Shown: positions 1-64,000 of the stretch, piece by piece
How positions within the stretch are numbered: position 1 is the stretch's first letter
Layout: each line of letters opens with the position of its first letter
Origin: Methanoregula sp. SKADARSKE-2
GTDB lineage: Archaea > Halobacteriota > Methanomicrobia > Methanomicrobiales > Methanospirillaceae
DNA: 64,000 bases
Assembly: GCA_030919125.1 (NCBI GenBank)
Contig: CP121470.1
Coordinates: 62,001-126,000, forward strand
Reading direction: 5' to 3'
Made by a program: the position numbers and the translations under genes
Notes under the pieces: model-generated
Databases searched by the model: none
Told to the model about the DNA's origin: nothing
Seen by the model: the letters and a program-made list of their open reading frames with translations, nothing else

Positions 1-282
1 CATCGAGATCCCGCATGCACCCCGCTTGTTGCCGGTCAGGTCGCACTTGCCGTACGTGCAGAGGCAACAGAGATCGCAGAAGGGGAGGTAGAAGGGCTTG
101 TACCGGTTGAGGAGGACCCGGTCCCAGTTCCGGAAGCTAGTGAGCGAGGGGAAGGGGGTCGGCCCCATCGGCTCGGCCCAGGTATCAGCGTTGACGGAGC
201 CGACCGTGATACTCAGGTCCCGGAAGTGCGCAAGATCGGATAGCAGTTCCCCGATTTTAATATTAACGCCCTTCCTGCCCAC
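1..282 (-). CDS. cdhA: CO dehydrogenase/acetyl-CoA synthase alpha subunit, N-terminal part (partial)
   Basis: The minus-strand frame reading off the left edge encodes about 94 residues. It contains the cysteine cluster [17 protein letters not shown] followed by KRGACGI, the iron-sulfur motif near the N-terminus of archaeal CdhA. CdhA is the nickel CO dehydrogenase subunit of the ACDS complex, which interconverts CO2 and CO for acetyl-CoA synthesis or cleavage in the cytoplasm. I chose a GTG start at 280-282 because AGGTGG lies 7-8 bases upstream; the only nearby upstream ATG is in a frame that stops early. The gene continues beyond position 1. Two CooC-type ATPases lie upstream on the same strand, as expected for nickel maturation. 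The family call is firm, the exact start less so. Confidence 0.85.
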
Positions 283-332
283 TTGGATCCCACCTGTACG
301 TGTGGTTATACATTGAGGGATGAGTCACATAA

Positions 333-377
333 GGTTATCGAAGTAGGTAACCGGAGCACGTTCGGTGGGCGATAACC
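333..377. promoter_or_regulatory. Inverted repeat in the spacer upstream of cdhA
   Basis: The spacer between cooC and cdhA (283-510) holds no gene. It contains a perfect 8-bp inverted repeat, GGTTATCG at 333-340 and CGATAACC at 370-377, plus the related half sites GGTTAT and GGTAACC nearby. A TATA-like TGTATAAC lies at about 305-312 on the minus strand. This could be an operator controlling the cdh genes. Function is inferred only from symmetry and position. Confidence 0.35.
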
Positions 378-510
378 AGAGGAGTTCACAAAAAAATTGT
401 TTTTTTCACTTTCTGCACAGACCCTGTGAATGGAAAGGGGGGGTAGCTGGTCCTTGTGAGGAGTTGGTGAGAATACCCCGACAGTTCGTACAAAAGCAGT
501 TTCCGTTTTT

Positions 511-1269
511 TTAAAGCACCAGCTCCACAAGCCCCCCCACGGACCGGTACCCCGCCGACCCTTCCGGGATCTCCAGCAAAGACCGCCCGGCCAGCACCGC
601 ACCCGCGACCTCCTGGTCGTACTCGATCTTGCCCAGGTACGGGAGCCCGGTCTCGCACTCGGCCCGCGCGTCGAGCCCGTCCGGGAAGCCGTTTCCCCCG
701 ACCACGTAAAAGTTGTCGAACGTGATCCCGACCTCCCGGATCACCCGGTGGGCCCGCTTCACATGGGCAAATGATTTGGAAGACGGCCCCATCACATCGA
801 TGATGATCTCCACGCTGCTTGCGATCTTCCGGTTCAGGTGCTCAAGCCCGCCGGGAGAGTCGATCAGCACGTACGCGTATTGCTTCGTGATCGCGGAAAG
901 TGCATTCTTCAGGGCAGCGTCCGGGAGGCAGTAGCACCCCTCGACCCACTTGGTCCCGACCGCGAAGAGGTCGAAGTCGCCCCCCTCGTACAGGCCAAGC
1001 TCCCAGATCCGATTCTCGATCCGCTTTGACGGCGCGACCCCGACCGTCGTCCCCCCGCGCTCGATGAACGTCTCTGAGAGGAGCTCCGCGATCGTCTTTC
1101 TGCCGGAGGCTTCGAGATCCACGCCCACCATCTCCGCGAGGTTCTGGTCGGGGTCAGCATCGACAAGGAGGAGCGGGGTCTTCCGGTGGGCGATCAGGTA
1201 CTTCGCCATCAGCGCAACAAAACTCGTCTTGCCGGTCCCGCCCCGTCCCATGGTGACGATCGTCTTCAT
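511..1269 (-). CDS. cooC: CooC-type nickel-insertion ATPase, copy 1
   Basis: This protein of about 252 residues is a MinD/SIMIBI-class P-loop ATPase of the CooC/AcsF family, which uses ATP to load nickel into CO dehydrogenase. The Walker A loop GRGGTGKT is near residues 8-15 and LLVDADPDQN follows near 35-44. A Cys-X-Cys pair (GCYC) sits at about residues 112-114, where CooC proteins bind metal. Lysine in the GRGG position of the deviant Walker A is replaced by Arg. A TTG lies one codon upstream, but the ATG at 1267-1269 overlaps the stop of the second cooC by one base (TGATG), which implies translational coupling. It probably serves the adjacent cdhA. Confidence 0.85.
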   Translation of the reverse strand: MKTIVTMGRGGTGKTSFVALMAKYLIAHRKTPLLLVDADPDQNLAEMVGVDLEASGRKTIAELLSETFIERGGTTVGVAPSKRIENRIWELGLYEGGDFDLFAVGTKWVEGCYCLPDAALKNALSAITKQYAYVLIDSPGGLEHLNRKIASSVEIIIDVMGPSSKSFAHVKRAHRVIREVGITFDNFYVVGGNGFPDGLDARAECETGLPYLGKIEYDQEVAGAVLAGRSLLEIPEGSAGYRSVGGLVELVL

Positions 1270-2108
1270 CAAAGCTCACCGGAACCCGTCTCGTATCGTT
1301 TGACTGCGGGAATATCCCGGCAGGGACCTTTGCCACCGGATCTGCCACCAAGGTTCGCGGCAAGCCGGCCGATCTCCCGGATCGCCACGGAGGATCGTTC
1401 ATCGATCCCTTCACCGGTTATGCCGGAGTCGGCAACAGCGGAATCGAACGGGATCATCGCAATGAGTTCCATACGGTTCTTCTCCGCAAACTCCGTTATG
1501 ATCTTCCGCTGCCGGTCATCCGCCACCCGGTTGCCGATGAGAGCGACCCTGCCGATCCGCGAATCCTTCGCGAGTATATGGATATTCCGGGCAACTTCGA
1601 GCGACTTCCGGTTCGCGTCCGCAACGATGAGCAGGAGATCGACATGCTCTGCGGTTCCCCGGCCGAGATGTTCGATCCCTGCCTCCATATCAAGGATGAC
1701 CACATCGTTCCGTTCAACAACAAGGTGACGCATAAGCGCTTTGATTACGGAATGAGCCGGGCAGGTGCAGCCGGATCCCATCGCCCGCACCGTCCCCATC
1801 ACCATCAGGTATGCACCGGAGGGGGTGAGGTGCGCGTGCGACCGGAGGATATCGTCGACGGTAAAACTCAGTCTGAAGACACCGGAGTACGGGGTGCCGG
1901 TCTTAAGCCGGATCAACTCGGTCTCTTCTGCGATCGGCACGATCGATGATGCCTCCTCAAACGTGAGCCCAAGCGAAAGGCCGAGGTTGGGCGAAGGGTC
2001 TGCATCGATGGCAAGCGCCGGGCTGCCTGCTTTTGCAAACCAGGCTGCAAGACCTCCGGCAATACACGTCTTGCCGACCCCGCCTTTACCGGAAATTGCA
2101 ATCTTCAC
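1269..2108 (-). CDS. cooC: CooC-type nickel-insertion ATPase, copy 2
   Basis: A second CooC-family ATPase of about 279 residues. It has a canonical deviant Walker A, GKGGVGKT (about residues 7-14), AIDADPSPN near 33-41, and a Cys-X-Cys pair (GCTC) at about 114-116. The open frame extends upstream to about 2309, but the extension has no family character. I start at GTG 2106-2108, preceded by GAGGAAGG at a suitable distance. It is coupled to copy 1 by a one-base overlap. The two paralogues are clearly different in sequence, so they may form a heterodimer or serve different nickel sites (inference). Confidence 0.85.
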   Translation of the reverse strand: MKIAISGKGGVGKTCIAGGLAAWFAKAGSPALAIDADPSPNLGLSLGLTFEEASSIVPIAEETELIRLKTGTPYSGVFRLSFTVDDILRSHAHLTPSGAYLMVMGTVRAMGSGCTCPAHSVIKALMRHLVVERNDVVILDMEAGIEHLGRGTAEHVDLLLIVADANRKSLEVARNIHILAKDSRIGRVALIGNRVADDRQRKIITEFAEKNRMELIAMIPFDSAVADSGITGEGIDERSSVAIREIGRLAANLGGRSGGKGPCRDIPAVKRYETGSGEL

Positions 2109-2777
2109 GCTCGTAACCTTCCTCTTATTTTTGTTACTCAACTCTTGGTGCCGGCGTATATTCTTTTTGTGGAAGAGGGAGGCTGATAATATCTGGGTTT
2201 TTCCCGGGGGCTGTTGCGTCCCGGTTATCGAATGCGATACAGAAATCCAGGAATGGGAGGAACAGAACGTCAAACGGCGCCGAAATAAAAATTTCCTGCA
2301 ACCTTGCACCGGAGAATGCGTATTGTGCTATCATTGCCCCCCTCCCTTTGCGCCAACCCGCCCGGTAGGACGCAGGCGCTTACGGTTGGATCAGCCTCTC
2401 CCGAACCTTTGGCATATTCTCTAAAAAGTCAGAAGGCCCTATCGCAAAAGGGTGAGACAGAAGGAGTGTTCGTGCGTGGTGATAACCTCCCCAAAGCCGC
2501 TTATTACCATCCGGAACCCTTCCATGGGGCGGCCCAAGGGGCGACAGAATGTTCTTCCCAACCGGGGCCGGGGGGCCTCAAATCCCATTTTTGGTTGAAT
2601 GCTAGCGTTCTCTACCGGTAAATCCCCATGACGCCACAATTCTTTATTTCCTATTCTCAGATCTATCGAAGATCAGTATTGATCAGGGGAGGTGCGACAC
2701 CGAAAGTTCAGAGAAAAATAGAACGAACTCTCGCATAATCTTCCCATGAAATTTTTGGTTGGAACCTGGAGGGCCGC
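2109..2777. other. Intergenic spacer, no supported gene
   Basis: About 670 bases between cooC copy 2 and the MgtE_N/CBS gene. The open frames here are short, overlapping and without recognisable motifs. An AT-rich stretch (TTTTTATTTCG on the minus strand near 2280) could be the cooC promoter. Nothing else is supported. Confidence 0.5.
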
Positions 2778-4085
2778 TCACTCAATAAACTGGTGCGTGA
2801 GGTTCATGACATCCCGGTACGGGATAGCGCCGATCAGCCGGTCCCCCTCATCGACAACCGGCAGCGCCCGGAACCCGTACCGCCCGAACTCCTGCGCAGC
2901 TTCCTTGAGCGTGGACCCGGTCCGGAGGCTAATCACATTCTCAACCATGATATCTTTGAGGAGCGCCTTGTCATCGGTCTGGAGGAGCTCCTTCAGGTCC
3001 GTGACGCCCAACAGGTGGTCGCTCTCGTCAACAACATAGATGTACATGATGACATCCTTGTCCCGGGCGTGGCGCGGGTAATCGTTCTTGACGGACTCGA
3101 CAACGGTCTCTGGAGGAAACTTCAGGATCTTCGGGCTCGTGTAATTGATGACTTTCTCCTCCTGCCGGTTGATAATTGCCTGGACCTTCCGGGCGCTCTC
3201 GGCATTCATGCTGTCGAGGATGACGTGGGCCTCCGACAATGGGAGGACCGAGAGGATGTCGGCCGCCTGCCCGGGCGTCATGTCATTGAGGAGCCGCACG
3301 ACCTTCTCGGTCGAGAGCGAGGAGATGATCTCGGGCTGCACCTTCGGCTCGATCTCCTCGAGCGTATCGGTGGCCTGCTCATGGTCGAGGCTCGAGAAGA
3401 CCAGGACCCGCTGCTCGTGATCCATCTCCTCGAGGATGTCGGCGAGATTGACCGGGTGGATCTCCGAGAGGTTCTCTTTCAAGATATTCAGCTTGACGTC
3501 CCCCTTGAACCGGTCAATGTTGGTCGGGAGGGGCTGGACGCAGGTCCAGGGGATCATCTGCTCAGTTCCCTGATCTGCAGGAGTGGAGAGAAGCTTTGCG
3601 AAAAATCCGAGCCCGAGCCTCCGGAGCCGGGCAGCTTTCCCGGTATCGACATCGGTGACATACAGTTTCCTGTTCCGGAGAACGAGCCGGATATCGTACA
3701 CGATCTCGACCTCGTTCTCTTCGAGATCGATGATCTTCTTGTCCAGGACAAAGTCCCGGAGGAGGAGGACGTCTTCTGCGGGTTCGGCCTCGTAGGGTTC
3801 GATCTCTTTTATGGTGATCTCGATCCCCCGGCCGGTCAGCGTATGCACGTTCTCCCAGGGGATGATGAGGCTCGGTTTCCCAAATGACCTGGTTACGTAC
3901 AGGGATCGCACCTCCGGGATCTTCACGGTCTCGACAATGACGAGATCGGCGAGCGAACCGATCTTCTTCCCGGACTTCAGGACCGGGACGTTCAGGATAT
4001 CCGAGAGGAGGATCTCGAGATCGCCAGTGGCAGCAGCTGATCCAGCGGCCGTTGCTCCCGTTGTGGTCCCGTCTCCGGTCTTCAT
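2778..4085 (-). CDS. Soluble MgtE N-terminal/CBS domain protein with PRC-barrel-like segments
   Basis: This 435-residue protein has a low-complexity Thr/Ala/Gly head, two PRC-barrel-like segments (about 25-190), an MgtE_N helical superhelix domain (about 215-310, with repeated LADILEEM-, AADILSVL-type helices) and a CBS pair (about 320-435). MgtE_N plus CBS is the cytoplasmic Mg2+ sensor of MgtE channels, but here the membrane channel domain is absent. The start ATG overlaps the stop of the upstream small membrane protein (ATGA), and an Nramp-related transporter is next upstream. The arrangement suggests a detached sensor that gates or regulates that transporter (inference). No catalytic role is expected. 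Confidence 0.8.
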   Translation of the reverse strand: MKTGDGTTTGATAAGSAAATGDLEILLSDILNVPVLKSGKKIGSLADLVIVETVKIPEVRSLYVTRSFGKPSLIIPWENVHTLTGRGIEITIKEIEPYEAEPAEDVLLLRDFVLDKKIIDLEENEVEIVYDIRLVLRNRKLYVTDVDTGKAARLRRLGLGFFAKLLSTPADQGTEQMIPWTCVQPLPTNIDRFKGDVKLNILKENLSEIHPVNLADILEEMDHEQRVLVFSSLDHEQATDTLEEIEPKVQPEIISSLSTEKVVRLLNDMTPGQAADILSVLPLSEAHVILDSMNAESARKVQAIINRQEEKVINYTSPKILKFPPETVVESVKNDYPRHARDKDVIMYIYVVDESDHLLGVTDLKELLQTDDKALLKDIMVENVISLRTGSTLKEAAQEFGRYGFRALPVVDEGDRLIGAIPYRDVMNLTHQFIE

Positions 4086-4288
4086 CCCGCACCACCGCGG
4101 ATGATGGTCCAGAACCGGTATGCGAGCAGGGCCACAAGGAGAGTCAGGTAGATCTCAAGGCAGAGGAGCGCAAGCTTCGCGCCCCGGGAGAGCTTGATCT
4201 TGGGCTTTGCATACCGTTTGTTGATGGCCGATATCTTCCCGGTAAAATCATGGATGAGGGTCCCCCCATCCCCCGGCTAAGCGTTCAT
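4082..4288 (-). pseudogene. Small single-span membrane protein with an amber codon at position 4
   Basis: Between the Nramp-like gene and the MgtE_N/CBS gene, one frame reads M-N-A-stop-P-G-D-G-G and then continues for about 64 codons. It contains a basic segment (KRYAKPKIKLSRGAK) and a hydrophobic helix (about residues 39-57), and ends with a TGA overlapping the next ATG. The ATG lies about 17 bases after the transporter stop with AAAGGA in front. One C-to-T change (CAG to TAG) or G-to-A change (TGG to TAG) would explain the stop. It is too short for routine gene calling. Reinitiation downstream has no good start codon. It could be intact if the base is a sequencing error. Confidence 0.5.
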
Positions 4289-4304
4289 GCGTTCTCATTT
4301 CCTT

Positions 4305-5579
4305 TTACACCTCCCCGAAGAGGCTCGGGAACACCGTACTGAGACCATAGTGTGTGGAGAGGATGATAATGAAGACGACTATGGTTATGTTCGCAATATT
4401 ATCAAAGAGCGTATTCTTGTACTTCCCCATGATCCCCTCGTTGTTCAGGAGGGTGATGAGGAAGACAAGCGCTGCCGGAAGCAGCGTCACTGCGACGACA
4501 TGAACGAAGAGCGTGATGAGGATGAGCGGGGCGCCGGGTATCAGCACAACCAGACCCGCTGTGATCAAGCCGAAGAAGAAGAAGATGTAGAACCAGAACG
4601 CCTCTTTTACCTTGTAGTTCAGCGAGTGCGCCCAGCCGAATACCTCGCCAAACGCCCAGGAGCTCGTGAGCGCTATGCAGATCGCGCCAAGGAACCCTGC
4701 ATCGAAGAGGCCTATCGCGACAAGCGTCCCCACCCACGGGTGGGTTCCCCTAATTACGTGGACAGCCTGGGCAGCGCTCTCAATGTCCATCCCGTACAGG
4801 AGCGTCCCCGTCACGATGATGACAAAGACCGCGACCACGATGGTAAAGAGGGCACCGATCATGGTGTCGAACTTCCCCCAGGGGATGTCTTTCTCCTTCA
4901 TCTGCTTGTCGACAACCGCGCTCTGCTGGAAGAAGATCATCCAGGGCGCAATCGTTGTCCCGATGTTTGCCATCATGAAGAAGAAGAGCGTCCCGTTGAA
5001 TCCTCCCGGAATGTTGGGGATGATACCCATCCAAAGAAGATCGCCCACCGATGGGTGGACGAGAAAGGCCGCAGGAATGTAGATCAGGTTGACGAGACAG
5101 AGGGCCATGGTGATCTTCTCCCAGGTCCAGTACCTGCCCGAGAGGACAATCCCGAACATTACGAGAATGACAAGAACGACCGTGATGACCGGGGGTATCC
5201 CGAATATACTGAGCGCTGCGGTCATACCTATGAATTCGGTGATGATGGTCAGCCCGTTGACCAGGGTGAGATCAAGAGGGGAGAACCAGCCCCAGAACGG
5301 TCAGAATGCACTGAAGATCGCTTCGGCGTGACCGTGTTTGGTGACAGCACCCAGGCGCACGGTCATCTCCTGGACAAAATACGCGACCGGTCCAAGCAGG
5401 ATGAGAAACCAGATGAGGTTGTACCCGAACTTTGCCCCGGTTACCGCATAGGTTGTGATCCCTCCGGCATCATTGTCCGCGATCATGACAATGAGGCCGG
5501 GCCCGGCGAGGAGAAGGTAGATCTTGATGGTCTTGATGATCTTGCTATAATTAAAATAAAATTTTGATAAGAGATCCAC
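4305..5579 (-). pseudogene. Nramp-related divalent metal transporter, interrupted by one in-frame TGA
   Basis: The frame from 5579 to 4305 encodes about 424 residues of a multi-span Nramp-family transporter. TM1 has ADNDAGG instead of the DPGN of Mn/Fe Nramps, and the TM6 region reads PWMIFFQQSAVVDK, a pattern I associate with Nramp-related magnesium transporters. A single TGA at 5301-5303 interrupts the frame. Upstream codons end HAEAIFSAF and downstream codons continue PFWGWFSPLDL in the same frame, so one substitution (for example GGA or CGA to TGA) is enough. The start is supported by GAGGGTG upstream. Selenocysteine is not expected in this position or lineage. It is either a recent pseudogene or a base error. 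Confidence 0.75.
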
Positions 5580-5978
5580 GGTCTCACCCTCTCGGATTTT
5601 CTCAGTTCATTGCCGGGTCATCCCCCCATTCGATCGCGCGATCTGACGGCAGCAGAAATTATTTTTCGGGCCCCCGGCACTACCTCTCTCCCGATAAGGT
5701 TGTAGCGGCCGGAATCATATATAATTACCGGTTACCATGGGCTTTTTTTCACCATTGGAGACTCCGGGGGCCCCTGTTCATTATTATCGGCAAAAGGCGG
5801 CCGCCGATACTCAAACAAAATCTTCCCTTGAGAAAAGGAAATTGGTCTCTCAATTTTTTTTTGCAAATATCTGCAAAAATATATTCATTCCTAAAAGAGG
5901 TGCGAGAAGAATACTCAAGCTCCCATCAGGAACATCTCCAATTGGGCAAGAGAGACCATGGGGATGACAAAAAATGTT

Positions 5979-5990
5979 CTATATATATGA
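5979..5990 (+). promoter_or_regulatory. TATA box candidate for corA
   Basis: CTATATATATGA lies about 75 bases before the corA start, inside the 484-base spacer that separates corA from the divergent Nramp-like gene. Initiation about 25 bases downstream would begin the transcript near 6010, leaving a leader of about 50 nucleotides that carries the hairpin described separately. The rest of the spacer (5580-5978) shows no gene. Confidence 0.5.
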
Positions 5991-6014
5991 TCACAGGAGA
6001 GTCTTAGATAAAGA

Positions 6015-6048
6015 GCAGCAAAGAAGTCCCCGTTCTCGGGGGAACTGC
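6015..6048 (+). promoter_or_regulatory. Leader hairpin directly upstream of the corA ribosome binding site
   Basis: GCAG at 6015-6018 can pair with CTGC at 6045-6048, enclosing a stronger stem of TCCCCG (6027-6032) with CGGGG(G)A (6037-6043) across a TTCT loop. The GGAGAGAAG ribosome binding region starts six bases later. The position fits a structured 5' leader that could modulate CorA translation. No known riboswitch class is recognised. Confidence 0.4.
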
Positions 6049-6063
6049 TCGTGAGGAGAGAAG

Positions 6064-7017
6064 ATGATGCAGATCTACCGGAACCGGAAAGATGCAGAGC
6101 CGGCGCTTATCGAGACCGTGGATTCACCGGGACCGGGCACCTGGATCCGGTTGACAAGCCCAACCGAGGCCGAACTCGCGCAGGTTGCCGGGAACTATTC
6201 GCTCCCCCTCGAATTCCTGCGGGCTGCGCTCGATGAAGAGGAGCGTCCGCGTATTGATACGGAAGACGATATCGTCCTCATTGTCATGGATATCCCCATC
6301 GTCACCGAGACCGAGGGGATCCGGATGCTCTCCACCCTCCCGCTCGGGATTATCATTACGAGCACGTTCATTGTGACGGTCTGCAGCCGGCAGTCCCAAA
6401 TCCTTGACGACTTCCTCGCGGGTAAAGTCAGGCACTTTACGACTGCAAAGAGGACAAGATTCCTCTTCCAGATCTTCTATCGGAACGCATCCTATTACCT
6501 CAATCACCTGCGCCAGATCGAGAAGTCCATCTCCCGGATCGAGGTTGAGCTGCATCGTTCGATGAAGAACGAGATCCTCTTCCAGATGATGGAATTGGAA
6601 AAGAGCCTCATCTACTTCTCGACATCGCTCAAGAGCAACGAGGCAGTACTCGAACGGATCCTCCGGACAAAGCCGAAGTCGCTCCAGATGTTTGAAGAGG
6701 ATGCCGGACTTCTGGAAGATGTCATCATCGAGAACAAGCAGGCAATGGAAATGTCCCAGATCTACCTGCATATCTTAAATGGCATGACCGGGGCATTTGC
6801 CACCATCATCTCCAACAACCTCAACATCGTGATGAAATTCCTCGCATCGATCACGATCATCATCGCCATACCGACAATGATTGCGAGTTTCTATGGCATG
6901 AATGTCACAGACATCCCGCTCTCGCAGACCCCATTCTCTTTCGAGATCATCTTCGGTATCTCGTTCGTGACATCGGTTGTACTCGGCCTCTTCATGTGGC
7001 AGAAGAAATTTTTCTAA
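6064..7017 (+). CDS. corA: CorA-family Mg2+ channel
   Basis: A 317-residue CorA/MIT-family divalent cation channel. The N-terminal alpha/beta cytoplasmic domain is followed by a long helical stalk (about 130-245) and two C-terminal membrane helices (about 255-276 and 292-312). The signature YGMN is at residues 277-280, at the end of the first helix, as in all CorA pores. The C-terminus is short and basic (QKKFF). GGAGAGAAG precedes the first of two tandem ATG codons. It is divergent from the Nramp-like/MgtE_N locus, so the region may serve magnesium uptake as a whole. Family assignment is firm; ion specificity is inferred. Confidence 0.92.
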   Translation: MMQIYRNRKDAEPALIETVDSPGPGTWIRLTSPTEAELAQVAGNYSLPLEFLRAALDEEERPRIDTEDDIVLIVMDIPIVTETEGIRMLSTLPLGIIITSTFIVTVCSRQSQILDDFLAGKVRHFTTAKRTRFLFQIFYRNASYYLNHLRQIEKSISRIEVELHRSMKNEILFQMMELEKSLIYFSTSLKSNEAVLERILRTKPKSLQMFEEDAGLLEDVIIENKQAMEMSQIYLHILNGMTGAFATIISNNLNIVMKFLASITIIIAIPTMIASFYGMNVTDIPLSQTPFSFEIIFGISFVTSVVLGLFMWQKKFF

Positions 7018-7506
7018 AAAATACCGCGTCTTTCTTCCGTATATTTTCCGGATCTGTCTCCAGTGCCTGGGCCTGAGAAAGGGGAGAGGAAGTGCCAGGG
7101 CCCCCGGGAAAAGTCGGCAGGTCTTATATGATTGTAATGCGCACCGGGATCCCCGCCCCACCCCTTATAGTCTGCCTCGTCCATACCTGATCTGAACATT
7201 TCTTAGTGCAGGGTGAGATCCCCTCTTTTGGATGATGCTCCAGCCGGTCCTCTCCGTCACGGTAGCGTCATGGTGAGGAGAAGCCACAGAAAGATTCCGG
7301 GAAATACGCGACTGCTCCTGCCAGAGTGGGAGGAATCACCGGCGCTCACACCCCGGGGCGGGTTGGCGCAAGCCGGGGGCCAATTCAGAGATACGTTTTT
7401 TTGGAGCAGATTTTTGGAAGATTCGGCAAAGGCACCACTTTGGCAAATTAGCACAAATTAAAAAAAACGTCCAGAGGGATTTTGCCCCTTTGAGGTATTG
7501 TAGCGT
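7018..7506. other. Intergenic spacer, no supported gene
   Basis: About 490 bases between corA and a convergent small gene. Both strands have only short frames without motifs. An A-run at 7460-7468 and mixed AT-rich stretches could serve termination. I see nothing else. Confidence 0.5.
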
Positions 7507-7881
7507 TCAAGGATGATATCTCTGTACACGCTGCCGGACGAGGCTTATCAGATCATCCGTTGTCCTGCAGCCATTGATCTCATCTGCGCCGGCAAGCAGG
7601 ATTGAGGATCCGCCCAGCTTGAGGAAGATCCCCGGGCTGGCAAACGGTGCATGCGCAGACTGCTCCCCGAACTCCTCCCGGTACAGGTACTCGGCGGGAA
7701 TCCCCAGGACGCTGATGAACCGCTTCCAGGATTTCTTCATCCCTACCGGGCTCTGGATGAGCGCACAGAGGTTACAGGGAGGGGTCCGGGCATGTCCTTG
7801 AGAATACTGGCGGTCCCAGATATCGGAAAGACTGCCCTTATCCAGGTTATAGACAAAGAGGAGAATCGTATCCGGATGCAT
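7507..7881 (-). CDS. Conserved small protein with CxxC motif
   Basis: A 124-residue soluble protein. Near the N-terminus it has FVYNLDKGSLSDIWD, then PPCNLCALIQSP (CxxC near residues 36-39), a segment of the type KKSWKRFI and then EYLYREEF. This order (YN-x-D near the start, CxLC, K-W-x-x-F, then a hydrophobic-HR/YR-D/E-EF) matches a widespread uncharacterised family in bacteria and archaea whose members are sometimes loosely named GTPase. No P-loop is visible here. The CxxC suggests metal binding or redox chemistry, but function is unknown. It stands alone between long spacers. Confidence 0.6.
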   Translation of the reverse strand: MHPDTILLFVYNLDKGSLSDIWDRQYSQGHARTPPCNLCALIQSPVGMKKSWKRFISVLGIPAEYLYREEFGEQSAHAPFASPGIFLKLGGSSILLAGADEINGCRTTDDLISLVRQRVQRYHP

Positions 7882-8869
7882 AGAGCATCCACTCTCCGTT
7901 CATCCTCTTAAGGGTTGGGGTGGGGGGATGTTGGGATCGGGGCTGTCGGCAGTCCATGGATCGAGACCGGTCTGCTGCGGGTATCACTGGCACGAGCCCG
8001 GGATGTTTCCGTGCGATACGGATTGGGGGGATGATTCCGGGCGGTTAAAATAGTTCCGGGTCCCAGGTACCGGCCATGGTTCTTATCACCCTCCGGATTA
8101 CGGGAACGGTCAGCCCGGATCTCCTGATCTTTGCCCCGAAGATCCCGTTCAGTGATACGACGACGATCCCTCTGAAATTGCCGTTGAGCTGATGGGAAGA
8201 GGCCGGCATCCTTCCGGTTTTATTGTTCTTTTCCATCCAAGAACCGTTAACCAAAAAGAGAACCCGGATTTCCGGAAAAAAAGCCCGGGCTCCTTCATCT
8301 CGCTCACCGATTGAGACGCTTTTTTTTGCGCCGGACTCATCGATCCGTCCGGGAGCTCGAATGACAGCGCTGATCCGAGATGCCGTCCCGATATTGTTCT
8401 GGGACAGAGACCATTTCGATCTCCCCGGGTCTTCTCGTCCGATACCGTGCTCACGCAGCACCAGCCGGTTCCCGTATCAGATCGACCCACACCGAACCTG
8501 CGACGGCCTGCAAAAAAAATTATGCATACGATCCGCAAACGCCAATCGCATCGTATTGGGGCGTGAAGTGATGGGATCGTGCGCGCCGGTCCAGCTCCAC
8601 ACAAAGGGCGGGCGGATCAGCGCAATTCTCTCCGTTGCCAACAGTCTCAAACGCTCCCGGCTGCAGAGGCCCGAAACAGTACGCACAAGAGGATTTTTCG
8701 GAGAGAAATGCTTCCCGGTTTTATGCTGATTCAAACCGGATAGGTGAAAATGCCTGCCGTTTTTATCCGGATCCTGATCCGGTTTTCCCGGCACCGGTTC
8801 AAATAAGTGCAGGGGCGATCTATTTATCTGCAGAATTCCCGCACAGGGTGCGAAGAAGTGGGTAATCAC
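7882..8869. other. Long intergenic region, no supported gene; contains the serS promoter
   Basis: Nearly 1 kb without a convincing gene. Two overlapping minus-strand frames (8045-8461 and 8149-8604) have no recognisable domains and disagree with each other. CTATTTATC at about 8818-8826 is a reasonable TATA box for serS, about 45 bases before its start. The region may be old degraded sequence. Confidence 0.45.
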
Positions 8870-10147
8870 ATGCTTGACATCAGGTTCGTACGGGCAAGCC
8901 CGGATGTGGTCAGGGCGGATCTCAGGAAGCGGAACGAGGGGGAGAAGATCGCATGGGTCGACGACCTGCTCGCAAAGGATGAACGGTCCCGCAGGCTCAA
9001 AGTCGAGACCGATGAGCTCCGCCAGCGGCGCAACACCATCGCCCGGGAGATTAATGCGGCACGAAAAGCCGGGCAGGATGCTTCCTCCCTGATGGCCGAA
9101 GCTGCCTCCCTTCCCGACCGGATCAGGTGCTGCGATGCAGAGCGCGACGAGATCGCAGCAACCATCAGCGGGTACCTGATGCGCCTTCCCAATATTCTTC
9201 ACGAGAGCGTACCGGTAGGGAGAGACGACACAGAGAACGTGGAACTGAAACGGGTCGGGACCCCCCCGACTTTCGGGTTCGAACTGAAAAACCACGGGCA
9301 GCTCGCAGCGGAGAACGGGTGGGCCGATTTCGAGCGGGCGGCAAAAATCTCCGGGGCGGGATTTTACTTCCTGAAAGGAAGCCTCGTAATGCTCGACCTT
9401 GCCCTGCAGCGGTTCTCTCTTGACCTGCTGGAGCAGAAGGGGTACACACCCATCATTCCGCCGTACATGATCAACCGGACCTCCTATGAAGGGGTGACGG
9501 ATCTCGGCGATTTCGAGAAGGTCATGTACAAGATCGACGGGGACGATGCGTACCTTATAGCGACGAGCGAACACCCGATCGCCGCGATGTTCCAGGACGA
9601 GATCTTCGAAGAGAAGGATCTCCCCCTCCGGTTTGCCGGCATATCGCCCTGCTTCCGGCGCGAGATCGGGGCCCACGGGCTCGACACGAAGGGACTCTTC
9701 CGGGTCCACCAGTTTACCAAGGTCGAGCAGTTCGTGTACTGCACTCCGGAGAACTCGTGGGAGATTCACGAAGAACTGCTGGCTAATGCCGAGGAGATAT
9801 TCTGCAAGCTCGGCCTCCCGTACCGGGTCGTGAATATCTGTACGGGGGACATCGGGACTGTTGCTGCCAAGAAATACGACATCGAGGCGTGGATGCCGCG
9901 TGAAGAGGCGTACAAAGAAGTCGTCTCCTGTTCGAATTGTACCTCGTACCAGGCGGTCAGGCTCAACATCCGTCTCCGAAATAAGAGCGACTTTGAGACC
10001 AAGCGTCACCTCCACACCCTCAACTCAACCGCGATTGCGACCTCCCGGGTCATGCGGGCAATCCTTGAAAATTACCAGGATGAGGATGGCAGCGTGAGGA
10101 TCCCGGAGGTTCTCCGGCCTTACATGAGCGGCCGGGAATGTCTCTAA
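8870..10147 (+). CDS. serS: Seryl-tRNA synthetase, common type
   Basis: A 425-residue class II aminoacyl-tRNA synthetase that charges tRNA-Ser, and tRNA-Sec where present. The N-terminal antiparallel coiled-coil arm (about 28-105) is followed by the catalytic core. Class II motif 2 is visible in FRREIGAHGLDTKGLFRVHQF-type sequence, and motif 3 near the C-terminus in LNSTAIATSRVMRAILENYQ. Length is normal. I begin at the ATG of MLDIRFVRA because this is the canonical N-terminus; the frame extends 21 codons further upstream without family similarity. This is the widespread bacterial/eukaryotic type, not the rare methanogen SerRS of methanococci and methanosarcinas. It is monocistronic. Confidence 0.97.
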   Translation: MLDIRFVRASPDVVRADLRKRNEGEKIAWVDDLLAKDERSRRLKVETDELRQRRNTIAREINAARKAGQDASSLMAEAASLPDRIRCCDAERDEIAATISGYLMRLPNILHESVPVGRDDTENVELKRVGTPPTFGFELKNHGQLAAENGWADFERAAKISGAGFYFLKGSLVMLDLALQRFSLDLLEQKGYTPIIPPYMINRTSYEGVTDLGDFEKVMYKIDGDDAYLIATSEHPIAAMFQDEIFEEKDLPLRFAGISPCFRREIGAHGLDTKGLFRVHQFTKVEQFVYCTPENSWEIHEELLANAEEIFCKLGLPYRVVNICTGDIGTVAAKKYDIEAWMPREEAYKEVVSCSNCTSYQAVRLNIRLRNKSDFETKRHLHTLNSTAIATSRVMRAILENYQDEDGSVRIPEVLRPYMSGRECL

Positions 10148-10200
10148 AACTTCGGGCTCAGCAGCAGGATCCGGGCGGAAGAGAACAAATAGGTATTTCC

Positions 10201-10208
10201 TTTATAAA
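10201..10208 (+). promoter_or_regulatory. TATA box for the zinc-ribbon membrane protein gene
   Basis: TTTATAAA lies 28 bases before the ATG of the downstream gene. The spacing would start transcription only a few bases before that ATG, so the mRNA may be almost leaderless. Confidence 0.5.
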
Positions 10209-10235
10209 TGCGAACTATGAGAAGAGAGTGGTACC

Positions 10236-11984
10236 ATGGGTCATCCTGAGCTGAACAGCGACGAGTCTATCCTCCTCGATACACAGAACGTTGTCGTAAA
10301 ATCGGTCCCGTTTGAGGCGATACTTACGAGCGAGCGCCTTATTTTGCTCAACAGCCGGGATTCGCTCCTGCCACCCCGGTACATCCCGCTTGCCGCGATA
10401 AAAGGAATGGAGTCTGGCGAGAATGCTATCCGGGACCCGGTCATCACCCTCTCCGTCCTTACCGAAAGCGGGGGCCCGCGCCCGATGGTCCTTACCTTCT
10501 CCCGGTCCGGGGGAGGCGATCGGAAGCGGGAGTGCGATGAATGGATGAAGATCCTCAAGGATCGCGTCGCGGTTATCCGGCAGAAAATGGCCCCGGCGGT
10601 GGCTGCATCCTTCGATGTCGAGACGAGCAAAAAGGGGGAGCCGGTAACCCCGGCGCAGATCGGTACAACGGCCGGTCGCCCGGCAAAGAAAAAGATCGAG
10701 ATCGCCCGGCCCATCAAGAAGATTGCGGAAGTCCACGCTCCGCAAAAACCCGTAGAGACCACTACGCTTCCGCAAGGGTCGTTCTGTGGACGGTGCGGCA
10801 ACCGGGTACCCCCCAGATCCACCTTCTGCAACAAGTGCGGAACCAGGGTTGCGACACCTGCCAGTGAGAACGAGATTACGGAGCCCGCGGTTGTCCCCCA
10901 GGTCTCGGTCCCCCTCCCCCCGGTCGTTGGACCCGCTGCCGAACACCGTGAGCGGCCTATCGAGCAGGTTATTCACTCTATCGAACCCTTGATCGAAGAC
11001 TCAAAACCCCGTACCCAGCAGGCACCGCTCGTCCCCTCACGGTATACCCATTTGCCGTCAACCGCGGGAACGCCCGCGCCAAAGACCGAGACCCCCGCAC
11101 CAGCCGCTCCGCCGGCTCCGGCTGAACCCGAAGCACCCGCAGCGGATCAGACCCAGAAGAGACTCTCGATGTTCTCCAGCATCTTTACCGGACAGGGGGC
11201 CGCACCCGCTGAGCCGGCTCCGGCTGCTGCACCCCAGGTCCCCGAGATCCCGGTACCGGCAGAACCTGCCCCAATATCCTCCATTCCTCAGCCTGCAATT
11301 CCGGCCCCGGAGAGACCGACTCCCCCCCAGGTGCCTCCGGCCCGGAAGAGATCTCGGTTCCTTCCCTTTGCAATTATCATCCTTGCAATTTTCGCCATCG
11401 CCATACTTGCATTTGTCTTTGTCAGTCATCCCGGGGGAGATTTATTCAACTCGTCCCTCCAGCCAACAACCGTACCGACAACGGTTCCAACAACCGTTCC
11501 CACCCAAGTACCAACGACTGTTCCAACTCCCATTTCGACGACGACCTCACCTACCCCTGTCAGGACGCCTGCTCCCCTCGAAATCCCCAAGGACGGCGTC
11601 TGGGTATACGTCAACTATGACGGGACCTTCACCGGATCGTACGGGGTACCGGGAGGGCAGACGGAAGTCACCGATTCTGGTGAAAAGAGATACATTGTCC
11701 CGACATCGACCGGTGTTGTAGCAGCCTCGTTCACCAAGAACGACGGTTCCGCGGAGGTAATTATTGTGAAAATCTATAAAGACGGGGTTTTGATCGCAAC
11801 CGATTCGACAACGGCCCCAAAAGGCACGGCACAGATCCAGTTCGATCTCAAGTCGCTCTCAAAACCAACGCCAACGGAGGCCGCCGTCCCCCGGGCAACA
11901 GGCCCGGCCTCAGCAAGTACCATGGCCACAACTCCGGCCCCGACCGGCACGGCAGCGAACAGGACCCCCGGATCGAACATCTGA
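10236..11984 (+). CDS. Zinc-ribbon membrane protein with Pro/Ala-rich linker and Thr-Val-Pro repeats
   Basis: A 582-residue protein not assigned to a known function. Residues 1-125 look like a PH/GRAM-type beta domain (ILTSERLILLNS, then DEWMKILKDR). A zinc ribbon FCGRCG...FCNKCG sits near 182-201. A Pro/Ala/Glu-rich linker runs from about 205 to 370, then RKRSR and one membrane helix (about 375-397). Beyond it, presumably outside, are PTTVP repeats (about 408-440), a beta-rich domain (about 445-545) and a Thr/Ala/Pro tail. Such zinc-ribbon, linker, helix, Thr-rich-stalk proteins are common in Methanomicrobiales surfaces. The repeats may be glycosylated (inference). Confidence 0.7.
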   Translation: MGHPELNSDESILLDTQNVVVKSVPFEAILTSERLILLNSRDSLLPPRYIPLAAIKGMESGENAIRDPVITLSVLTESGGPRPMVLTFSRSGGGDRKRECDEWMKILKDRVAVIRQKMAPAVAASFDVETSKKGEPVTPAQIGTTAGRPAKKKIEIARPIKKIAEVHAPQKPVETTTLPQGSFCGRCGNRVPPRSTFCNKCGTRVATPASENEITEPAVVPQVSVPLPPVVGPAAEHRERPIEQVIHSIEPLIEDSKPRTQQAPLVPSRYTHLPSTAGTPAPKTETPAPAAPPAPAEPEAPAADQTQKRLSMFSSIFTGQGAAPAEPAPAAAPQVPEIPVPAEPAPISSIPQPAIPAPERPTPPQVPPARKRSRFLPFAIIILAIFAIAILAFVFVSHPGGDLFNSSLQPTTVPTTVPTTVPTQVPTTVPTPISTTTSPTPVRTPAPLEIPKDGVWVYVNYDGTFTGSYGVPGGQTEVTDSGEKRYIVPTSTGVVAASFTKNDGSAEVIIVKIYKDGVLIATDSTTAPKGTAQIQFDLKSLSKPTPTEAAVPRATGPASASTMATTPAPTGTAANRTPGSNI

Positions 11985-12764
11985 AATTTTTTTTGGGGGA
12001 TATCCACCCCTTCTCCCGACAAGGGAGAAGGATTAAAGGGTAATTTCCCTCCCGGATTCTCGGCCTTCTCTCTTCAGGAATCACCATCCGTGAAAAACCA
12101 GAAGGTCAAAGAATTTATCCGGATACGAAGGAACCGATCCTCCGGATAATTCCTTTCGCGATCGAGAGATCCATGGTTTTGCGCCGGGCGATGGCATAAG
12201 AGATCTCAAATCCCGGCATACCGGAGATCATCCGGTGATACATTTTGTTGTTCACTCCCCCGGGTCTCATCTCCTTTGCACTCGCCGAAAAATTTTATTC
12301 CCGAAAATTCGATGTGCAAGGGAACTTGCCCCGTTCAGATCGCCCCGGATTCGCTGCGGGGACTCATTCCGGGCAGGGATGATCTCGTCGCCCCCGCTGC
12401 CAAAGCCTGAGTATCTCCGGTGCGAAGAGGGTGGAGATATCCTTCCTCTCGTACGCGGTGCATTACGTCTCCACGGTTGCCTTGATCTCCGCCAGCTGCG
12501 ATCCCATAAAAACGCGTAAAAGAGTAGTGGCCACGCTATGGTATCCAAAGAGCATTGCAGTTTTTTTATGGATTTTCTCACCCGCACGGCTATTAACAGA
12601 ACCGCCACCATTCTTTTGCTGTCAGCAACGGGATTTACGGAAGATTGTATTCCGGGTCTTTGTCTCCGGTCGCTCTCCGGACACCGTCAGAAGAAAAGGA
12701 GAATTAATTTTAGTGCGGATGAGCGAGGAAGACCGGAGGGGTAATCCCAGGCGGAGTTACCGGG
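11985..12764. other. Long intergenic region, no supported gene
   Basis: About 780 bases. Frames of up to about 115 codons occur on both strands and overlap one another, with no motif or ribosome binding site that would support any. The T-run directly after the zinc-ribbon gene (AAATTTTTTTTG, 11985-11996) could end its transcript. Confidence 0.45.
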
Positions 12765-13226
12765 TCAGTTCCGGATGATATGGTGCTCGGCTGTAACGTT
12801 TCCGCATTCAGCGAACATGGCGGCGATCGGGCAGAGCCGGGTCAGGGTCTGATCGATAATCCCGTTGAGCATCGCATCGTTTGCCTCAGCCCTGATCGTA
12901 ATGGTCAGGTGGACATGATCGAAGTATGATGGCATGGTCTCTATCAGGGTCGCATGAATCCCGATCCTCAGCTCATCCGGGGCAATCCCATTATAGGAAA
13001 GGGCAAGAAGGATCTTCACGCCAACACAACCACCAAGCGAGCCGATGAGGTACTGGATGGGATTGGGCACCTTCCCTTCCCCGCCCATACCCACCGGCGC
13101 CTCAAGGGGAAACGTGATCCCATTCGAGGTCTGTGCAATAAACTGCATTCTACCCGTGCAGGAGACCGACATATCGACCGGCCGGAATTCCTGCCGCGAT
13201 CTCTCCCAGGGTATCTCGGTGCTCAT
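12765..13226 (-). CDS. OsmC/Ohr-family peroxide-defence protein
   Basis: The protein has about 153 residues. OsmC family features are the central GSLGGCVGVKILLALSYNG segment with its reactive cysteine and a second cysteine in TRLCPIAAMF near the C-terminus, ending NVTAEHHIIRN. OsmC/Ohr proteins reduce organic hydroperoxides with paired thiols. I start at the ATG of MSTEIPWERS (13226). An in-frame ATG 18 codons upstream would add a cysteine-rich, non-homologous tail. The gene stands alone, with long spacers on both sides. Confidence 0.85.
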   Translation of the reverse strand: MSTEIPWERSRQEFRPVDMSVSCTGRMQFIAQTSNGITFPLEAPVGMGGEGKVPNPIQYLIGSLGGCVGVKILLALSYNGIAPDELRIGIHATLIETMPSYFDHVHLTITIRAEANDAMLNGIIDQTLTRLCPIAAMFAECGNVTAEHHIIRN

Positions 13227-14080
13227 GGAGTAGAGATGGATCCGGCAGTAGTAATTAATCGTGCACATTCGCTTATGCACGCTTGGCCCAGTCTCTTCCG
13301 GGCTCTTCTGAATGGGCAGGCTGGAAACGCGAGTCTCTTACCCAAAGATAATCTGAGCGTTGTCGGGGATGATGAAACCCGGGACTGAGCTTTGAGAATA
13401 ATTTTTGAAATTATTCATCGGGTAAACAGGGTAAATTGTCCCACACCTTCTTCCGGCGATCTGAGATCTTCTCCGGGACCTCCCTCCAGTTAAACACCCG
13501 TTGTTGAGTCCCCTCGGGAGGCCACCTAAAATACGCCACATACGTCCTCCGATTACCGCTTTTGATCCTCCCGGAGGTGAATAAGTCGCAAAAATGAGGG
13601 AATAATCCGATACATACTGCATCGTTCATACCGGAGAAGGAGTGGTAATCATCAGCAGTGCCTGGGGGCCGGAATAGAGATGGGATCGCCTTTTGTGCAT
13701 GAACATAGTTTGGAACGATAAAATGGGCTTCCTGGGAGGGGCCTTAATCTGTTTTTTGGTTCAGCGTTCCTATCCTTTCTCTCTTCCTGCCAAAGCTCAT
13801 GCGAAGGGATATGAGCACCGAGACCAGGACAGCAATCAGTGCATTCGGGAGATGAAGATGCCCGGGGAATCTTCTGAGGGGTAGCTGTTGGCGTTGCCGG
13901 ACTTGCATCAACGCGGGTGTCTGATCCAGGAACGGTTCAGTTCCGTGTGAGAATTTTTCCGGGCTGGTTATCAGAAAAAATATTTTCACGGGTGCTATCT
14001 GATAAACTATACTGGCGAGTGCCGGGACGTGGTCTTCAGATCTCGGGATATCCAAAAAATCCCCATACAAGAGAGAGAGT
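13227..14080. other. Intergenic region with one weak candidate small gene
   Basis: About 850 bases. The only frame with any protein-like character is on the minus strand at 13411-13629 (72 codons). It contains a run of basic and aromatic residues such as RRTYVAYFRW and KISDRRKKVWDNL. It has no clear ribosome binding site and no family I recognise, so I do not call it as a gene. It may be a relic of a mobile element. Confidence 0.3.
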
Positions 14081-14154
14081 GCTGCTATGGGGATTCGAAC
14101 CCCAGTCGCGGGCGTGAAAGGCCCGCATGATTGGCCGGACTACACTATAGCAGC
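14081..14154 (-). tRNA. tRNA-Glu (anticodon TTC)
   Basis: Read on the minus strand, the 74-nt sequence begins GCTGCTA and ends TAGCAGC, forming a full 7-bp acceptor stem. The anticodon arm is GCGGGCCTTTCACGCCCGC with anticodon TTC, and the T arm is CTGGGGTTCGAATCCCCA. No intron and no encoded CCA are present. Confidence 0.95.
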
Positions 14155-14829
14155 GCGTTGCTCTATCTAGTTTTACTCCACGTCATAAATAGATTATGGA
14201 ACAGGAAGTCCGGCCACGTGAGGATGCCGGCGACGATGGATGAGAGAATTATTCCGGCCGGGGCAGTGCACGCGAAGAGTTTAAAATGAACCGCCCCGAT
14301 CTTCTTCATACAAATTACCAGCTCAAGCAATTTTCCTCCGCTAAAATTATCGGTCACCCGATTTTTTTTTTGGAATCCGAGATTCAGCAAATTTTGCTCG
14401 GCAAAAAAGGGTGAACTGCCAACCACCCGGTGCAGGATTTCCAACAACAGGGGGATGGGTCACCCCCCCATCTCCATAAAACTGCGGGCCGGAGGGGAAC
14501 CCTCCACCCGGCTTTTCACCAAGGAGAAGAGATAGTGGATGGCAGTACCGCCATGGCGTTTCTACCATGTCGGGGGCAGCAGGTACGCTGCAAGGAGGAG
14601 GAGGAGGAGGGTGACGAGCGGGATGAGGAATCACAATGAGGAACACACCGACCCTCTCCCGTGCTCATCTCCTGGAGATCGCCTATCCCAAGGATCCCGA
14701 GCACAAGCGACCAGAAGATAAACAGGACTTACGCCCTTGGTTTGGACCGAAAGATCTAAGAGTTAGTAGCGCCCATCCATGGGTTAGACAAACCCGGGAT
14801 GGAGATCGAACGAGAGTGAATCCTCCGAA
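14155..14829. other. Intergenic region upstream of an IS relic, no supported gene
   Basis: About 675 bases beside tRNA-Glu. It includes a run of GGA repeats (AAGGAGGAGGAGGAGGAGGG near 14591) that gives spurious Glu-rich frames, and no recognisable coding sequence. It may include the left flank of the IS701-like relic. Confidence 0.4.
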
Positions 14830-15803
14830 ATGCACGAGCGGCAATTTTGTAAACTTTCTGATATCGACGTATCAGGTTTGCTCGTGTACAGAGGCATCCC
14901 GGTGTTTTCCCGCTGAACCAGTATCAATAGCTCACGCTTCCGTCAAGCGTTTGTTAGAGAGGCAGCCAGCCTCACCACACGGGGGCGCTGTATGAGGAAG
15001 CGCAACGGTTGCTCCGGGCTAACGAAGGAGTATTGGTAATCGATGATAGTACCCTCGACAAACCGTATTCCCATCAGATTGAACTGGTGACCCGGCACTG
15101 GAGTGGGAAGCATCATCGGGTAGTTCAGGGAATCAACCTAATCTCAACCATTTGGACTGATGGTTCTGCGATAGTTTCGGTAGATTTCCGGATCTATTGT
15201 CCAGACAAAGACGGGAAAAACAAAAATGATCATTTCCGGGATATGCTACGAGCAGCCAAAGAAAGAAAGTTTCAGCCGGGATGTGTCATCTTTGATTCGT
15301 GGTATTCGTGTATCGCCAACCTGAAATTGATCCGCACGCTGAAGTGGCATTGGTGTACCCGTCTCAAATCCAACCGGTTGGTTGATCCTGATAATACGTA
15401 CAACCGTTCAGTTTCTGAGATTGAGATTCCTCCCGAAGGAAGAGTTGTTCATCTGAGACAATACGGTTTCATCAAGCTATTTAGGATCGTTCACTCTGAT
15501 AAGGAACCCGAACATTGGGCTACCGATATTCTCGATGCATCGGAAACCGACAGAAAAACGTTCAAGGAACTTGGATGGAATATCGAAGAGGATCACCGTG
15601 GCATCAAGCAAGGTTGTGGCATCGAGAGATGCCAGGGTCCCAAAAGAGGTTGTTCAACGAGGACATATTCTGCTCTCGTTGCTGGCATTTCTTCGCCTCG
15701 AAACCCATCGATTGAATACAGGTCCCAGCTGGTACGAGTCGAAACGCTCGATTCATCGATCCGCTTCTTCTCTCTTTATCGCTTCCACGGCGTTCTAATC
15801 TGA
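14830..15803 (+). pseudogene. IS701-like DDE transposase, frameshifted
   Basis: The sequence encodes most of an IS701/DDE-type transposase in shifting frames. It starts with MHERQFCKLSDIDVS at 14830, changes frame to give CSCTEASRCFPAEPVSIAH, then shifts again in the G-run near 14981 to give ALYEEAQRLLRANEG. The core follows, with VIDDSTLDKPYS (first Asp) and FDSWYSC (second Asp). The expected glutamate region reads WNIEEDHRGIKQ. A further shift near 15640 separates the C-terminal HILLSLLAFLRLETHRL. At least three frame disruptions make it non-functional. A broken IS5-type element begins 13 bases downstream. Confidence 0.75.
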
Positions 15804-15815
15804 TTATTTTTGTAG

Positions 15816-16847
15816 TGCTGTGATGAAGATTTCTTGCTCGAATCTGCCTTCAAACGCGTAAGTCCTATAAAAAATAATGGCAAAGAACAAGCGCTGGGGT
15901 AAACCGTATGAGGACAACCGGGAATGGCCAAAATATAACGAACATTTAGTCCAGCGAGGTGAATTTTACCTTTCATTGGAATTTATAGCCGTGTGGGATA
16001 CCGAATTATCCCGAATGAATGCTCACAAAAGAGGAAGACACTATCTCTATCCCGCCCCGTTTATTCAATGGGTTGCAGCAATTCATGTTCTCTTCTCTAT
16101 GCCGTACCGTTAGATGGAGGGATTTCTTCGAAAATTATCCCCATTCGTTCAGCAGGATCTTGCTGCCGATTACACGACTTTATTCCGTCGAATCCGTTTG
16201 TTCGAATTGCCGGTGTCCGACACGATCGGACAAACCGGTAAGGATGTTGTTGTCGCGATAGATAGCACGGGGATTAAAGTTACTAACCGGGGTGAGTGGA
16301 TGCGAGAAAAGTGGAGAGTTCATCGTGGTTGGATCAAGGTTGGATCAAGGTTCATGTTGCCATTGATCGGAAATCCCGTAATATCCTGGAGATGGAAGTT
16401 ACTAACGAGACCATTCCGGACGAGAAGTGTTGTATTCCTCTTATCGATTCTGCACAAAACTCTCTCCAGTCTGGTACTGTCCGGAAGGTACTCGGAGACG
16501 GAGCGTACGATCATATTTCGATTTTTAACGACCTTGAAAAGCGGCACATTTCTTCGGCGATCAAGATTCGATCGAATGCTTCGAGAAGATCGAAGGGTTC
16601 CTCCTATCGGGCTCAATGTGCCCGGGAGTTCCTTGATGCGGGATACGAGGAATGAGCTCAAAGACACAGCTATGGTTCGAGATGGGCGGTCGAAGGCGTT
16701 TTCTCTTCAATGAAACGGATTTTTTGGGAATCGGTCAAAGCTACCAGCATCAATGGAATGTTTCATGATTTACAATATCCTCATCAACTGTTAATACGCC
16801 CAGATTTCTAAACCGGGGGATTTAGTACGGATTTGTGCAACACAGCA
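15816..16847 (+). mobile_element. IS5-type insertion sequence, copy 1 (degenerate)
   Basis: The ends are set by comparison with copy 2 at 49361-50424. The right end reads TGCAACACAGCA and the left end retains TGCTGTG. Internal sequence from about 15870 is almost identical to copy 2. The left 50 bases differ from copy 2, so the left end may have been replaced or recombined. No clear target duplication is visible. Confidence 0.7.
15877..16793 (+). pseudogene. IS5-type transposase of copy 1, broken
   Basis: The N-terminus (MAKNKRWGKPYEDNREW) and DDE residues (AIDSTGIKV; VLGDGAYD; WAVEGVFSSMKR) mark an IS5-family transposase. Defects relative to copy 2 are a TAG replacing CAG at 16111-16113 (after FSMPYR), a TGA replacing TGG near 16653, and loss of about 20 bases near the C-terminus (after FHD). 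Like copy 2, it carries a tandem 11-bp duplication around 16328-16352 that shifts the frame between VHRGWIKV and HVAIDRKSRN. It cannot make a full transposase. Confidence 0.85.
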
Positions 16848-16903
16848 GGTACTACAATTGTATTTATCTCCGCCCCGGGAAGGTGATCCGGGCTAAGAAA
16901 AAA

Positions 16904-17182
16904 TTATCTCTTGTTGGCAAGGATGATCTCGATACTCGAGACATTGGTCTTGCCGGTATCGGTGTCGATAATTTCCGTTGAAGTCAGGATATCCTGCTTG
17001 GTGACGCCTTCGAGGAATCTGTTGAGGGAGATCTCAGCGGTATCAACAGCCCTCGATATTGCCTTGCCCCGTGCCTTGATTGCAACCGTCTCTGCACCGT
17101 TGTTGAACTGGGTCACGACCGCAAGAACATAGTTCATTACCGGCTTGTTCCCCATGAAGACTGTATTCTCTCTCAATTGCAT
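16904..17182 (-). CDS. albA: Alba chromatin protein
   Basis: A 92-residue Alba-family DNA/RNA-binding protein. Recognisable segments are [19 protein letters not shown] near the N-terminus, with the conserved lysine of the DNA-binding loop, followed by [19 protein letters not shown] and NRFL. Alba dimers coat chromosomal DNA and bind RNA in many archaea. It lies 11 bases downstream of asd, so it is probably cotranscribed with the lysine genes. Confidence 0.95.
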
Positions 17183-17193
17183 AGGTCACCTCA

Positions 17194-18213
17194 CTACAGG
17201 TACTTCTTCTTCATGATAAGCTCAGCATTCAGTACGCTCGCACCCGCAGCCCCCCGGATGGTGTTGTGCCCCATAGCCACGAATCGTACCCCTTCCCGGA
17301 GGCGGCCAACCGAGACGGTCATACCGTCACCACGCATCCTGTCGAGCCGGGGCTGGGGTCGGTCCGGTTCATCCGCAAAGAAGTGGACCGACTCCTTTGG
17401 CTGGGTCGGCAACCCTTTGATGGGGGGTTTATAATCGCAAAAAGCCCTGGAGAGTTTTTCTACGGGCTCCTTGATGTCGATCCAGACAGCCATCGTATGG
17501 CCATCGATAACCGGAACCCGGTGACAGCTCGCGCTGACCTTAAAGGGGGCATTCTTCACGCTCTTTCCTTTCAGCGTTCCCATGATCTTTAAGGTCTCGG
17601 ACTCCATCTTCTCTTCTTCCTTGCCGATGTAAGGGATGACATTATCGTAAATGGCCATTGCTGCGACGCCGGCAAACCCTGCCCCGGATATTGCCTGCAT
17701 CGTTGCCACCCGGACGTCGGTAAATTTGAATATCCGGAGCGGTGCAAGGGCAGTTACCATCATGATCGTCGAGCAGTTCGGGTTCGTTACGATGAAGCCG
17801 TCCCGCCCTGCATCCCGTTGTACCTCGATAAGCCCGAGGTGATCAGGATTTACTTCCGGGACAACGAGCGGGACGGTCGGCTCCATCCGGTGCGAGCTCG
17901 CATTGCTGCAGACGGCAATACCCGCATCCGCAAACTCCCGTTCGGTCTCAGTTGCGATCTCTGCCGGCAGAGCCGAGAAGACAAGGTCGACATCTTTCAT
18001 CGCCTTGGGTGATGTCGGCACTATCTTGATCTCTCCAATCTTTTCGGGAAAAAGTGTTTCCAGACGCCAGTTCACTACTTTGCTGTAGGGTTTCCCCGCA
18101 CTGCGTTCGGAGGCGGCAAGCGTCGAAAGATTGAACCAGGGATGATCCGCAAGGAGTTCAACAAATTGCTGACCCACCGCGCCCGTAGCTCCGAGCACTC
18201 CAACATTGATCAT
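17194..18213 (-). CDS. asd: Aspartate-semialdehyde dehydrogenase
   Basis: A protein of 339 residues that reduces aspartyl-4-phosphate to aspartate-4-semialdehyde with NADPH, the branch point to lysine, threonine and methionine. The NADP loop GATGAVGQQ is at residues 8-16. The catalytic cysteine is C147 in TNPNCSTIMM. CHRVPVIDGH carries substrate-binding residues. I start at the ATG of MINVGVLGATG because the fold begins directly there; an ATG 13 codons upstream is also in frame. It lies downstream of dapA and dapB on the same strand. Confidence 0.95.
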   Translation of the reverse strand: MINVGVLGATGAVGQQFVELLADHPWFNLSTLAASERSAGKPYSKVVNWRLETLFPEKIGEIKIVPTSPKAMKDVDLVFSALPAEIATETEREFADAGIAVCSNASSHRMEPTVPLVVPEVNPDHLGLIEVQRDAGRDGFIVTNPNCSTIMMVTALAPLRIFKFTDVRVATMQAISGAGFAGVAAMAIYDNVIPYIGKEEEKMESETLKIMGTLKGKSVKNAPFKVSASCHRVPVIDGHTMAVWIDIKEPVEKLSRAFCDYKPPIKGLPTQPKESVHFFADEPDRPQPRLDRMRGDGMTVSVGRLREGVRFVAMGHNTIRGAAGASVLNAELIMKKKYL

Positions 18214-18478
18214 AGGTGTAAGGTCCTGTTCATTAGTCTCCCCGACAATCAATGTGGCGGGTTGTAAAATCCCATTTCACCTGCGATAATAAAAACATTG
18301 TTTTTTAAAATTTTATGAGATAAATAAATAAAAACGGAGACGTTGAAAATCCGGGGACAACCCGGCCCATCTCTCCCCCGGTCCGATATGGAGCAACGGC
18401 ACGGCTTCCCTGTATGCTCCTCTTAAAAATGCCTTAATTCCGAAAAGCCCGAGAGAAAAAAGAATGTTCCCGAAAAAC

Positions 18479-18661
18479 TCATTCCATTCTGATCGCTTCA
18501 GCGGGGCAGGCATCGACACAGGTCTGGCAATCGACGCACATATCCTTGTCGACTTTTGCCTTGTCATTTTCCATGGCGATTGCCGAAGCCGGGCATTCAC
18601 TCACGCAGGTCTCACATCCGGTACACTTAGTGTTGTCAACGACTGCTACCAACTCGTTCAC
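18479..18661 (-). CDS. Small 2[4Fe-4S] ferredoxin
   Basis: A 60-residue ferredoxin with two classic clusters, CTGCETCVSECP and CVDCQTCVDACP, and the usual acidic spacers. It is a soluble one-electron carrier. It sits between dapB and asd on the same strand, separated by about 185 and 265 bases, so it probably has its own promoter; TATATGTTG-like sequence lies just upstream near 18669. Its redox partner is not evident. Confidence 0.93.
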   Translation of the reverse strand: MNELVAVVDNTKCTGCETCVSECPASAIAMENDKAKVDKDMCVDCQTCVDACPAEAIRME

Positions 18662-18845
18662 TCCACGTTATATGTTGGGGAAAGGAGAAAAAAAGGGTTT
18701 CGATAGAGGATGAAAAAGAACGAGGAATTGAAGCCATTCAATGCTTCACCCAAGGTTGTAGTGGAATAATGACAAAATCCCGGTCATTTCTCCCTGAAAT
18801 GGGATCGATTTGATCCGGGAAAATTCAGGGAAAAAAATTCTGGGG

Positions 18846-19610
18846 TTATCTGCCGAGACCGAGCAGATCGTTCATGCTGTAGATGCCGGGCTCTTTCCCG
18901 ACAACCCACCGGGCTGCACGCAGTGCCCCGCTTGCGAACACCGAACGGTCATAGGCCCGGTGCGAGAGGACGATAGTCTCGAAATTTTTCGAGAACATAA
19001 CCTTGTGATCGCCAACGATATCCCCGCCCCGGATCACATGTACACCGATCTCGTTGCCCCGCTCGGTCATCCCTTCGCGCCCGTACATCTTTTGCCTGGC
19101 TCCGGCTTCCTCATCGAGGATCTGGAGAATGGTCTTTGCGGTTCCACTCGGCGCATCCTTCTTGTTCCGGTGATGGGCTTCGATGACCTCGATGTCGTAG
19201 TCTTTCAAGAGTTTTGCTGCATTTCGAATCAGCTGCCAGAAGATATTGACCCCTACGGAAAAGTTGCTCGATATGACTGCCGGGACATTCCCCCGGATCG
19301 CCCCCTCCATCTCCGCTCTCTGTCCGGCAGAGATCCCAGTGGTCCCAATAACGAGAGCCACATTATTCCGGGCTGCGAGTTTCACATTCCCGACTACCGC
19401 GCTGGCCACTGTGAAATCTATCATGACATCGGCACCGGTCCTCTGGATGAGCGCTTCGGCATCCTTTGCGTCCACGATCTCCGCTCCGAAGAATGAGCCC
19501 GGTTTGAGGTTGATGCCTCCGACCAGCTCAAGATCGGAGGACTCGTGGACCATCCTCCCGATGGTCTGACCCATCCGGCCGGATGCCCCGCACACTACTA
19601 CTTTAATCAT
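18846..19610 (-). CDS. dapB: 4-hydroxy-tetrahydrodipicolinate reductase
   Basis: A 254-residue DapB, the second committed enzyme of lysine/diaminopimelate synthesis, using NAD(P)H. The nucleotide loop is GASGRMGQTIG near residues 8-18. IDFTVASA and VIGTTGIS follow. The catalytic segment EAHHRNKKDAPSGTA carries the conserved His-His, Lys and SGT residues. It lies 7 bases downstream of dapA, indicating one transcript. Length is typical. Confidence 0.96.
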   Translation of the reverse strand: MIKVVVCGASGRMGQTIGRMVHESSDLELVGGINLKPGSFFGAEIVDAKDAEALIQRTGADVMIDFTVASAVVGNVKLAARNNVALVIGTTGISAGQRAEMEGAIRGNVPAVISSNFSVGVNIFWQLIRNAAKLLKDYDIEVIEAHHRNKKDAPSGTAKTILQILDEEAGARQKMYGREGMTERGNEIGVHVIRGGDIVGDHKVMFSKNFETIVLSHRAYDRSVFASGALRAARWVVGKEPGIYSMNDLLGLGR

Positions 19611-19617
19611 ATCTATC

Positions 19618-20607
19618 TTACCCTCTCCGCGGAGATTTTGCCGCGGGTTTTTTCGATGGAGGTAGTTTCGGGGCGGTGGATCCTGCTACCAGCTTTGCCG
19701 GTCTTCTTATTGTCGCTTTTGCACCGGCTCTGGCTGGTATCGTTGCGAGGATTTTTTTCAGCTCCTTGGTCCGTTGCGCATCGAGATCATCGAGCGGAAG
19801 CCGGACCGGTCCTCCTGCCATGCCGATCAGTTCAACGGCTCTCTTGACCGGTATCGGGTTTGTGTCGATGAACATCGAACGGAAGAGCGGCGAGAGCGCG
19901 AAGTGATGGACGAGCGCCTTCTGGTAGTCGCCTTCCCTCATCGCCTCGTACATCGCTACCATCCGTCTCGGATCAACGTTGGCTGCAACCGAGACAACGC
20001 CGGCCCCTCCGAGCGCCATGATCGGGAGGGTGATGTTATCGTCCCCGGAGATGACTGCGAACTCCTCATCCTGTGTCTCTTCGATAACCCGGGAGATCTG
20101 CCCGATATTGCCGCTCGCTTCCTTGATCCCGACAATGTTCGGGTGCTGTGCAAGCTCTGCGATGAGATCGGGCTCGAGGTTCTGACCGGTTCTTCCGGGC
20201 ACGTTATAGATGACGACCGGAAGATCGAGATCTGCAAGCTTCGTGTAGTGTTTGATAAGACCTGAACGGTTCGGCTTATTGTAGTAAGGACTGATGACGA
20301 GCACGCCGTCCGCACCGGTGTCCTTAGCCGCCTTTGTGAGCCGTACCGCTTCAGCAGTGTTGTTGGATCCGGTTCCCGCAAGGACCGGGATCTTACCGTT
20401 GACCTTGTCGACCGTAACGCTGACCACCTTCTCGTGTTCTTCAAACGTCAGCGTTGCAGATTCACCAGTCGAACCACAGGGCACAATGCCATGAATTCCG
20501 CCTGCGAGAAGAAGACCGATATTCCGCTCCAGGCCCGGAATATCCAGACCCATAGCAGGGTTTCTTTTAAAAGGGGTTATGATTGCAGGAAGGACACCTT
20601 CAAACAT
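19618..20607 (-). CDS. dapA: 4-hydroxy-tetrahydrodipicolinate synthase with a basic C-terminal tail
   Basis: DapA condenses pyruvate with aspartate semialdehyde. Catalytic residues are visible: GSTGES (T47), Y134 in VVIYNVPGRT and the Schiff-base lysine K162 in VGIKEASGN. The TIM-barrel enzyme should end near residue 293. This protein has 329 residues, with a Lys/Arg/Pro/Ala-rich tail of about 36 residues (RRPAKLV, PPSKKPAAKSPRRG) that looks disordered. The tail is not part of the family and may bind nucleic acid or result from a lost stop codon (inference). It is 8 bases from dapB and 8 from rps17e. Confidence 0.95.
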   Translation of the reverse strand: MFEGVLPAIITPFKRNPAMGLDIPGLERNIGLLLAGGIHGIVPCGSTGESATLTFEEHEKVVSVTVDKVNGKIPVLAGTGSNNTAEAVRLTKAAKDTGADGVLVISPYYNKPNRSGLIKHYTKLADLDLPVVIYNVPGRTGQNLEPDLIAELAQHPNIVGIKEASGNIGQISRVIEETQDEEFAVISGDDNITLPIMALGGAGVVSVAANVDPRRMVAMYEAMREGDYQKALVHHFALSPLFRSMFIDTNPIPVKRAVELIGMAGGPVRLPLDDLDAQRTKELKKILATIPARAGAKATIRRPAKLVAGSTAPKLPPSKKPAAKSPRRG

Positions 20608-20615
20608 GAATAGAT

Positions 20616-20807
20616 TTATGCGTGTCTTTTGGTATTTATTTTTCTTGTGATATACCCGGCGATGCGGTTCCTCACTCTCTTGCTCTCGATCACTGCTGAC
20701 TTGTTGAGCTGGAGCTTATTCTCATCAAAGCTGCCCGAAAAATAGTCCCTCTGCTGTTTTAGGAGTTCGGTTCCGAGAGTCTTAATATACGACGGCTTAA
20801 TTCCCAT
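20616..20807 (-). CDS. rps17e: Ribosomal protein S17e
   Basis: A 63-residue archaeal/eukaryotic small-subunit protein. Family hallmarks are MGIKPSYIKTLGTELL at the start and ESKRVRNRIAGYITRKI near the end. It heads the probable rps17e-dapA-dapB transcript, 8 bases before dapA. Length matches archaeal S17e. Confidence 0.97.
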   Translation of the reverse strand: MGIKPSYIKTLGTELLKQQRDYFSGSFDENKLQLNKSAVIESKRVRNRIAGYITRKINTKRHA

Positions 20808-20832
20808 TCGTGATTCCTCAAGTTTCTATATT

Positions 20833-21372
20833 TTACATGCGGTTTGAGCAGATAATAATATTGCTTGTAATATCGCTGGGCTTCTCCCCGAACAACCGGA
20901 TCAGTCTCCCCCTTCCCACCGTACCTTTATCGGTGATCGCGTCGGGAACCCCGTCTCTGCAGCAGGATGCGACGCCCCAGTCCATCGAGCTTATCCCGGC
21001 AGGCTCGCGTGCCGGATCGAAGCTGCAGATCTCGAGGAAGAGATCGTCAAGAGCCTCAAGCACCTCCGGAGTAGACCGGATTATCGCTGCTGACCGGATA
21101 GCCGGATCGAATTTCATTGCCGTGAGAACGATCCGTGCAAGGGGTTCGTCCGCACCGAAAGCGGGCTCCTTACGGGAAATGACTGTGCCATCAGGTCCGA
21201 TTGTCCAGATCATTGCAGCGATGCCGCCCCGGCCACGCGCGTTCCGGATGGCGAAGGCGATCCCGAGCCCTCCTTCCGGAATGAGCTTAGGGCTGAGGGA
21301 GTGCTCGAAGAGCGAGACTGCTAATTTGAGCTGAGCGAGAACGGCGGTCCGTTCCTGTGCCGGATCGATCAT
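20833..21372 (-). CDS. Stand-alone ThiN-type thiamine-phosphate synthase domain protein
   Basis: A 179-residue protein resembling the ThiN domain. It has an N-terminal LIPEGGLGIAFAIRNAR segment, GADEPLARIVLTAMKFDP in the middle and SSMDWGVASCC then DKGTVGRGRLIRLFG near the end. In archaea ThiN is usually fused to ThiD, where it makes thiamine phosphate, or to a DNA-binding domain in the regulator ThiR. Here it is alone, so it may be the synthase itself or a ligand-binding relic. It is upstream of rps17e by 25 bases. No other thiamine gene is in the window. Confidence 0.75.
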   Translation of the reverse strand: MIDPAQERTAVLAQLKLAVSLFEHSLSPKLIPEGGLGIAFAIRNARGRGGIAAMIWTIGPDGTVISRKEPAFGADEPLARIVLTAMKFDPAIRSAAIIRSTPEVLEALDDLFLEICSFDPAREPAGISSMDWGVASCCRDGVPDAITDKGTVGRGRLIRLFGEKPSDITSNIIICSNRM

Positions 21373-21641
21373 GGCGCATTCCTGTAGAATTTGGGAAGGA
21401 ATAAACCTCTCCTTCGGGGAAAAATTTTGGGCCGGATTCGTATGGATGAGAGATTCACCGAAAAACTCCAGTAAAAATTGTTTTTTGGCAAAAAGTTGCG
21501 ATACTTCCCCCTTTCAGAGCCTTTATGAGGTGTCGCGGGGCCGGGACAGTTTGGAAGCAGATTCTTTTTTTAAAGATTTTCTCCTTTGAGGAACCGCCGC
21601 GGGGGGAGCCTTATAAGGAGCGATGGGATCAACGCACCCTA

Positions 21642-22854
21642 GTGGAGATAGACACTTAAAATTGATGGTAGAGTCGTTTTAGTTTAATCCTTGCACTTTC
21701 AGAAGTAAACTGCCAGTCGACCAGTTTCTGGTTATTGTTTCTGGAAGTTTCCCACTTTTTTGTTTCGTGGATAAGCAATTCCAGATTATCAATCTTCGAT
21801 CAAGACATTGACGGGATAACGCACTTAATTCAATTTCAGCGATGTTGAGCCAGCTCCCATGTATGGGGGTGTTATGGATCTCCAGGCGTTTGACAAGAAT
21901 CGAAGCTTCCTCCGGAGGAAACGCCTCATAAAATGCTCCAATCGTGTGGGTGTTCAGGTTATCGCAGATAAGAATTATTTTTCTGGCGTTTGGGTAATCA
22001 ATCTCGAGTAACTCTCTAACTTCGTGAGCCCAATCCACTTTTTTTCTGTGCTTGCGGGGATTAACTCTCCTCCCTCCTTTCAGGGGTTTTAGTGAAGAGG
22101 AATATTGAGGCAGTTCCATTTCGTGTATACTCATAATCATATCGAACGGGATACCGGGGAGTCGCTGGCAACGAATCCCGGGAGTCTCCGAGTAACTGGA
22201 CCGATTTTTCATCCATACAAATCAGAGGAACTTCCGGATCATAAGGTCGGTGATAGAGTTCCAGGATATCCTCCATGTGAGCAACAAATTCAGCGTTTTG
22301 TTGCGGCGGAATAACCCAGCATTGCCGCAGGTGAGGTTTTAACTCGTTTTTTTAAGACGCGGCCGATCGTTTTTCCTGAAATCGTCTCGACAATTTTTAA
22401 CTCAACCATTTTGTCTGCGAGGAGGTCAAGGGTCCAATTGGCATATCCTTCCGGCGGTTGACTGCATGCTATCGTGATAAGCCGGGCTTCTTTTGCTCCA
22501 TCCAGTTTTCGAGGAATGGGTGGTGATTCCTGGGCTTTTCTCCCGACTGCGCGAGTTAGTCCTTCTTCGAAATACTTCTTGCATATATTGAAAACTGTTT
22601 GACTATGGCAGTGTAACAGAACGGTTATCTCTTCATCGGTCTTGCCGGATTTATTTTTATCTGCATGCAACAGGACATACGCGTGTCGGATTCGATACGC
22701 CGGGCCTTTCCCACGCTTGACAATTCCTGTCAGGTGTTTCCTTTCTTGTTGCGTTAATTCAACGACATACCGCTTCTTCATTGAAACTTTATAGTACGTA
22801 CTTAAATAAAAGTAATTTCCAATAAAATCTATATATTCAATTGTCGGTAACTAC
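21642..22854 (-). mobile_element. IS630-family insertion sequence, degenerate
   Basis: The element is bounded by TA dinucleotides at 21640-21641 and 22855-22856, the expected IS630 target duplication. Imperfect terminal inverted repeats start GTGGAGATAGACA (left) and GTAGTTACCGACA (right, minus strand). It contains one transposase frame set on the minus strand. The right flank is the remnant of an MFS transporter gene, which it truncates. Confidence 0.7.
21656..22781 (-). pseudogene. IS630 transposase, multiple frameshifts
   Basis: Three frame segments cover the transposase. An N-terminal helix-turn-helix half (22781-22290) leaves frame at a run of seven A residues near 22350. The middle segment carries LICMDEKSVQLLGD with the first catalytic Asp, then shifts near 22100 at an AAAACCCC run. 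The next segment has ILICDNLNTHT (second Asp) and HGSWLNIAEIE (final Glu). Another shift near 21790 separates the C-terminus. The IS630 DDE motif is complete in sum, but three indels make the gene inactive unless recoded. Confidence 0.85.
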
Positions 22855-22855
22855 T

Positions 22856-23250
22856 AGGGTGTCTACAACAAACCTGCCAAGGATCGGGCCGAGGATGCTG
22901 CCGACAGCGACCGTCGAGCCGAGAGATCCCATCGCACGTCACCGCTGGTCCGGAGGGGTGGTCGCAAAGATCAGCGCCGACCCCGCGTACTCCGAGACTT
23001 TCCCGAAGATGAGGAGAAGGCTCGTCATCGTGACGAGGTAGGCGGTGATCGTCCACTGGGTCTGCGAGAGGTCGGCCGAGAAGGACCGGGTCATCGTGGG
23101 CAGCGCGATATTTACGACCGTACTGTCGATGACCGCCATCAGGACTGAGACGAGCACGATTGTCAGCACCGCGTACCGGTACCCATAGAGCGTGCTCCTC
23201 CCATCGCCATCTGCCTGGAGTTTCCCGTTACCCTCTCCAAGCCCCTGCAT
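22856..23250 (-). pseudogene. MFS drug-efflux transporter (DHA2 type), relic with internal deletion
   Basis: The N-terminus keeps TM1 (AVLTIVLVSVLMAVIDSTVV) and NIALPTMTRSF of 14-span DHA2/EmrB transporters, up to LLIFGKVSEY. It then jumps to SALIFATTPPDQR, sequence that lies past TM4 in the family, so TM2-TM4 sequence is deleted. The next codon is TGA where Gly or Arg is expected, then RAMGSLGSTVAVGSILGPIL continues until the IS630 insertion at 22855. It is clearly non-functional. Confidence 0.75.
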
Positions 23251-23291
23251 AGAGAGCTGTCGTCTGCACAGTGACCGGCGATTGACACCGT

Positions 23292-24665
23292 CTATCCGGA
23301 GGGGAGGCAGCTGAGGATCCGGTCGAGGAGCCCCTCAACAGACTCTTCCGTTATGGCGGGGGAGCAGTACCCGATGGAGAGCGTGAGCATCCCGTTGCAT
23401 GTCGTTATCCCGAAGGTCAGCCCGGGGGGATTGACGATGATGCCGGCAACGAATGCATTGTTTACGGGAAGATCCGGTGCAAAGGCGTACACTTCCGTAG
23501 GGACGACCCCGATGTTCCCGATAAAAGGCGGTTCCGAACGGATCTCGGCAGAGGCGCTCTCTCTCTCCCTCACCCGGTCCTGGAACTTTGAAAAATTCCC
23601 AGGGCCGTAGGCTTCGGTCTCCAGGGCAGATGCGAGTCCGGGATAATGCTCCTTCTTCTCCCGCATCAGTGCATGCATCAGGACGATGGTATCGCCAAAT
23701 GTCCGTTCGGCAACCGGGACCAGGAGCGGGAACGCGACCGACCTGTTGGCGATGGTTCGGGCGAGTGCGTGAACCCGGGTTGTGGCCTGGAAATCCCGGT
23801 CCCCTGGCCCGGTAAAGCCTTCCCGCTCTTCTCTTCCCATCCCCGCCTCACCGCTGAAATAGCGCCGGAGATCGATCGTGACGAGGATCTGGACCCGGAT
23901 CCCGTTTTCCGGGTTGATTACTTCCCGGAGCGCAGTGTAATAAGCGGCGAGGAGGATATCGTTGACCGTCGCCCCGTATTCTCTTCCCCTTCCTCTGATC
24001 GCGATGAGCCGTGAGGCCGGGAGAGTGCGGATCGCGTACCGCCTCTCAGTCCCGGGCGCCCCGGTCTCCGGAAATTTCCAGCCTGCGACAAACTTCTCCG
24101 CGGGTCTGGCCAGCCTTTCCAATGTTCCGGGAGAGAGCCCTGCAAGGAGGGGTGTGAGGGACCGGTCGGATCTCTCCGGGATGATGGTATCGCCCAGGTG
24201 TTCATCCCGGTACAGCATCGCAAGGAGTGCCGAGAATGCAAGGAGTCCGTGGGCGTCCATAGCCGCGTGGGAGACCGTGATGCAGAGGATATCCCGCTCT
24301 CCCCGGATGAGGGAGAGCCGTACCTGCGGGCCACGCCCGGGATCCAGGGAACCGGTAAGGGTCTTCATGAGGTCACCGTCAGGATCCTGCGAGAGAGTGA
24401 CCTGGACAAGATCCTCGATGTTTAGCGACAAAAGGATCTCCCACACCGGACTTTCCGCCTCAACAAACCGGGAGCCGAGGACCGGGGCCTGCCGGATCGC
24501 AGCGATGCAGGCCCGGGCGAGCCGCGCTTCATCCAGCCGGCCGGCAAGATCGATCACCAACCTCATCGACATATCTCCAAGCCTTTTCAGTGCGTAATTG
24601 AACTGGTCGAGCGGAGGCGCCGGGAAGTGTTCCGGGATATCGTTCAGAGAAAGTTCCTTGCTCAT
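23292..24665 (-). CDS. Condensation/alcohol-acetyltransferase-type acyltransferase
   Basis: A protein of about 457 residues with the fold signature of the condensation-domain/AATase superfamily. The catalytic HxxxD is HAAMD in the VSHAAMDAHGLLAF segment (about residue 145). A later TVNDILLAAYYTAL segment and a structural DLRRYF motif follow. Such enzymes transfer acyl groups to alcohols or amines. Start is the ATG of MSKELSLNDIPEHF; the frame extends 52 codons upstream without support. It follows a broken efflux transporter. No peptide synthetase module or other pathway gene is nearby, so the substrate is unknown. Confidence 0.7.
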   Translation of the reverse strand: MSKELSLNDIPEHFPAPPLDQFNYALKRLGDMSMRLVIDLAGRLDEARLARACIAAIRQAPVLGSRFVEAESPVWEILLSLNIEDLVQVTLSQDPDGDLMKTLTGSLDPGRGPQVRLSLIRGERDILCITVSHAAMDAHGLLAFSALLAMLYRDEHLGDTIIPERSDRSLTPLLAGLSPGTLERLARPAEKFVAGWKFPETGAPGTERRYAIRTLPASRLIAIRGRGREYGATVNDILLAAYYTALREVINPENGIRVQILVTIDLRRYFSGEAGMGREEREGFTGPGDRDFQATTRVHALARTIANRSVAFPLLVPVAERTFGDTIVLMHALMREKKEHYPGLASALETEAYGPGNFSKFQDRVRERESASAEIRSEPPFIGNIGVVPTEVYAFAPDLPVNNAFVAGIIVNPPGLTFGITTCNGMLTLSIGYCSPAITEESVEGLLDRILSCLPSG

Positions 24666-25050
24666 GGGCGATCCATTCCGGTTCCTTCGTATCGCTATCG
24701 CAAATAAAGGGCCCGTTCTCATGTTTGGATGGGGAAAAATGTAATCTTTCCGGAATGGCCCGCCACACGGGCGAAGGGGGAACTGGTCTCCTGAAAGGTT
24801 AATCCCGGGGGCGGGTCTCATAGATCACGGTTTTACTGCGACCGCAGCAACCGGTCGTTGCCATCATCTCTCCCAACGATCCCGATCTTTGGGATCGGAT
24901 CGATATTGAAGAGGCCATCCGTTTTGCCCGATGCCGGTTTACCCCTTTTGCCATCCATCGCATGCGGCTTACCCGCTCTCCTGCCCGATACAATAGAGAA
25001 TTCTGAAAAATTCCCCCTGTAGCCGGTAGTACTTTATCTTAGTACGATCA
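24666..25050. other. Intergenic region, left flank of an IS5-type element
   Basis: About 385 bases without a supported gene. A short imperfect inverted match (CTGTAGCCGG near 25016 and CCGGATACATAG near 26053) may mark the ends of the downstream insertion sequence. Confidence 0.35.
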
Positions 25051-26028
25051 ATGACGAGTATGGAAAATCTGGTTGATTTTGCGCTCGAGAAGCGGTATGA
25101 GAGTATCAAACGACTCGGGGATCGGCTTGATGGATTTTCGACATTAATCAATTGGGAGAGGTTTCTGACGGTAGTGGGAGGTCTGTATCGAAACCAGACC
25201 GAAGAGGGCGGTCGACCGAATATTGATATCGTTCTCATGGTTAAGATGCTGGTACTCCAGTCGATGTACAGCCTGTCCGATCCCGAACTTGAGCGTCAGG
25301 CCAATGATCGCATATCATTTATGAAATTCCTCGGGTATCCTAACAAGGTCCCGGATCAGACCACCGTCTGGTATTTCCGGGAGCGGTTGGCAAAGACCGG
25401 AAAGGATAAGGCTATTTGGGATGAGCTCCAGCGACAACTCGATGCACAATGTCTGAAAATCAAAAAAGGCACCATTCAGGATGCGACTTTCATCACTTCA
25501 GAGCCCGGTCATGCTTCAACGAATACACCCCGGGGTGATGCTGCAAAAACTCGAAGAAGCCGGGATGGAACATGGGCGATAAAGGGCAAGAAATCTTATT
25601 TTGGATACAAACTCCATACCAAAGAGGATTGTGACTTCGGACTGATCCGGGCTCTCGAGGTTACAACTGCCTCAACCCACGATTCGCAAATCGACCTGTC
25701 GAACGAAGGAGAGGTGATCTACCGTGACCGAGGATATTTCGGTACCAAAACAAAAGGTTTCAACACCACCATGCAACGGGGTGTTCGTGGGCATCCGATC
25801 GGTATCCGCGATGTTCTCAAAAACGCTCGAATCTCTCGAATCCTATCTCCCGGGGAACGCCCATATGCCGTCATCAAGAATGTGTTCCATTCTGCTCATA
25901 CCAGAGTCACAACTGTTCTCAGGGTGTATACCAAAATGCTGTTCTCGGCCTTCTGCTTTAACCGGTTTCAACTAGCAACCCTCAAAAAACAAGGGGTTCT
26001 TGAGCGGATGCTCTCGACAAAAAACTGA
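25051..26028 (+). CDS. IS5-family transposase, apparently intact
   Basis: A 325-residue transposase different from the two IS5-type copies elsewhere in the window. The N-terminal domain contains MLVLQSMYSLSDPELERQ and the target-type motif VPDQTTVWYFRERL. DDE residues are in IQDATFITSEPGH (Asp), VIYRDRGYFG (Asp) and ERPYAVIKNVF (Glu). The frame is open throughout, so it could be active. Terminal repeats are weak and I could not fix the boundaries or a target duplication. Confidence 0.85.
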   Translation: MTSMENLVDFALEKRYESIKRLGDRLDGFSTLINWERFLTVVGGLYRNQTEEGGRPNIDIVLMVKMLVLQSMYSLSDPELERQANDRISFMKFLGYPNKVPDQTTVWYFRERLAKTGKDKAIWDELQRQLDAQCLKIKKGTIQDATFITSEPGHASTNTPRGDAAKTRRSRDGTWAIKGKKSYFGYKLHTKEDCDFGLIRALEVTTASTHDSQIDLSNEGEVIYRDRGYFGTKTKGFNTTMQRGVRGHPIGIRDVLKNARISRILSPGERPYAVIKNVFHSAHTRVTTVLRVYTKMLFSAFCFNRFQLATLKKQGVLERMLSTKN

Positions 26029-26539
26029 AATGTGGCCTGAAAATGCAAGAACCGGATACATAGACCCACTCACATTGGTGCTATTTTGTAAAATTGGGGC
26101 AAGCCGAACGCTCGGGAAGCACCCCTTTCCGGTACGATCGTAAAATAAATGGGTTATTCGTTATCCTCAATAATTTTTTTCAAAGGGACGATCGCACGTG
26201 ATGTAATGGATATCCGATCACTGCAGATCACCTGCACGAGAGGACTTTATCCTCCGGTTCGGCTGGGGAGATCGTTTGATCGTGAATCCTCTGCAAAAGA
26301 TATCCATGAGCAGGTACAACCAAAACGCCCGTACTACGTGACCATCGAAACCCCTTATGCGGGGTCAACCCCCCTCCATCTACCCAGATTCCGACCGCTT
26401 TTCCGGTGACAACGTTCCTGAAGATCCCCTCAGGATCTACGAAGGAAGAGTGGTTTTACCGATAAAAAATCACTTCAGGAGACGGTGAATTATTTAAGCG
26501 ATGAAAACGATTCTAGTAGGCAAACAGTAATTGCCCAGT
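26029..26539. other. Intergenic region before tRNA-Arg, no supported gene
   Basis: About 510 bases. An 86-codon plus-strand frame at 26149-26409 has no motif and no clear ribosome binding site. AT-rich sequence just before the tRNA (AATTATTTAAGCG, 26486-26498) is a plausible tRNA promoter. Confidence 0.4.
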
Positions 26540-26611
26540 GTCCCGGTAGGGTAGTGGACATCCTAAAAGATTGCGGATCTTTTGACCCGGGTTCAAGTCC
26601 CGGCCGGGGCG
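26540..26611 (+). tRNA. tRNA-Arg (anticodon GCG)
   Basis: The acceptor stem pairs GTCCCGG (26540-26546) with CCGGGGC (26604-26610), with discriminator G. The D arm is GGGTAGTGGACATCC. The anticodon stem AAAGA/TCTTT encloses the loop TTGCGGA, giving anticodon GCG (Arg, CGC codon). The T arm is CCCGGGTTCAAGTCCCGG. There is no intron and no encoded CCA. Confidence 0.9.
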
Positions 26612-26660
26612 TATTTATGTTTTTGTAAAAACGAATTTTTTGTGATATCCCGAATTGATT

Positions 26661-27627
26661 TTACACATATAACCATTTCTGCGCATATTTCAGAATCCTC
26701 TCCTGGGGTAGACGGTACCAGAATGCGTTATAAGGCTCATCGAAATCGAGACTCACTCATGTGAGGTTTGATGACATTGTGCCAGTGAAGAATTTTATCG
26801 ACAGAACCGAACTTCGCGATCCTTCGTTCGACTTCTCCGAAGAACCGTTCAATTTTGCCGTTTGTTTGAGGGTGTTTTATCCTGGTTGGGATGTGTTTTA
26901 TGTTGTGATGAACAAGGAACTCTCCGAATTTATGATGGGCCTGTTCACGGTTCCGAGCTGAAACGAATTGTGTACTGTTGTCAGTGAGGATCGCGCGGGG
27001 CGTACCTTACATCTGGAATCCCTGATTCAGCACCGTGAGAGTGTTCTCGGTAGTTGGAGAATCGAATACCCCGTAGCAGGTGATGAGGCGGGATGAATCA
27101 TCCATGAATGCGATCAGCCATTTCTTCGATCCTTTAAGTTCGAACTCTTTCCAGTCTCCCTGCCCCATCGACATGGAATGAGTATGTTCATACCGAACAT
27201 ATTTCCGCTGTTGCCGTTTTTTCATGTTGATCTCCACCAGACCGTGGTTCAACAATACCCGATAGATTCGATTATGCGGGATATGGATCCCGTGTGTTTC
27301 CTCAATCTTCTTCTCCAGATGGATTGGACCAACGTTGTTGGATTGATAGGTTGCGAGGATCAACTCTTCTGCTCGATCATCGATGGCTTGGGGCTTTCTT
27401 CCAGATTGCCTGAGTACCGGATATTCCCCCGATTCTCTGAACGGGTTGATGAACTGATACACTCGTTGACGGGTAATCTGGAAATACCGGGCAATCTCAA
27501 CAACGGGTTTATCATTGACACATTGCTGAATGATCCTCTGGATATCCCCATTCGATAAGTTGCTCAAATCGGTATTTACATCTGATGTCAAATGATTTCG
27601 GGATAGGACAGCGTGAAAAACGAACAA
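26661..27627 (-). pseudogene. IS481-family transposase, nonsense and frameshift mutations
   Basis: The N-terminal helix-turn-helix (VEIARYFQITRQRVYQF) and integrase core of an IS481/IS3-type DDE transposase are present. KKWLIAFMDDSSRLIT supplies the first Asp. A TAA at 27008-27010, where Tyr is expected, interrupts GFQM-stop-GTPRAILTDNSTQF; the last part holds the second Asp. HPQTNGKIERFFGEVERR carries the Glu. A frameshift near 26760 puts the C-terminal DFDEPYNAFWYRLP in another frame. The relic ends 21 bases from the rubredoxin gene. Confidence 0.85.
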
Positions 27628-27648
27628 AAAAGATAAGGGGAATTTTCC

Positions 27649-27834
27649 TCAAAGGCGCTTGAAAACGCCTTTCTTTGCCTTCATTATCTTACATTCGGGG
27701 CATCGCCAGGTATCCGGCACATCTTCAAAAGGAGTTCCGGCAGGAACCCCGTTCTTCGGATCCCCCTTCTCGGGGTCATAGATGTAGTGGCATTCAAGAC
27801 AAACCCATTTCGCGTGCTTTAGATCCTGCGTCAT
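27649..27834 (-). CDS. Rubredoxin
   Basis: A 61-residue rubredoxin. Two CxxC knuckles bind one iron: C12/C15 ([11 protein letters not shown]) and C45/C48 (TWRCPECKI). The typical [18 protein letters not shown] loop lies between them. In anaerobic archaea it passes electrons to oxygen- and superoxide-detoxifying enzymes such as F420H2 oxidase or superoxide reductase (family knowledge). CGGAGTAATGAAG precedes the ATG. The C-terminus is extended by a lysine-rich tail ([10 protein letters not shown]). Confidence 0.96.
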
Positions 27835-28399
27835 TCTTCATTACTCCGTAGATTATCGGACTGATAAGTACTTTCTTCGGAGTTCTTATGAAATCTTCCT
27901 TAATTGCAATCACGTGAAAGGATTCGTATGTCCGTTAACGGGAAGGCTCATCCGGGAGGCTCCCCGCGGGCCCAGGGCCTTGCTACCCGCAAAATTGGCA
28001 CGCGGGCAACCGGCGATCGTCATCGGAAAAATGATACCGGTTATCCTCTTCCAGGTCATCGGACACCTCGTACGCGACACAAATTACCGGAATGTGTATG
28101 GTATCTGCGAATCTCCCCGGGGTTTATGAGAGGGACCATGCAATAACGCACCCGAAGAGCAGGATGACACTGATCTCGGGCGGGTTACCTCCCGCACCAT
28201 GCCAAGAATGGCCCGGTCGCATCCATACCGCCAACCGTAACCGATCCAAAAGAGAGATCATCGTTCCGGAGATCTTTTCGCTTTACTCTACCGGGGGGTT
28301 TCCTACCGGTAGAGCTCTTGGCTCTACCCACTGGCCGTATCCCTTTTTTCGGGATATGCATAGAAGCACTTATGTCACACGATTAAGAATAATATACCG
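27835..28399. other. Intergenic region between rubredoxin and aglJ
   Basis: About 565 bases between divergent genes. Plus-strand frames of 70-100 codons overlap each other and lack motifs. The last 120 bases carry the inverted repeats listed separately, plus ATCCC(TTTTTTC)GGGAT at about 28339-28355. Confidence 0.4.
28286..28328 (+). promoter_or_regulatory. Overlapping, mutually exclusive inverted repeats upstream of aglJ
   Basis: CTCTACCGG at 28286-28294 is the exact reverse complement of CCGGTAGAG at 28306-28314. The inner part of the second arm, GGTAGAGC (28308-28315), is also the exact reverse complement of GCTCTACC at 28321-28328. The middle element can therefore pair upstream or downstream, not both. 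It lies 70-115 bases before aglJ. It could be a multi-site operator in DNA or a switching structure in RNA. Confidence 0.45.
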
Positions 28400-29323
28400 A
28401 TGAAATTCAACAAAGATGAGGTTTGTATTTTAATTCCCACCCTGAACGAGGGCCCGACAATTGGGAGCGTTGTCCGGGAGTTCAAGGCACTCGGGTATAA
28501 CCATATCCTTGTTATCGATGGTAAAAGCACGGACAATACCGTCATGGTTGCCCGGGAAGCCGGGGCAACGGTCCGTACCCAGTCGGGTAAAGGCAAAGGA
28601 AACGCAATCATCGAGGCGTTCGAGGTTATCGAACAACCGCATATCCTGATGCTTGACGGGGACGGGACATATTCTGCAAAAGATGCGGAAAAGATGCTGA
28701 CCCCGCTCTTCCTCGGGTTCGATCAGGTGATCGGGGATCGCCTGATCAATGCCGAGGAGGGATCCTTCTCGCGCATGAACCTTTTCGGGAATCATATGTT
28801 AAATCTCCTCTTCAAGGTCGCGCACAGCAGGGATCTGCACGATATTCTCTCGGGATACCGGGCATTCACCCGGCTTGCGATCCACCAGATGCACCTCAAA
28901 GAGAAGGGGTTCGAGATCGAGACCGAGATCTCGGTCGAGGCAGTCCGGAACGGGCAGCGGATCATGGTCGTTCCCATCCGGTATTCTCAGCGGCCCGGGG
29001 GGGCAACAAAACTCTCCCCCTTCCACGACGGCTTCAAGATAGTGAGCACGATCTATCGTCTTGCACGGGTGAATAACCCGATGTTCTACTTCGGGATGAT
29101 GGGACTGTTCACGACCCTGCTTGGACTTCTCACCGGCCTGTTCGTGCTCCTTGAATGGCTCCATCACGTGGATCACATCCCCCTTACGATCCTCACGGTC
29201 CTGCTCATCGTGGTGGGTATTGAGATCTTTATGTTCGGGATGATCAGCGATATGCTCCTCGTCTTCCACCGGGAGATAATCCGTGAGATTCAGCTCCTCC
29301 AGCCACCAAAGCCCCCCAAATAA
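28400..29323 (+). CDS. aglJ: Family 2 glycosyltransferase, AglJ-like
   Basis: A 307-residue GT-A glycosyltransferase. The N-terminal domain shows ILIPTLNEGPTIGSVV, HILVIDGKSTDNTV and HILMLDGDGTYSAKD, with the DGDG-type metal motif. ILSGYRAFTR and FEIETEI follow. Two membrane helices lie at about 228-255 and 262-290. The layout matches AglJ, which adds the first sugar to dolichol phosphate in archaeal S-layer N-glycosylation (haloarchaeal knowledge), acting at the inner face of the membrane. A DPM-like role is the alternative. There is almost no leader between the likely promoter and the ATG. Confidence 0.8.
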   Translation: MKFNKDEVCILIPTLNEGPTIGSVVREFKALGYNHILVIDGKSTDNTVMVAREAGATVRTQSGKGKGNAIIEAFEVIEQPHILMLDGDGTYSAKDAEKMLTPLFLGFDQVIGDRLINAEEGSFSRMNLFGNHMLNLLFKVAHSRDLHDILSGYRAFTRLAIHQMHLKEKGFEIETEISVEAVRNGQRIMVVPIRYSQRPGGATKLSPFHDGFKIVSTIYRLARVNNPMFYFGMMGLFTTLLGLLTGLFVLLEWLHHVDHIPLTILTVLLIVVGIEIFMFGMISDMLLVFHREIIREIQLLQPPKPPK

Positions 29324-29413
29324 TTTTCAGTCCTTCGGGGGTTTACCCCCATTTACAACCTTTATCATCGGTAAAAATTCAAAAAAAAGATGCGAATCGT
29401 TCACGTTCTTTTA

Positions 29414-29953
29414 TCAGATAGTTAAAAAACTCCTTTTCAGGGCAATGACCCGGCAGGCGTGTTCACAGAGCGAGGTCAGAACATACGCTTCATCGAGCGT
29501 CGCACCCCCCGCAAAGGTCCCATGGCCCCGGACGACAACCAGTCTCGAGCTCCGGAGCGACTGACCCACATTATCTGCTATCTCCTGGGAACCCGGGGGG
29601 CCGGTTACTACCGGGATGACGGGACAGAACATCTTGCCCTCGCTGTCTTCCGGGACGATCGCATCCATCACAAGCGAAGCGGTAACGGAAAACGGGGGAT
29701 GGCCGTGAACCACCGCACGATAGCCGGTATTTTTGTAAACCTCCCGGTGGACCCGGTACTCGCTGGAGGCATGGCCCGGGACATCCCCGGTGAGGGGCAC
29801 AAAGACCGGCTCCTCCGCGACATCGAGGTATGCGCCGGTCCGTTTTATAAAAAAACCCGAACCCTCACGGAAGCTCATATTCCCGAAATTACCCCCGACA
29901 AGATGTTCAAGGAACAATCGCTTCCCGATTCGTTCGAATTCGCCGGCATGCAT
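29414..29953 (-). CDS. Class II aldolase (fuculose-1-phosphate aldolase-like)
   Basis: A 179-residue class II aldolase/adducin-family protein. The metal site is visible as VVHGHPPFS (two His) and VVRGHGTFAGG. GNFGNMSFRE near the N-terminus fits the substrate phosphate loop. In methanogens homologues cleave fuculose-1-phosphate or make lactaldehyde, a possible source of the lactyl part of F420 (family knowledge). It ends convergently with aglJ after a 90-base spacer. The exact substrate is not deducible. Confidence 0.85.
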   Translation of the reverse strand: MHAGEFERIGKRLFLEHLVGGNFGNMSFREGSGFFIKRTGAYLDVAEEPVFVPLTGDVPGHASSEYRVHREVYKNTGYRAVVHGHPPFSVTASLVMDAIVPEDSEGKMFCPVIPVVTGPPGSQEIADNVGQSLRSSRLVVVRGHGTFAGGATLDEAYVLTSLCEHACRVIALKRSFLTI

Positions 29954-30158
29954 GGATTATCCATCAGATATTGCGGGGACAATTTTTGAAGGTTGTTATC
30001 TGATGCAGCTTGGAGGAAACCTAGTCCCGTACCTGAACGGTACTTTTGCAGGTGACCTGTGAGGAGAGGAGAGCTCCTGTTGCCGCGAGCTTTCTCTTGC
30101 GGGACTTCCTGCGCGAAAGATCCGGTAAAGGAGGAGGAGATTAAGATTTTGGATAATC

Positions 30159-30809
30159 TTACCTGAACTGGATGCCAACATCCCTCATCTTGTTATAACG
30201 GGCGATATTGAGCAGGAGCGGTGTCAAGGCCTCGACCATGGAGGATGCAGCAAGCGGGCCGGCATCGAATGCCTGCAGTTTTGAAACTGAGTTCACGATA
30301 TTCATAACCTCGCGCTTCGCGGCCCCATCATCACCCGTTACTGGGACCGAGTAATCGAGTTCCTCGTCAAGTGCGCGCCACTTGTTTGCAGCGATGGTAT
30401 TGAACGCAGAGCATACCCTGACGTCAGCAGGAAGGAGGCGTTTTGCGAGGAGTGCTGCCGATCCCTCGGCGGGGGGAACAAACGTGAAGTAATCGCGTTT
30501 CTCCATCGGATTTACCGGGCAGATAACGATCTTTCCTTCAAATCCGGTAACGGTCTCAAGGGTACTTACAAGATTCCTGTACGGAATTGCAAGGATGACC
30601 ACATCCGCTTCATCGACGCACGACTGGTTCCCCTGACCGCTCAGGCTGCATTCCTGCCCGCGTTGTTTGAGGAGGTTGGTACTGGCGTCGCAGCTGGCGT
30701 CGGCCTTGTCTTTCTCCCGGGAGCCAACAACAACATCGTACACCGGGGAGAGGCGCATAGCCATCCCCTCGCCGATATCACCGGTCCCGCCAACAATGCC
30801 GATCTTCAC
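30159..30809 (-). CDS. npdG: F420H2:NADP oxidoreductase
   Basis: A 216-residue enzyme that moves hydride between reduced F420 and NADP, supplying NADPH. The NADP loop is IVGGTGDIGEGMA at the N-terminus with VVGSREKDKA as the phosphate-binding segment. VVILAIPYRN and VRVCSAFNTIAA match NpdG/Fno. The gene directly abuts the thioredoxin gene upstream, so the pair is probably one transcript and may link F420 to thiol redox (inference). Length is normal. Confidence 0.93.
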   Translation of the reverse strand: MKIGIVGGTGDIGEGMAMRLSPVYDVVVGSREKDKADASCDASTNLLKQRGQECSLSGQGNQSCVDEADVVILAIPYRNLVSTLETVTGFEGKIVICPVNPMEKRDYFTFVPPAEGSAALLAKRLLPADVRVCSAFNTIAANKWRALDEELDYSVPVTGDDGAAKREVMNIVNSVSKLQAFDAGPLAASSMVEALTPLLLNIARYNKMRDVGIQFR

Positions 30810-31082
30810 CTAACTCACCAGCGGTGCAAGAAGTTTCTCAAGCGTCGGAGCATCCGTAACGCCTTCCATGGACTGGACGACCTTACCATCTTTCTCGATA
30901 ATAAGGGTCGGGACTACACGGATCCCGTACTTTTCCGCAAGTTCCATATTCTGGTCGACGTCAACCTTCCGGAAGTCGACCCTGTCCCCCATCTTCTTTT
31001 CAAGTTCTTCGATGATCGGTGTCTGCATCCGGCAGGGACCGCACCATGTCGCAAAAAAGTCGAATAAGACCGGTTTACTCAT
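30810..31082 (-). CDS. trxA: Thioredoxin
   Basis: A 90-residue thioredoxin with the active site ATWCGPCRMQ (C14, C17) and cis-proline segment VRVVPTLII. It reduces protein disulfides in the cytosol. It immediately precedes npdG without spacer. A purely physical link to an F420-dependent enzyme suggests a role in methanogen redox control, but this is inference. Confidence 0.94.
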   Translation of the reverse strand: MSKPVLFDFFATWCGPCRMQTPIIEELEKKMGDRVDFRKVDVDQNMELAEKYGIRVVPTLIIEKDGKVVQSMEGVTDAPTLEKLLAPLVS

Positions 31083-31145
31083 TGAACATACCCGGAAGAT
31101 TAGTCGATTAAAAAAAAGATAAAGGTATGGTATCAGGTTTTTTGG

Positions 31146-32606
31146 TTACCTGGAGAGGATCTCCATGATAATCCTGCCATACGCCGGCCGGGTGACAATG
31201 ACACCGACAAGGACACCAAGGATGGTGATGATTGCAAAGCCCTTGAGGGTCGAGAGATCCATGAGCGCGAGCGGGAGCATTGCGATCAGCACCGTTGCCG
31301 CTGCTATCACGATGATACTTAACGCACGCGAGAGGCGCTTTAGGTAAATGTTCGGTGAAGGCACTTTACCTTCGTGCAGGATCTCATCGGTGATAACGAC
31401 AAGCTGATCAATCCCGGTACCCATCACGGCAATCAGACCGGCAATGGTCGGCAGATCCATCTGGAACCGGATGAGGGCAATGAATCCGAGAAGGATAAGA
31501 ACTTCGGATGCGTTGATGAGGACCATCGGGAGGACGATGCTTGGCTCGCGGTACCGGTAGTAAATAACCAACCCGACCGTGATTAAGGCAAAGATTCCGG
31601 CCAGGAGTGCCATTGCCTTATAGCGCTCCCCCATCGGTGCCGGCTGCTGGTTGGAACCTGCAATGGTCACGTCAACCGGCAGGGCACCGGCCCGGAGGTG
31701 GACCTCAAGGTTCGTTGCTTCCTTCTTCCCGTAGTCGCCGTTCCCGGTCGATGCGTAGAGCTGGTTTATGGGTGAAGTCTTGACCTTTGCAGCAAGATCC
31801 GGGGACAGCGGGGCGGAGTACACCGTCTTGTTATCAAGGAGCATCACAAGGTTGTGATTGTCCGGATCAACCGTTGCCCCATATTTTATCGCCGCTGCCT
31901 GGAATGCCGCTGCGCCTGCGTCAATCAGCGTGAAACTGACGCCCCAGTGATTGCTCCCTGGCGGCACCTGGCTCGGGACCTGGACGTTTGTGATCGCATC
32001 GCCGAAGAGGACATGTTCGGTCTGGTTTGCCGTGGTTACGACCCGGATCTCGAACTTACCCTGTTTACCGACAATCTGCTGGGCCTGGTTCATGTCAACG
32101 CCGGCAATCTCGACCCGTATGTACCGCGCGACATTGTTCAGGCCGGTGAGCGTGTTGACTTTGGCGTCCTGTGTACCATAAGTATTGATCTTGTTCTCAA
32201 GAATCCGTTTTACATCGTCGGCGGTGGCCTTCGAAACACCCTGCTGGTAACCGGTTACCTTGCCGCCTTCGGCAGCAAAGATCGGTTCGAGTGCTGCCTG
32301 CGAGTACAGTTTACGGATCTCCAGGTGATTGGCATCCACGACAATTATTTCTGTGTCCAGTTTCTTCGAGAGGTTGGTAACAAAGGTTTCGACCGGTTCT
32401 GCAGTCGTGAATCCTACAACCTCAGCCTGGATGTCGAGCTGGAGCCATGTCCCACCCTGGAGATCGAGGCCGTACTGGAGATTTGTTGCGAGATCTCCCT
32501 GGTTGTCGAGATGCGGGAAGATCGCTACGATCGATATCACAGCAAGGATGAGCAGAGCTGCAACCCGCCAGTCGGTGATGAGTTTTTTCCATTGAGCGCC
32601 GTTCAT
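31146..32606 (-). CDS. secD: SecD preprotein translocase subunit
   Basis: A 486-residue archaeal SecD. It has an N-terminal membrane helix (about 15-32), QYGLDLQGGTWLQLDI, a large extracellular domain, and five C-terminal helices from about 320 on, with MGTGIDQLVVITDEILHEG and ALSIIVIAAATVLIAMLP. SecDF assists export through SecYEG. The ATG at 32604-32606 overlaps the stop of secF by four bases (ATGA), so the genes are translationally coupled in the order secF-secD. An in-frame GTG/ATG nine codons earlier lies inside secF and is less likely. Confidence 0.95.
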   Translation of the reverse strand: MNGAQWKKLITDWRVAALLILAVISIVAIFPHLDNQGDLATNLQYGLDLQGGTWLQLDIQAEVVGFTTAEPVETFVTNLSKKLDTEIIVVDANHLEIRKLYSQAALEPIFAAEGGKVTGYQQGVSKATADDVKRILENKINTYGTQDAKVNTLTGLNNVARYIRVEIAGVDMNQAQQIVGKQGKFEIRVVTTANQTEHVLFGDAITNVQVPSQVPPGSNHWGVSFTLIDAGAAAFQAAAIKYGATVDPDNHNLVMLLDNKTVYSAPLSPDLAAKVKTSPINQLYASTGNGDYGKKEATNLEVHLRAGALPVDVTIAGSNQQPAPMGERYKAMALLAGIFALITVGLVIYYRYREPSIVLPMVLINASEVLILLGFIALIRFQMDLPTIAGLIAVMGTGIDQLVVITDEILHEGKVPSPNIYLKRLSRALSIIVIAAATVLIAMLPLALMDLSTLKGFAIITILGVLVGVIVTRPAYGRIIMEILSR

Positions 32607-33457
32607 TTGCCATCTCCCTTCTGGACATACCATTTCAGGATAGCAGCATTCGTAAGCCAGGTATTCAGGATGTCAGCAACGAGACCTATGAGGAGGACTG
32701 CGGAGATCTCCATGAGGATCTGGACTGACCCGATCCAGGAGACGATAAACATTGCCGCCACAGCCGCAAGGGTTGTGGAGGTCATGATGATACCGGTATG
32801 GAACGCTCCCTGGAGCTTGTCGTGCAGTTTCCCCTGGCGTTTTAAGACCCGGTTCGTCAGCAGGATATCGCTGTCCACCGAATAACCGATCAACATTAAG
32901 AGCGCGGCAACCGTTCCCATGGTGAGTTGAAGCCCGATACTATTCATGGCCTCTGCGGTGATTGCCATGTCGGCAAAAGCCGAGAGAACCACGGCACCTG
33001 CCGGAACAAACGTACGGAACGAGATAAAGATGACAATTACCATCCCGATGAACGAGAATATCAGTGCAAGTACTGCCTGGTACTGAAGGGTTTTTCCAAA
33101 GGTCTCGCCGATCTGGTTGATCTGGGCATCAGGATATTTCTGGGCGATCAGTGCAGAGAGTTCTCTGAACGTGGCATCGTCCGTTGCGCTGAATGTTAAA
33201 AATTTCCCATCGTTCACTCCTTCGCTGATACTATTCAGCGGGTAGCCAGCAAAGTGCGACTGGAGCGTTTCCTTGCTGTCAGTCGTGAAAAGGTTTACCG
33301 CCGTCCCCCCCGAAAAATCGATACCGAGCTGCACCGGCGTCCCCGTTGTGAGGGTGCTGAAAGCGAGCAGCAGTAAGGATACTGCAAGAAGTGCAAGAGG
33401 GATTATCACCAGTTGTTTTGGTGTATATTTCTCGATGGTGTACTTGAACAATCCCAT
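32603..33457 (-). CDS. secF: SecF preprotein translocase subunit
   Basis: A 284-residue SecF. There is an N-terminal helix (PLALLAVSLLLLAFSTL), the QLGIDFSGGTAVNLF motif of the first periplasmic-type region, and five C-terminal helices with IGYSVDSDILLTNRVLKR, the conserved SecF family motif. It partners SecD downstream through a four-base overlap. Upstream is a 220-base AT-rich spacer that presumably carries the promoter. Confidence 0.95.
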   Translation of the reverse strand: MGLFKYTIEKYTPKQLVIIPLALLAVSLLLLAFSTLTTGTPVQLGIDFSGGTAVNLFTTDSKETLQSHFAGYPLNSISEGVNDGKFLTFSATDDATFRELSALIAQKYPDAQINQIGETFGKTLQYQAVLALIFSFIGMVIVIFISFRTFVPAGAVVLSAFADMAITAEAMNSIGLQLTMGTVAALLMLIGYSVDSDILLTNRVLKRQGKLHDKLQGAFHTGIIMTSTTLAAVAAMFIVSWIGSVQILMEISAVLLIGLVADILNTWLTNAAILKWYVQKGDGK

Positions 33458-33679
33458 GTTCTAAACATCTGTCAATCGAGAATTAAATAGTTACCAGAGG
33501 ATCCGGAATCATGGTTTTACCAACCGGAGAATCAATCCCATAATAAAATCCACAGGACGGACAAAAAAATAATTTCGCAGAAAATATCTGTTCCTTTGGA
33601 AATCAGCTGGATTTTTATTCAGGGATTTAAAATTGCCAAAAAGAAAAAAATAAATATAGTTACAAATGAGCCTTAGAGC

Positions 33680-33991
33680 ATGAGATCTCATCCAGAGATC
33701 AAAAGAGTGATCGAGGGACGCCTCAAATCCTACCTCTCAAGGGACCTGACAGGTATCCGGCGTGAAGTCCTTCGCCTCTTTGTCCGCGCCAAATCGATCA
33801 CGGTTGCCGAACTGGTTGCTGAACTCCAGAAACAGTTCACGGTAACATTCCACGCGATCGCTTCCATGGTCGGCATTATTGCTTCCCGTATCGGCATCCT
33901 CCATGCTTCCCGTAATGCGGATGGGGTGAACACGTACGAGCTCAAGGAGAAGTACGTGGATATTGTCTTCAGGATTGTTGGCGTCAACTGA
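33680..33991 (+). CDS. DUF2551 archaeal helix-turn-helix protein
   Basis: A 103-residue basic protein of the DUF2551 type known from methanogens. It contains IEGRLKSYLSRDLTGIRREVL, then a winged-helix-like segment (SITVAELVAELQKQF...HAIASMVGIIASRIGIL) and ends RIVGVN. It is likely a small DNA-binding regulator, but no target is known. A short leader follows the AT-rich region it shares with the divergent secF. Confidence 0.75.
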   Translation: MRSHPEIKRVIEGRLKSYLSRDLTGIRREVLRLFVRAKSITVAELVAELQKQFTVTFHAIASMVGIIASRIGILHASRNADGVNTYELKEKYVDIVFRIVGVN

Positions 33992-34042
33992 GACCCGAAA
34001 GATCCATAACCGTTTTTAGCGTGGTATCCTAATGGTACAACC

Positions 34043-34339
34043 ATGTTTTCCGATCCCCGCGACCGCACCGGTTTGGGTCAGGTCTCCGTTGCTCCGGAGG
34101 TAATCGAATATATCGATCGGCGGGGTTGTGATTTCCGCGTCTGTACATCCTGCGGAGGGCCGATTCTGCTCCCAACCCGCATCAAGCCGCAGAAAAAAAG
34201 CGATCTTCTCCTCAGGGCCGGATCCCACACGATCTATGTATCCATACACCAGGCCCGGTTCCTGAACAGTATCCGGAGGGATATGATCCCGTTCTTTGAT
34301 TCCTACGAGACTGACGGGCGCGATCCGGATGAGTTTTGA
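34043..34339 (+). CDS. Small CxxC protein ahead of archease
   Basis: A 98-residue soluble protein. The only strong motif is RVCTSCGGPILLPTRIKP, a single CxxC that could bind zinc as a dimer. Later residues (YVSIHQARFLNSI, MIPFFDSYE) are conserved-looking but unknown. It overlaps the archease start by 11 bases and precedes rtcB, so it may take part in RNA repair or tRNA splicing (inference from operon). Confidence 0.65.
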   Translation: MFSDPRDRTGLGQVSVAPEVIEYIDRRGCDFRVCTSCGGPILLPTRIKPQKKSDLLLRAGSHTIYVSIHQARFLNSIRRDMIPFFDSYETDGRDPDEF

Positions 34340-34736
34340 AGAGCTCCCCCATACAGCGGATATTAAAATACGGGCCCGCGCCGCCACGCTCGGGGAATTA
34401 TTCTCCGATGTTCTCGCTGCACTTATGCAGGTAATGTACGGGATAGACCGATCCGGAGGGATCTCCCGCGAGATCACGATCGAAGCGCCCGATTCCGAAT
34501 CACTCCTGACAGACATCCTATCAGAAGTCCTCTTCGTATCGGAAGTTGACGGGCTGGTTTTTCAAAAAGCAGAGATCCGTATTGACGGATCCCGGCTCTT
34601 TGCCCGATTTGACGGTGAACCTTTCGATCCGGCCCGGCATTCCGGAGGAACGGAAGTAAAAGGGATCTCGTACTCAGGCATGTCGGTAAAGAAGGATGAG
34701 AACGGATATATGGTGGAGATCGTATTTGATGTATAG
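34329..34736 (+). CDS. Archease, RtcB activator
   Basis: A 135-residue archease. It starts MSFEELPHTADIKIRARA, matching the family N-terminus with its metal-binding Asp, and ends YMVEIVFDV. LLTDILSEVLFVSEVDG is the other recognisable block. Archease speeds guanylylation of RtcB and broadens its nucleotide use (family knowledge). It lies 27 bases upstream of rtcB and overlaps the upstream CxxC gene. The frame is open for 11 codons before the chosen ATG. Confidence 0.94.
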   Translation: MSFEELPHTADIKIRARAATLGELFSDVLAALMQVMYGIDRSGGISREITIEAPDSESLLTDILSEVLFVSEVDGLVFQKAEIRIDGSRLFARFDGEPFDPARHSGGTEVKGISYSGMSVKKDENGYMVEIVFDV

Positions 34737-34763
34737 CGGGTCTCCCGCGGGATGGTGTGAGAG

Positions 34764-36197
34764 ATGCTTGACGGCGTACTGCAAAAAGGGACCTATGAAT
34801 GGGAAGTGCCGATAGGCTTTGTGCCGGGCATGCGCGTGCCGGGGAGGTTTTTCCTTTCAGAGCACCTCGAAAGTATCCTTGAATCCGGAGCGATCCACCA
34901 GCTCGCACACGTCGCCACAATGCCGGGAATTGTAAAAAATTCGCTTGCAATGCCCGATATCCATCTCGGGTACGGGTTTCCGATCGGGGGCGTCGCGGCA
35001 TTCTCCCTTGATGAGGGCGTCATTTCCCCCGGAGGTGTGGGTTTTGATATCAATTGCGGGGTCAGGCTCTTCACAACGCCTGTCCCGGAGAGATCTGTTG
35101 CCGGCCGCCGTGAGCTGATTGAAGATCTCTTTAAGACCATCCCGACCGGAGTGGGGGGGAAAAGCCAGTCCAAACTCTCTCCGCAGGCTCTCGATGCAAT
35201 GATGACCAAAGGAGCCCGCTGGGCGGTTGAACAGGGGGCAGGTGTTGAACGGGATCTGGACAGGTGCGAGGAGAACGGGTACATGAAACAGGCAAACATC
35301 AGTGCCGTCTCCTCGCACGCAAAGCAGCGTGGATATTCGCAGGGCGGGACTCTCGGATCGGGCAATCACTTCCTCGAAATCCAGATCGTCCGGGAAATTT
35401 TTGATTCGAAGGCTGCAAACGCATTCGGAATTTCCAAAGGACAGGTATGCTGCATGATCCATTGCGGTTCACGGGGACTTGGCCACCAGAGCTGCACGGA
35501 TCATCTCAAGATAATGGAGGGTGCCATGCGGAAGTATAAGATCAGCCTCGCAGACCGGCAACTCGCGTGCGCCCCTCTCGATTCACCGGAAGGCAGGGAC
35601 TATTTTGGCGCCATGGCGGCTTCTGCGAATTATGCGTGGGCAAACCGGCAGCTGATCACGCATGCAGCCCGCAGGCTCTTTGCCAGGACATTCCGGATCG
35701 AATATGAGGAGATGCCCCTTGTTTACGATGTGGCGCATAACGTTGCGAAAATGGAGGAGCACACCGTCGATGGAAAGAAGCAGACCGTATGCGTCCACCG
35801 CAAAGGGGCCACGCGCGCATTCGGCCCGGGATCTCCTGACATCCCCCCCGGGCTTGGAGAGATCGGGCAGCCGGTCATTATCCCCGGCAGCATGGGGACA
35901 TCATCCTATATTCTCTGCGGCACGCAGGGGGCGATGGACCGGACATTCGGCAGTACCTGCCATGGCGCAGGCCGTATCATGAGCAGAACGTCTGCGAAGA
36001 GACAGTTGAGCGGTAAGGACGTGACAGCCAGGCTCCTGCAGAAAGGGATCATCGTCCGGGCACACAGCGAGAACGCGATCGCGGACGAGGCACCTGAGGT
36101 ATACAAGCCAAGCGATGAAGTGGTCCAAGTGGTGCACAGTGCAGGAATCTCCCGGCTTGTCGCGCGGTTATCTCCCCTTGGAGTGATCAAGGGATGA
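34764..36197 (+). CDS. rtcB: RtcB tRNA-splicing ligase
   Basis: A 477-residue RtcB, which joins 2',3'-cyclic-phosphate and 5'-hydroxyl ends using GTP and Mn2+. Metal ligands are visible at GVGFDINCGVRL (C98), SGNHFLEIQ and MIHCGSRGLGHQ. YDVAHNVAKME and STCHGAGRIMSRT carry the conserved histidines, the latter the guanylylated one. No intein is present, unlike some archaeal RtcBs. It follows archease, and its stop overlaps the next gene by four bases. The window contains an intron-bearing tRNA-Met that could be a substrate. Confidence 0.97.
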   Translation: MLDGVLQKGTYEWEVPIGFVPGMRVPGRFFLSEHLESILESGAIHQLAHVATMPGIVKNSLAMPDIHLGYGFPIGGVAAFSLDEGVISPGGVGFDINCGVRLFTTPVPERSVAGRRELIEDLFKTIPTGVGGKSQSKLSPQALDAMMTKGARWAVEQGAGVERDLDRCEENGYMKQANISAVSSHAKQRGYSQGGTLGSGNHFLEIQIVREIFDSKAANAFGISKGQVCCMIHCGSRGLGHQSCTDHLKIMEGAMRKYKISLADRQLACAPLDSPEGRDYFGAMAASANYAWANRQLITHAARRLFARTFRIEYEEMPLVYDVAHNVAKMEEHTVDGKKQTVCVHRKGATRAFGPGSPDIPPGLGEIGQPVIIPGSMGTSSYILCGTQGAMDRTFGSTCHGAGRIMSRTSAKRQLSGKDVTARLLQKGIIVRAHSENAIADEAPEVYKPSDEVVQVVHSAGISRLVARLSPLGVIKG

Positions 36198-36769
36198 GCT
36201 GCCGGGCCGGGTTTGTCTGGCTTACCGCGCAGCATTTCAACAGGTACATCGATGACCTTGGGATCTCCTGCGAACTGGTAACTCCCTATATCCTTGCGGC
36301 CCCGTTCTACCGGGGGAGGTTCAACTGCCTGATAATTCCGACAGGTTTTGGAAATGCCCAGTTCTCAAACCTCCTTCCGGCCCTGCGCGCCTCGTCCGAC
36401 AGGATCCTGAAATTTGTCGAAGATGGGGGCAACCTGCTGGTCTTTGGGGCTGCTGCCGAAAAACCGGATGCATATGACTGGCTCCAGACCCCGCTTACCT
36501 ATCATCACGATATTCACCCGCGGTGCGTCACCTCTGGTTCTCCTTCCGATGCGGGATCCATTATCGATGATTATTATCCGGGCCGCATCGAGTGCGACGG
36601 CTCGTTCTCAGCGCAAGACTGGGAGCATGTCTGTGTGGCGGAAGGTGCACCGGTTGTCCTGGAGAGAAGGAACGGTGAAGGAAGGATAGTCGTCACAAGC
36701 GTACATGAGTATCCATCGCGGGAGTTCCTGAAAAGATTCTGCTGCTCAGGGAAAGAGACGGTATTCTGA
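36194..36769 (+). CDS. Glutamine-amidotransferase-like protein coupled to rtcB
   Basis: A 191-residue protein of flavodoxin/class I glutaminase-like architecture. It has an N-terminal WLTAQHFNRYIDDLGI, a strand-loop CLIIPTGFGNAQFSN, and FVEDGGNLLVFGAA, the place where GATase-like folds have a nucleophile elbow. No catalytic Cys-His-Glu triad is obvious. The ATG overlaps the rtcB stop (ATGA), so it belongs to the same operon. Function unknown; a sensor or scaffold in RNA repair is possible. Confidence 0.55.
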   Translation: MSCRAGFVWLTAQHFNRYIDDLGISCELVTPYILAAPFYRGRFNCLIIPTGFGNAQFSNLLPALRASSDRILKFVEDGGNLLVFGAAAEKPDAYDWLQTPLTYHHDIHPRCVTSGSPSDAGSIIDDYYPGRIECDGSFSAQDWEHVCVAEGAPVVLERRNGEGRIVVTSVHEYPSREFLKRFCCSGKETVF

Positions 36770-37212
36770 TCCATTCGGCGGGTTGTAAAAACAAAAATCC
36801 ATTCTGGAAAGACCGGATCTAAAAACGGGCCAGCCACATTTTTAGTGCCTGCCCTTGCCAAAAAATGTTAAATTTTTTGGGGAGGGCCCCTGAATCGAAA
36901 TTTGGGGGAGGGTGGAGATCCAAAAGCAACCATCCCGGCAGCCAGCACGATCTTTGGAACCCGCAGCCTCTGGTGCCGGAAAAAAACTGGGAGACCCCAC
37001 TCAGCCTGAAGTAAAACCGTGAACATTCCCCGGGACTAAATTTTTTGTTTGTACCCGGAGTAATTCCGGCCAGTACCCGGCGAGAACGGAACAATGGATA
37101 GTAATCCGATGGCATCCTTCTCCCGGAGTCCCCTGATCGCACCGACCCGATACGGCGTTTGCGGAATATTCTTCTAGATAGAGAATGACCAGACTTATGA
37201 GGCTCCCGTCTT
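36770..37212. other. Intergenic region, no supported gene
   Basis: About 440 bases between the rtcB operon and the DUF2111-birA pair. No coding frame or clear element. CTTCTAGATAGAGAATG near 37168 is AT-rich and might hold the downstream promoter. Confidence 0.45.
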
Positions 37213-37635
37213 ATGGACAGTTACACGTTGTCATGCAGCGCAGAAGCTGTTGATCTCGAACCCTTTGTTCTTGCCGTGCACAATTTAATCCATCGGCTAC
37301 CCGTCACTGCCAAATCCCGCGATCGTGACGGAATACGGGTTGAGGAGGGGAGAGTGATCGACCGGCACTACAATGGGCCGGTCCTGCTGGAGGCGATCCG
37401 GACAAACAGCATCATCCGGAGGACCCCGCAGGAGGGCACATATCAGGGGGTGCCGGTAACCGTTGCCCCGATCCAGGACAATGAGGGAAGAGCCATCGGG
37501 GCGATCGGAGTTGTTGACATCACCGGAATATTTGATCTCGCGACACTCATGGAACACCAGTCTGCAATTCTTAAGCAGGTCTGCGGCAAGGACCCCTGCC
37601 CGCTCCCCTCGGAAAAGATTGATTCGAAATGGTGA
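37213..37635 (+). CDS. DUF2111 protein
   Basis: A 140-residue protein of the methanogen DUF2111 type. It has VLAVHNLIHRLPVTAKSR, a RVEEGRVIDRHYNGPVLLEAI block and VAPIQDNEGRAIGAIGVVDITG, a PAS/GAF-like beta-alpha pattern with C-terminal Cys (QVCGKDPCPL). It overlaps birA by 7 bases, so it may sense a metabolite tied to biotin or pyruvate carboxylase (inference). No enzymatic motif is visible. Confidence 0.7.
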   Translation: MDSYTLSCSAEAVDLEPFVLAVHNLIHRLPVTAKSRDRDGIRVEEGRVIDRHYNGPVLLEAIRTNSIIRRTPQEGTYQGVPVTVAPIQDNEGRAIGAIGVVDITGIFDLATLMEHQSAILKQVCGKDPCPLPSEKIDSKW

Positions 37636-38621
37636 TCATCTTGTCGGAAACCGCATTCAAGGTGCTCGAGATTCTCGAGCGATCCAAGGAGCCCGTCTCC
37701 GGGGAGACCATAAGCAACGAACTGAAAATTACCCGATCCGCGGTCTGGAAGCAGGTAAACGAGCTCCGGATGATGGGGTATGATATCTCTTCATCCCAGA
37801 AGAAGGGATACCAGATTACCCACACGAGTAACCGGCTCCTGCCCTATGAGATTCACAAGAGGCTCCGGACGCAGTTCATCGGGAAGAAGATGCGATACCT
37901 GGAGAATACACCTTCGACCAATGCAATCGGAAAACAGCTCGCAGCGGAAGGGAACATCGAAAGACTGAATGGGATGGTGATCATTGCCGAAGAGCAGACC
38001 GGTGCGGTCGGGCGGATGGGAAGACCATGGGTCTCTCCTACAGGGGGAGTCTGGGTAACCATCATCCTCAAGCCGCATATTCCCATAGACCATATTTTTA
38101 TGATTACGATGGCCGGATCGGTTGCTGTTGCCCGTGCGATCCGGAAAGAGTTCGATCTCGGGGCCCTGATCAAGTGGCCGAACGATATTTTCATCGGGAG
38201 CAAGAAGGTGTCCGGCCTTCTCCTCGAACTCTCAGCGGAAGCCGATGCCGTCCACCACTGCGTCGTAGGAATCGGTATCGATGTCAATGTGTCGATAGAG
38301 AATTTTTCACCGGAACTGCAGAATCTTATCACCTCGATCAGCGCAGAGCTCGGGCACGAAGTGGACCGGGCTGCGTTCCTTGCAAGGATCCTCAGGGAAT
38401 TCGAGAGCAGATATCTCCTGCTGGAGAGCGGGGAGTACGATACGATCATCCAGGAATGGAAAAGCCTGTCATGCACGCTTGAGAACCGGGTCCAGATCCG
38501 GACCCTGAAGAACAGCTTTGAAGGTGATGCAATCGATATCGACGAATCCGGCGCACTTGTCGTACGAAAAGACAGCGGGAAGATCGAGCGCGTTATTGCC
38601 GGGGACTGCTGCCACCAGTAA
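37629..38621 (+). CDS. birA: Bifunctional biotin-protein ligase/biotin repressor
   Basis: A 330-residue BirA. An N-terminal winged helix-turn-helix (about 5-60; SGETISNELKITRSAVWKQV) is followed by the ligase: TPSTNAIGKQL, the nucleotide loop GRMGRPWVSPTGGVWVTI, IKWPNDIFIGSKKVSGLLLE with its catalytic Lys, and an SH3-like C-terminal domain. It attaches biotin to PycB and, with biotinyl-AMP bound, should repress transcription. A matching operator overlaps the bioY start downstream. Start could also be the TTG four codons later. Confidence 0.95.
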   Translation: MVIILSETAFKVLEILERSKEPVSGETISNELKITRSAVWKQVNELRMMGYDISSSQKKGYQITHTSNRLLPYEIHKRLRTQFIGKKMRYLENTPSTNAIGKQLAAEGNIERLNGMVIIAEEQTGAVGRMGRPWVSPTGGVWVTIILKPHIPIDHIFMITMAGSVAVARAIRKEFDLGALIKWPNDIFIGSKKVSGLLLELSAEADAVHHCVVGIGIDVNVSIENFSPELQNLITSISAELGHEVDRAAFLARILREFESRYLLLESGEYDTIIQEWKSLSCTLENRVQIRTLKNSFEGDAIDIDESGALVVRKDSGKIERVIAGDCCHQ

Positions 38622-38639
38622 GAGTTCCGGCACCTATTT

Positions 38640-38673
38640 ATCGTCAACTGCGTAATTTTTTGTAGTTGACGAT
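38640..38673 (+). promoter_or_regulatory. Probable BirA operator at the bioY promoter/start
   Basis: A perfect 10-bp inverted repeat, ATCGTCAACT at 38640-38649 and AGTTGACGAT at 38664-38673, with a 14-base spacer. The right arm includes the first two bases of the bioY ATG, and CTATTTATC (38634-38642), a likely TATA box, overlaps the left arm. Arm length, spacing and GTCAAC/GTTGAC core resemble the known BirA site. Binding would block transcription initiation. Confidence 0.75.
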
Positions 38674-39198
38674 GTTCGGGGATCTGGAAAAATCACGGTT
38701 TATCGCATATTCTACCGCCTTTGTTGCGCTCATCACCCTTGGGGGGTGGGTATCCATCCCGTTTTATTCGGTTCCTTTCACCCTCCAGACAATGTTCATC
38801 CTTCTTGCCGGCATTGTTATGAAAAGGTCGGCAGTCGTACCGGTTCTTATCGCTATCCTGCTTGGCGTGCTCGGTGTCCCGGTCTTTCATAACGGTATTG
38901 CCGGAGTCGGGGTCCTGCTGGGGCCTACCTGGGGGTATTTCATCGGGTTTATCTTCGCAGCGCTGATAACCGGGCTTGCATATGAATCAAGATCAGATTA
39001 CGCTCGAATTCCAGGAATTGTTGCGGCAACGATCGCAATTTACGGCTTCGGGGCCCTGTGGTTGATGTACTCCCTTGGTCTCGGGTTGGTTTCGGCAATT
39101 GTCGCGGGCGTGTCCTCCTCTCAGGGCCTCCGGCCGAGGTTTTCCCAGTTTTGGCCCAGACACCGTTTTATCCGCTTTCGTGGAGGTGCGCCCGGTGA
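38672..39198 (+). pseudogene. bioY: BioY biotin-binding transporter subunit, C-terminal frame lost
   Basis: The first about 145 codons are a good BioY S-component: IPFYSVPFTLQTMFILLAG, VPVFHNGIAGVGVLLGPTWG and GYFIGFIFAALITG. After VSAIVAGV (about 39110) the same frame turns into a hydrophilic non-BioY sequence and would run to 39436, deep into the next gene. The last BioY helix motif appears instead as fragments in other frames (FPVL, then DTVLSAFVEV). A TGA at 39196-39198 in one of those frames would give the expected overlap with the bioM GTG. I infer indels in 39110-39170. Confidence 0.65.
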
Positions 39199-39887
39199 AC
39201 CTTACCCTCGAAGCCATCAGGATCTCCCGGGGGGAATGGTCGGTATCCGCACAGGCGATATTCGAAGAAGGCGTTCATCTTGTGAGCGGAAAGGTGGGAA
39301 GCGGGAAATCCACCCTGGCACTGGTAATGGCCGGGCTACTTCGGACAGATTCGGGATCGGTTCTTCCCCGGGGGATCTCTTCCAGGATGGTCTCGTTCCA
39401 GTTTCCGGAATACCATCTCACCGGGTCAACCGTTGATGAGGAATGCAGTTCGTGGGGCGTGGATCCTGAAAAGGTAATTTCTTCGGTAAAATTAGGAGAG
39501 AAGCGAAATCTTCCGCCCCTTTCTCTCAGCCGGGGAGAACTCAAGCGCCTGCATCTTGCCTGCATCCTGTCCAAAAAGTACGATCTCCTCATCCTTGACG
39601 AACCCTTCAGCTCGCTCGATTGCCGGGAAAAGGAGAGGGTTTCACGGGAGATCTCCTCACACGGTTCGGGCATCACCGTCATCCTCTCCCACGAACAGGC
39701 GATATTCCCCCGGGTGGATTTTATCTGGGAGATCCGCAATGGTACGCTCATGTGCCTCGGAAGTCAGCCGTCGACCCTTCCGAAGTGGCACCTTGCCCCG
39801 GAAATTATCAAAAACCTTATTGCAGCAGGAAAAGTCCCCCTGAATATCGCACCCGGTGATCTGCTGGAGGCGGCAAGCAGGACATAA
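39195..39887 (+). CDS. bioM: ECF-type ABC ATPase of the biotin transporter
   Basis: About 230 residues. Walker A is SGKVGSGKSTLALVMAG, signature LSRGELKRLHLA and Walker B DLLILDEPFSSLD, with an H-switch in VILSHEQ. This is the energising ATPase of an energy-coupling factor transporter with BioY and BioN. I choose GTG at 39195 because GGAGGT lies at 39182-39187. The frame is intact, unlike both partner genes, so a working BioYMN complex is not expected unless it uses other partners. Confidence 0.85.
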   Translation: MNLTLEAIRISRGEWSVSAQAIFEEGVHLVSGKVGSGKSTLALVMAGLLRTDSGSVLPRGISSRMVSFQFPEYHLTGSTVDEECSSWGVDPEKVISSVKLGEKRNLPPLSLSRGELKRLHLACILSKKYDLLILDEPFSSLDCREKERVSREISSHGSGITVILSHEQAIFPRVDFIWEIRNGTLMCLGSQPSTLPKWHLAPEIIKNLIAAGKVPLNIAPGDLLEAASRT

Positions 39888-40528
39888 GGATCCGTGTAGC
39901 TTCAGCATCGGTCCTCTCCCTTACAGCATTTTTCAGCATTCCGGACGCTCTTGCGGCACTCGGATGGTGGCTCGTCTTCACCCCGGGCATACGGCTTCTG
40001 AAAAAAGGATGGAGTATTCTTCCGGTACTTGCCCTGGTTGCGTTCTTTGGTCTTGTGCTTGAGATGACTACTGGCGGCTGACTGTCGTATTTCATCCGGA
40101 TGTCGGTAATTATTCTTATCGGGATCTGGATGTATAGCGAATACCGGCCCGGCGACTTTCTTGAGCTCTGCGGTTGGCTTCTTGGAAACCGGGCAGGTTT
40201 TGGACTGGGTATTGTTGCGGAAATGGGGATGCAGGGTCTTGACCTGCTCGTGTCCGATGCCGGCCGGATCCGCATGGCGATGGGCCTTAAAAATCTCCGG
40301 TGGGGGGTGCGGACACTTCTCCCTGCGGGCTTTATCATGATACAGGGGGCGATCGCGAGGGCGGATGAAGTGGCAGAGTTGCTGGCGGTCCGGGGGTACC
40401 GGTCCAGGGGAACGGTCTGTCCGGAGTTCAGAACGGGAACATGGGATTATATTGCCGGAATCGCAATGATTTTCGTGCTGGTTGCCGGTTTCGTTCCTGT
40501 TAGTGAATTTTTTATACTTTACCGATGA
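39884..40528 (+). pseudogene. bioN: BioN ECF transmembrane (T) subunit, lost start codon and internal TGA
   Basis: One frame encodes a complete T component: RIRVASASVLSLTAFF, helices including WSILPVLALVAFFGLVLEM, then MSVIILIGIWMYSEYRPGD and the coupling motif AIARADEVAELLAVRGYRS. It begins with ATA at 39884-39886 exactly where an ATG would overlap the bioM stop (ATGA now ATAA). A TGA at 40079-40081 replaces a probable TGG. Both changes are G to A. Neither would be tolerated, so the gene is dead or the bases are miscalled. A shorter product from 40100 would lack the first helices. Confidence 0.75.
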
Positions 40529-40577
40529 ATTTTTGAGAGGCTAAACCTGATCACACGGAGGCCATGAGGTTTCCTCC

Positions 40578-42317
40578 TTGCGTAATGCCTCCCCTCACAA
40601 AGTTCTTATTACCGATACAACACTCCGGGACGCACACCAGTCGCTGATAGCGACGCGGCTCCGGACTGAGGATATGCTTCCTCTTGCATGTGAAATGGAC
40701 CACTGCGGTTTTTTCTCTGTAGAAGCGTGGGGCGGTGCGACATTCGACACGTGCATACGGTTTCTTAACGACGATCCCTGGGAACGTCTCCGGGCGCTGA
40801 AGTCGGAACTGAAGCAGACCCCAATCCAGATGCTTCTCCGGGGGCAGAACCTTGTCGGCTACCGGCACTATCCCGACGATGTAGTGGACAGGTTCATCGA
40901 AGCAGCTTACCGGAACGGGGTCGGGGTTTTCCGGGTCTTTGATGCGCTGAACGATATCAGGAATATGAAGCGGTCGATGTACCAGGTGAAAAATGTTGGC
41001 GGCCACCTGCAGGGAACAATATCCTACACGACAAGCCCTGTCCATAATACAGAGATCTTCATCGATATGGCAAAGGACCTCTATTCCCATAACTGCGATT
41101 CGATCTGCATCAAGGACATGGCGGGCCTCATCATGCCCGAAGCTGCCCGCGATCTTATCACCGGCATAAAGAAGGAAATAGACATCAAGATCAACCTGCA
41201 CAGTCATTCGACAAGCGGGATTGCGCCCATGAGTTACCAGACGGCAATAGAAGCCGGGGTCGATATCCTTGATACTGCAATGTCCCCGTTCTCCCTGGGA
41301 ACGTCCCAGCCGCCGACCGAGAGTGTCGTTGCATCGCTGATCGGCAACCCCCGCGAAACCGGCATCGATCTGATAAAACTCCGGACCGTCCGGAACCTTT
41401 GCATGCAGGTCCGGGAGAAATACGGAGGACTGGTAAACCCGATATCGGAACGCGTCGACTCGGATGTCCTGATCTACCAGTTGCCCGGGGGAATGATATC
41501 CAATACAGTCTCACAGCTCCAGGAGCAGGATGCACTGGACCGGTGGGATGATGTCCTTGCCGAGATTCCCCGGGTTCGCGAAGATCTCGGGTACCCGCCG
41601 TTGGTCACTCCAACGAGCCAGATTGTCGGAACCCAGGCAGTCCTTAACGTACTCGTGAACGGCCAGAGGTACCGGAACGTGACAAAGGAAGTCAAGGATT
41701 ATGTCCGGGGCCTGTACGGGAAGTCCCCAGCACCCGTGACTGACGGTTTCCGCCACCTTATCATTGGAGATAAGGAAGTCATCACTGTCCGGCCTGCCGA
41801 TCTTCTCGAACCTGCATACGAGAAGATGAAGAAAGAGGCCACAGCAGCGGGTCTTGTGAAGAAGGAAGAGGATATCCTCACATACATCCTCTACCCTGCA
41901 ATTGCTCCATCATTCTTGAAAGGGGAGAGATCCAACGAACCAATTCCGGCGAAACAGCCAGCAGCAAAACCACAACCCGATCTCCCCGGCCAGATGGAAG
42001 TCGAAGTCGATGGGGAGGTCTTCTCGGTCAGGATTGTATCTGTCGGGGGCAGCCAGGTTGCGGTCACGAGCGTAACACCGCAGAGAGCCCCGCGAGGTGA
42101 GTTTGCCGGGGGAGTTAAGAGCAACATGCAGGGCATGGTCCTGCAGGTGCTGGTTAACCGGGGTGCTGTCGTGAAAAAAGGCGATACCCTTGTTGTCCTC
42201 GAGGCAATGAAGATGGAGAATTCCATCCACAGCCCGGTTGATGGCAAGGTCACCGAGATCTTCGTCGATACCGGCGATGTCGTCCAGAATGGCGACGTCC
42301 TGCTGGTGGTCCAATGA
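40578..42317 (+). CDS. pycB: Pyruvate carboxylase subunit B (carboxyltransferase and biotin carrier)
   Basis: A 579-residue protein. The HMG-lyase-like carboxyltransferase domain (about 1-270) shows LITDTTLRDAHQSL and NLHSHSTSGIAPM metal/substrate motifs. A conserved carboxylase domain follows, then a proline-rich linker and a biotinyl domain with VLEAMKMENS, where the Lys is biotinylated. With PycA it makes oxaloacetate for biosynthesis. The start is TTG at 40578 with GAGGT upstream at 40565; TTTATAC at about 40512 is a promoter candidate. It overlaps pycA by four bases. Confidence 0.95.
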   Translation: MRNASPHKVLITDTTLRDAHQSLIATRLRTEDMLPLACEMDHCGFFSVEAWGGATFDTCIRFLNDDPWERLRALKSELKQTPIQMLLRGQNLVGYRHYPDDVVDRFIEAAYRNGVGVFRVFDALNDIRNMKRSMYQVKNVGGHLQGTISYTTSPVHNTEIFIDMAKDLYSHNCDSICIKDMAGLIMPEAARDLITGIKKEIDIKINLHSHSTSGIAPMSYQTAIEAGVDILDTAMSPFSLGTSQPPTESVVASLIGNPRETGIDLIKLRTVRNLCMQVREKYGGLVNPISERVDSDVLIYQLPGGMISNTVSQLQEQDALDRWDDVLAEIPRVREDLGYPPLVTPTSQIVGTQAVLNVLVNGQRYRNVTKEVKDYVRGLYGKSPAPVTDGFRHLIIGDKEVITVRPADLLEPAYEKMKKEATAAGLVKKEEDILTYILYPAIAPSFLKGERSNEPIPAKQPAAKPQPDLPGQMEVEVDGEVFSVRIVSVGGSQVAVTSVTPQRAPRGEFAGGVKSNMQGMVLQVLVNRGAVVKKGDTLVVLEAMKMENSIHSPVDGKVTEIFVDTGDVVQNGDVLLVVQ

Positions 42318-43789
42318 AATATTTTGAGAAACTCTTAATCGCCAACCGCGGCGAGATCGCTATCCGCGTGATGCGTGCCTGCCGCGAGCTGGACATCGAG
42401 ACGGTTGCCATCTATTCGGATGCCGACAAGAATGCGCTTCACGTAAAATATGCGGATGAGGTGTTTTACGTCGGTGAGGCTCACCCCTCGAAGAGTTACC
42501 TCAACCAGGAGAGGATAATCGAAGTCGCGAAGAAAAGTGGAGCTGAAGCGGTTCACCCAGGCTACGGGTTCCTTGCGGAAAACTACCGGTTTGCAAAACT
42601 CTGCCTCGATGAAGGTGTCACTTTTATCGGCCCGAAATGGAAGACCATCCAGGCGATGGGATCGAAGATCGGGAGCAAACAGATGATGAAGGATGCCGGT
42701 GTCCCGGTCCTTCCGGGAACGGACAGCGGGATCAAAAGCATCGAGGATGCTAAAAAAGTCGCAGCCGGTATCGGGTACCCGGTCATTGTCAAGGCAAGTG
42801 CCGGGGGTGGTGGAATCGGCATGCAGATCGTCAACGACGAGAAAACTCTCGAAGACGCGATAACCGGAAGCATGCGGATAGCCCAGTCAGCTTTTGGCGA
42901 TGCAACGGTTTTCATTGAAAAATACCTGGTGAAACCACGGCATATCGAATTCCAGGTGCTTGCCGACGAACACGGTAACGCAGTCCACCTTTTTGACCGG
43001 GAGTGTTCGATCCAGCGCCGTCACCAGAAACTGATCGAGGAGGCGCCATCCCCAATCATGACCCAGGATCTGCGCTGCAGGATGGCGGGGTCTGCGCTTA
43101 AGGTTGCAGAAGCTTCCGGGTATTCAAATGCCGGCTCGGTTGAGTTCCTGTACAGCGAGGGCAATTATTATTTTATGGAGATGAACACCCGGTTGCAGGT
43201 GGAGCACACCATCACCGAGTTTGTCACCGGCGTGGATCTGGTAAAACAGCAGATTGCAATAGCAGCCGGGGAATCTCTCTCCTTCGATCAGTGCGACCTC
43301 TCGATCCGGGGCCATGCGATCGAATGCAGGATCAATGCAGAAGATCCGCGCAAAAACTTTGCGGCAGATCCCGGTAAGATCGTGCGATACCGCTCACCGG
43401 GAGGCCCGGGTATCCGGGTGGACAGCGGGATTCACATGGGCTATACCATTCCCGCGAACTATGACTCCATGATCGCCAAACTCTGCGCATGGGACAGTAC
43501 CCGGGAGGAGGTGATCCGGCGTATGCGTCGCGCATTGTCCGAATATATCATCCTTGGGATCAAAACGACCCTCCCGCTCCACTACGCTATAATGAACAAT
43601 CAGCAGTTCGTGGAAGGGAACACGCATACTCACTTCTTACAGGAAGAGCATATCCTGAGCACTCTTGACCGGTATACCAAGGATGAAGAGACGCGAATGC
43701 AGACCCTCGCAGGATCGTTCGAACAGGGCAAGAAAGTGGCGGCAATTTCTGCTGCAGTCAATACTTATCTTCAGCAGAGAAGGGGCTGA
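42314..43789 (+). CDS. pycA: Pyruvate carboxylase subunit A (biotin carboxylase)
   Basis: A 491-residue biotin carboxylase. It has KLLIANRGEIAIRVMRACREL at the start, the ATP-grasp loop KASAGGGGIGMQIV, and FMEMNTRLQVEHTITE with metal-binding Glu and catalytic Arg. Bicarbonate is activated with ATP and passed to biotin on PycB. The ATG overlaps the pycB stop (ATGA). Split pycA/pycB is the normal methanogen arrangement, although the order here is B then A. Both genes are intact. Confidence 0.97.
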   Translation: MKYFEKLLIANRGEIAIRVMRACRELDIETVAIYSDADKNALHVKYADEVFYVGEAHPSKSYLNQERIIEVAKKSGAEAVHPGYGFLAENYRFAKLCLDEGVTFIGPKWKTIQAMGSKIGSKQMMKDAGVPVLPGTDSGIKSIEDAKKVAAGIGYPVIVKASAGGGGIGMQIVNDEKTLEDAITGSMRIAQSAFGDATVFIEKYLVKPRHIEFQVLADEHGNAVHLFDRECSIQRRHQKLIEEAPSPIMTQDLRCRMAGSALKVAEASGYSNAGSVEFLYSEGNYYFMEMNTRLQVEHTITEFVTGVDLVKQQIAIAAGESLSFDQCDLSIRGHAIECRINAEDPRKNFAADPGKIVRYRSPGGPGIRVDSGIHMGYTIPANYDSMIAKLCAWDSTREEVIRRMRRALSEYIILGIKTTLPLHYAIMNNQQFVEGNTHTHFLQEEHILSTLDRYTKDEETRMQTLAGSFEQGKKVAAISAAVNTYLQQRRG

Positions 43790-43855
43790 GATAGGAAAAG
43801 AGCGTCCAGCAGAACCTTTAATAATTTTTACGGCGTTTTTATTATGCAATTCTGT

Positions 43856-43968
43856 GCTGCGGTGGCCTAGCTGGTTAGGGCGCCAGACTCATAGGGTGAA
43901 TGTACGCACCTAAAGCGTCCATGCTTTGAGACATCTGGAGATCGGGGGATCGTAACCCTCCCGCAGCA
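43856..43968 (+). tRNA. tRNA-Met (anticodon CAT) with a 39-nt intron
   Basis: The acceptor stem pairs GCTGCGG (43856-43862) with CCGCAGC (43961-43967), discriminator A. The anticodon stem CCAGA/TCTGG encloses CTCATA, with CAT at 43890-43892. An intron at 43894-43932 interrupts after position 37, the standard archaeal site. The D arm (GCCTAGCTGGTTAGGGC) is normal. The T loop reads ATCGTAA, with A and T swapped at the usual T54-A58 pair. Elongator tRNA-Met is most likely; tRNA-Ile2 also has a CAT anticodon and cannot be excluded. Confidence 0.88.
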
Positions 43969-44130
43969 TAATTCCATCAGCTCTCTTTTAATTGGATCAT
44001 TCCCTGATAGAGGGTGTACACTGTCCCAAATATGAATTCTATGGCAATTTTGGCGATTTTTAGCAGCACCCGGCGATAAATTTATCTTCCGTTTACGCAT
44101 ACACATATTCGTAAATTGAGGTGAAATGTG

Positions 44131-44634
44131 ATGGTTCTTCTTGCAAACGCAGCAGTTGGTTTGATCCAGTTGGTCATTGCCGTTATCTTTGCAGTTATTG
44201 CGCTGTACATTGGCTTCTCCGTGCTGGGAAAAATCACGAAAAATATTGATGAGGAAAAAGAACTTGCAAAGGGCAACACCGCTGTAGGTATAATCGTTGC
44301 CGCAGTTTTCGTTGCAATTGCACTTGTTGTCCAGTCGGGTGTTTCAGGTCTTTCTGTAGGTATCAACAAGGCGCTGGATGTCGGACTCTTCTCCCTTGAC
44401 GGGATGCTTGCAGTAGGGGTTGCGCTTATCCAGCTCATCCTTGGGATTATCCTTGCGGTTGGAGCAATCTACCTCGCACTCAATGTTCTTGACAAGCTCA
44501 CAAAGGGTGTAGAAGAGTTCGAGGAACTCAAGAAGGGGAATGTCGCTGTAGCTCTTGAGATGGCAGGCGTTATCATCGCCGTTGCGGTCATCATCCAGTC
44601 AGGAGTCATCGGCATCACTGCATCAATTCTTTAA
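44131..44634 (+). CDS. DUF350 membrane protein with internal duplication
   Basis: A 167-residue, four-helix membrane protein of the DUF350 type. It consists of two repeats: LIQLVIAVIFAVIALY... KGNTAVGIIVAA... VVQSGVSG (about 8-75) and LIQLILGIILAVGAIY... KGNVAVALEMAG... IIQSGVIG (about 95-160). A short loop of Glu/Lys residues separates the helices in each half. I choose the ATG at 44131 because GAGGTG sits six bases upstream; a GTG precedes it directly. AATTTATC near 44077 may be its TATA box. Function unknown. Confidence 0.8.
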   Translation: MVLLANAAVGLIQLVIAVIFAVIALYIGFSVLGKITKNIDEEKELAKGNTAVGIIVAAVFVAIALVVQSGVSGLSVGINKALDVGLFSLDGMLAVGVALIQLILGIILAVGAIYLALNVLDKLTKGVEEFEELKKGNVAVALEMAGVIIAVAVIIQSGVIGITASIL

Positions 44635-44746
44635 TCTTTTTTTCGTGAAATCCTTTGAAGGATACATCAAGTCCCGGGTCTGTGGATATTCATCAAAAGG
44701 AAATACCGGGCGTGAGGAGTCGGGTGTTTCAGGTCTTCCAAAAAAT

Positions 44747-45976
44747 CTATCGTTGCCCATAACGATTGATGGTCTGAATTAACTGAGCAAACCCCTCCAT
44801 CTCTATCCGGAGGACCTGATTATGTGTCATACCCATACTGGTCTCGGCATCGGCAGTGAGCATTTCAGGGCCACGAACAATTAATCGTTCGATCCCATCA
44901 GAGGTGAGGATGTCATATGCCTCCGATTCATGGACGAATGCGCGTCCGGGGAGAATGACGACCGGTTCAAGTGATGTTAAAGGAACCTTTTTGAGATCTT
45001 CTGCAGTTATAAGGCAAGCTATCTCTTTTTCAACGGCAACAACCGGAGATTTGAATCCACGCTCCGCGAGAACCCGTTCAATAAACGGAGCAGCTACGCT
45101 TCCACTGATGATCGACGCTCTTTGTTGAATGGGGGGGAGTTTTTTGAGGAGATGCGGTTCGGTCAGAATCGCGAATGGTGACCCGATCTCCGGATCCCAT
45201 AATGGCGTTCCTGAAATTTTTATCCGGAATCTCCGGCTCAGCTCGGTTATTGTATCCCGGAATGATTCAACCGACTGGACGTCCTGCGTCTCAATGATCG
45301 GCCCGTTCCCGAGAATCAGACCCTGTCCGGTCGCATTTGCAAATCGCATCAGGATGATACCTTTCGCTCCCCGTTCCTCAAGCCATTCGCAGGTTTCTTC
45401 AAGAATGTCGCCGTCGTTTACTCCGGGGAGAACGACCGCGGCCGCATAGATATCCACCTCTTCACAGAGGGATTCGAGGATTTGTAAAGATACCTCCGGA
45501 GAAGGGTCGTGCATGTAGCGTTTCCGCAAGCCGGGATCAGACGCAAAAACCGTAAAAGAAATTTCAGAGAGTCCGTTATCGATCAACAGATCGCCAACAT
45601 TTGGATCATCCCACCCTTTTCCGCTGGTGTACCCTATATGCAATGGGGCTTCCATGCTCCCGAGCAGCTCGATGAGATCGGTAAACTGCGGATAACAACT
45701 GGGATCACCGCCCCCGCTGATGGTTATCCGTTCAATTTCGCCATCCTTTCGCTGGAGATTTGCAAGCGTCTCATCAGCGATGGTTTTGAGATCCTTAAAA
45801 CCTGCATACTCTTCCCGGATCCCGCGGGAGCAATAATCACAACCCTTCTTGAATGGCAGACAGTACCGGCAGCCGAGCGGCTGCAATCCTTTTACTTTTT
45901 TGAAATAACAGTATTCACAGAAACCACGGCAGTTCACCCCAGGGCTTCCGCCAATGTCTACGCTCAGCTGTGCCAT
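44747..45976 (-). CDS. mmp10: Methanogenesis marker protein 10, radical SAM arginine methyltransferase
   Basis: A 409-residue radical SAM enzyme. The cluster motif is CRGFCEYCYF (C16, C20, C23), followed by further cysteines in PLGCRYCLPFKKGCDYC. ITISGGGDPSCYPQ is the SAM-binding GGD-type segment. Mmp10 installs the 5-C-methyl group on an active-site-proximal arginine of McrA, the methyl-coenzyme M reductase alpha subunit (established for methanogens). This strongly supports a methanogen. It ends convergently with the DUF350 gene; ATTATACC upstream near 46000 fits a promoter. Confidence 0.92.
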   Translation of the reverse strand: MAQLSVDIGGSPGVNCRGFCEYCYFKKVKGLQPLGCRYCLPFKKGCDYCSRGIREEYAGFKDLKTIADETLANLQRKDGEIERITISGGGDPSCYPQFTDLIELLGSMEAPLHIGYTSGKGWDDPNVGDLLIDNGLSEISFTVFASDPGLRKRYMHDPSPEVSLQILESLCEEVDIYAAAVVLPGVNDGDILEETCEWLEERGAKGIILMRFANATGQGLILGNGPIIETQDVQSVESFRDTITELSRRFRIKISGTPLWDPEIGSPFAILTEPHLLKKLPPIQQRASIISGSVAAPFIERVLAERGFKSPVVAVEKEIACLITAEDLKKVPLTSLEPVVILPGRAFVHESEAYDILTSDGIERLIVRGPEMLTADAETSMGMTHNQVLRIEMEGFAQLIQTINRYGQR

Positions 45977-46068
45977 CTGTACTCTAATGTTCAGTTCCCG
46001 GGGTATAATGTGTTTGGGAGGATTGGAAACACCATCTTTTTTACACTATAATGTCTATGTAGTATGGC

Positions 46069-46141
46069 GCCTCAGTGGCTTAGTTGGCAGAGCGGCTGAC
46101 TTGTAATCAGCAGGTCCCGTGTTCAAATCACGGCTGAGGCT
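46069..46141 (+). tRNA. tRNA-Thr (anticodon TGT)
   Basis: The acceptor stem pairs GCCTCAG (46069-46075) with CTGAGGC (46134-46140), discriminator T. The anticodon arm GCTGACTTGTAATCAGC contains TGT. The T arm is CCCGTGTTCAAATCACGG. There is no intron. A degraded tyrosine recombinase begins within about 100 bases downstream, so the tRNA is the likely integration site of the following element. Confidence 0.95.
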
Positions 46142-46160
46142 TTCGAACATTGTGTTCGAA
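46142..46160. repeat. Palindrome abutting the 3' end of tRNA-Thr
   Basis: TTCGAACA(TTG)TGTTCGAA is a perfect 8-bp inverted repeat directly after the tRNA. It may be a recombinase core site, or a simple hairpin ending the tRNA transcript. I found no second copy of the tRNA 3' end downstream that would prove an attachment site. Confidence 0.4.
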
Positions 46161-46229
46161 TCTACAGTAAATTTCTTTTAGCGCATTCACACGCGCTGTT
46201 TTATGACAGCTCGTACCCCACGTGCTATT

Positions 46230-47523
46230 TCCAATGTGCCTTTCATCAAATTAAGGCAGATTATCCCGAACGATCTTTTGCGAGAGCATTGAAGGAAGGA
46301 AAAATTACCGAACGTGATGTTACGCTCATCCGGTCCTTCATAGCTGAGCTGCAATCGTCCCGCAACACCAGCACCAAACGTGCGTACAAAATTACGTTCA
46401 CTCTTGTCAGCTGGCGACGCTTCATCGGCCCGTTCGAGAAAAACGACATGGCTGCACTTTATGCCGGCATCGCTGCATTGAAATCCGGCAGGAGCAAGCG
46501 GGGCCGGGAGTTCATGAAGAGCACGATCACCGACCACATGATCATTCTCAAAACAGTTTTACCTCTGGCTCATCGAGAATGAGTACGTCGCTATTCCGGA
46601 AAAGAAACTCAAGGCCCTCAAGAAACCTCATCATGAGACCATGACCAGGTTGCCTCGGACCTGCTCACGACCGAAGAGATCACCGCGATGGTGGGCGCCT
46701 GCACTCGCAATAGTGACCGGGCCATCATCATGATGCTCTACGAAGGCGGGTTCCGCATAGGCGAGATCGGGGGAGTGAAATGGGGCGACCTCACCTTCGA
46801 TAAATGGGGCGTTATCGCGAACGTGAACTTCAAGATCGGCAAGCCCCGGTACGTTCATCATGTCCCGCGAGGCCCTGCAAAATGGAAGAACGATTATCCG
46901 GCAAAACCGGTTACCAATGAGATGCCGATCTTCATCACGGAGCACCAGACGGCCCTCACTCGCGGGTCTGTGGCCCTGCAGCTCAAGCGACTGGCAAAGC
47001 GGGCCGGGGTCCAGAAGCATATCACCCCGCACATATTCCGCCATTCACGCATCCCCCACCTCATCAAAGAGAACATATCAGAGAGCGTGATCAAGCTGAT
47101 GATGTGGGGCAGCCTCACGACCAACATGTTCCAGACCTATGCCCATCTCACGGGTAAGGACATCGACAACGAGACGCTGCGGACCTACGGGATCACGGAA
47201 ACCGAGACTGGTGAAGGGATGAGTGAATTACGCATCGAGCCACGCCAGTGCCCGCACTGCAAGCTCATCAACGGGCCATGGATGAGTTCTGCAATTCCTG
47301 CGGACGGTCACTTACTGAACTGGCAACCGAAGCCGAAGATGATATTCACGATAGCATTCTCAAAAACATGGCCTCGCTCAAGCGGTTCATTGCGAAAAAA
47401 GCGTTGACGAGCGAATCGAGCACTGGCTGTTCATGTTTTTTGGCGGTTGAGAGCTATCCGCGGATCCCGCATAAAGCAGCAGCAACACCATCACTCCGGA
47501 AGGTACCGAAGATTTTCTGCTGA
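46230..47523 (+). pseudogene. Tyrosine recombinase (archaeal integrase), frameshifted
   Basis: Segments in at least three frames make up one integrase. The N-terminal SAM-like domain (FARALKEGKITERDVTLI) shifts near 46555 to give YLWLIENEYVAIPEKKLKAL, then shifts again near 46650 to LLTTEEITAMVGACTRN. The catalytic part has YEGGFRIGEI (Arg), PHIFRHSRIPHL (His-x-x-Arg) and FQTYAHLTG (Tyr). A C-terminal zinc ribbon, CPHCKLINGP then EFCNSCGRSL, is split by a further shift near 47277. It sits beside tRNA-Thr and would have driven integration of the element at 46142-49106. Confidence 0.85.
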
Positions 47524-47558
47524 AGTTTGCCATTTGGATATCTTGTTCAGCCAGATTA

Positions 47559-48580
47559 TTGGCAGAGTTTACCATCCAGGACCTGCAACGGCTGACGGGA
47601 GGATCCTGCCTGAGCCTCTACCGGATGATCAAAGGTTACGACAGCCTGGGGAAGAACTACACCGGGCTGCTGGAGAAGTGCCCGGCGATATCCTTCAAGG
47701 ACCGGACCGTGATGCTGACTGAGGAGAGCGGCTATTCGGTCCGGCGCCGGACCGAGGCGTTCGAATGGGACCGGGAGCTCTACCGGCAGTGGATGAACAG
47801 CGGCGCCTGCTGGCTCGACCACAACCCGAAGAACGATGACGATGATTCATCTCATCTTTCAGCAGTTTCAGCAGGTTTCAGCAACTGCTGAAAATGAGAA
47901 CGGTGCATCCAGCGTTCCCGGTTCCAGCAAAGAAGGTGATTGCACAAATAATTCCGTACTAAGTGATGGATGTTTTCAGCAAGACCGGAGTTATGGAGGT
48001 GGCCCGGAACCTGAAACAGATTCCGCTCAGTGTCTGCATAATTCGCGATCTGCTGAAAACGAAAAACGATCTCCGTCCGAAACAGCCCGATCAGGCAAAA
48101 GAGATACAAATTCAACCCCGGGCTCTTTCAGAACCCGCACGAAAGATGCTGAAAGTGTGCTGAAAACAGGATCCAGTGCTGAAAGACCGGACCGGCCCCG
48201 GACCATCCGGGCCCGGGATTACAAAAACCCGATCCCCCGGAATCGAAAACTCCGTGTTATGCCTGCAGTAAGAAGGACTCTTGGTATGTAGAAAAACTCA
48301 CATCAGAGAGCCGGGCCCGGCCCAAGGACCAGCAGCAGGCACGCGGATCTGCCGCTCGTGTTATCAAACGGCAGTAAAAGCGGAGCAGGCGGCATCGGTC
48401 CCACTGCCGGGAACGGTGGATCTTTCCCGGTGTAGCCGTGTGACGGGGGATGTAGGGAAGTGCTCGGTTTGCGGAATTGCGGAGGCGGCATGGATCGATC
48501 GCGAGGCGGAAGTGAAGCTCTGCGAGCATTGTTACGGGCGAGGTGTGTGGGAGTATGCACGGGAGGCTGGGGTAGTGTGA
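47559..48580 (+). pseudogene. Mobile-element zinc-finger protein, probably one gene broken by frameshifts
   Basis: Three overlapping frames read as parts of a single protein. First MAEFTIQDLQRLTGGSCLSL... RRRTEAFEWDRELYRQWM (47559-47891), then a Ser/Glu/Arg-rich middle (47880-48240), then CYACSKKDSWYVEKLT and RICRSCYQTAVKAE with CSVCGIAEAAWIDREAEVKLCEHCYGR at the end (48250-48580). The paired CxxC motifs suggest zinc binding. I do not recognise the family; the location between integrase and methylase suggests an element-borne accessory gene. Nine copies of an 8-mer occur within it. Confidence 0.5.
47857..48184. repeat. Nine copies of TGCTGAAA in 328 bases
   Basis: TGCTGAAA or its complement TTTCAGCA occurs at 47857, 47866, 47876, 47886, 47974, 48051, 48147, 48158 and 48177 (left ends). 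The first four are spaced 9-10 bases apart, roughly one helical turn. Four are in one orientation and five in the other. Fewer than one copy is expected by chance in this length. Confidence 0.7.
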
Positions 48581-49106
48581 CGGTCCCGCCGGCCCTGCTC
48601 ATCCATGAGATCACGGAGCATTATACGCCGCAATATATCCTCGATGCGGTGATAGCCTGCATGGTCGCGATCGATCTTGACCCGGCCAGCAACAGCCGGG
48701 AGATCCCGAACGTGCCGGCAGCGAGGCACTATACAGCTCAGGATAACGGGATCGTGCAGCCGTGGATGGGGCGGGCCTTCCTTAACCGCTTTTCGGACCC
48801 GGAGTCGAGCGGTGGTTCTCGAAGTCATACCTGGAGCGGTCTGCAGGCCGGACCTCGGAGGCGATTGTATTGTGGAAGTCGGCGACGGAGACCGCTGCAT
48901 GGAAGGCGCTGATGGCGATATCGTACCGGGTGTGTTTACCCCCGTCTCGCATTCGGTTTGCAGGTCCTGCCAGCGATAGCGATCCAGGGCCGACGTTTTC
49001 TCCGGCGTTATTCTATGTTGGTTCGCGAGTTGAGCGTTTTGAGAAGGCTTTTGCGAAGATCGGGGCGGTATGGGTGGTGCCGTTAAAGTATTTTACCATG
49101 GAATAG
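48577..49106 (+). pseudogene. Phage-type DNA N6-adenine methyltransferase, one frameshift
   Basis: From a GTG at 48577 the frame reads HYTPQYILDAVIACM, IDLDPASNSREIPN and ARHYTAQDNG, the N-terminal part of phage Dam-type methylases. At about 48790 the catalytic N-P-P-F-type motif is shifted; one inserted base would restore NPLFGPGVERWF. The remainder (AIVLWKSATETAAW, FYVGSRVERFEKAF) is intact in the next frame to 49106. These enzymes protect element DNA or regulate replication. It belongs to the tRNA-Thr-associated element. Confidence 0.8.
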
Positions 49107-49174
49107 ATGAGTGTACAGTCCCAAAAGTATCTCTCATTGATCTTGGTTCGTAAAAGTGTGAATGTTTCATCAAC

Positions 49175-49346
49175 TCACCAGCCAAAAATTCTGCTCCCAA
49201 AACCGAGGATAACCTCTTGCGGTAATCTTCTCCAGAATGCGAGATTCGGCGATTCCCGATTCTTGAAATCCAGACTGCCATGAGGTCAATTATTGTACCA
49301 GGAGATAAAATCGTCCAGACTACCTTTTTCCTGCTGGTGGATTAAT
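49175..49346 (-). pseudogene. C-terminal fragment of an IS481-type transposase
   Basis: On the minus strand a frame reads EKGSLDDFISWYNN-stop-PHGSLDFKNRES and ends RLPQEVILGFGSRIFGW. This is the final part of an IS481/IS3-like DDE transposase, where WYN-x-x-x-PHGSL is typical. One TGA interrupts it, and the upstream part is cut by the IS5-type copy 2 that starts at 49361. Only about 57 codons remain. Confidence 0.6.
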
Positions 49347-49360
49347 CCTTTTTTTTATTG

Positions 49361-50424
49361 GATGCTGTGTTGCACAAATGATTATGAGCGCAGGGCTTAG
49401 ATTTATCCGGTATCCGGTTCTTATAAAAAATAATGGCAAAGAACAAGCGCTGGGGTAAACCATATGAGGACAACCGGGAATGGCCAAAATATAACGAACA
49501 TTTAGTCCAGCGAGGTGAATTTTATCTTTCATTGGAATTTATAGCCGTGTGGGATACCGAATTATCCCGAATGAATGCTCACAAAAGAGGAAGACACTAT
49601 CTCTATCCCGCCCCGTTTATTCAATGGGTTGCAGCAATTCATGTTCTCTTCTCTATGCCGTACCGTCAGATGGAGGGATTTCTTCGAAAATTATCCCCAT
49701 TCGTTCAGCAGGATCTTGCTGCCGATTACACGACTTTATTCCGTCGAATCCGTTTGTTCGAATTGCCGGTGTCCGACACGATCGGACAAACCGGTAAGGA
49801 TGTTGTTGTCGCGATAGATAGCACGGGGATTAAAGTTACCAACCGGAGTGAGTGGATGGGGGAAAAGTGGAGAGTTCATCGTGGTTGGATCGAGGTTGGA
49901 TCAAGGTTCATGTTGCCATTGATCGGAAATCCCGTAATATCCTGGCGATGGAAGTTACTAGCGAGACCATTCCGGACGAGAAGTGTTGTATTCCTCTTAT
50001 CGATTCTGCACAAAACTCTCTCCAGTCTGGTACTGTCCGGAAGGTACTCGGAGACGGAGCGTACGATCATATTTCGATTTTTAACGACCTTGAAAAGCGG
50101 CACATTTCTTCGGCGATCAAGATTCGATCGAATGCTTCGAGAAGATCGAAGGGTTCCTCCTATCGGGCTCAATGTACCCGGGAGTTCCTCGATGCGGGAT
50201 ACGAGGAATGGGCTCAAAGACACAACTATGGTTCGAGATGGGCGGTCGAAGGCGTTTTCTCTTCAATGAAACGGATTTTTTGGGAATCGGTCAAAGCTAC
50301 CAGCATCAATGGAATGTTTCATGAGTTCCCACTGAAATTCAGTCTTTACAATATCCTCATCAACAGTTAATACGCCCAGATTTCTAAACCGGGGATTTAG
50401 TACGAATTTTTGCAACACAGCATC
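49361..50424 (+). mobile_element. IS5-type insertion sequence, copy 2
   Basis: The element has terminal inverted repeats GATGCTGTGTTGCA at 49361 and its complement TGCAACACAGCATC ending at 50424. It is about 1064 bp and nearly identical to copy 1 at 15816-16847 over the transposase region. No clear direct target repeat is seen. It is inserted into an older IS481-type fragment. Confidence 0.8.
49433..50370 (+). pseudogene. IS5-type transposase of copy 2, frame broken by an 11-bp tandem duplication
   Basis: Frame A (49433 on) encodes MAKNKRWGKPYEDNREW to KWRVHRGWI with the first catalytic Asp (AIDSTGIKV). Frame B (to 50370) continues WIKVHVAIDRKSRN with VLGDGAYD and WAVEGVFSSMKR. The shift falls in the tandem 11-mer GGTTGGATC(A/G)A GGTTGGATCAA at about 49883-49904; removing one unit fuses the two frames exactly. 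Unlike copy 1, there are no other defects. It could be inactive, or translated by recoding. Confidence 0.8.
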
Positions 50425-50673
50425 AGGTGTTGGAAAGGGTTGATTTTACGATCCACTCTCGGCTCTTAAACATCAAGGACGAGATTTTTCACATCGGTGA
50501 TCTGCTCGGGGGGAACTTTGAAAAATATCAGGTCTGAAAAGAGAGCTGACGGATGCCGGGGTCCCAACCTGGAGGGGTTATGCCCGGTCATGCCACAAAC
50601 CCGGTACAATCTGGTCATTCCGGAACAGGCTCTTTCTTGGGTACCCGAACCCAGAAAAAAGATCAGAAAATGA

Positions 50674-51616
50674 TTATTTTGTACTGCTGACCGTCTTTGC
50701 CCCGCGAAGGATCCCGATCGTCCCGGTCCGGACAAACTCCTTGAACCCGTATTGCCGAAGAAGTTTCTCCAGGGCCTCGAACTTTTCCGTGTCGCCGATT
50801 ACCTGAAGAATGAGGGGCTTTGAACCGACATCGATAATCTGGACCCGGAAGATAGTGGCGATTTGCATGATCTCGGCCTGAGTAGTCCCGAGGTCTGCGG
50901 TCACCTTGATCAGCGCAAGTTCGCGTTCAACCCGCTCGTTCCCGGTCAGGTCCGAGACCTTGATGATCTCGATGAGCTTATTGAGCTGCTTCATCACCTG
51001 CTCAACCTGCGCATCATCCCCGATAACAACGATCGTGATCCGGCTCATCCCCGGCTCTTCGCAGGGACCGACTGCGAGGCTCTCGATATTGAATCCGCGC
51101 CGGGAGAAGAGGTTGGTGACCCGGGAGAGTCCCCCGGCCTTGTTCTCGACAAGGACCGGACCAGGCCTTCCTGTGCCGGCGATGTAGAACGCCTCCTGGA
51201 CAAACCTGCTTATCTCCTCGGTCTTCTTGACGAGATAGCTGTGCTTGGTGACCGGCATCGTGATGCCGGTGATATCGGATTCCTGGAACGCATCGTTCCC
51301 GAGCATGTACGTGGAGACCTGGCCGGTGATCGCAACCACCGGGACCGAGTCCATATACGCAGAGGCTATGCCGGTTACGAGGTTGCATGCACCGGGGCCT
51401 GAGGTCGCGAGGCAGAACCCTACACGACCGCTCGCACGCGCAAACCCGGTCCGCGGCATGCGCTGCGGCCTGTTCGTGCCGTACAAGGATGTGCCGCAAA
51501 GGTGAATCATAGAGTTCATCATAGACCGGCAGTATCTGCCCGCCGGGATAGCCGAAGATGGTCTCGACCCCTTCCCGCTGCAGGGATTCAATGAGGATTT
51601 TTGCCCCGGTTTTCAT
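50674..51616 (-). pseudogene. ilvB/ilvN: Acetolactate synthase: ilvB N-terminus fused to ilvN by deletion
   Basis: The 5' part is the IlvB large subunit: [19 protein letters not shown] and [11 protein letters not shown] with the catalytic Glu. One inserted base near 51448 shifts the frame, after which [21 protein letters not shown] to [10 protein letters not shown] continues. The sequence then passes directly to [20 protein letters not shown], near the start of the IlvN regulatory subunit, and ends as normal IlvN. Some 400 IlvB codons with the FAD and thiamine-diphosphate domains are missing. GPVLV of IlvB and (S)VLVENKAG of IlvN share the joint, indicating deletion at a short repeat. Confidence 0.85.
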
Positions 51617-52990
51617 GCTCCTCCCTTTAGTAGTCTGTTCATTCCGGCGATCATCGCCTCGACGCTGGCCATAATGATGTCCGTTCTGGCGCCGCGTGAA
51701 GTAATTGTCTTCCCGTCTTTACTTAATCTTACTGTAACATCGACGAGGGCGTCAGTTCCGCCCTGTACTGCATCGACATGGTACTCTTCAAGCCGTATAT
51801 CCGCAACTGCCGCAACGCTCTTGCGCAGGACTTCCATCGCAGCATCGACCGGGCCATCTCCCGTGGCAGCGCCGGTAATCTCCTTTCCGTTGACCAGGAG
51901 GGTCACGGTAGCGGTGGGGATCATGTGGCTGCCGGAGGTTGCAGTAAACTGCCTCAGTTTGATAAACGGTCTGCATTCGATCGCGAGGACCGCATCGGCA
52001 ACAGCCATGAGATCGGCATCCGTGACGCGCTTGCCCTCATCCCCCAGTTGTTTGATCCGCTTGACGATCTCTCGGAGCTGGTTCTCATCGGTCGGGTAAT
52101 TCATCTCCTGGAGCGCGGCCTCAACCGATGCCGAACCCGAGTGCTTGCCGAGGGCGATCCTGCGTTTCCGGCCGCTCATGTCAGGTCTGATCGACTCATA
52201 GGTCGAGGGCTCGCGGATAACACCGTGGGCATGGATCCCGCTCTCATGGGTAAACGCCATCTCCCCGACAACCGCTTTATTGACCGGCAGGGGTACCCCC
52301 GTCAGGCGCGAGACAAGTGTGGCAAGGGAGTACAGTTCCTCTTTCCTGATCCTTGTCCCGCACTCGTACAGGACTTCAAGAGCCATAACCAGCTCTTCGA
52401 GCGGGGTGTTCCCGGCCCGTTCGCCAAGCCCGTTTACGGTCACATGGGCACAACTCGCCCCGTTCCTGAGCGCGGCTACCGAATTTGCGAGGGCAAAGCC
52501 GAGATCGTCGTGGCAGTGGATGGAGAGGGGGGCGATCTCTGCAAGGGGCGGGAGGAACACCGCGACCTTCTCCGGAGAGTTCTACGATGAGCCCCCGGCT
52601 TTTCGCATATTCAACCGCATCCCATGCCATCTGCGCCACCTCATTCCGGGTCTTCCGCATCTTCTTTGCGATGTGGAGGTCGCTGACCGGGATGACAAGA
52701 TGAACCGAGTCCGCCCCGTACTCCGCGGCAAAATCGATATCGACCGGAAGTGCCCGCACATAGGTGCAGATCTCAGCGTCGAGGCCGGCCTGAGCGATGA
52801 GCCGGATCGATTCACGCTCCCCTTCGGATGCGGCTGCGGACCCGGCTTCGATGACATCGACACCCATGGCCGAGAGATTGGTCGCGATCTCAAGTTTCTC
52901 TCCGGGATTCAGCGAGACGCCCGGGGTCTGTTCCCCGTCCCGTAGCGTGATATCAAAAAAGCGTGGCCTTTGGCCCAATAAAACACTCAC
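51613..52990 (-). pseudogene. leuA: 2-isopropylmalate synthase family gene with internal deletion
   Basis: From GTG 52988-52990 the N-terminus [17 protein letters not shown] to VELSGE is normal for LeuA/CimA-type synthases. At 52566-52577 the sequence jumps to [26 protein letters not shown] in another frame. About 40 residues, including part of the TIM-barrel active site, are missing. CTCCGGAG-like sequence at the junction fits both sides. The C-terminal LeuA dimer domain (HVDAVQGGTDALVDV) supports isopropylmalate or citramalate synthase. It is coupled to the ilvB::ilvN relic (ATGA) as one branched-chain amino-acid operon. Confidence 0.85.
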
Positions 52991-53204
52991 TCATGGCAGA
53001 TCACCATACATATTCGTAGGATCCGGGAATATAAAAAGGGGGGGAGACCGGTTGAGACCGGTGATTACGGATTACCACGAATTCTCCAACTCATTCCTCC
53101 TTTCCCTGGAAAATCTAGAAACCAGGCGGCATGATCACTCCCGCAAAATATTTCCCGAACCGGACAATACATTCCGGAGTCCTTCCCGGACGGATGCAAG
53201 AATC

Positions 53205-53873
53205 ATGTTGGGATCTCGCAAAAAAGGAGCCGACCCGTTATTCTCCCTCGAGGATATCTCCGGTGCGTGTCAGACCCTTCAGGCCGTGCACACCCGCGGG
53301 GAACTGGGCAGAGCGATTGCAGAGATTGTCTTTCGGTACTCGCCCCGCGATCTGGAAGAGATGCGATGGAATTTTTCCAGCAGTATTCAGGAATATAACC
53401 CGGAGTACCGCCAACGCCTTGAAGAGACGATAAATACCCACCTGCACGGGACCTACCAGACCCTGCGGCTGATGCACCAGCAGGGTACATTTGGACGGAT
53501 GGATAAACTTCTGGACCCGGAATTGAGAGCGTACGGGAAGATGGTCGCTGAGGCCTGCCCGCCCCGGGATGAAGGGAGCAGGCTCCGTCTCTTAAAATTT
53601 CTTCTGGCCGGATTCTGCATGTTCGTCCAGGCAGTGCCGGGCCACCCGGTCGGGATGGTGTTCCCCGGCGGTGACAAAGTCGAAGTCATCGAGGGAATTT
53701 ACTATTGTCCGGTCCGGACGAAAGCAAACGATGTTGACGCCGCTCTCTGCCCGTTCTGCCCGGCTCTTCAGACACCGGAGATCGGGTACCTGAAACCCCC
53801 GGTCAACGCAAGCGAGCACCGGAAAAAGGAGTACATCGAACATATCCACCGGGGGCACCACTTTAACGGGTAA
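53205..53873 (+). CDS. DUF2115/UPF0305 protein
   Basis: A 222-residue protein similar to the methanogen DUF2115 family. Notable segments are YSPRDLEEMRWNF, GHPVGMVFPGGDKVE and a cysteine-bearing YCPVRTKANDV...LCPFCPALQTPE near the C-terminus, possibly a metal site. The frame is open much further upstream, overlapping the leuA relic on the other strand; I start at the ATG of MLGSRKKG, where family-like sequence begins. Function is unknown. Confidence 0.75.
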   Translation: MLGSRKKGADPLFSLEDISGACQTLQAVHTRGELGRAIAEIVFRYSPRDLEEMRWNFSSSIQEYNPEYRQRLEETINTHLHGTYQTLRLMHQQGTFGRMDKLLDPELRAYGKMVAEACPPRDEGSRLRLLKFLLAGFCMFVQAVPGHPVGMVFPGGDKVEVIEGIYYCPVRTKANDVDAALCPFCPALQTPEIGYLKPPVNASEHRKKEYIEHIHRGHHFNG

Positions 53874-54423
53874 GGAGAGTAAATTGGAGATATCTGTCCC
53901 GGGGATTATCCCGCCTGTTCCGCTGCCGTAAAATATGCATTTTCCGATTCCCCGGGTCAACAAAGAAGTGCCGGTTTTCCCCATTTTTCCCGTTCAGATG
54001 GGCACAGGACACAAGATCTGAGGATCAATCTTCAGCCCGGCGTTTAAGATTTCTCCGGATATGCTGGCATTCGATCGCCTCACTCTTATCTTTCTCCTCA
54101 CCAGAGTTTCTCGACCAAAAGGCCGGGGCTGGCACAGGATCTTCCCGCGTGAATCAGAGAAGGTGACAACTTCATCAACCCCGTTTCTTACTCCGGTAAA
54201 CAGATAAGCCCAAAAATAAATACGTCTTTTGCCATTCTCCACTCGCAAAGCCTGCGGGATCGTCTATCCTGGACGCCTCAAAGAATTCTGTGATAATCTC
54301 CTGCCCTGCGTTCTCCGGCCCGGAGCATTCCGTCAGGGAATTTGATACAGAGTTATATGCTCATTCTCCCAATGGTGAATATACGAAACGATAGGTCATT
54401 CGGAAACGGGCCTGAGGTGTTTC
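53874..54423. other. Intergenic region upstream of ppk1, no supported gene
   Basis: About 550 bases. A minus-strand frame at 53994-54248 lacks motifs. AATAAATACG near 54214 and GTTATATGC near 54350 are AT-rich and the latter could be the ppk1 promoter, about 70 bases from the start. Confidence 0.45.
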
Positions 54424-56523
54424 ATGCCAGAAGAATACGCGATTACGGATCCCGCTCTCTACACCAACCGGGAGATCGGCTGGCTCTCGTTCAACCGGCA
54501 CGTTCTTGACGAGGCAAAGGATGACCGCCACCCGTTGCTGGAGAGGGTAAAATTCCTTGCGATCTTTGCCAACAACCTCGACGAATTTTTTATGATCCGG
54601 GTCTCGGGTCTCCAGCGCCAGCTGACAAAAGGGGTCCTGAAGGCACCGCCGGATGGTATGACCCCTGCACAGCAGCTCGATGCCCTCCAGAGGACGCTCC
54701 TCCCGGATCTCGATGAACAGGCCCGCACCTGGAAGGAGGAGATTCACCCCCTGCTTGCCGCGTCGGGGATCCACATCCACAAGTACGACAGTCTTGATCC
54801 CCGCCAGAAGGAAGTGATGCACCGGCTTTTCATGGATGAGATCTTCCCGGTCTTGACACCGCTTGCATTCGACAGCTCCCACCCGTTCCCCTTTATCTCT
54901 AACCTCTCCCTTAACCTTGCTATCATCGTCCGTGACCAGAAGCAGAAGGAATTTTTTGCCCGTGTCAAGGTACCTTCGAACCTCTTCTCCCGGCTGGTCC
55001 GGGTACCGGATGAGAGGGACGCTGGCCATGGCGACGATTCGTGCGTTCATTTCGTCTACCTTGAAGATATCATCGCCGCCAATGTAACTGCGCTCTTTCC
55101 GGGTATGGAGGTCGTTGCAGCCTACCCGTTCCGTATTACCCGGGACGCGGATCTGGAGATTGAAGTCGACGAAGCATCGGATCTGCTCACCACAGTCGAG
55201 GAGATCATGGAACAGCGTGCCCGGGGTAAACCCGTCAGGATTGAGGTCGACAGCTCCATGACCGCCACAATCTGCCACATGCTCGAGACCAAACTGGGCG
55301 TACCTTCCTTCATGCTCTACCGTGTGGCTCACCCGGTTGGGATGGCAGATCTTATGCAGCTCCTCTCGCTCGATCGCCCGGATCTCAAGGATGCACCGTT
55401 TGCACCTGCCCTGCCGCCCGAACTCGGCGAGGACCGAGATATCTTCTCGGCGATCCGGAGGCACGATATTCTCCTCTATCATCCGTACGACAGTTTCTCC
55501 CCCATGGTCAATTTCATCCAGCAGGCTGCCCACGACCCCGATGTTCTTGCGATCAAGATAACCCTGTACCGGACCGGGGCAAACTCCCCCGTTGTCAAAG
55601 CCCTGATGGAGGCACGGGAGAACGGGAAAGCGGTTGCAGCCCTCATCGAGCTCAAGGCCCGGTTCGATGAAGAGAACAATATCGGCTGGGCCCGCGCGCT
55701 CGAAAGCCAGGGTGTCCATGTGGTGTACGGGGTAGTCGGGCTGAAAGTCCATGCCAAACTCTGTATGGTCGTGCGCAGGGAAAAGGATGGTATCCGCAGG
55801 TACATGCATCTCGGTACCGGCAATTACAATGCATCCACGAGCCGGATCTACACCGATTTTGGCCTTTTCACCTGCGACCGGGAGATCGGGGAGGACATCT
55901 CAGAGCTCTTCAACTTCCTGACCGGGTACGCGAGGATCGAACATTACCGGAAACTTCTTGTTGCGCCGGTCACGCTCCGGAGATCGATCATCGGGAAGAT
56001 AGAGCGCGAGATGGATCGGCAGAAGACCCATGGGGACGGGTACCTGATGTTCAAGATGAATGCACTCGTTGACCCGGTCTGTATCGCTGCGCTTTACCGG
56101 GCATCGCAGGCGGGCGTAAGGATCGAGTTACAGATCCGAGGCATCTGCTGCCTGAAACCCGGAATACCGGGTGTTAGCGAGACCATACGCATGAGTGCAA
56201 TCGTCGGCCGCTTCCTTGAACATGCCCGGATATACTACTTTCACAATGGCGGGGATGCGGAGATCTTCCTTGGAAGTGCCGACCTGATGCCCCGCAATCT
56301 CGATCGCAGGGTCGAGGTGCTTTATCCTATCCAGAATCCACGGATACGGACGGTCCTCACCGAGAGTATTATCCCGGCCCAGCTGAACGATACTGAAAAA
56401 CTCCGGATTCTCACGCCAGAGGGAACCTACACGCGGGCCACTCCTCAGGCCGGAAAAGAACCTCTGGGTGTGCAGTCATGGCTCCTCTCGCATCGTGGAT
56501 CGTGGTATGATGCCGGATCCTGA
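54424..56523 (+). CDS. ppk1: Polyphosphate kinase 1
   Basis: A 699-residue PPK1 that makes polyphosphate from ATP, reversibly. The N-terminal helical domain has NREIGWLSFNRHVLDEA and IFANNLDEFFMIRVSG. The catalytic phospholipase-D-like half contains IKITLYRTGANSPVV, GLKVHAKLCMVVRRE with the phosphorylated His, and GTGNYNASTSRIYTDFGLF. It is the first gene of a tight operon with a CHAD-HD protein and ppx. Length and motifs are complete. Confidence 0.97.
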   Translation: MPEEYAITDPALYTNREIGWLSFNRHVLDEAKDDRHPLLERVKFLAIFANNLDEFFMIRVSGLQRQLTKGVLKAPPDGMTPAQQLDALQRTLLPDLDEQARTWKEEIHPLLAASGIHIHKYDSLDPRQKEVMHRLFMDEIFPVLTPLAFDSSHPFPFISNLSLNLAIIVRDQKQKEFFARVKVPSNLFSRLVRVPDERDAGHGDDSCVHFVYLEDIIAANVTALFPGMEVVAAYPFRITRDADLEIEVDEASDLLTTVEEIMEQRARGKPVRIEVDSSMTATICHMLETKLGVPSFMLYRVAHPVGMADLMQLLSLDRPDLKDAPFAPALPPELGEDRDIFSAIRRHDILLYHPYDSFSPMVNFIQQAAHDPDVLAIKITLYRTGANSPVVKALMEARENGKAVAALIELKARFDEENNIGWARALESQGVHVVYGVVGLKVHAKLCMVVRREKDGIRRYMHLGTGNYNASTSRIYTDFGLFTCDREIGEDISELFNFLTGYARIEHYRKLLVAPVTLRRSIIGKIEREMDRQKTHGDGYLMFKMNALVDPVCIAALYRASQAGVRIELQIRGICCLKPGIPGVSETIRMSAIVGRFLEHARIYYFHNGGDAEIFLGSADLMPRNLDRRVEVLYPIQNPRIRTVLTESIIPAQLNDTEKLRILTPEGTYTRATPQAGKEPLGVQSWLLSHRGSWYDAGS

Positions 56524-58117
56524 TTCCCTCCCTGCCGGTGCGGGTACCTGCTGGTTTGGGACCGTGCGCCTCCAGCCCCTCCTTACCGCGTTCATCAAAG
56601 AAGTTGATGGTGTAAAAACGAGCGATGATATCGAATACATCCATCGCATGCGCGTGGCCTCCCGACGTCTCCGGGCTGCGCTCCCGCTCTTTGCCCCCTG
56701 CTTTCCTCCACGACAATACAGGATATGGATGGAAGAACTCCGGAAGATAACCCAGTCTCTGGGGGAGGCCCGGGATACCGATGTCCAGATAGATTTTCTG
56801 AAATCTTCCATCAAACGAAACCGGAAAGGGAGGGGCGGACCTGTCGATGAGATCGCCGATCCGCTCACCCGGGAGATGGAGGTCTTTCTCACTGCCCTGA
56901 CCCGGAGACGCGCAAAACTCCAGAAGCGTGTCGTAACCGCGCTGGATGCCTTCCAGAAAAGCGGGGTTCTTGAAGAGATGCAATCGGCGCTCACCGCTTT
57001 GTCGTCTGAAACACGCCAGACTCCGCGGAGAGCGGCTGCTGCGGGCGTTCCCGCAGTAGCAGCTGAGCGGATCGGCAGGAGGCTTGACACCCTGCTAGGA
57101 TATGAGCCGTATCTCTCTGATCCCGATGCCATCGCCGAGCATCATCAGATGCGGATTGCTGGGAAAAAACTCAGGTATACTATCGAAGTCTACAGCCCGG
57201 TTTACCGGCTGGGACTGGACAAGTTCCTGGTCCGGGTAAAGAAAGTCCAGGAGATTCTTGGCGATATTCATGATTGCGACGTATGGATCGATACCCTTAC
57301 GGCAATGATCGTCAGCGAGCGGAGCCGTACACGTTCCGGCACCGGGAAAGATGACGCCTCCCCGCACACCCTCACCGGGATCCGCATGTTTCTTCATGAA
57401 CGGGAGGAGCAACGGCACATTCTCCACCGGAAGATGATCCTGTACTGGAGTTCACTTGGACGGGCAGGGATCTGGGATGAATTTAGGAGTGCGCTCTTCG
57501 ATGGACGGAAAGCCGTTTTCTCTCTCCCCCAAAATCTCCCCGAGGAGAGTGTCCGGCCGTCCGTTCTGTTATCTGCCGGGGACGAACCGTCCATGGTCAG
57601 CCATGCCCTCCAGGTAACCCGGCTCTCGCTTGACCTCTTCGACCAGACCCGTGAGCTTCATAACCTGGGTTCCCGGGAGCGCTTCCTCCTGGAATGTGCA
57701 GGAATGCTCCACGATATCGGGTGGAAATTCGGCCGGAGAGGCCACCAGGTCATGAGCAGGGAGATGATCCTCCGTGACGAGCATCTCTCCTTCGATCTCC
57801 GTGATCGCTCGGTTATCGGCGTCATCGTCTCCGCCCACCGTAAAAGATTAAAAATACAGAGCGATATCCTCTATTCGCTCCTCATGAGCGCAACGGAAAA
57901 AAATGTAACCAAGACGCTTGCGGCGCTCCTCCGGTTTGCGGATGGTATGGATCCCCGTCACGATGGGGCGGTTGAGTCCATTGTGTGTGCGATTGGTCAG
58001 GGCGAGATCCGGGTAGAGCTGAAAGCAACCGGAGATATCCCGCTTGAGAGAGCACGTGCCCTTGCGAAATCGGATCTCATCTCGGAAGTGTTCGCGCGAA
58101 AGGTGGTGATCCTGTGA
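56507..58117 (+). CDS. CHAD domain fused to a Ppx-like HD domain
   Basis: About 536 residues. The N-terminal CHAD helical bundle (about 15-310) shows YIHRMRVASRRLRAALPLF and HHQMRIAGKKLRYTIEVY, the conserved basic residues that bind polyphosphate. The C-terminal part (about 355-530) is HD-like with MVSHALQVTRLSLDLF, CAGMLHDIGWKFGRRGHQ and ALLRFADGMDP, resembling the HD half of Ppx/GppA. It overlaps ppk1 by 17 bases and ppx by 4. It probably binds polyphosphate and may hydrolyse it or regulate the two enzymes (inference). The tandem ATG leaves a one-codon doubt at the start. Confidence 0.85.
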   Translation: MMPDPDSLPAGAGTCWFGTVRLQPLLTAFIKEVDGVKTSDDIEYIHRMRVASRRLRAALPLFAPCFPPRQYRIWMEELRKITQSLGEARDTDVQIDFLKSSIKRNRKGRGGPVDEIADPLTREMEVFLTALTRRRAKLQKRVVTALDAFQKSGVLEEMQSALTALSSETRQTPRRAAAAGVPAVAAERIGRRLDTLLGYEPYLSDPDAIAEHHQMRIAGKKLRYTIEVYSPVYRLGLDKFLVRVKKVQEILGDIHDCDVWIDTLTAMIVSERSRTRSGTGKDDASPHTLTGIRMFLHEREEQRHILHRKMILYWSSLGRAGIWDEFRSALFDGRKAVFSLPQNLPEESVRPSVLLSAGDEPSMVSHALQVTRLSLDLFDQTRELHNLGSRERFLLECAGMLHDIGWKFGRRGHQVMSREMILRDEHLSFDLRDRSVIGVIVSAHRKRLKIQSDILYSLLMSATEKNVTKTLAALLRFADGMDPRHDGAVESIVCAIGQGEIRVELKATGDIPLERARALAKSDLISEVFARKVVIL

Positions 58118-59703
58118 GATCGAAAAAGCCTGATCCGGCCGGCCGGATTGTATCGTTCCTGGATATCGGGACAAATTCAGTTCGCCTGCTGATCGTCCGG
58201 CTCAATCCGAATCAATCCTATACCATCCTCTCCCGCCAGAAACAGCAGGTACGGCTGGGCGAAGGAGAGTTTGATGACGAGGAGATAACCCCGGAAGCAA
58301 CCGAGCGGGTAGTCACGGTCTGCAAGCGACTCGAAGAACTCGGGCGTGCATTCAATACCGAGGAATTTGTTGCGGTGGCAACCTCAGCCCTGCGGGAAGC
58401 TGCCAACCAGAATGAGATCCTGCACCGGCTCCGGCTCGAATCCCAGATTGATGTCCGGGTTATATCCGGCCGCGAGGAGGCGCGACTGATCTTTCTTGGG
58501 GTGGCAAGTGCCACCCCCATCGGAGACAAAAAGGCGTTGTTCATCGATATCGGCGGAGGGAGCACCGAGATCGCGGTCGGCGACGAACGGGACTATACAT
58601 TCCTGGAGAGTTTCAAGCTCGGCGCGATCCGTCTCTCCAATATTTACCTGCCCCGCAACCAGACCGGTCCGGTTCCTTCGGATCTGTACAGGAAAATCCA
58701 GCGGCATATTAAGAACAGCATAGTCCAGTCTCTCGGTGAGATTCAAAAGCACGCTCCAGAGCTTGCAATCGGCAGCTCCGGTACCATCATGAACCTTGCG
58801 GAGATCGCCCGGAGAGCGTTTCCGCATACCGGCGAGGCGCAGACCTCCACCCTCTCCGCTAAAGATCTCCGGAAAGTCATCGATCACCTCTGTTCCCTTC
58901 CCCTGGAACAACGCCGGAAAGTGCCGGGCATCAATCCCGAGCGCGCAGATATTATCATTGGCGGTGCCGCGATACTCGACGTATTCATGAGAGAGCTCTC
59001 GCTCGATTCCATAACGATCACGACCCGTGGATTGCAGGACGGGCTCCTTGTCGACTATCTCTCAAGAATGGATGCTTTCCCCCTTCTCGGTGAACTATCT
59101 CCACGGGAGCGGAGTGTCCTCCAGCTGGGGAGATCCTGTGGGATCAACGAGGTCCATGCCCGGACGGTTACAAGTCTTGCCCTCGACCTCTTTGACAGCG
59201 CCCGGGAGATCGGACTTCATACGCTGGGCGATCACGAACGGGAACTTCTCGAATACGGAACCTTTCTTCACGATGTCGGCTCGTTCATCTCCTACACCAA
59301 CCATCATGCCCATTCCTATTACCTTATCCGGAATTCCGAGATCCTCGGGTTCGACCAGAAAGAAGTCACAATTATCGCCAACCTCGCCCGGTTCCACCGG
59401 AAAAAAGCCCCGCGCAAGAAGGATCCAGAGATTCTTGAACTGGATCCCCAGGAGCGCGAGCTGATGCGAACGCTCGCCATGTTCCTCCGTCTGGCCGAGA
59501 GCCTTGACCGCAGTCATGCCGCCCTTATCCAGCAGGTCAGGTTCACATCCTCAAACCGGGAAGAAGTTCACCTTGAAGTTATTGCCCGCGGGGACTGCCA
59601 CCTGGAGATCTGGGGGATTGAAGGGGAGAGAAAGGCGTTTGAGAAGGCTTTCGGGAAGAGACTGGTCTTCACCGTTACCGGGGCCGCAAATGAACCCGGC
59701 TAG
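58114..59703 (+). CDS. ppx: Exopolyphosphatase/GppA-family phosphatase
   Basis: A 529-residue Ppx/GppA protein. The actin-like ATPase fold has FLDIGTNSVRLLIVR, VATSALREAANQ, ALFIDIGGGSTEIAVG and AIGSSGTIMNLAEI. A C-terminal HD-type domain follows (ELLEYGTFLHDVGSF, NHHAHSYYLIRN, LRLAESLDRSHAALI). It removes terminal phosphate from polyphosphate or degrades (p)ppGpp-like nucleotides. The ATG overlaps the CHAD-HD stop. A terminator-like hairpin lies about 80 bases downstream. Confidence 0.95.
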   Translation: MRSKKPDPAGRIVSFLDIGTNSVRLLIVRLNPNQSYTILSRQKQQVRLGEGEFDDEEITPEATERVVTVCKRLEELGRAFNTEEFVAVATSALREAANQNEILHRLRLESQIDVRVISGREEARLIFLGVASATPIGDKKALFIDIGGGSTEIAVGDERDYTFLESFKLGAIRLSNIYLPRNQTGPVPSDLYRKIQRHIKNSIVQSLGEIQKHAPELAIGSSGTIMNLAEIARRAFPHTGEAQTSTLSAKDLRKVIDHLCSLPLEQRRKVPGINPERADIIIGGAAILDVFMRELSLDSITITTRGLQDGLLVDYLSRMDAFPLLGELSPRERSVLQLGRSCGINEVHARTVTSLALDLFDSAREIGLHTLGDHERELLEYGTFLHDVGSFISYTNHHAHSYYLIRNSEILGFDQKEVTIIANLARFHRKKAPRKKDPEILELDPQERELMRTLAMFLRLAESLDRSHAALIQQVRFTSSNREEVHLEVIARGDCHLEIWGIEGERKAFEKAFGKRLVFTVTGAANEPG

Positions 59704-59784
59704 CACCCCTTTTCGGTTTCCTCCGGGTTCTGTCCGCTCGCACCCTCGCACCGGCAAGGTGCTGATCGGTTGAGTTGTACACAA

Positions 59785-59805
59785 AAATCCGTCGGGATTT
59801 TTTTT
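59785..59805 (+). terminator. Hairpin and T-run ending the polyphosphate operon
   Basis: AAATCC(GTCG)GGATTT forms a 6-bp stem and merges into a run of eight T residues. It lies about 80 bases after the ppx stop and fits termination of the ppk1-CHAD/HD-ppx transcript, since archaeal polymerase stops mainly at T-runs. Confidence 0.6.
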
Positions 59806-60402
59806 AAATAATGTCCCGGATTCATGCTACCGTATGGCGAACGGTTATTCCGGGTTTTGCGCACGGGGGAATTGTTATGATCCTCCGATTTTTCCTTGAG
59901 GCCTCAACTGCTTCGGGCGAAGAGAGCAAGTCCGGATGGTCGATGAGTTTCCCGGGTTGCCGGGGATTTTATCGTGCGACCCGATCTCTCCACGCGCCCA
60001 AGACAGCACGAAGCCGGACTTCCCCTCCTTATGGTGCCATCGGGTCTTACAAGAACGATCTCGCCATCGCTGATCTAGCCGCAAAGGATCGAATCTGCGC
60101 AAACCAGAGCCGGGATCCGGATCGATCCAGGCCGGGACATCTCCGGATCGTCCAGCCGAAGGGTCAGTTCCGGGGGATATCCCGCTATCCAAAATCGGCA
60201 TTCACCTCCCGCCAGCGCCTGCAGATCCGCCGGTGAAGATCTGCCTGAGACACGGTCGGGATTGAAGGGCAGAGAGGTGCCCGCTTTAGGCAGGAGATTG
60301 AATCGGAACCGTTGGCAAGGAGAGTGTGGGGACGGGTTGGGGACGATCTGAATCAAAAATCGTGCCGGGTAAAAGTCATGAAGAAGAGAGTATCAGGGGA
60401 TC
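59806..60402. other. Intergenic region, no supported gene
   Basis: About 600 bases between convergent operons. Frames on both strands (for example 59811-60236 plus) lack motifs and overlap each other. Nothing else is recognised. Confidence 0.5.
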
Positions 60403-61746
60403 TTATTCGCCTTTCAGCATCCGGTCAATGGCATGAGCCGCCTTCTTTGCCGTACCCATTGCAAGGATGACAGTTGCAGCCCCTGTTGCGACATCGCCGC
60501 CAGCATAAACGTGACGGAGAGTTGTCTTACCTTCAGGGCTGACCTCGAGGTTGCCGCGTCTCCCCCGCTTCAGCTCGGGCATCTCGCTGATGAGGAGCGG
60601 GTTTGGTCCCTGACCTATCGCCTCAATAAAGAGATCGGCATCGATCGTAAAGGTGCTCCCCTCAACCGGCGCAGGTTCCGGCCTTCCCGAGGCATCAAGA
60701 GCGCACATCTCCATCCGGACACATTCGACGCCGGTCATAACCTGATCCCCGATTATCCTCACCGGGTTCGCACACATCAAAAACTCGATCCCCTCTTCCC
60801 TGGCTCGGGCAGTCTCGGCAGCACGGGCCGGGAGATCTTCCTCGCGCCTGCGATAGACAAGTGTCACTTTCCCGCCAAGCCGGAGGGCTACGCGTGCCGC
60901 ATCCATCGCCACATTCCCCCCGCCCGCAACGACAACCCGGCTCCCTCTCTTTACCGGTGTATCGAAGACCGGGAACTTGTCGGCCCGCATCAGGTTGACC
61001 CTAGTCAGAAATTCGTTTGCCGAGTAGACGCCCGGGAGATGCTCGCCCGGAAGTCCCATCAGGTAAGGGAGGCCCGCCCCGGTCCCGATGAAGACGGCAT
61101 CATACGCGAGAAGCTCCTCCCGGGACACGCTCCGCCCGACAAGATGGTTGAGCTTAAGCCCGACGCCAAGGGCAAGAACTGCATTGATCTCGGCCGAAAC
61201 GATCTCCTTTGGCAACCGGAAGGCCGGAATACCGTACATCAGAACGCCGCCGGCTTCGTGGAGAGATTCAAAAAGAGTTACCGCGTGGCCGGCCCGGGCG
61301 AGCTCGGCTGCCGCGGTAAGGCCTGCCGGCCCGGCCCCGACAACCGCAACGCTTCGCCCGGTCGCGGCTTTTTTTTGGGGGGGGGTAGTCCCATGGGCCC
61401 GTTCATAGTCGGCAACGAACCGTTCCAGTGCCCCGACCGCGACAGGCTTGCCCTTCTTCCCGAGGAGGCAGAGCCCCTCGCACTGGGACTCCTGCGGGCA
61501 GACCCGACCTGCTATCGCCGGGAGAATATTCTGCTCCTTGATGATTGCGACCGCTCTCTTAAAGTTCCCGGCCGCGACTTCCGTAAGGAAAGCCGGGATC
61601 TCGATATTGACCGGGCAGCCGGTGACACAGAGCGGTCTCTTGCACTGGAGGCAGCGGTCTGCCTCTGCCATCGCCTCTTCCGGCGAGAAGCCGTTGTCGA
61701 TCTCGGCGAAATCCTGGATGCGCTGCTCGACCGGACGATCACGCAT
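60403..61746 (-). CDS. gltA: NADPH-dependent glutamate synthase small-subunit-type flavoprotein (GltA/SudA/NfnB-like)
   Basis: About 447 residues. The N-terminal iron-sulfur region has CLQCKRPLCVTGCPVNI and CPQESQCEGLC. FAD loop VAVVGAGPAGLTAAAEL and NAD(P) loop VVVAGGGNVAMDAARVAL follow, with a C-terminal YAGGDVATGAATVILAMG. In methanogens it works with the upstream SudB-like subunit in NADPH/ferredoxin electron transfer, or as glutamate synthase. I start at the ATG at 61744-61746, inside the end of the upstream gene, because the fold begins there; the frame is open for eight more codons. Confidence 0.9.
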   Translation of the reverse strand: MRDRPVEQRIQDFAEIDNGFSPEEAMAEADRCLQCKRPLCVTGCPVNIEIPAFLTEVAAGNFKRAVAIIKEQNILPAIAGRVCPQESQCEGLCLLGKKGKPVAVGALERFVADYERAHGTTPPQKKAATGRSVAVVGAGPAGLTAAAELARAGHAVTLFESLHEAGGVLMYGIPAFRLPKEIVSAEINAVLALGVGLKLNHLVGRSVSREELLAYDAVFIGTGAGLPYLMGLPGEHLPGVYSANEFLTRVNLMRADKFPVFDTPVKRGSRVVVAGGGNVAMDAARVALRLGGKVTLVYRRREEDLPARAAETARAREEGIEFLMCANPVRIIGDQVMTGVECVRMEMCALDASGRPEPAPVEGSTFTIDADLFIEAIGQGPNPLLISEMPELKRGRRGNLEVSPEGKTTLRHVYAGGDVATGAATVILAMGTAKKAAHAIDRMLKGE

Positions 61747-62596
61747 GGCGTCCACTCCCCTTGCAGGCACACTGGTGCTCCTGGAAACGTTCGAGCGACT
61801 CCTTCTCTTCGAGCTGGTAAGTCCTCATCCGGAGCATCAATCCGTTAAAATCTACCTGGTGTGCGTCGAACTCCGGGCCATCGACACAGGCAAACTTCGT
61901 CTCCCCTCCGACCGTGACCCGGCAGGACCCGCACATGCCGGTGCCGTCGACCATGACCGGGTTGAGGCTGACAAATGTCCTGATCCCGGCATCACGCGTG
62001 GCCTCGCAGGTGACCTTCATCATAATGGCAGGCCCGATGATCCAGACCGCATCGATCTCTTCTTCTGCCATGACCTGCTTGAGCATGTCGGCCGCGAAGC
62101 CGTGGAAGCCCTTCGAACCGTCATCGGTCGTGATATGGAGCTCGTCGCATGCACCGGTCATCTCGTCTTCGAGGATGAGGAAGCTCGCATTCCGGGAACC
62201 GACAATGCCGATGACCCGGTTGCCCGCAGCCCGCAGCTCCCGGGCGATGATGGGGAGGCTGGCCGTCCCGACACCGCCCCCGACCAGCACGCAGGTACCA
62301 TACTTTTTGATCTCGCTTGGCTTTCCCAGCGGCCCGGCGATATCCTGGATATGATCGCCACCTCTAAGTGTCGATAAATGCGTGGTGGTCTTTCCGATGG
62401 CCATAAAAATGAGGCGTATCGAGTCGCCATCAACGGCTGAGATCGTGAGCGGGATACGCTCGCCTTTCTCGTCGATCCTGGATATGACAAACTGCCCTGC
62501 CTTTGCATGGTGGGCGACGTGGGGTGCACGCACCCAGATCTGGTGGATTTTATCGGCCAGCCGATCGCTCTTCTCAATAAGGAACAACCCGGTCAC
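61739..62596 (-). CDS. sudB: Ferredoxin-NADP reductase-type subunit (SudB/NfnA-like)
   Basis: A 285-residue FAD/NAD-binding protein of the dihydroorotate-dehydrogenase electron-transfer family. It has a beta-barrel FAD domain (residues 1-95; RIPLTISAVDG), a nucleotide domain with CVLVGGGVGTASLPIIARE, and a [2Fe-2S] site GTGMCGSCRVTV...FACVDGPEFD. It overlaps the GltA-like gene by 8 bases, giving the pair seen in NfnAB, the electron-bifurcating transhydrogenase, and in sulfide dehydrogenase. The exact reaction cannot be told from sequence. Confidence 0.9.
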   Translation of the reverse strand: MTGLFLIEKSDRLADKIHQIWVRAPHVAHHAKAGQFVISRIDEKGERIPLTISAVDGDSIRLIFMAIGKTTTHLSTLRGGDHIQDIAGPLGKPSEIKKYGTCVLVGGGVGTASLPIIARELRAAGNRVIGIVGSRNASFLILEDEMTGACDELHITTDDGSKGFHGFAADMLKQVMAEEEIDAVWIIGPAIMMKVTCEATRDAGIRTFVSLNPVMVDGTGMCGSCRVTVGGETKFACVDGPEFDAHQVDFNGLMLRMRTYQLEEKESLERFQEHQCACKGSGRHA

Positions 62597-62699
62597 TTCT
62601 CCTCTCTTTCATCACTATCTCACTCTCATCAGATCCGGTCTCAGATTTGTGTGTTGAATAATCGGGAATAGGATGCAGATGTATTCTCACTCATCCGAC

Positions 62700-64000
62700 T
62701 CAGAGCCTCTTTATCTTACGCACCCGGACTGCAATCCCGCGCCGGGCCCTGAGCATCTCCTCACCGGAGAGTGCAGCCTTCCCGGTAGCAAGTGCACGCG
62801 CTCCGACCACAATCACCTCATCGCCATCGCGAATCTGAGGGTCGGCGTTGACAACACCCGGTACAAGAACATCGCCTTCCGGGATAAAATCGTCGATATG
62901 AACACGGTATCCTTCCGGGATCATATTCCAGCCGTCCATGGTTGGTCTGCACAACCCGGAGACCGTATCGATGGAGAAGATCTGGACACTATTCCGGCTA
63001 TAGAAGAGCTCCGGGAAGTGCCCGCGGAGATTCGTCCCTTTTGTATCAATGTCGCAACCGAACTGCCAGGAGAGCATCCCATGGAGCCGGTCATCTTTTA
63101 TCCGGCGCTCACCTGCGAGGGCTGCATCGAGGCATTTGAGAGCCGCATCGCTCGTCGGGTTCTCTTCGCAGGTACATTCGAGCGCGATCCCGCACGATGA
63201 TGCTGCCTGTCGGGCGACCGCGAGCGCGCCGCCTTCGAGATGGGCGATGAGCCGCCGGTACGGGAACCGGGCGAAGTACCGGGCGAGGGTCCCGGCGATG
63301 ACAGCGCACTCTTCCGCGTCCCAGTAACCGGTGACCGGGACATCATAGTGCCCGGCCGGGTAGATGGTCTCAAGCTCGCGGGGGACAAGACCGAGGGGGG
63401 AGGTGACAATCAATTCGTGGGCCCTGCCTGCGATGGCCTGCTGGAAGCGTTTGTGACTCTGGGAGAGGGAGTAAGGTTTCCTCGCTGAACACGGGAGAAG
63501 AACGGCGACATCGGTCTTTGGGGGGAGGTAGCGCGAGAGTACGCGTTCCGTAAACCTGCGGATCTCAGCGCGCTGCATGGATTCCGAAGAGTTCGCCCGC
63601 ATAACTCCACCCCGGGCAACCGGAAGCCGTGGCTCCATGAAGATATACCGGTTATCAAGGTGCCTCAGGATGGCAACCTGTCCAGCCTCGAGCCGGCACC
63701 GTGCTTCAACAAGATCGCGGAGCTCTGTCATCTCGATGAACCGGGTAACAAGTGCGAGTTCGCTCCGGAGAGCCTGACGGTTATGCTCCTTCAGGTCCTT
63801 TCTCCGGCAGCCGTCACAGGTACAGATACCGCTTTCCATTGCATCGGCCGGTAGATCGCCTTCGGGCGTGCAGAACCTGCCCTGTGCAGCTTTGAGGTCA
63901 ACGGCAGTGAAGTCGAAGAGATCGAAGCCCGAGTAGCAGAGGATATGAACCGTGGACGGGAGGGCAGAAGCGGGGGCGTACCACGCGGCGTCGGGTACGG
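62700..64000 (-). CDS. arcS: Archaeosine synthase ArcS, N-terminus beyond the window
   Basis: The frame runs open to the right edge, giving about 433 residues without a start. The upstream part (HILCYSGFDLFDF) resembles the TGT-like barrel, followed by zinc ligands ICTCDGCRRKDL. The catalytic motif PCSARKPYSLSQSH matches the ArcS signature PC-x3-KPY-x2-S-x2-H. A C-terminal PUA domain (DVLVPGVVNADPQIRDGDEV) ends the protein. ArcS adds lysine to preQ0 at position 15 of tRNA on the way to archaeosine. It is the last gene of this window and intact as far as seen. Confidence 0.93.
   Translation of the reverse strand, partial: VPDAAWYAPASALPSTVHILCYSGFDLFDFTAVDLKAAQGRFCTPEGDLPADAMESGICTCDGCRRKDLKEHNRQALRSELALVTRFIEMTELRDLVEARCRLEAGQVAILRHLDNRYIFMEPRLPVARGGVMRANSSESMQRAEIRRFTERVLSRYLPPKTDVAVLLPCSARKPYSLSQSHKRFQQAIAGRAHELIVTSPLGLVPRELETIYPAGHYDVPVTGYWDAEECAVIAGTLARYFARFPYRRLIAHLEGGALAVARQAASSCGIALECTCEENPTSDAALKCLDAALAGERRIKDDRLHGMLSWQFGCDIDTKGTNLRGHFPELFYSRNSVQIFSIDTVSGLCRPTMDGWNMIPEGYRVHIDDFIPEGDVLVPGVVNADPQIRDGDEVIVVGARALATGKAALSGEEMLRARRGIAVRVRKIKRL

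Follow-up and report, generated by a model that had tools for sequence, protein, structure and literature searches.

A decayed biotin importer beside intact birA and pyruvate carboxylase genes in a likely Methanoregula endosymbiont

How does a methanogen keep a biotin-dependent enzyme supplied with its cofactor when the importer genes next to that enzyme are broken? The question is raised by a 64,000-nucleotide stretch of DNA (the window) from Methanoregula sp. SKADARSKE-2 (assembly GCA_030919125.1, contig CP121470.1, positions 62,001 to 126,000 of the forward strand), whose genome is a single contig of 1,949,073 bases. The loci most closely matching the window are those of Methanoregula MAGs, and there the gene order is birA-bioY-ecfA1-ecfA2-bioN-pycB-pycA. 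These relatives share both the family and the order of the ECF biotin transporter BioMNY: a BioY S component, two ATPases and a T component, all beside birA. According to PMC3398298, a biotin auxotroph that has a pyruvate carboxylase imports the vitamin through BioYMN. The window differs in that its S, T and one of its A genes are broken, leaving a single whole ATPase gene, as the following features show.

37629..38621, + strand: birA, intact, 330 aa, with HTH_11, biotin ligase and BPL_C domains
38640..38673, + strand: BirA-operator-like inverted repeat, arms at 38640-38649 and 38664-38673 with 14 bases between them, the right arm lying over the bioY ATG
38672..39112, + strand: what remains of bioY, some 147 codons out of 169-171; the deletion has taken the GDxxK motif and the last helix
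39110..39115, + strand: joint of a deletion of 651 bases, placed by spacing against the relatives, exact base not fixed
39112..39198, + strand: ecfA1 tail, 28 codons and the stop, about 195 codons deleted, recognised from tblastn matches to the relatives' first ATPase and from their open reading frames
39195..39887, + strand: ecfA2, open, 230 aa, with ATPase motifs (entry P0241 of the genome itself)
39875..40528, + strand: bioN (EcfT) remnant, start codon lost at 39875-39877, TGA at 40079-40081, open from the ATG at 40100 (142 aa)
40578..42317, + strand: pycB, intact, 579 aa, with a TTG start and the sole biotinyl domain found in the genome
42314..43789, + strand: pycA, intact, the biotin carboxylase subunit

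A preliminary description of this DNA had bioY losing its frame in its last helix. It is true that bioY can no longer give a whole protein, but the cause is the joint of a 651-base deletion and not a small indel; a small frameshift in bioY is ruled out by the extra ATPase gene that the relatives carry between bioY and the gene then called bioM. The distance from the bioY ATG to the ecfA2 start is 523 bases in the window versus 1174 in the relative locus L041, so that 651 are missing; likewise, the bioY start and the ecfA1 stop are 527 bases apart here versus 1178 in eight of ten relatives (1175 and 1181 in the other two). Starting at around codon 147 of bioY and reaching almost to the end of ecfA1, the deletion has removed about 22 codons of the former, including the last helix and the GDxxK motif, and about 195 of the 223 codons of the latter. 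The surviving tail of ecfA1 remains in its own frame (positions 39106-39189 match the first ATPase of L041 and L046 at 71% by tblastn), and the joint mimics a frameshift because bioY and ecfA1 occupy different frames.

The GDxxK motif of BioY has a role in binding. It is present in the relatives, where it aligns with the structure 4dve of Lactococcus BioY, and it is deleted in the window, whose Pfam BioY match ends at model position 117 of 140. A working BioMNY transporter requires a whole BioY with this C-terminal motif and two ATPase subunits; the window has a truncated BioY, the whole of ecfA2 and only the last 28 codons of ecfA1. The nearest whole BioY, P0001, is full length and 97% identical to the remnant; compared with P0001, the remnant has four differences up to residue 146, one of these being a Gly to Trp change within a conserved stretch. 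P0001 lies on a contig of 2343 bases, and so does P0335, an EcfA2 with just 61% identity, the source being the same for both; should this be a single contig, the BioY and EcfA2 on it would have different histories. A search for plasmid relatives of the operon gave only one match, of 71 bases.

The bioM that had been described as intact is ecfA2, and its frame is indeed open with the ATPase motifs in place. In bioN, both of the lesions previously reported are real, but neither is quite as it was described. The start codon that is lost is the one at 39875-39877, and the ATA at 39884 that had been named lies three codons further on; the window has AAG at this position, where the matching codon is ATG in all 22 relatives read, and the frame from 39860 to the stop contains a single ATG, immediately before that stop. 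The TGA at 40079-40081 stands in place of a glycine codon, and not of TGG for tryptophan: glycine is found in 21 of 21 aligned relatives (GGG in 9, and GGA, GGC and GGT in 4 each). The whole EcfT/BioN that a working BioMNY transporter also requires is thus gone through loss of its start and an internal stop. A programmed frameshift or a recoded TGA is ruled out as well, since the last helix of BioY is deleted and the bioN start is lost. The very near BioN protein P0121 (154 aa; three members, the largest of their contigs having 496,055 bases) retains glycine at the position of the window's stop, but its own gene call begins no earlier than an internal Met; from this gene call, it would seem that the start was lost before the in-frame stop arose.

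None of the window's lesions occurs in any of the 31 Methanoregula-type loci with which it was compared. BioY is whole in 28 of these (L036 has an N gap, L040 has Ns and in L051 the gene is off the contig), as is EcfA1 in 28 (the others being L036 with its gap, L057 at a contig end and L051). EcfA2 is whole in 22 and open with a divergent tail in L055, while five copies are cut and three are off the contig; in L045, near its contig end, the match contains one stop. BioN is whole in 22 loci and open in L043, where it is a few residues shorter; in the other eight it is off the contig. In a profile comparison of 40 genomes including the window's own, 36 of the 39 relatives have a BioY match, and 34 of these matches reach position 138 or 139 of the 140 in the model; the short ones end at a contig end (G019) and at an N gap (G022). 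The region 28400-46000 is syntenic with the relatives and its other matched genes appear to be open, so that the decay is patchy.

What remains around the broken operon is, as the preliminary description had it, the regulator, its operator and the client enzyme. Like the Group II BirA systems, the locus combines a protein having both a helix-turn-helix and a ligase domain with a nearby conserved inverted repeat as candidate operator. The repeat has perfect 10-bp arms in the window, and at least nine paired bases in 29 of 30 relatives (the remaining one is masked by Ns). Unlike those systems, however, the genome's only site matching the operator core pattern with zero mismatches precedes a dead importer gene, and it may serve pycBA. 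The gap between bioN and pycB is 49 bases in the window and 27-94 bases in 21 of 21 relatives; given so short a gap, pycBA is predicted to lie at the end of the same transcript as the importer genes, with the operator region as its promoter. The operator region would then have been kept because it also drives pycBA, and BirA because PycB, the only match in a biotinyl-domain search of the genome, needs biotinylation. PycA, PycB and BirA are all about as conserved here as they are in the relatives.

Biotin is therefore likely a requirement of this cell; the search for bioB gave no sign of its synthesis, and the only recognised importer is lost. It had been proposed that biotin must now come from another transporter or from synthesis. 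Synthesis is not supported: the biotin synthase gene bioB, the mark of a biotin prototroph, scores 34 bits at best, where the cut-off is 225, and the profile search finds none over the cut-off in this genome or in the 39 relatives. With regard to import, the remnant is the one copy of BioY in the whole genome, a search for a second having found none, and no ECF S component of family PF12822 exceeds the cut-off in the genome (best 19.9 bits) or in 24 relatives. There are three other EcfT matches, two beside CbiM-like genes and a third for which no neighbouring S gene was seen, in a count that a second bioN could escape, as PF02361 catches bioN poorly. Neither archaeal nor bacterial PEP carboxylase was found in the genome; the absence of the archaeal enzyme is ordinary, as only 11 of the 39 relatives, and 3 of 23 within the genus, possess it.

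The genome is likely that of Ca. Methanoregula pelomyxae, a cytosolic endosymbiont of the anaerobic amoeba Pelomyxa schiedti. In PMC10579272, this archaeon is both cytosolic and essential, the amoeba having died when methanogenesis was blocked, and its assembly was made from seven single-cell libraries (reads in BioProject PRJNA672820); assemblies from several cells were aligned with one another, and PCR served to close the circle. Ciliates, too, are reported to carry symbionts with near-identical Methanoregula 16S (PMC11378729). The main text of PMC10579272 contains no mention of biotin or pseudogenes, nor any branched-chain or transposon/transposase terms.

Four accounts of the broken importer can be weighed against these data. 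Sequencing, amplification or assembly errors, which the preliminary description had allowed for, would leave the importer whole in the living cell. Amplified single-cell DNA can indeed give chimeric deletions, the N gap in the draft L036 is at a place similar to that of the window's deletion (a caution that drafts can fail there), and P0121 retains the glycine. Nevertheless, there would have to be three independent errors, a 651-base deletion and two point lesions, in adjacent genes, although the window has no N there and 13 genes neighbouring the operon are syntenic and open; the aligned single-cell assemblies and PCR closure argue further against it, and the call of P0121 itself starts at an internal Met. 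We regard error as very unlikely for the operon taken as a whole. A different possibility is that biotin is no longer needed, the pyruvate carboxylase standing unused and about to be lost, and decay having yet to reach BirA and PycBA. The importer loss looks recent, other biosynthetic genes have decayed, and pycB begins with TTG at 40578-40580, whereas in the relatives read an ATG stands there or close by. Against this, of the columns that are invariant in the other sequences, 1 of 249 is changed in PycA and 5 of 310 are changed in PycB, within the range of the relatives (median 2 for both, maximum 20 for PycA and 15 for PycB), and no PEP carboxylase of either type is there as a replacement, all of which makes an idle enzyme improbable.

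If biotin is needed, the archaeon could have an alternative carrier of its own, belonging to a family in which biotin import has not been recognised, that made BioY redundant. The continued constraint on pyruvate carboxylase and BirA would fit such a carrier, as would the three additional EcfT genes, one of them lacking an adjacent S gene; the genome has no other BioY, however, the PF12822 search came up empty, and two of the three EcfT genes adjoin CbiM-like genes, so that we consider this explanation conceivable but rather unlikely. It seems probable instead that, with bioY-ecfA1-ecfA2-bioN broken by the deletion, the lost start and the in-frame stop in what is likely Ca. Methanoregula pelomyxae, the pyruvate carboxylase obtains its biotin from the host. 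We infer this host supply, and its history might have been as follows: an ancestor entered the host cytosol, where biotin would have been in steady supply and selection for high-affinity import would have weakened as a result; the importer would then have been broken by drift together with deletion and point mutation, as were leuA and ilvB/ilvN elsewhere in the window. How the vitamin would cross the archaeal membrane is a further matter. Membranes are poorly permeable to biotin according to PMC3459881, which makes passive entry doubtful. A bolder version of host supply, in which biotin enters through a host-made carrier at the archaeal membrane, would give a symbiont that needs biotin but has neither a biotin transporter of any known family nor biotin synthesis, and an amoeba in control of its symbiont's only anaplerotic enzyme; we think this a long shot.

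The kind of event proposed is already known, and a partial literature collection yielded no paper in which this symbiont is described as having lost its biotin import. In a passage of PMC12662959, the endosymbionts Methanobrevibacter sp. NOE and Methanocorpusculum sp. MCE are intracellular methanogens with pseudogenes and lost amino-acid synthesis, in which they resemble the present case; the differences are that this is a Methanoregula, that a vitamin importer is lost while the vitamin-dependent enzyme is kept, and that the passage names no biotin genes. Chlamydia, as described in PMC3459881, is likewise an intracellular microbe depending on host biotin, supplied by a host carrier together with its own BioY; it keeps its BioY and puts the host carrier on its vacuole, whereas here BioY is broken and the cell lies free in the cytosol. 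The supply of a cytosolic archaeon having one biotin enzyme and no recognisable importer becomes a testable question, in a one-contig symbiont genome that is in active decay and for which host dependence for branched-chain amino acids is predicted.

The loss of the importer appears to be recent. Mean identity to the relatives, compared with the leaf median, is 0.598 versus 0.646 for BioY, 0.557 versus 0.569 for EcfA2 and 0.479 versus 0.506 for BioN, and conservation of the remnants so near to that of the relatives indicates a recent event; an old decay with an excess of amino-acid change is not seen in them. Judging from the sequences, with ecfA2 whole and little excess change, the consequences of this decay may not yet have played out.

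Two further biosynthetic loci of the window are broken:

50674-51612, - strand: ilvB/ilvN (acetolactate synthase); ilvB changes frame near residue 56, breaks off at about residue 156 and is fused with ilvN
51613-52990, - strand: leuA-like gene split into two frames, about 50 residues missing

The ilvB remnant covers model positions 2-156 in two frames, and there is no full ilvB elsewhere in the genome; the gene is over the cut-off in 21 of 24 relatives, the other three being incomplete drafts. There are two leuA paralogues elsewhere in the genome, near full length and both below the model cut-off. The genome has 68 DDE_Tnp_1 matches, compared with 0-20 in 15 genomes of the same genus (2 in the one-contig congener G011) and 0-48 in nine genomes from the order's other genera (48 in G026), draft genomes being prone to undercount transposase repeats. 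At 1.95 Mb it is smaller than the one-contig congeners G011, G017 and G020 (2.5, 3.2 and 2.9 Mb), though a small size is not unique, the draft congener G003 having 1.9 Mb at 96% completeness. A smaller genome, a transposon excess and broken biosynthesis genes, the marks of a reductive genome, are thus found together, and the transposases along with the broken leuA and ilvB/ilvN point to a wider decay after host restriction.

The window also holds transposase genes of several kinds (15009-15803, 15877-16713, 25051-26028, 27007-27627 and 49433-50269); a stop splits the copy at 15877-16713 and is not present in that at 49433-50269. Just after a tRNA-Thr gene (46069-46141) is a tyrosine recombinase remnant with two in-frame stops (46238-47278, + strand). 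Finally, two genes on the - strand are possibly truncated: an Nramp-like gene (4305-5225), whose match is confined to positions 82-356 of a 357-position profile, and a fragment of 103 aa (22939-23250) corresponding to the first 61 of the 347 MFS_1 positions.
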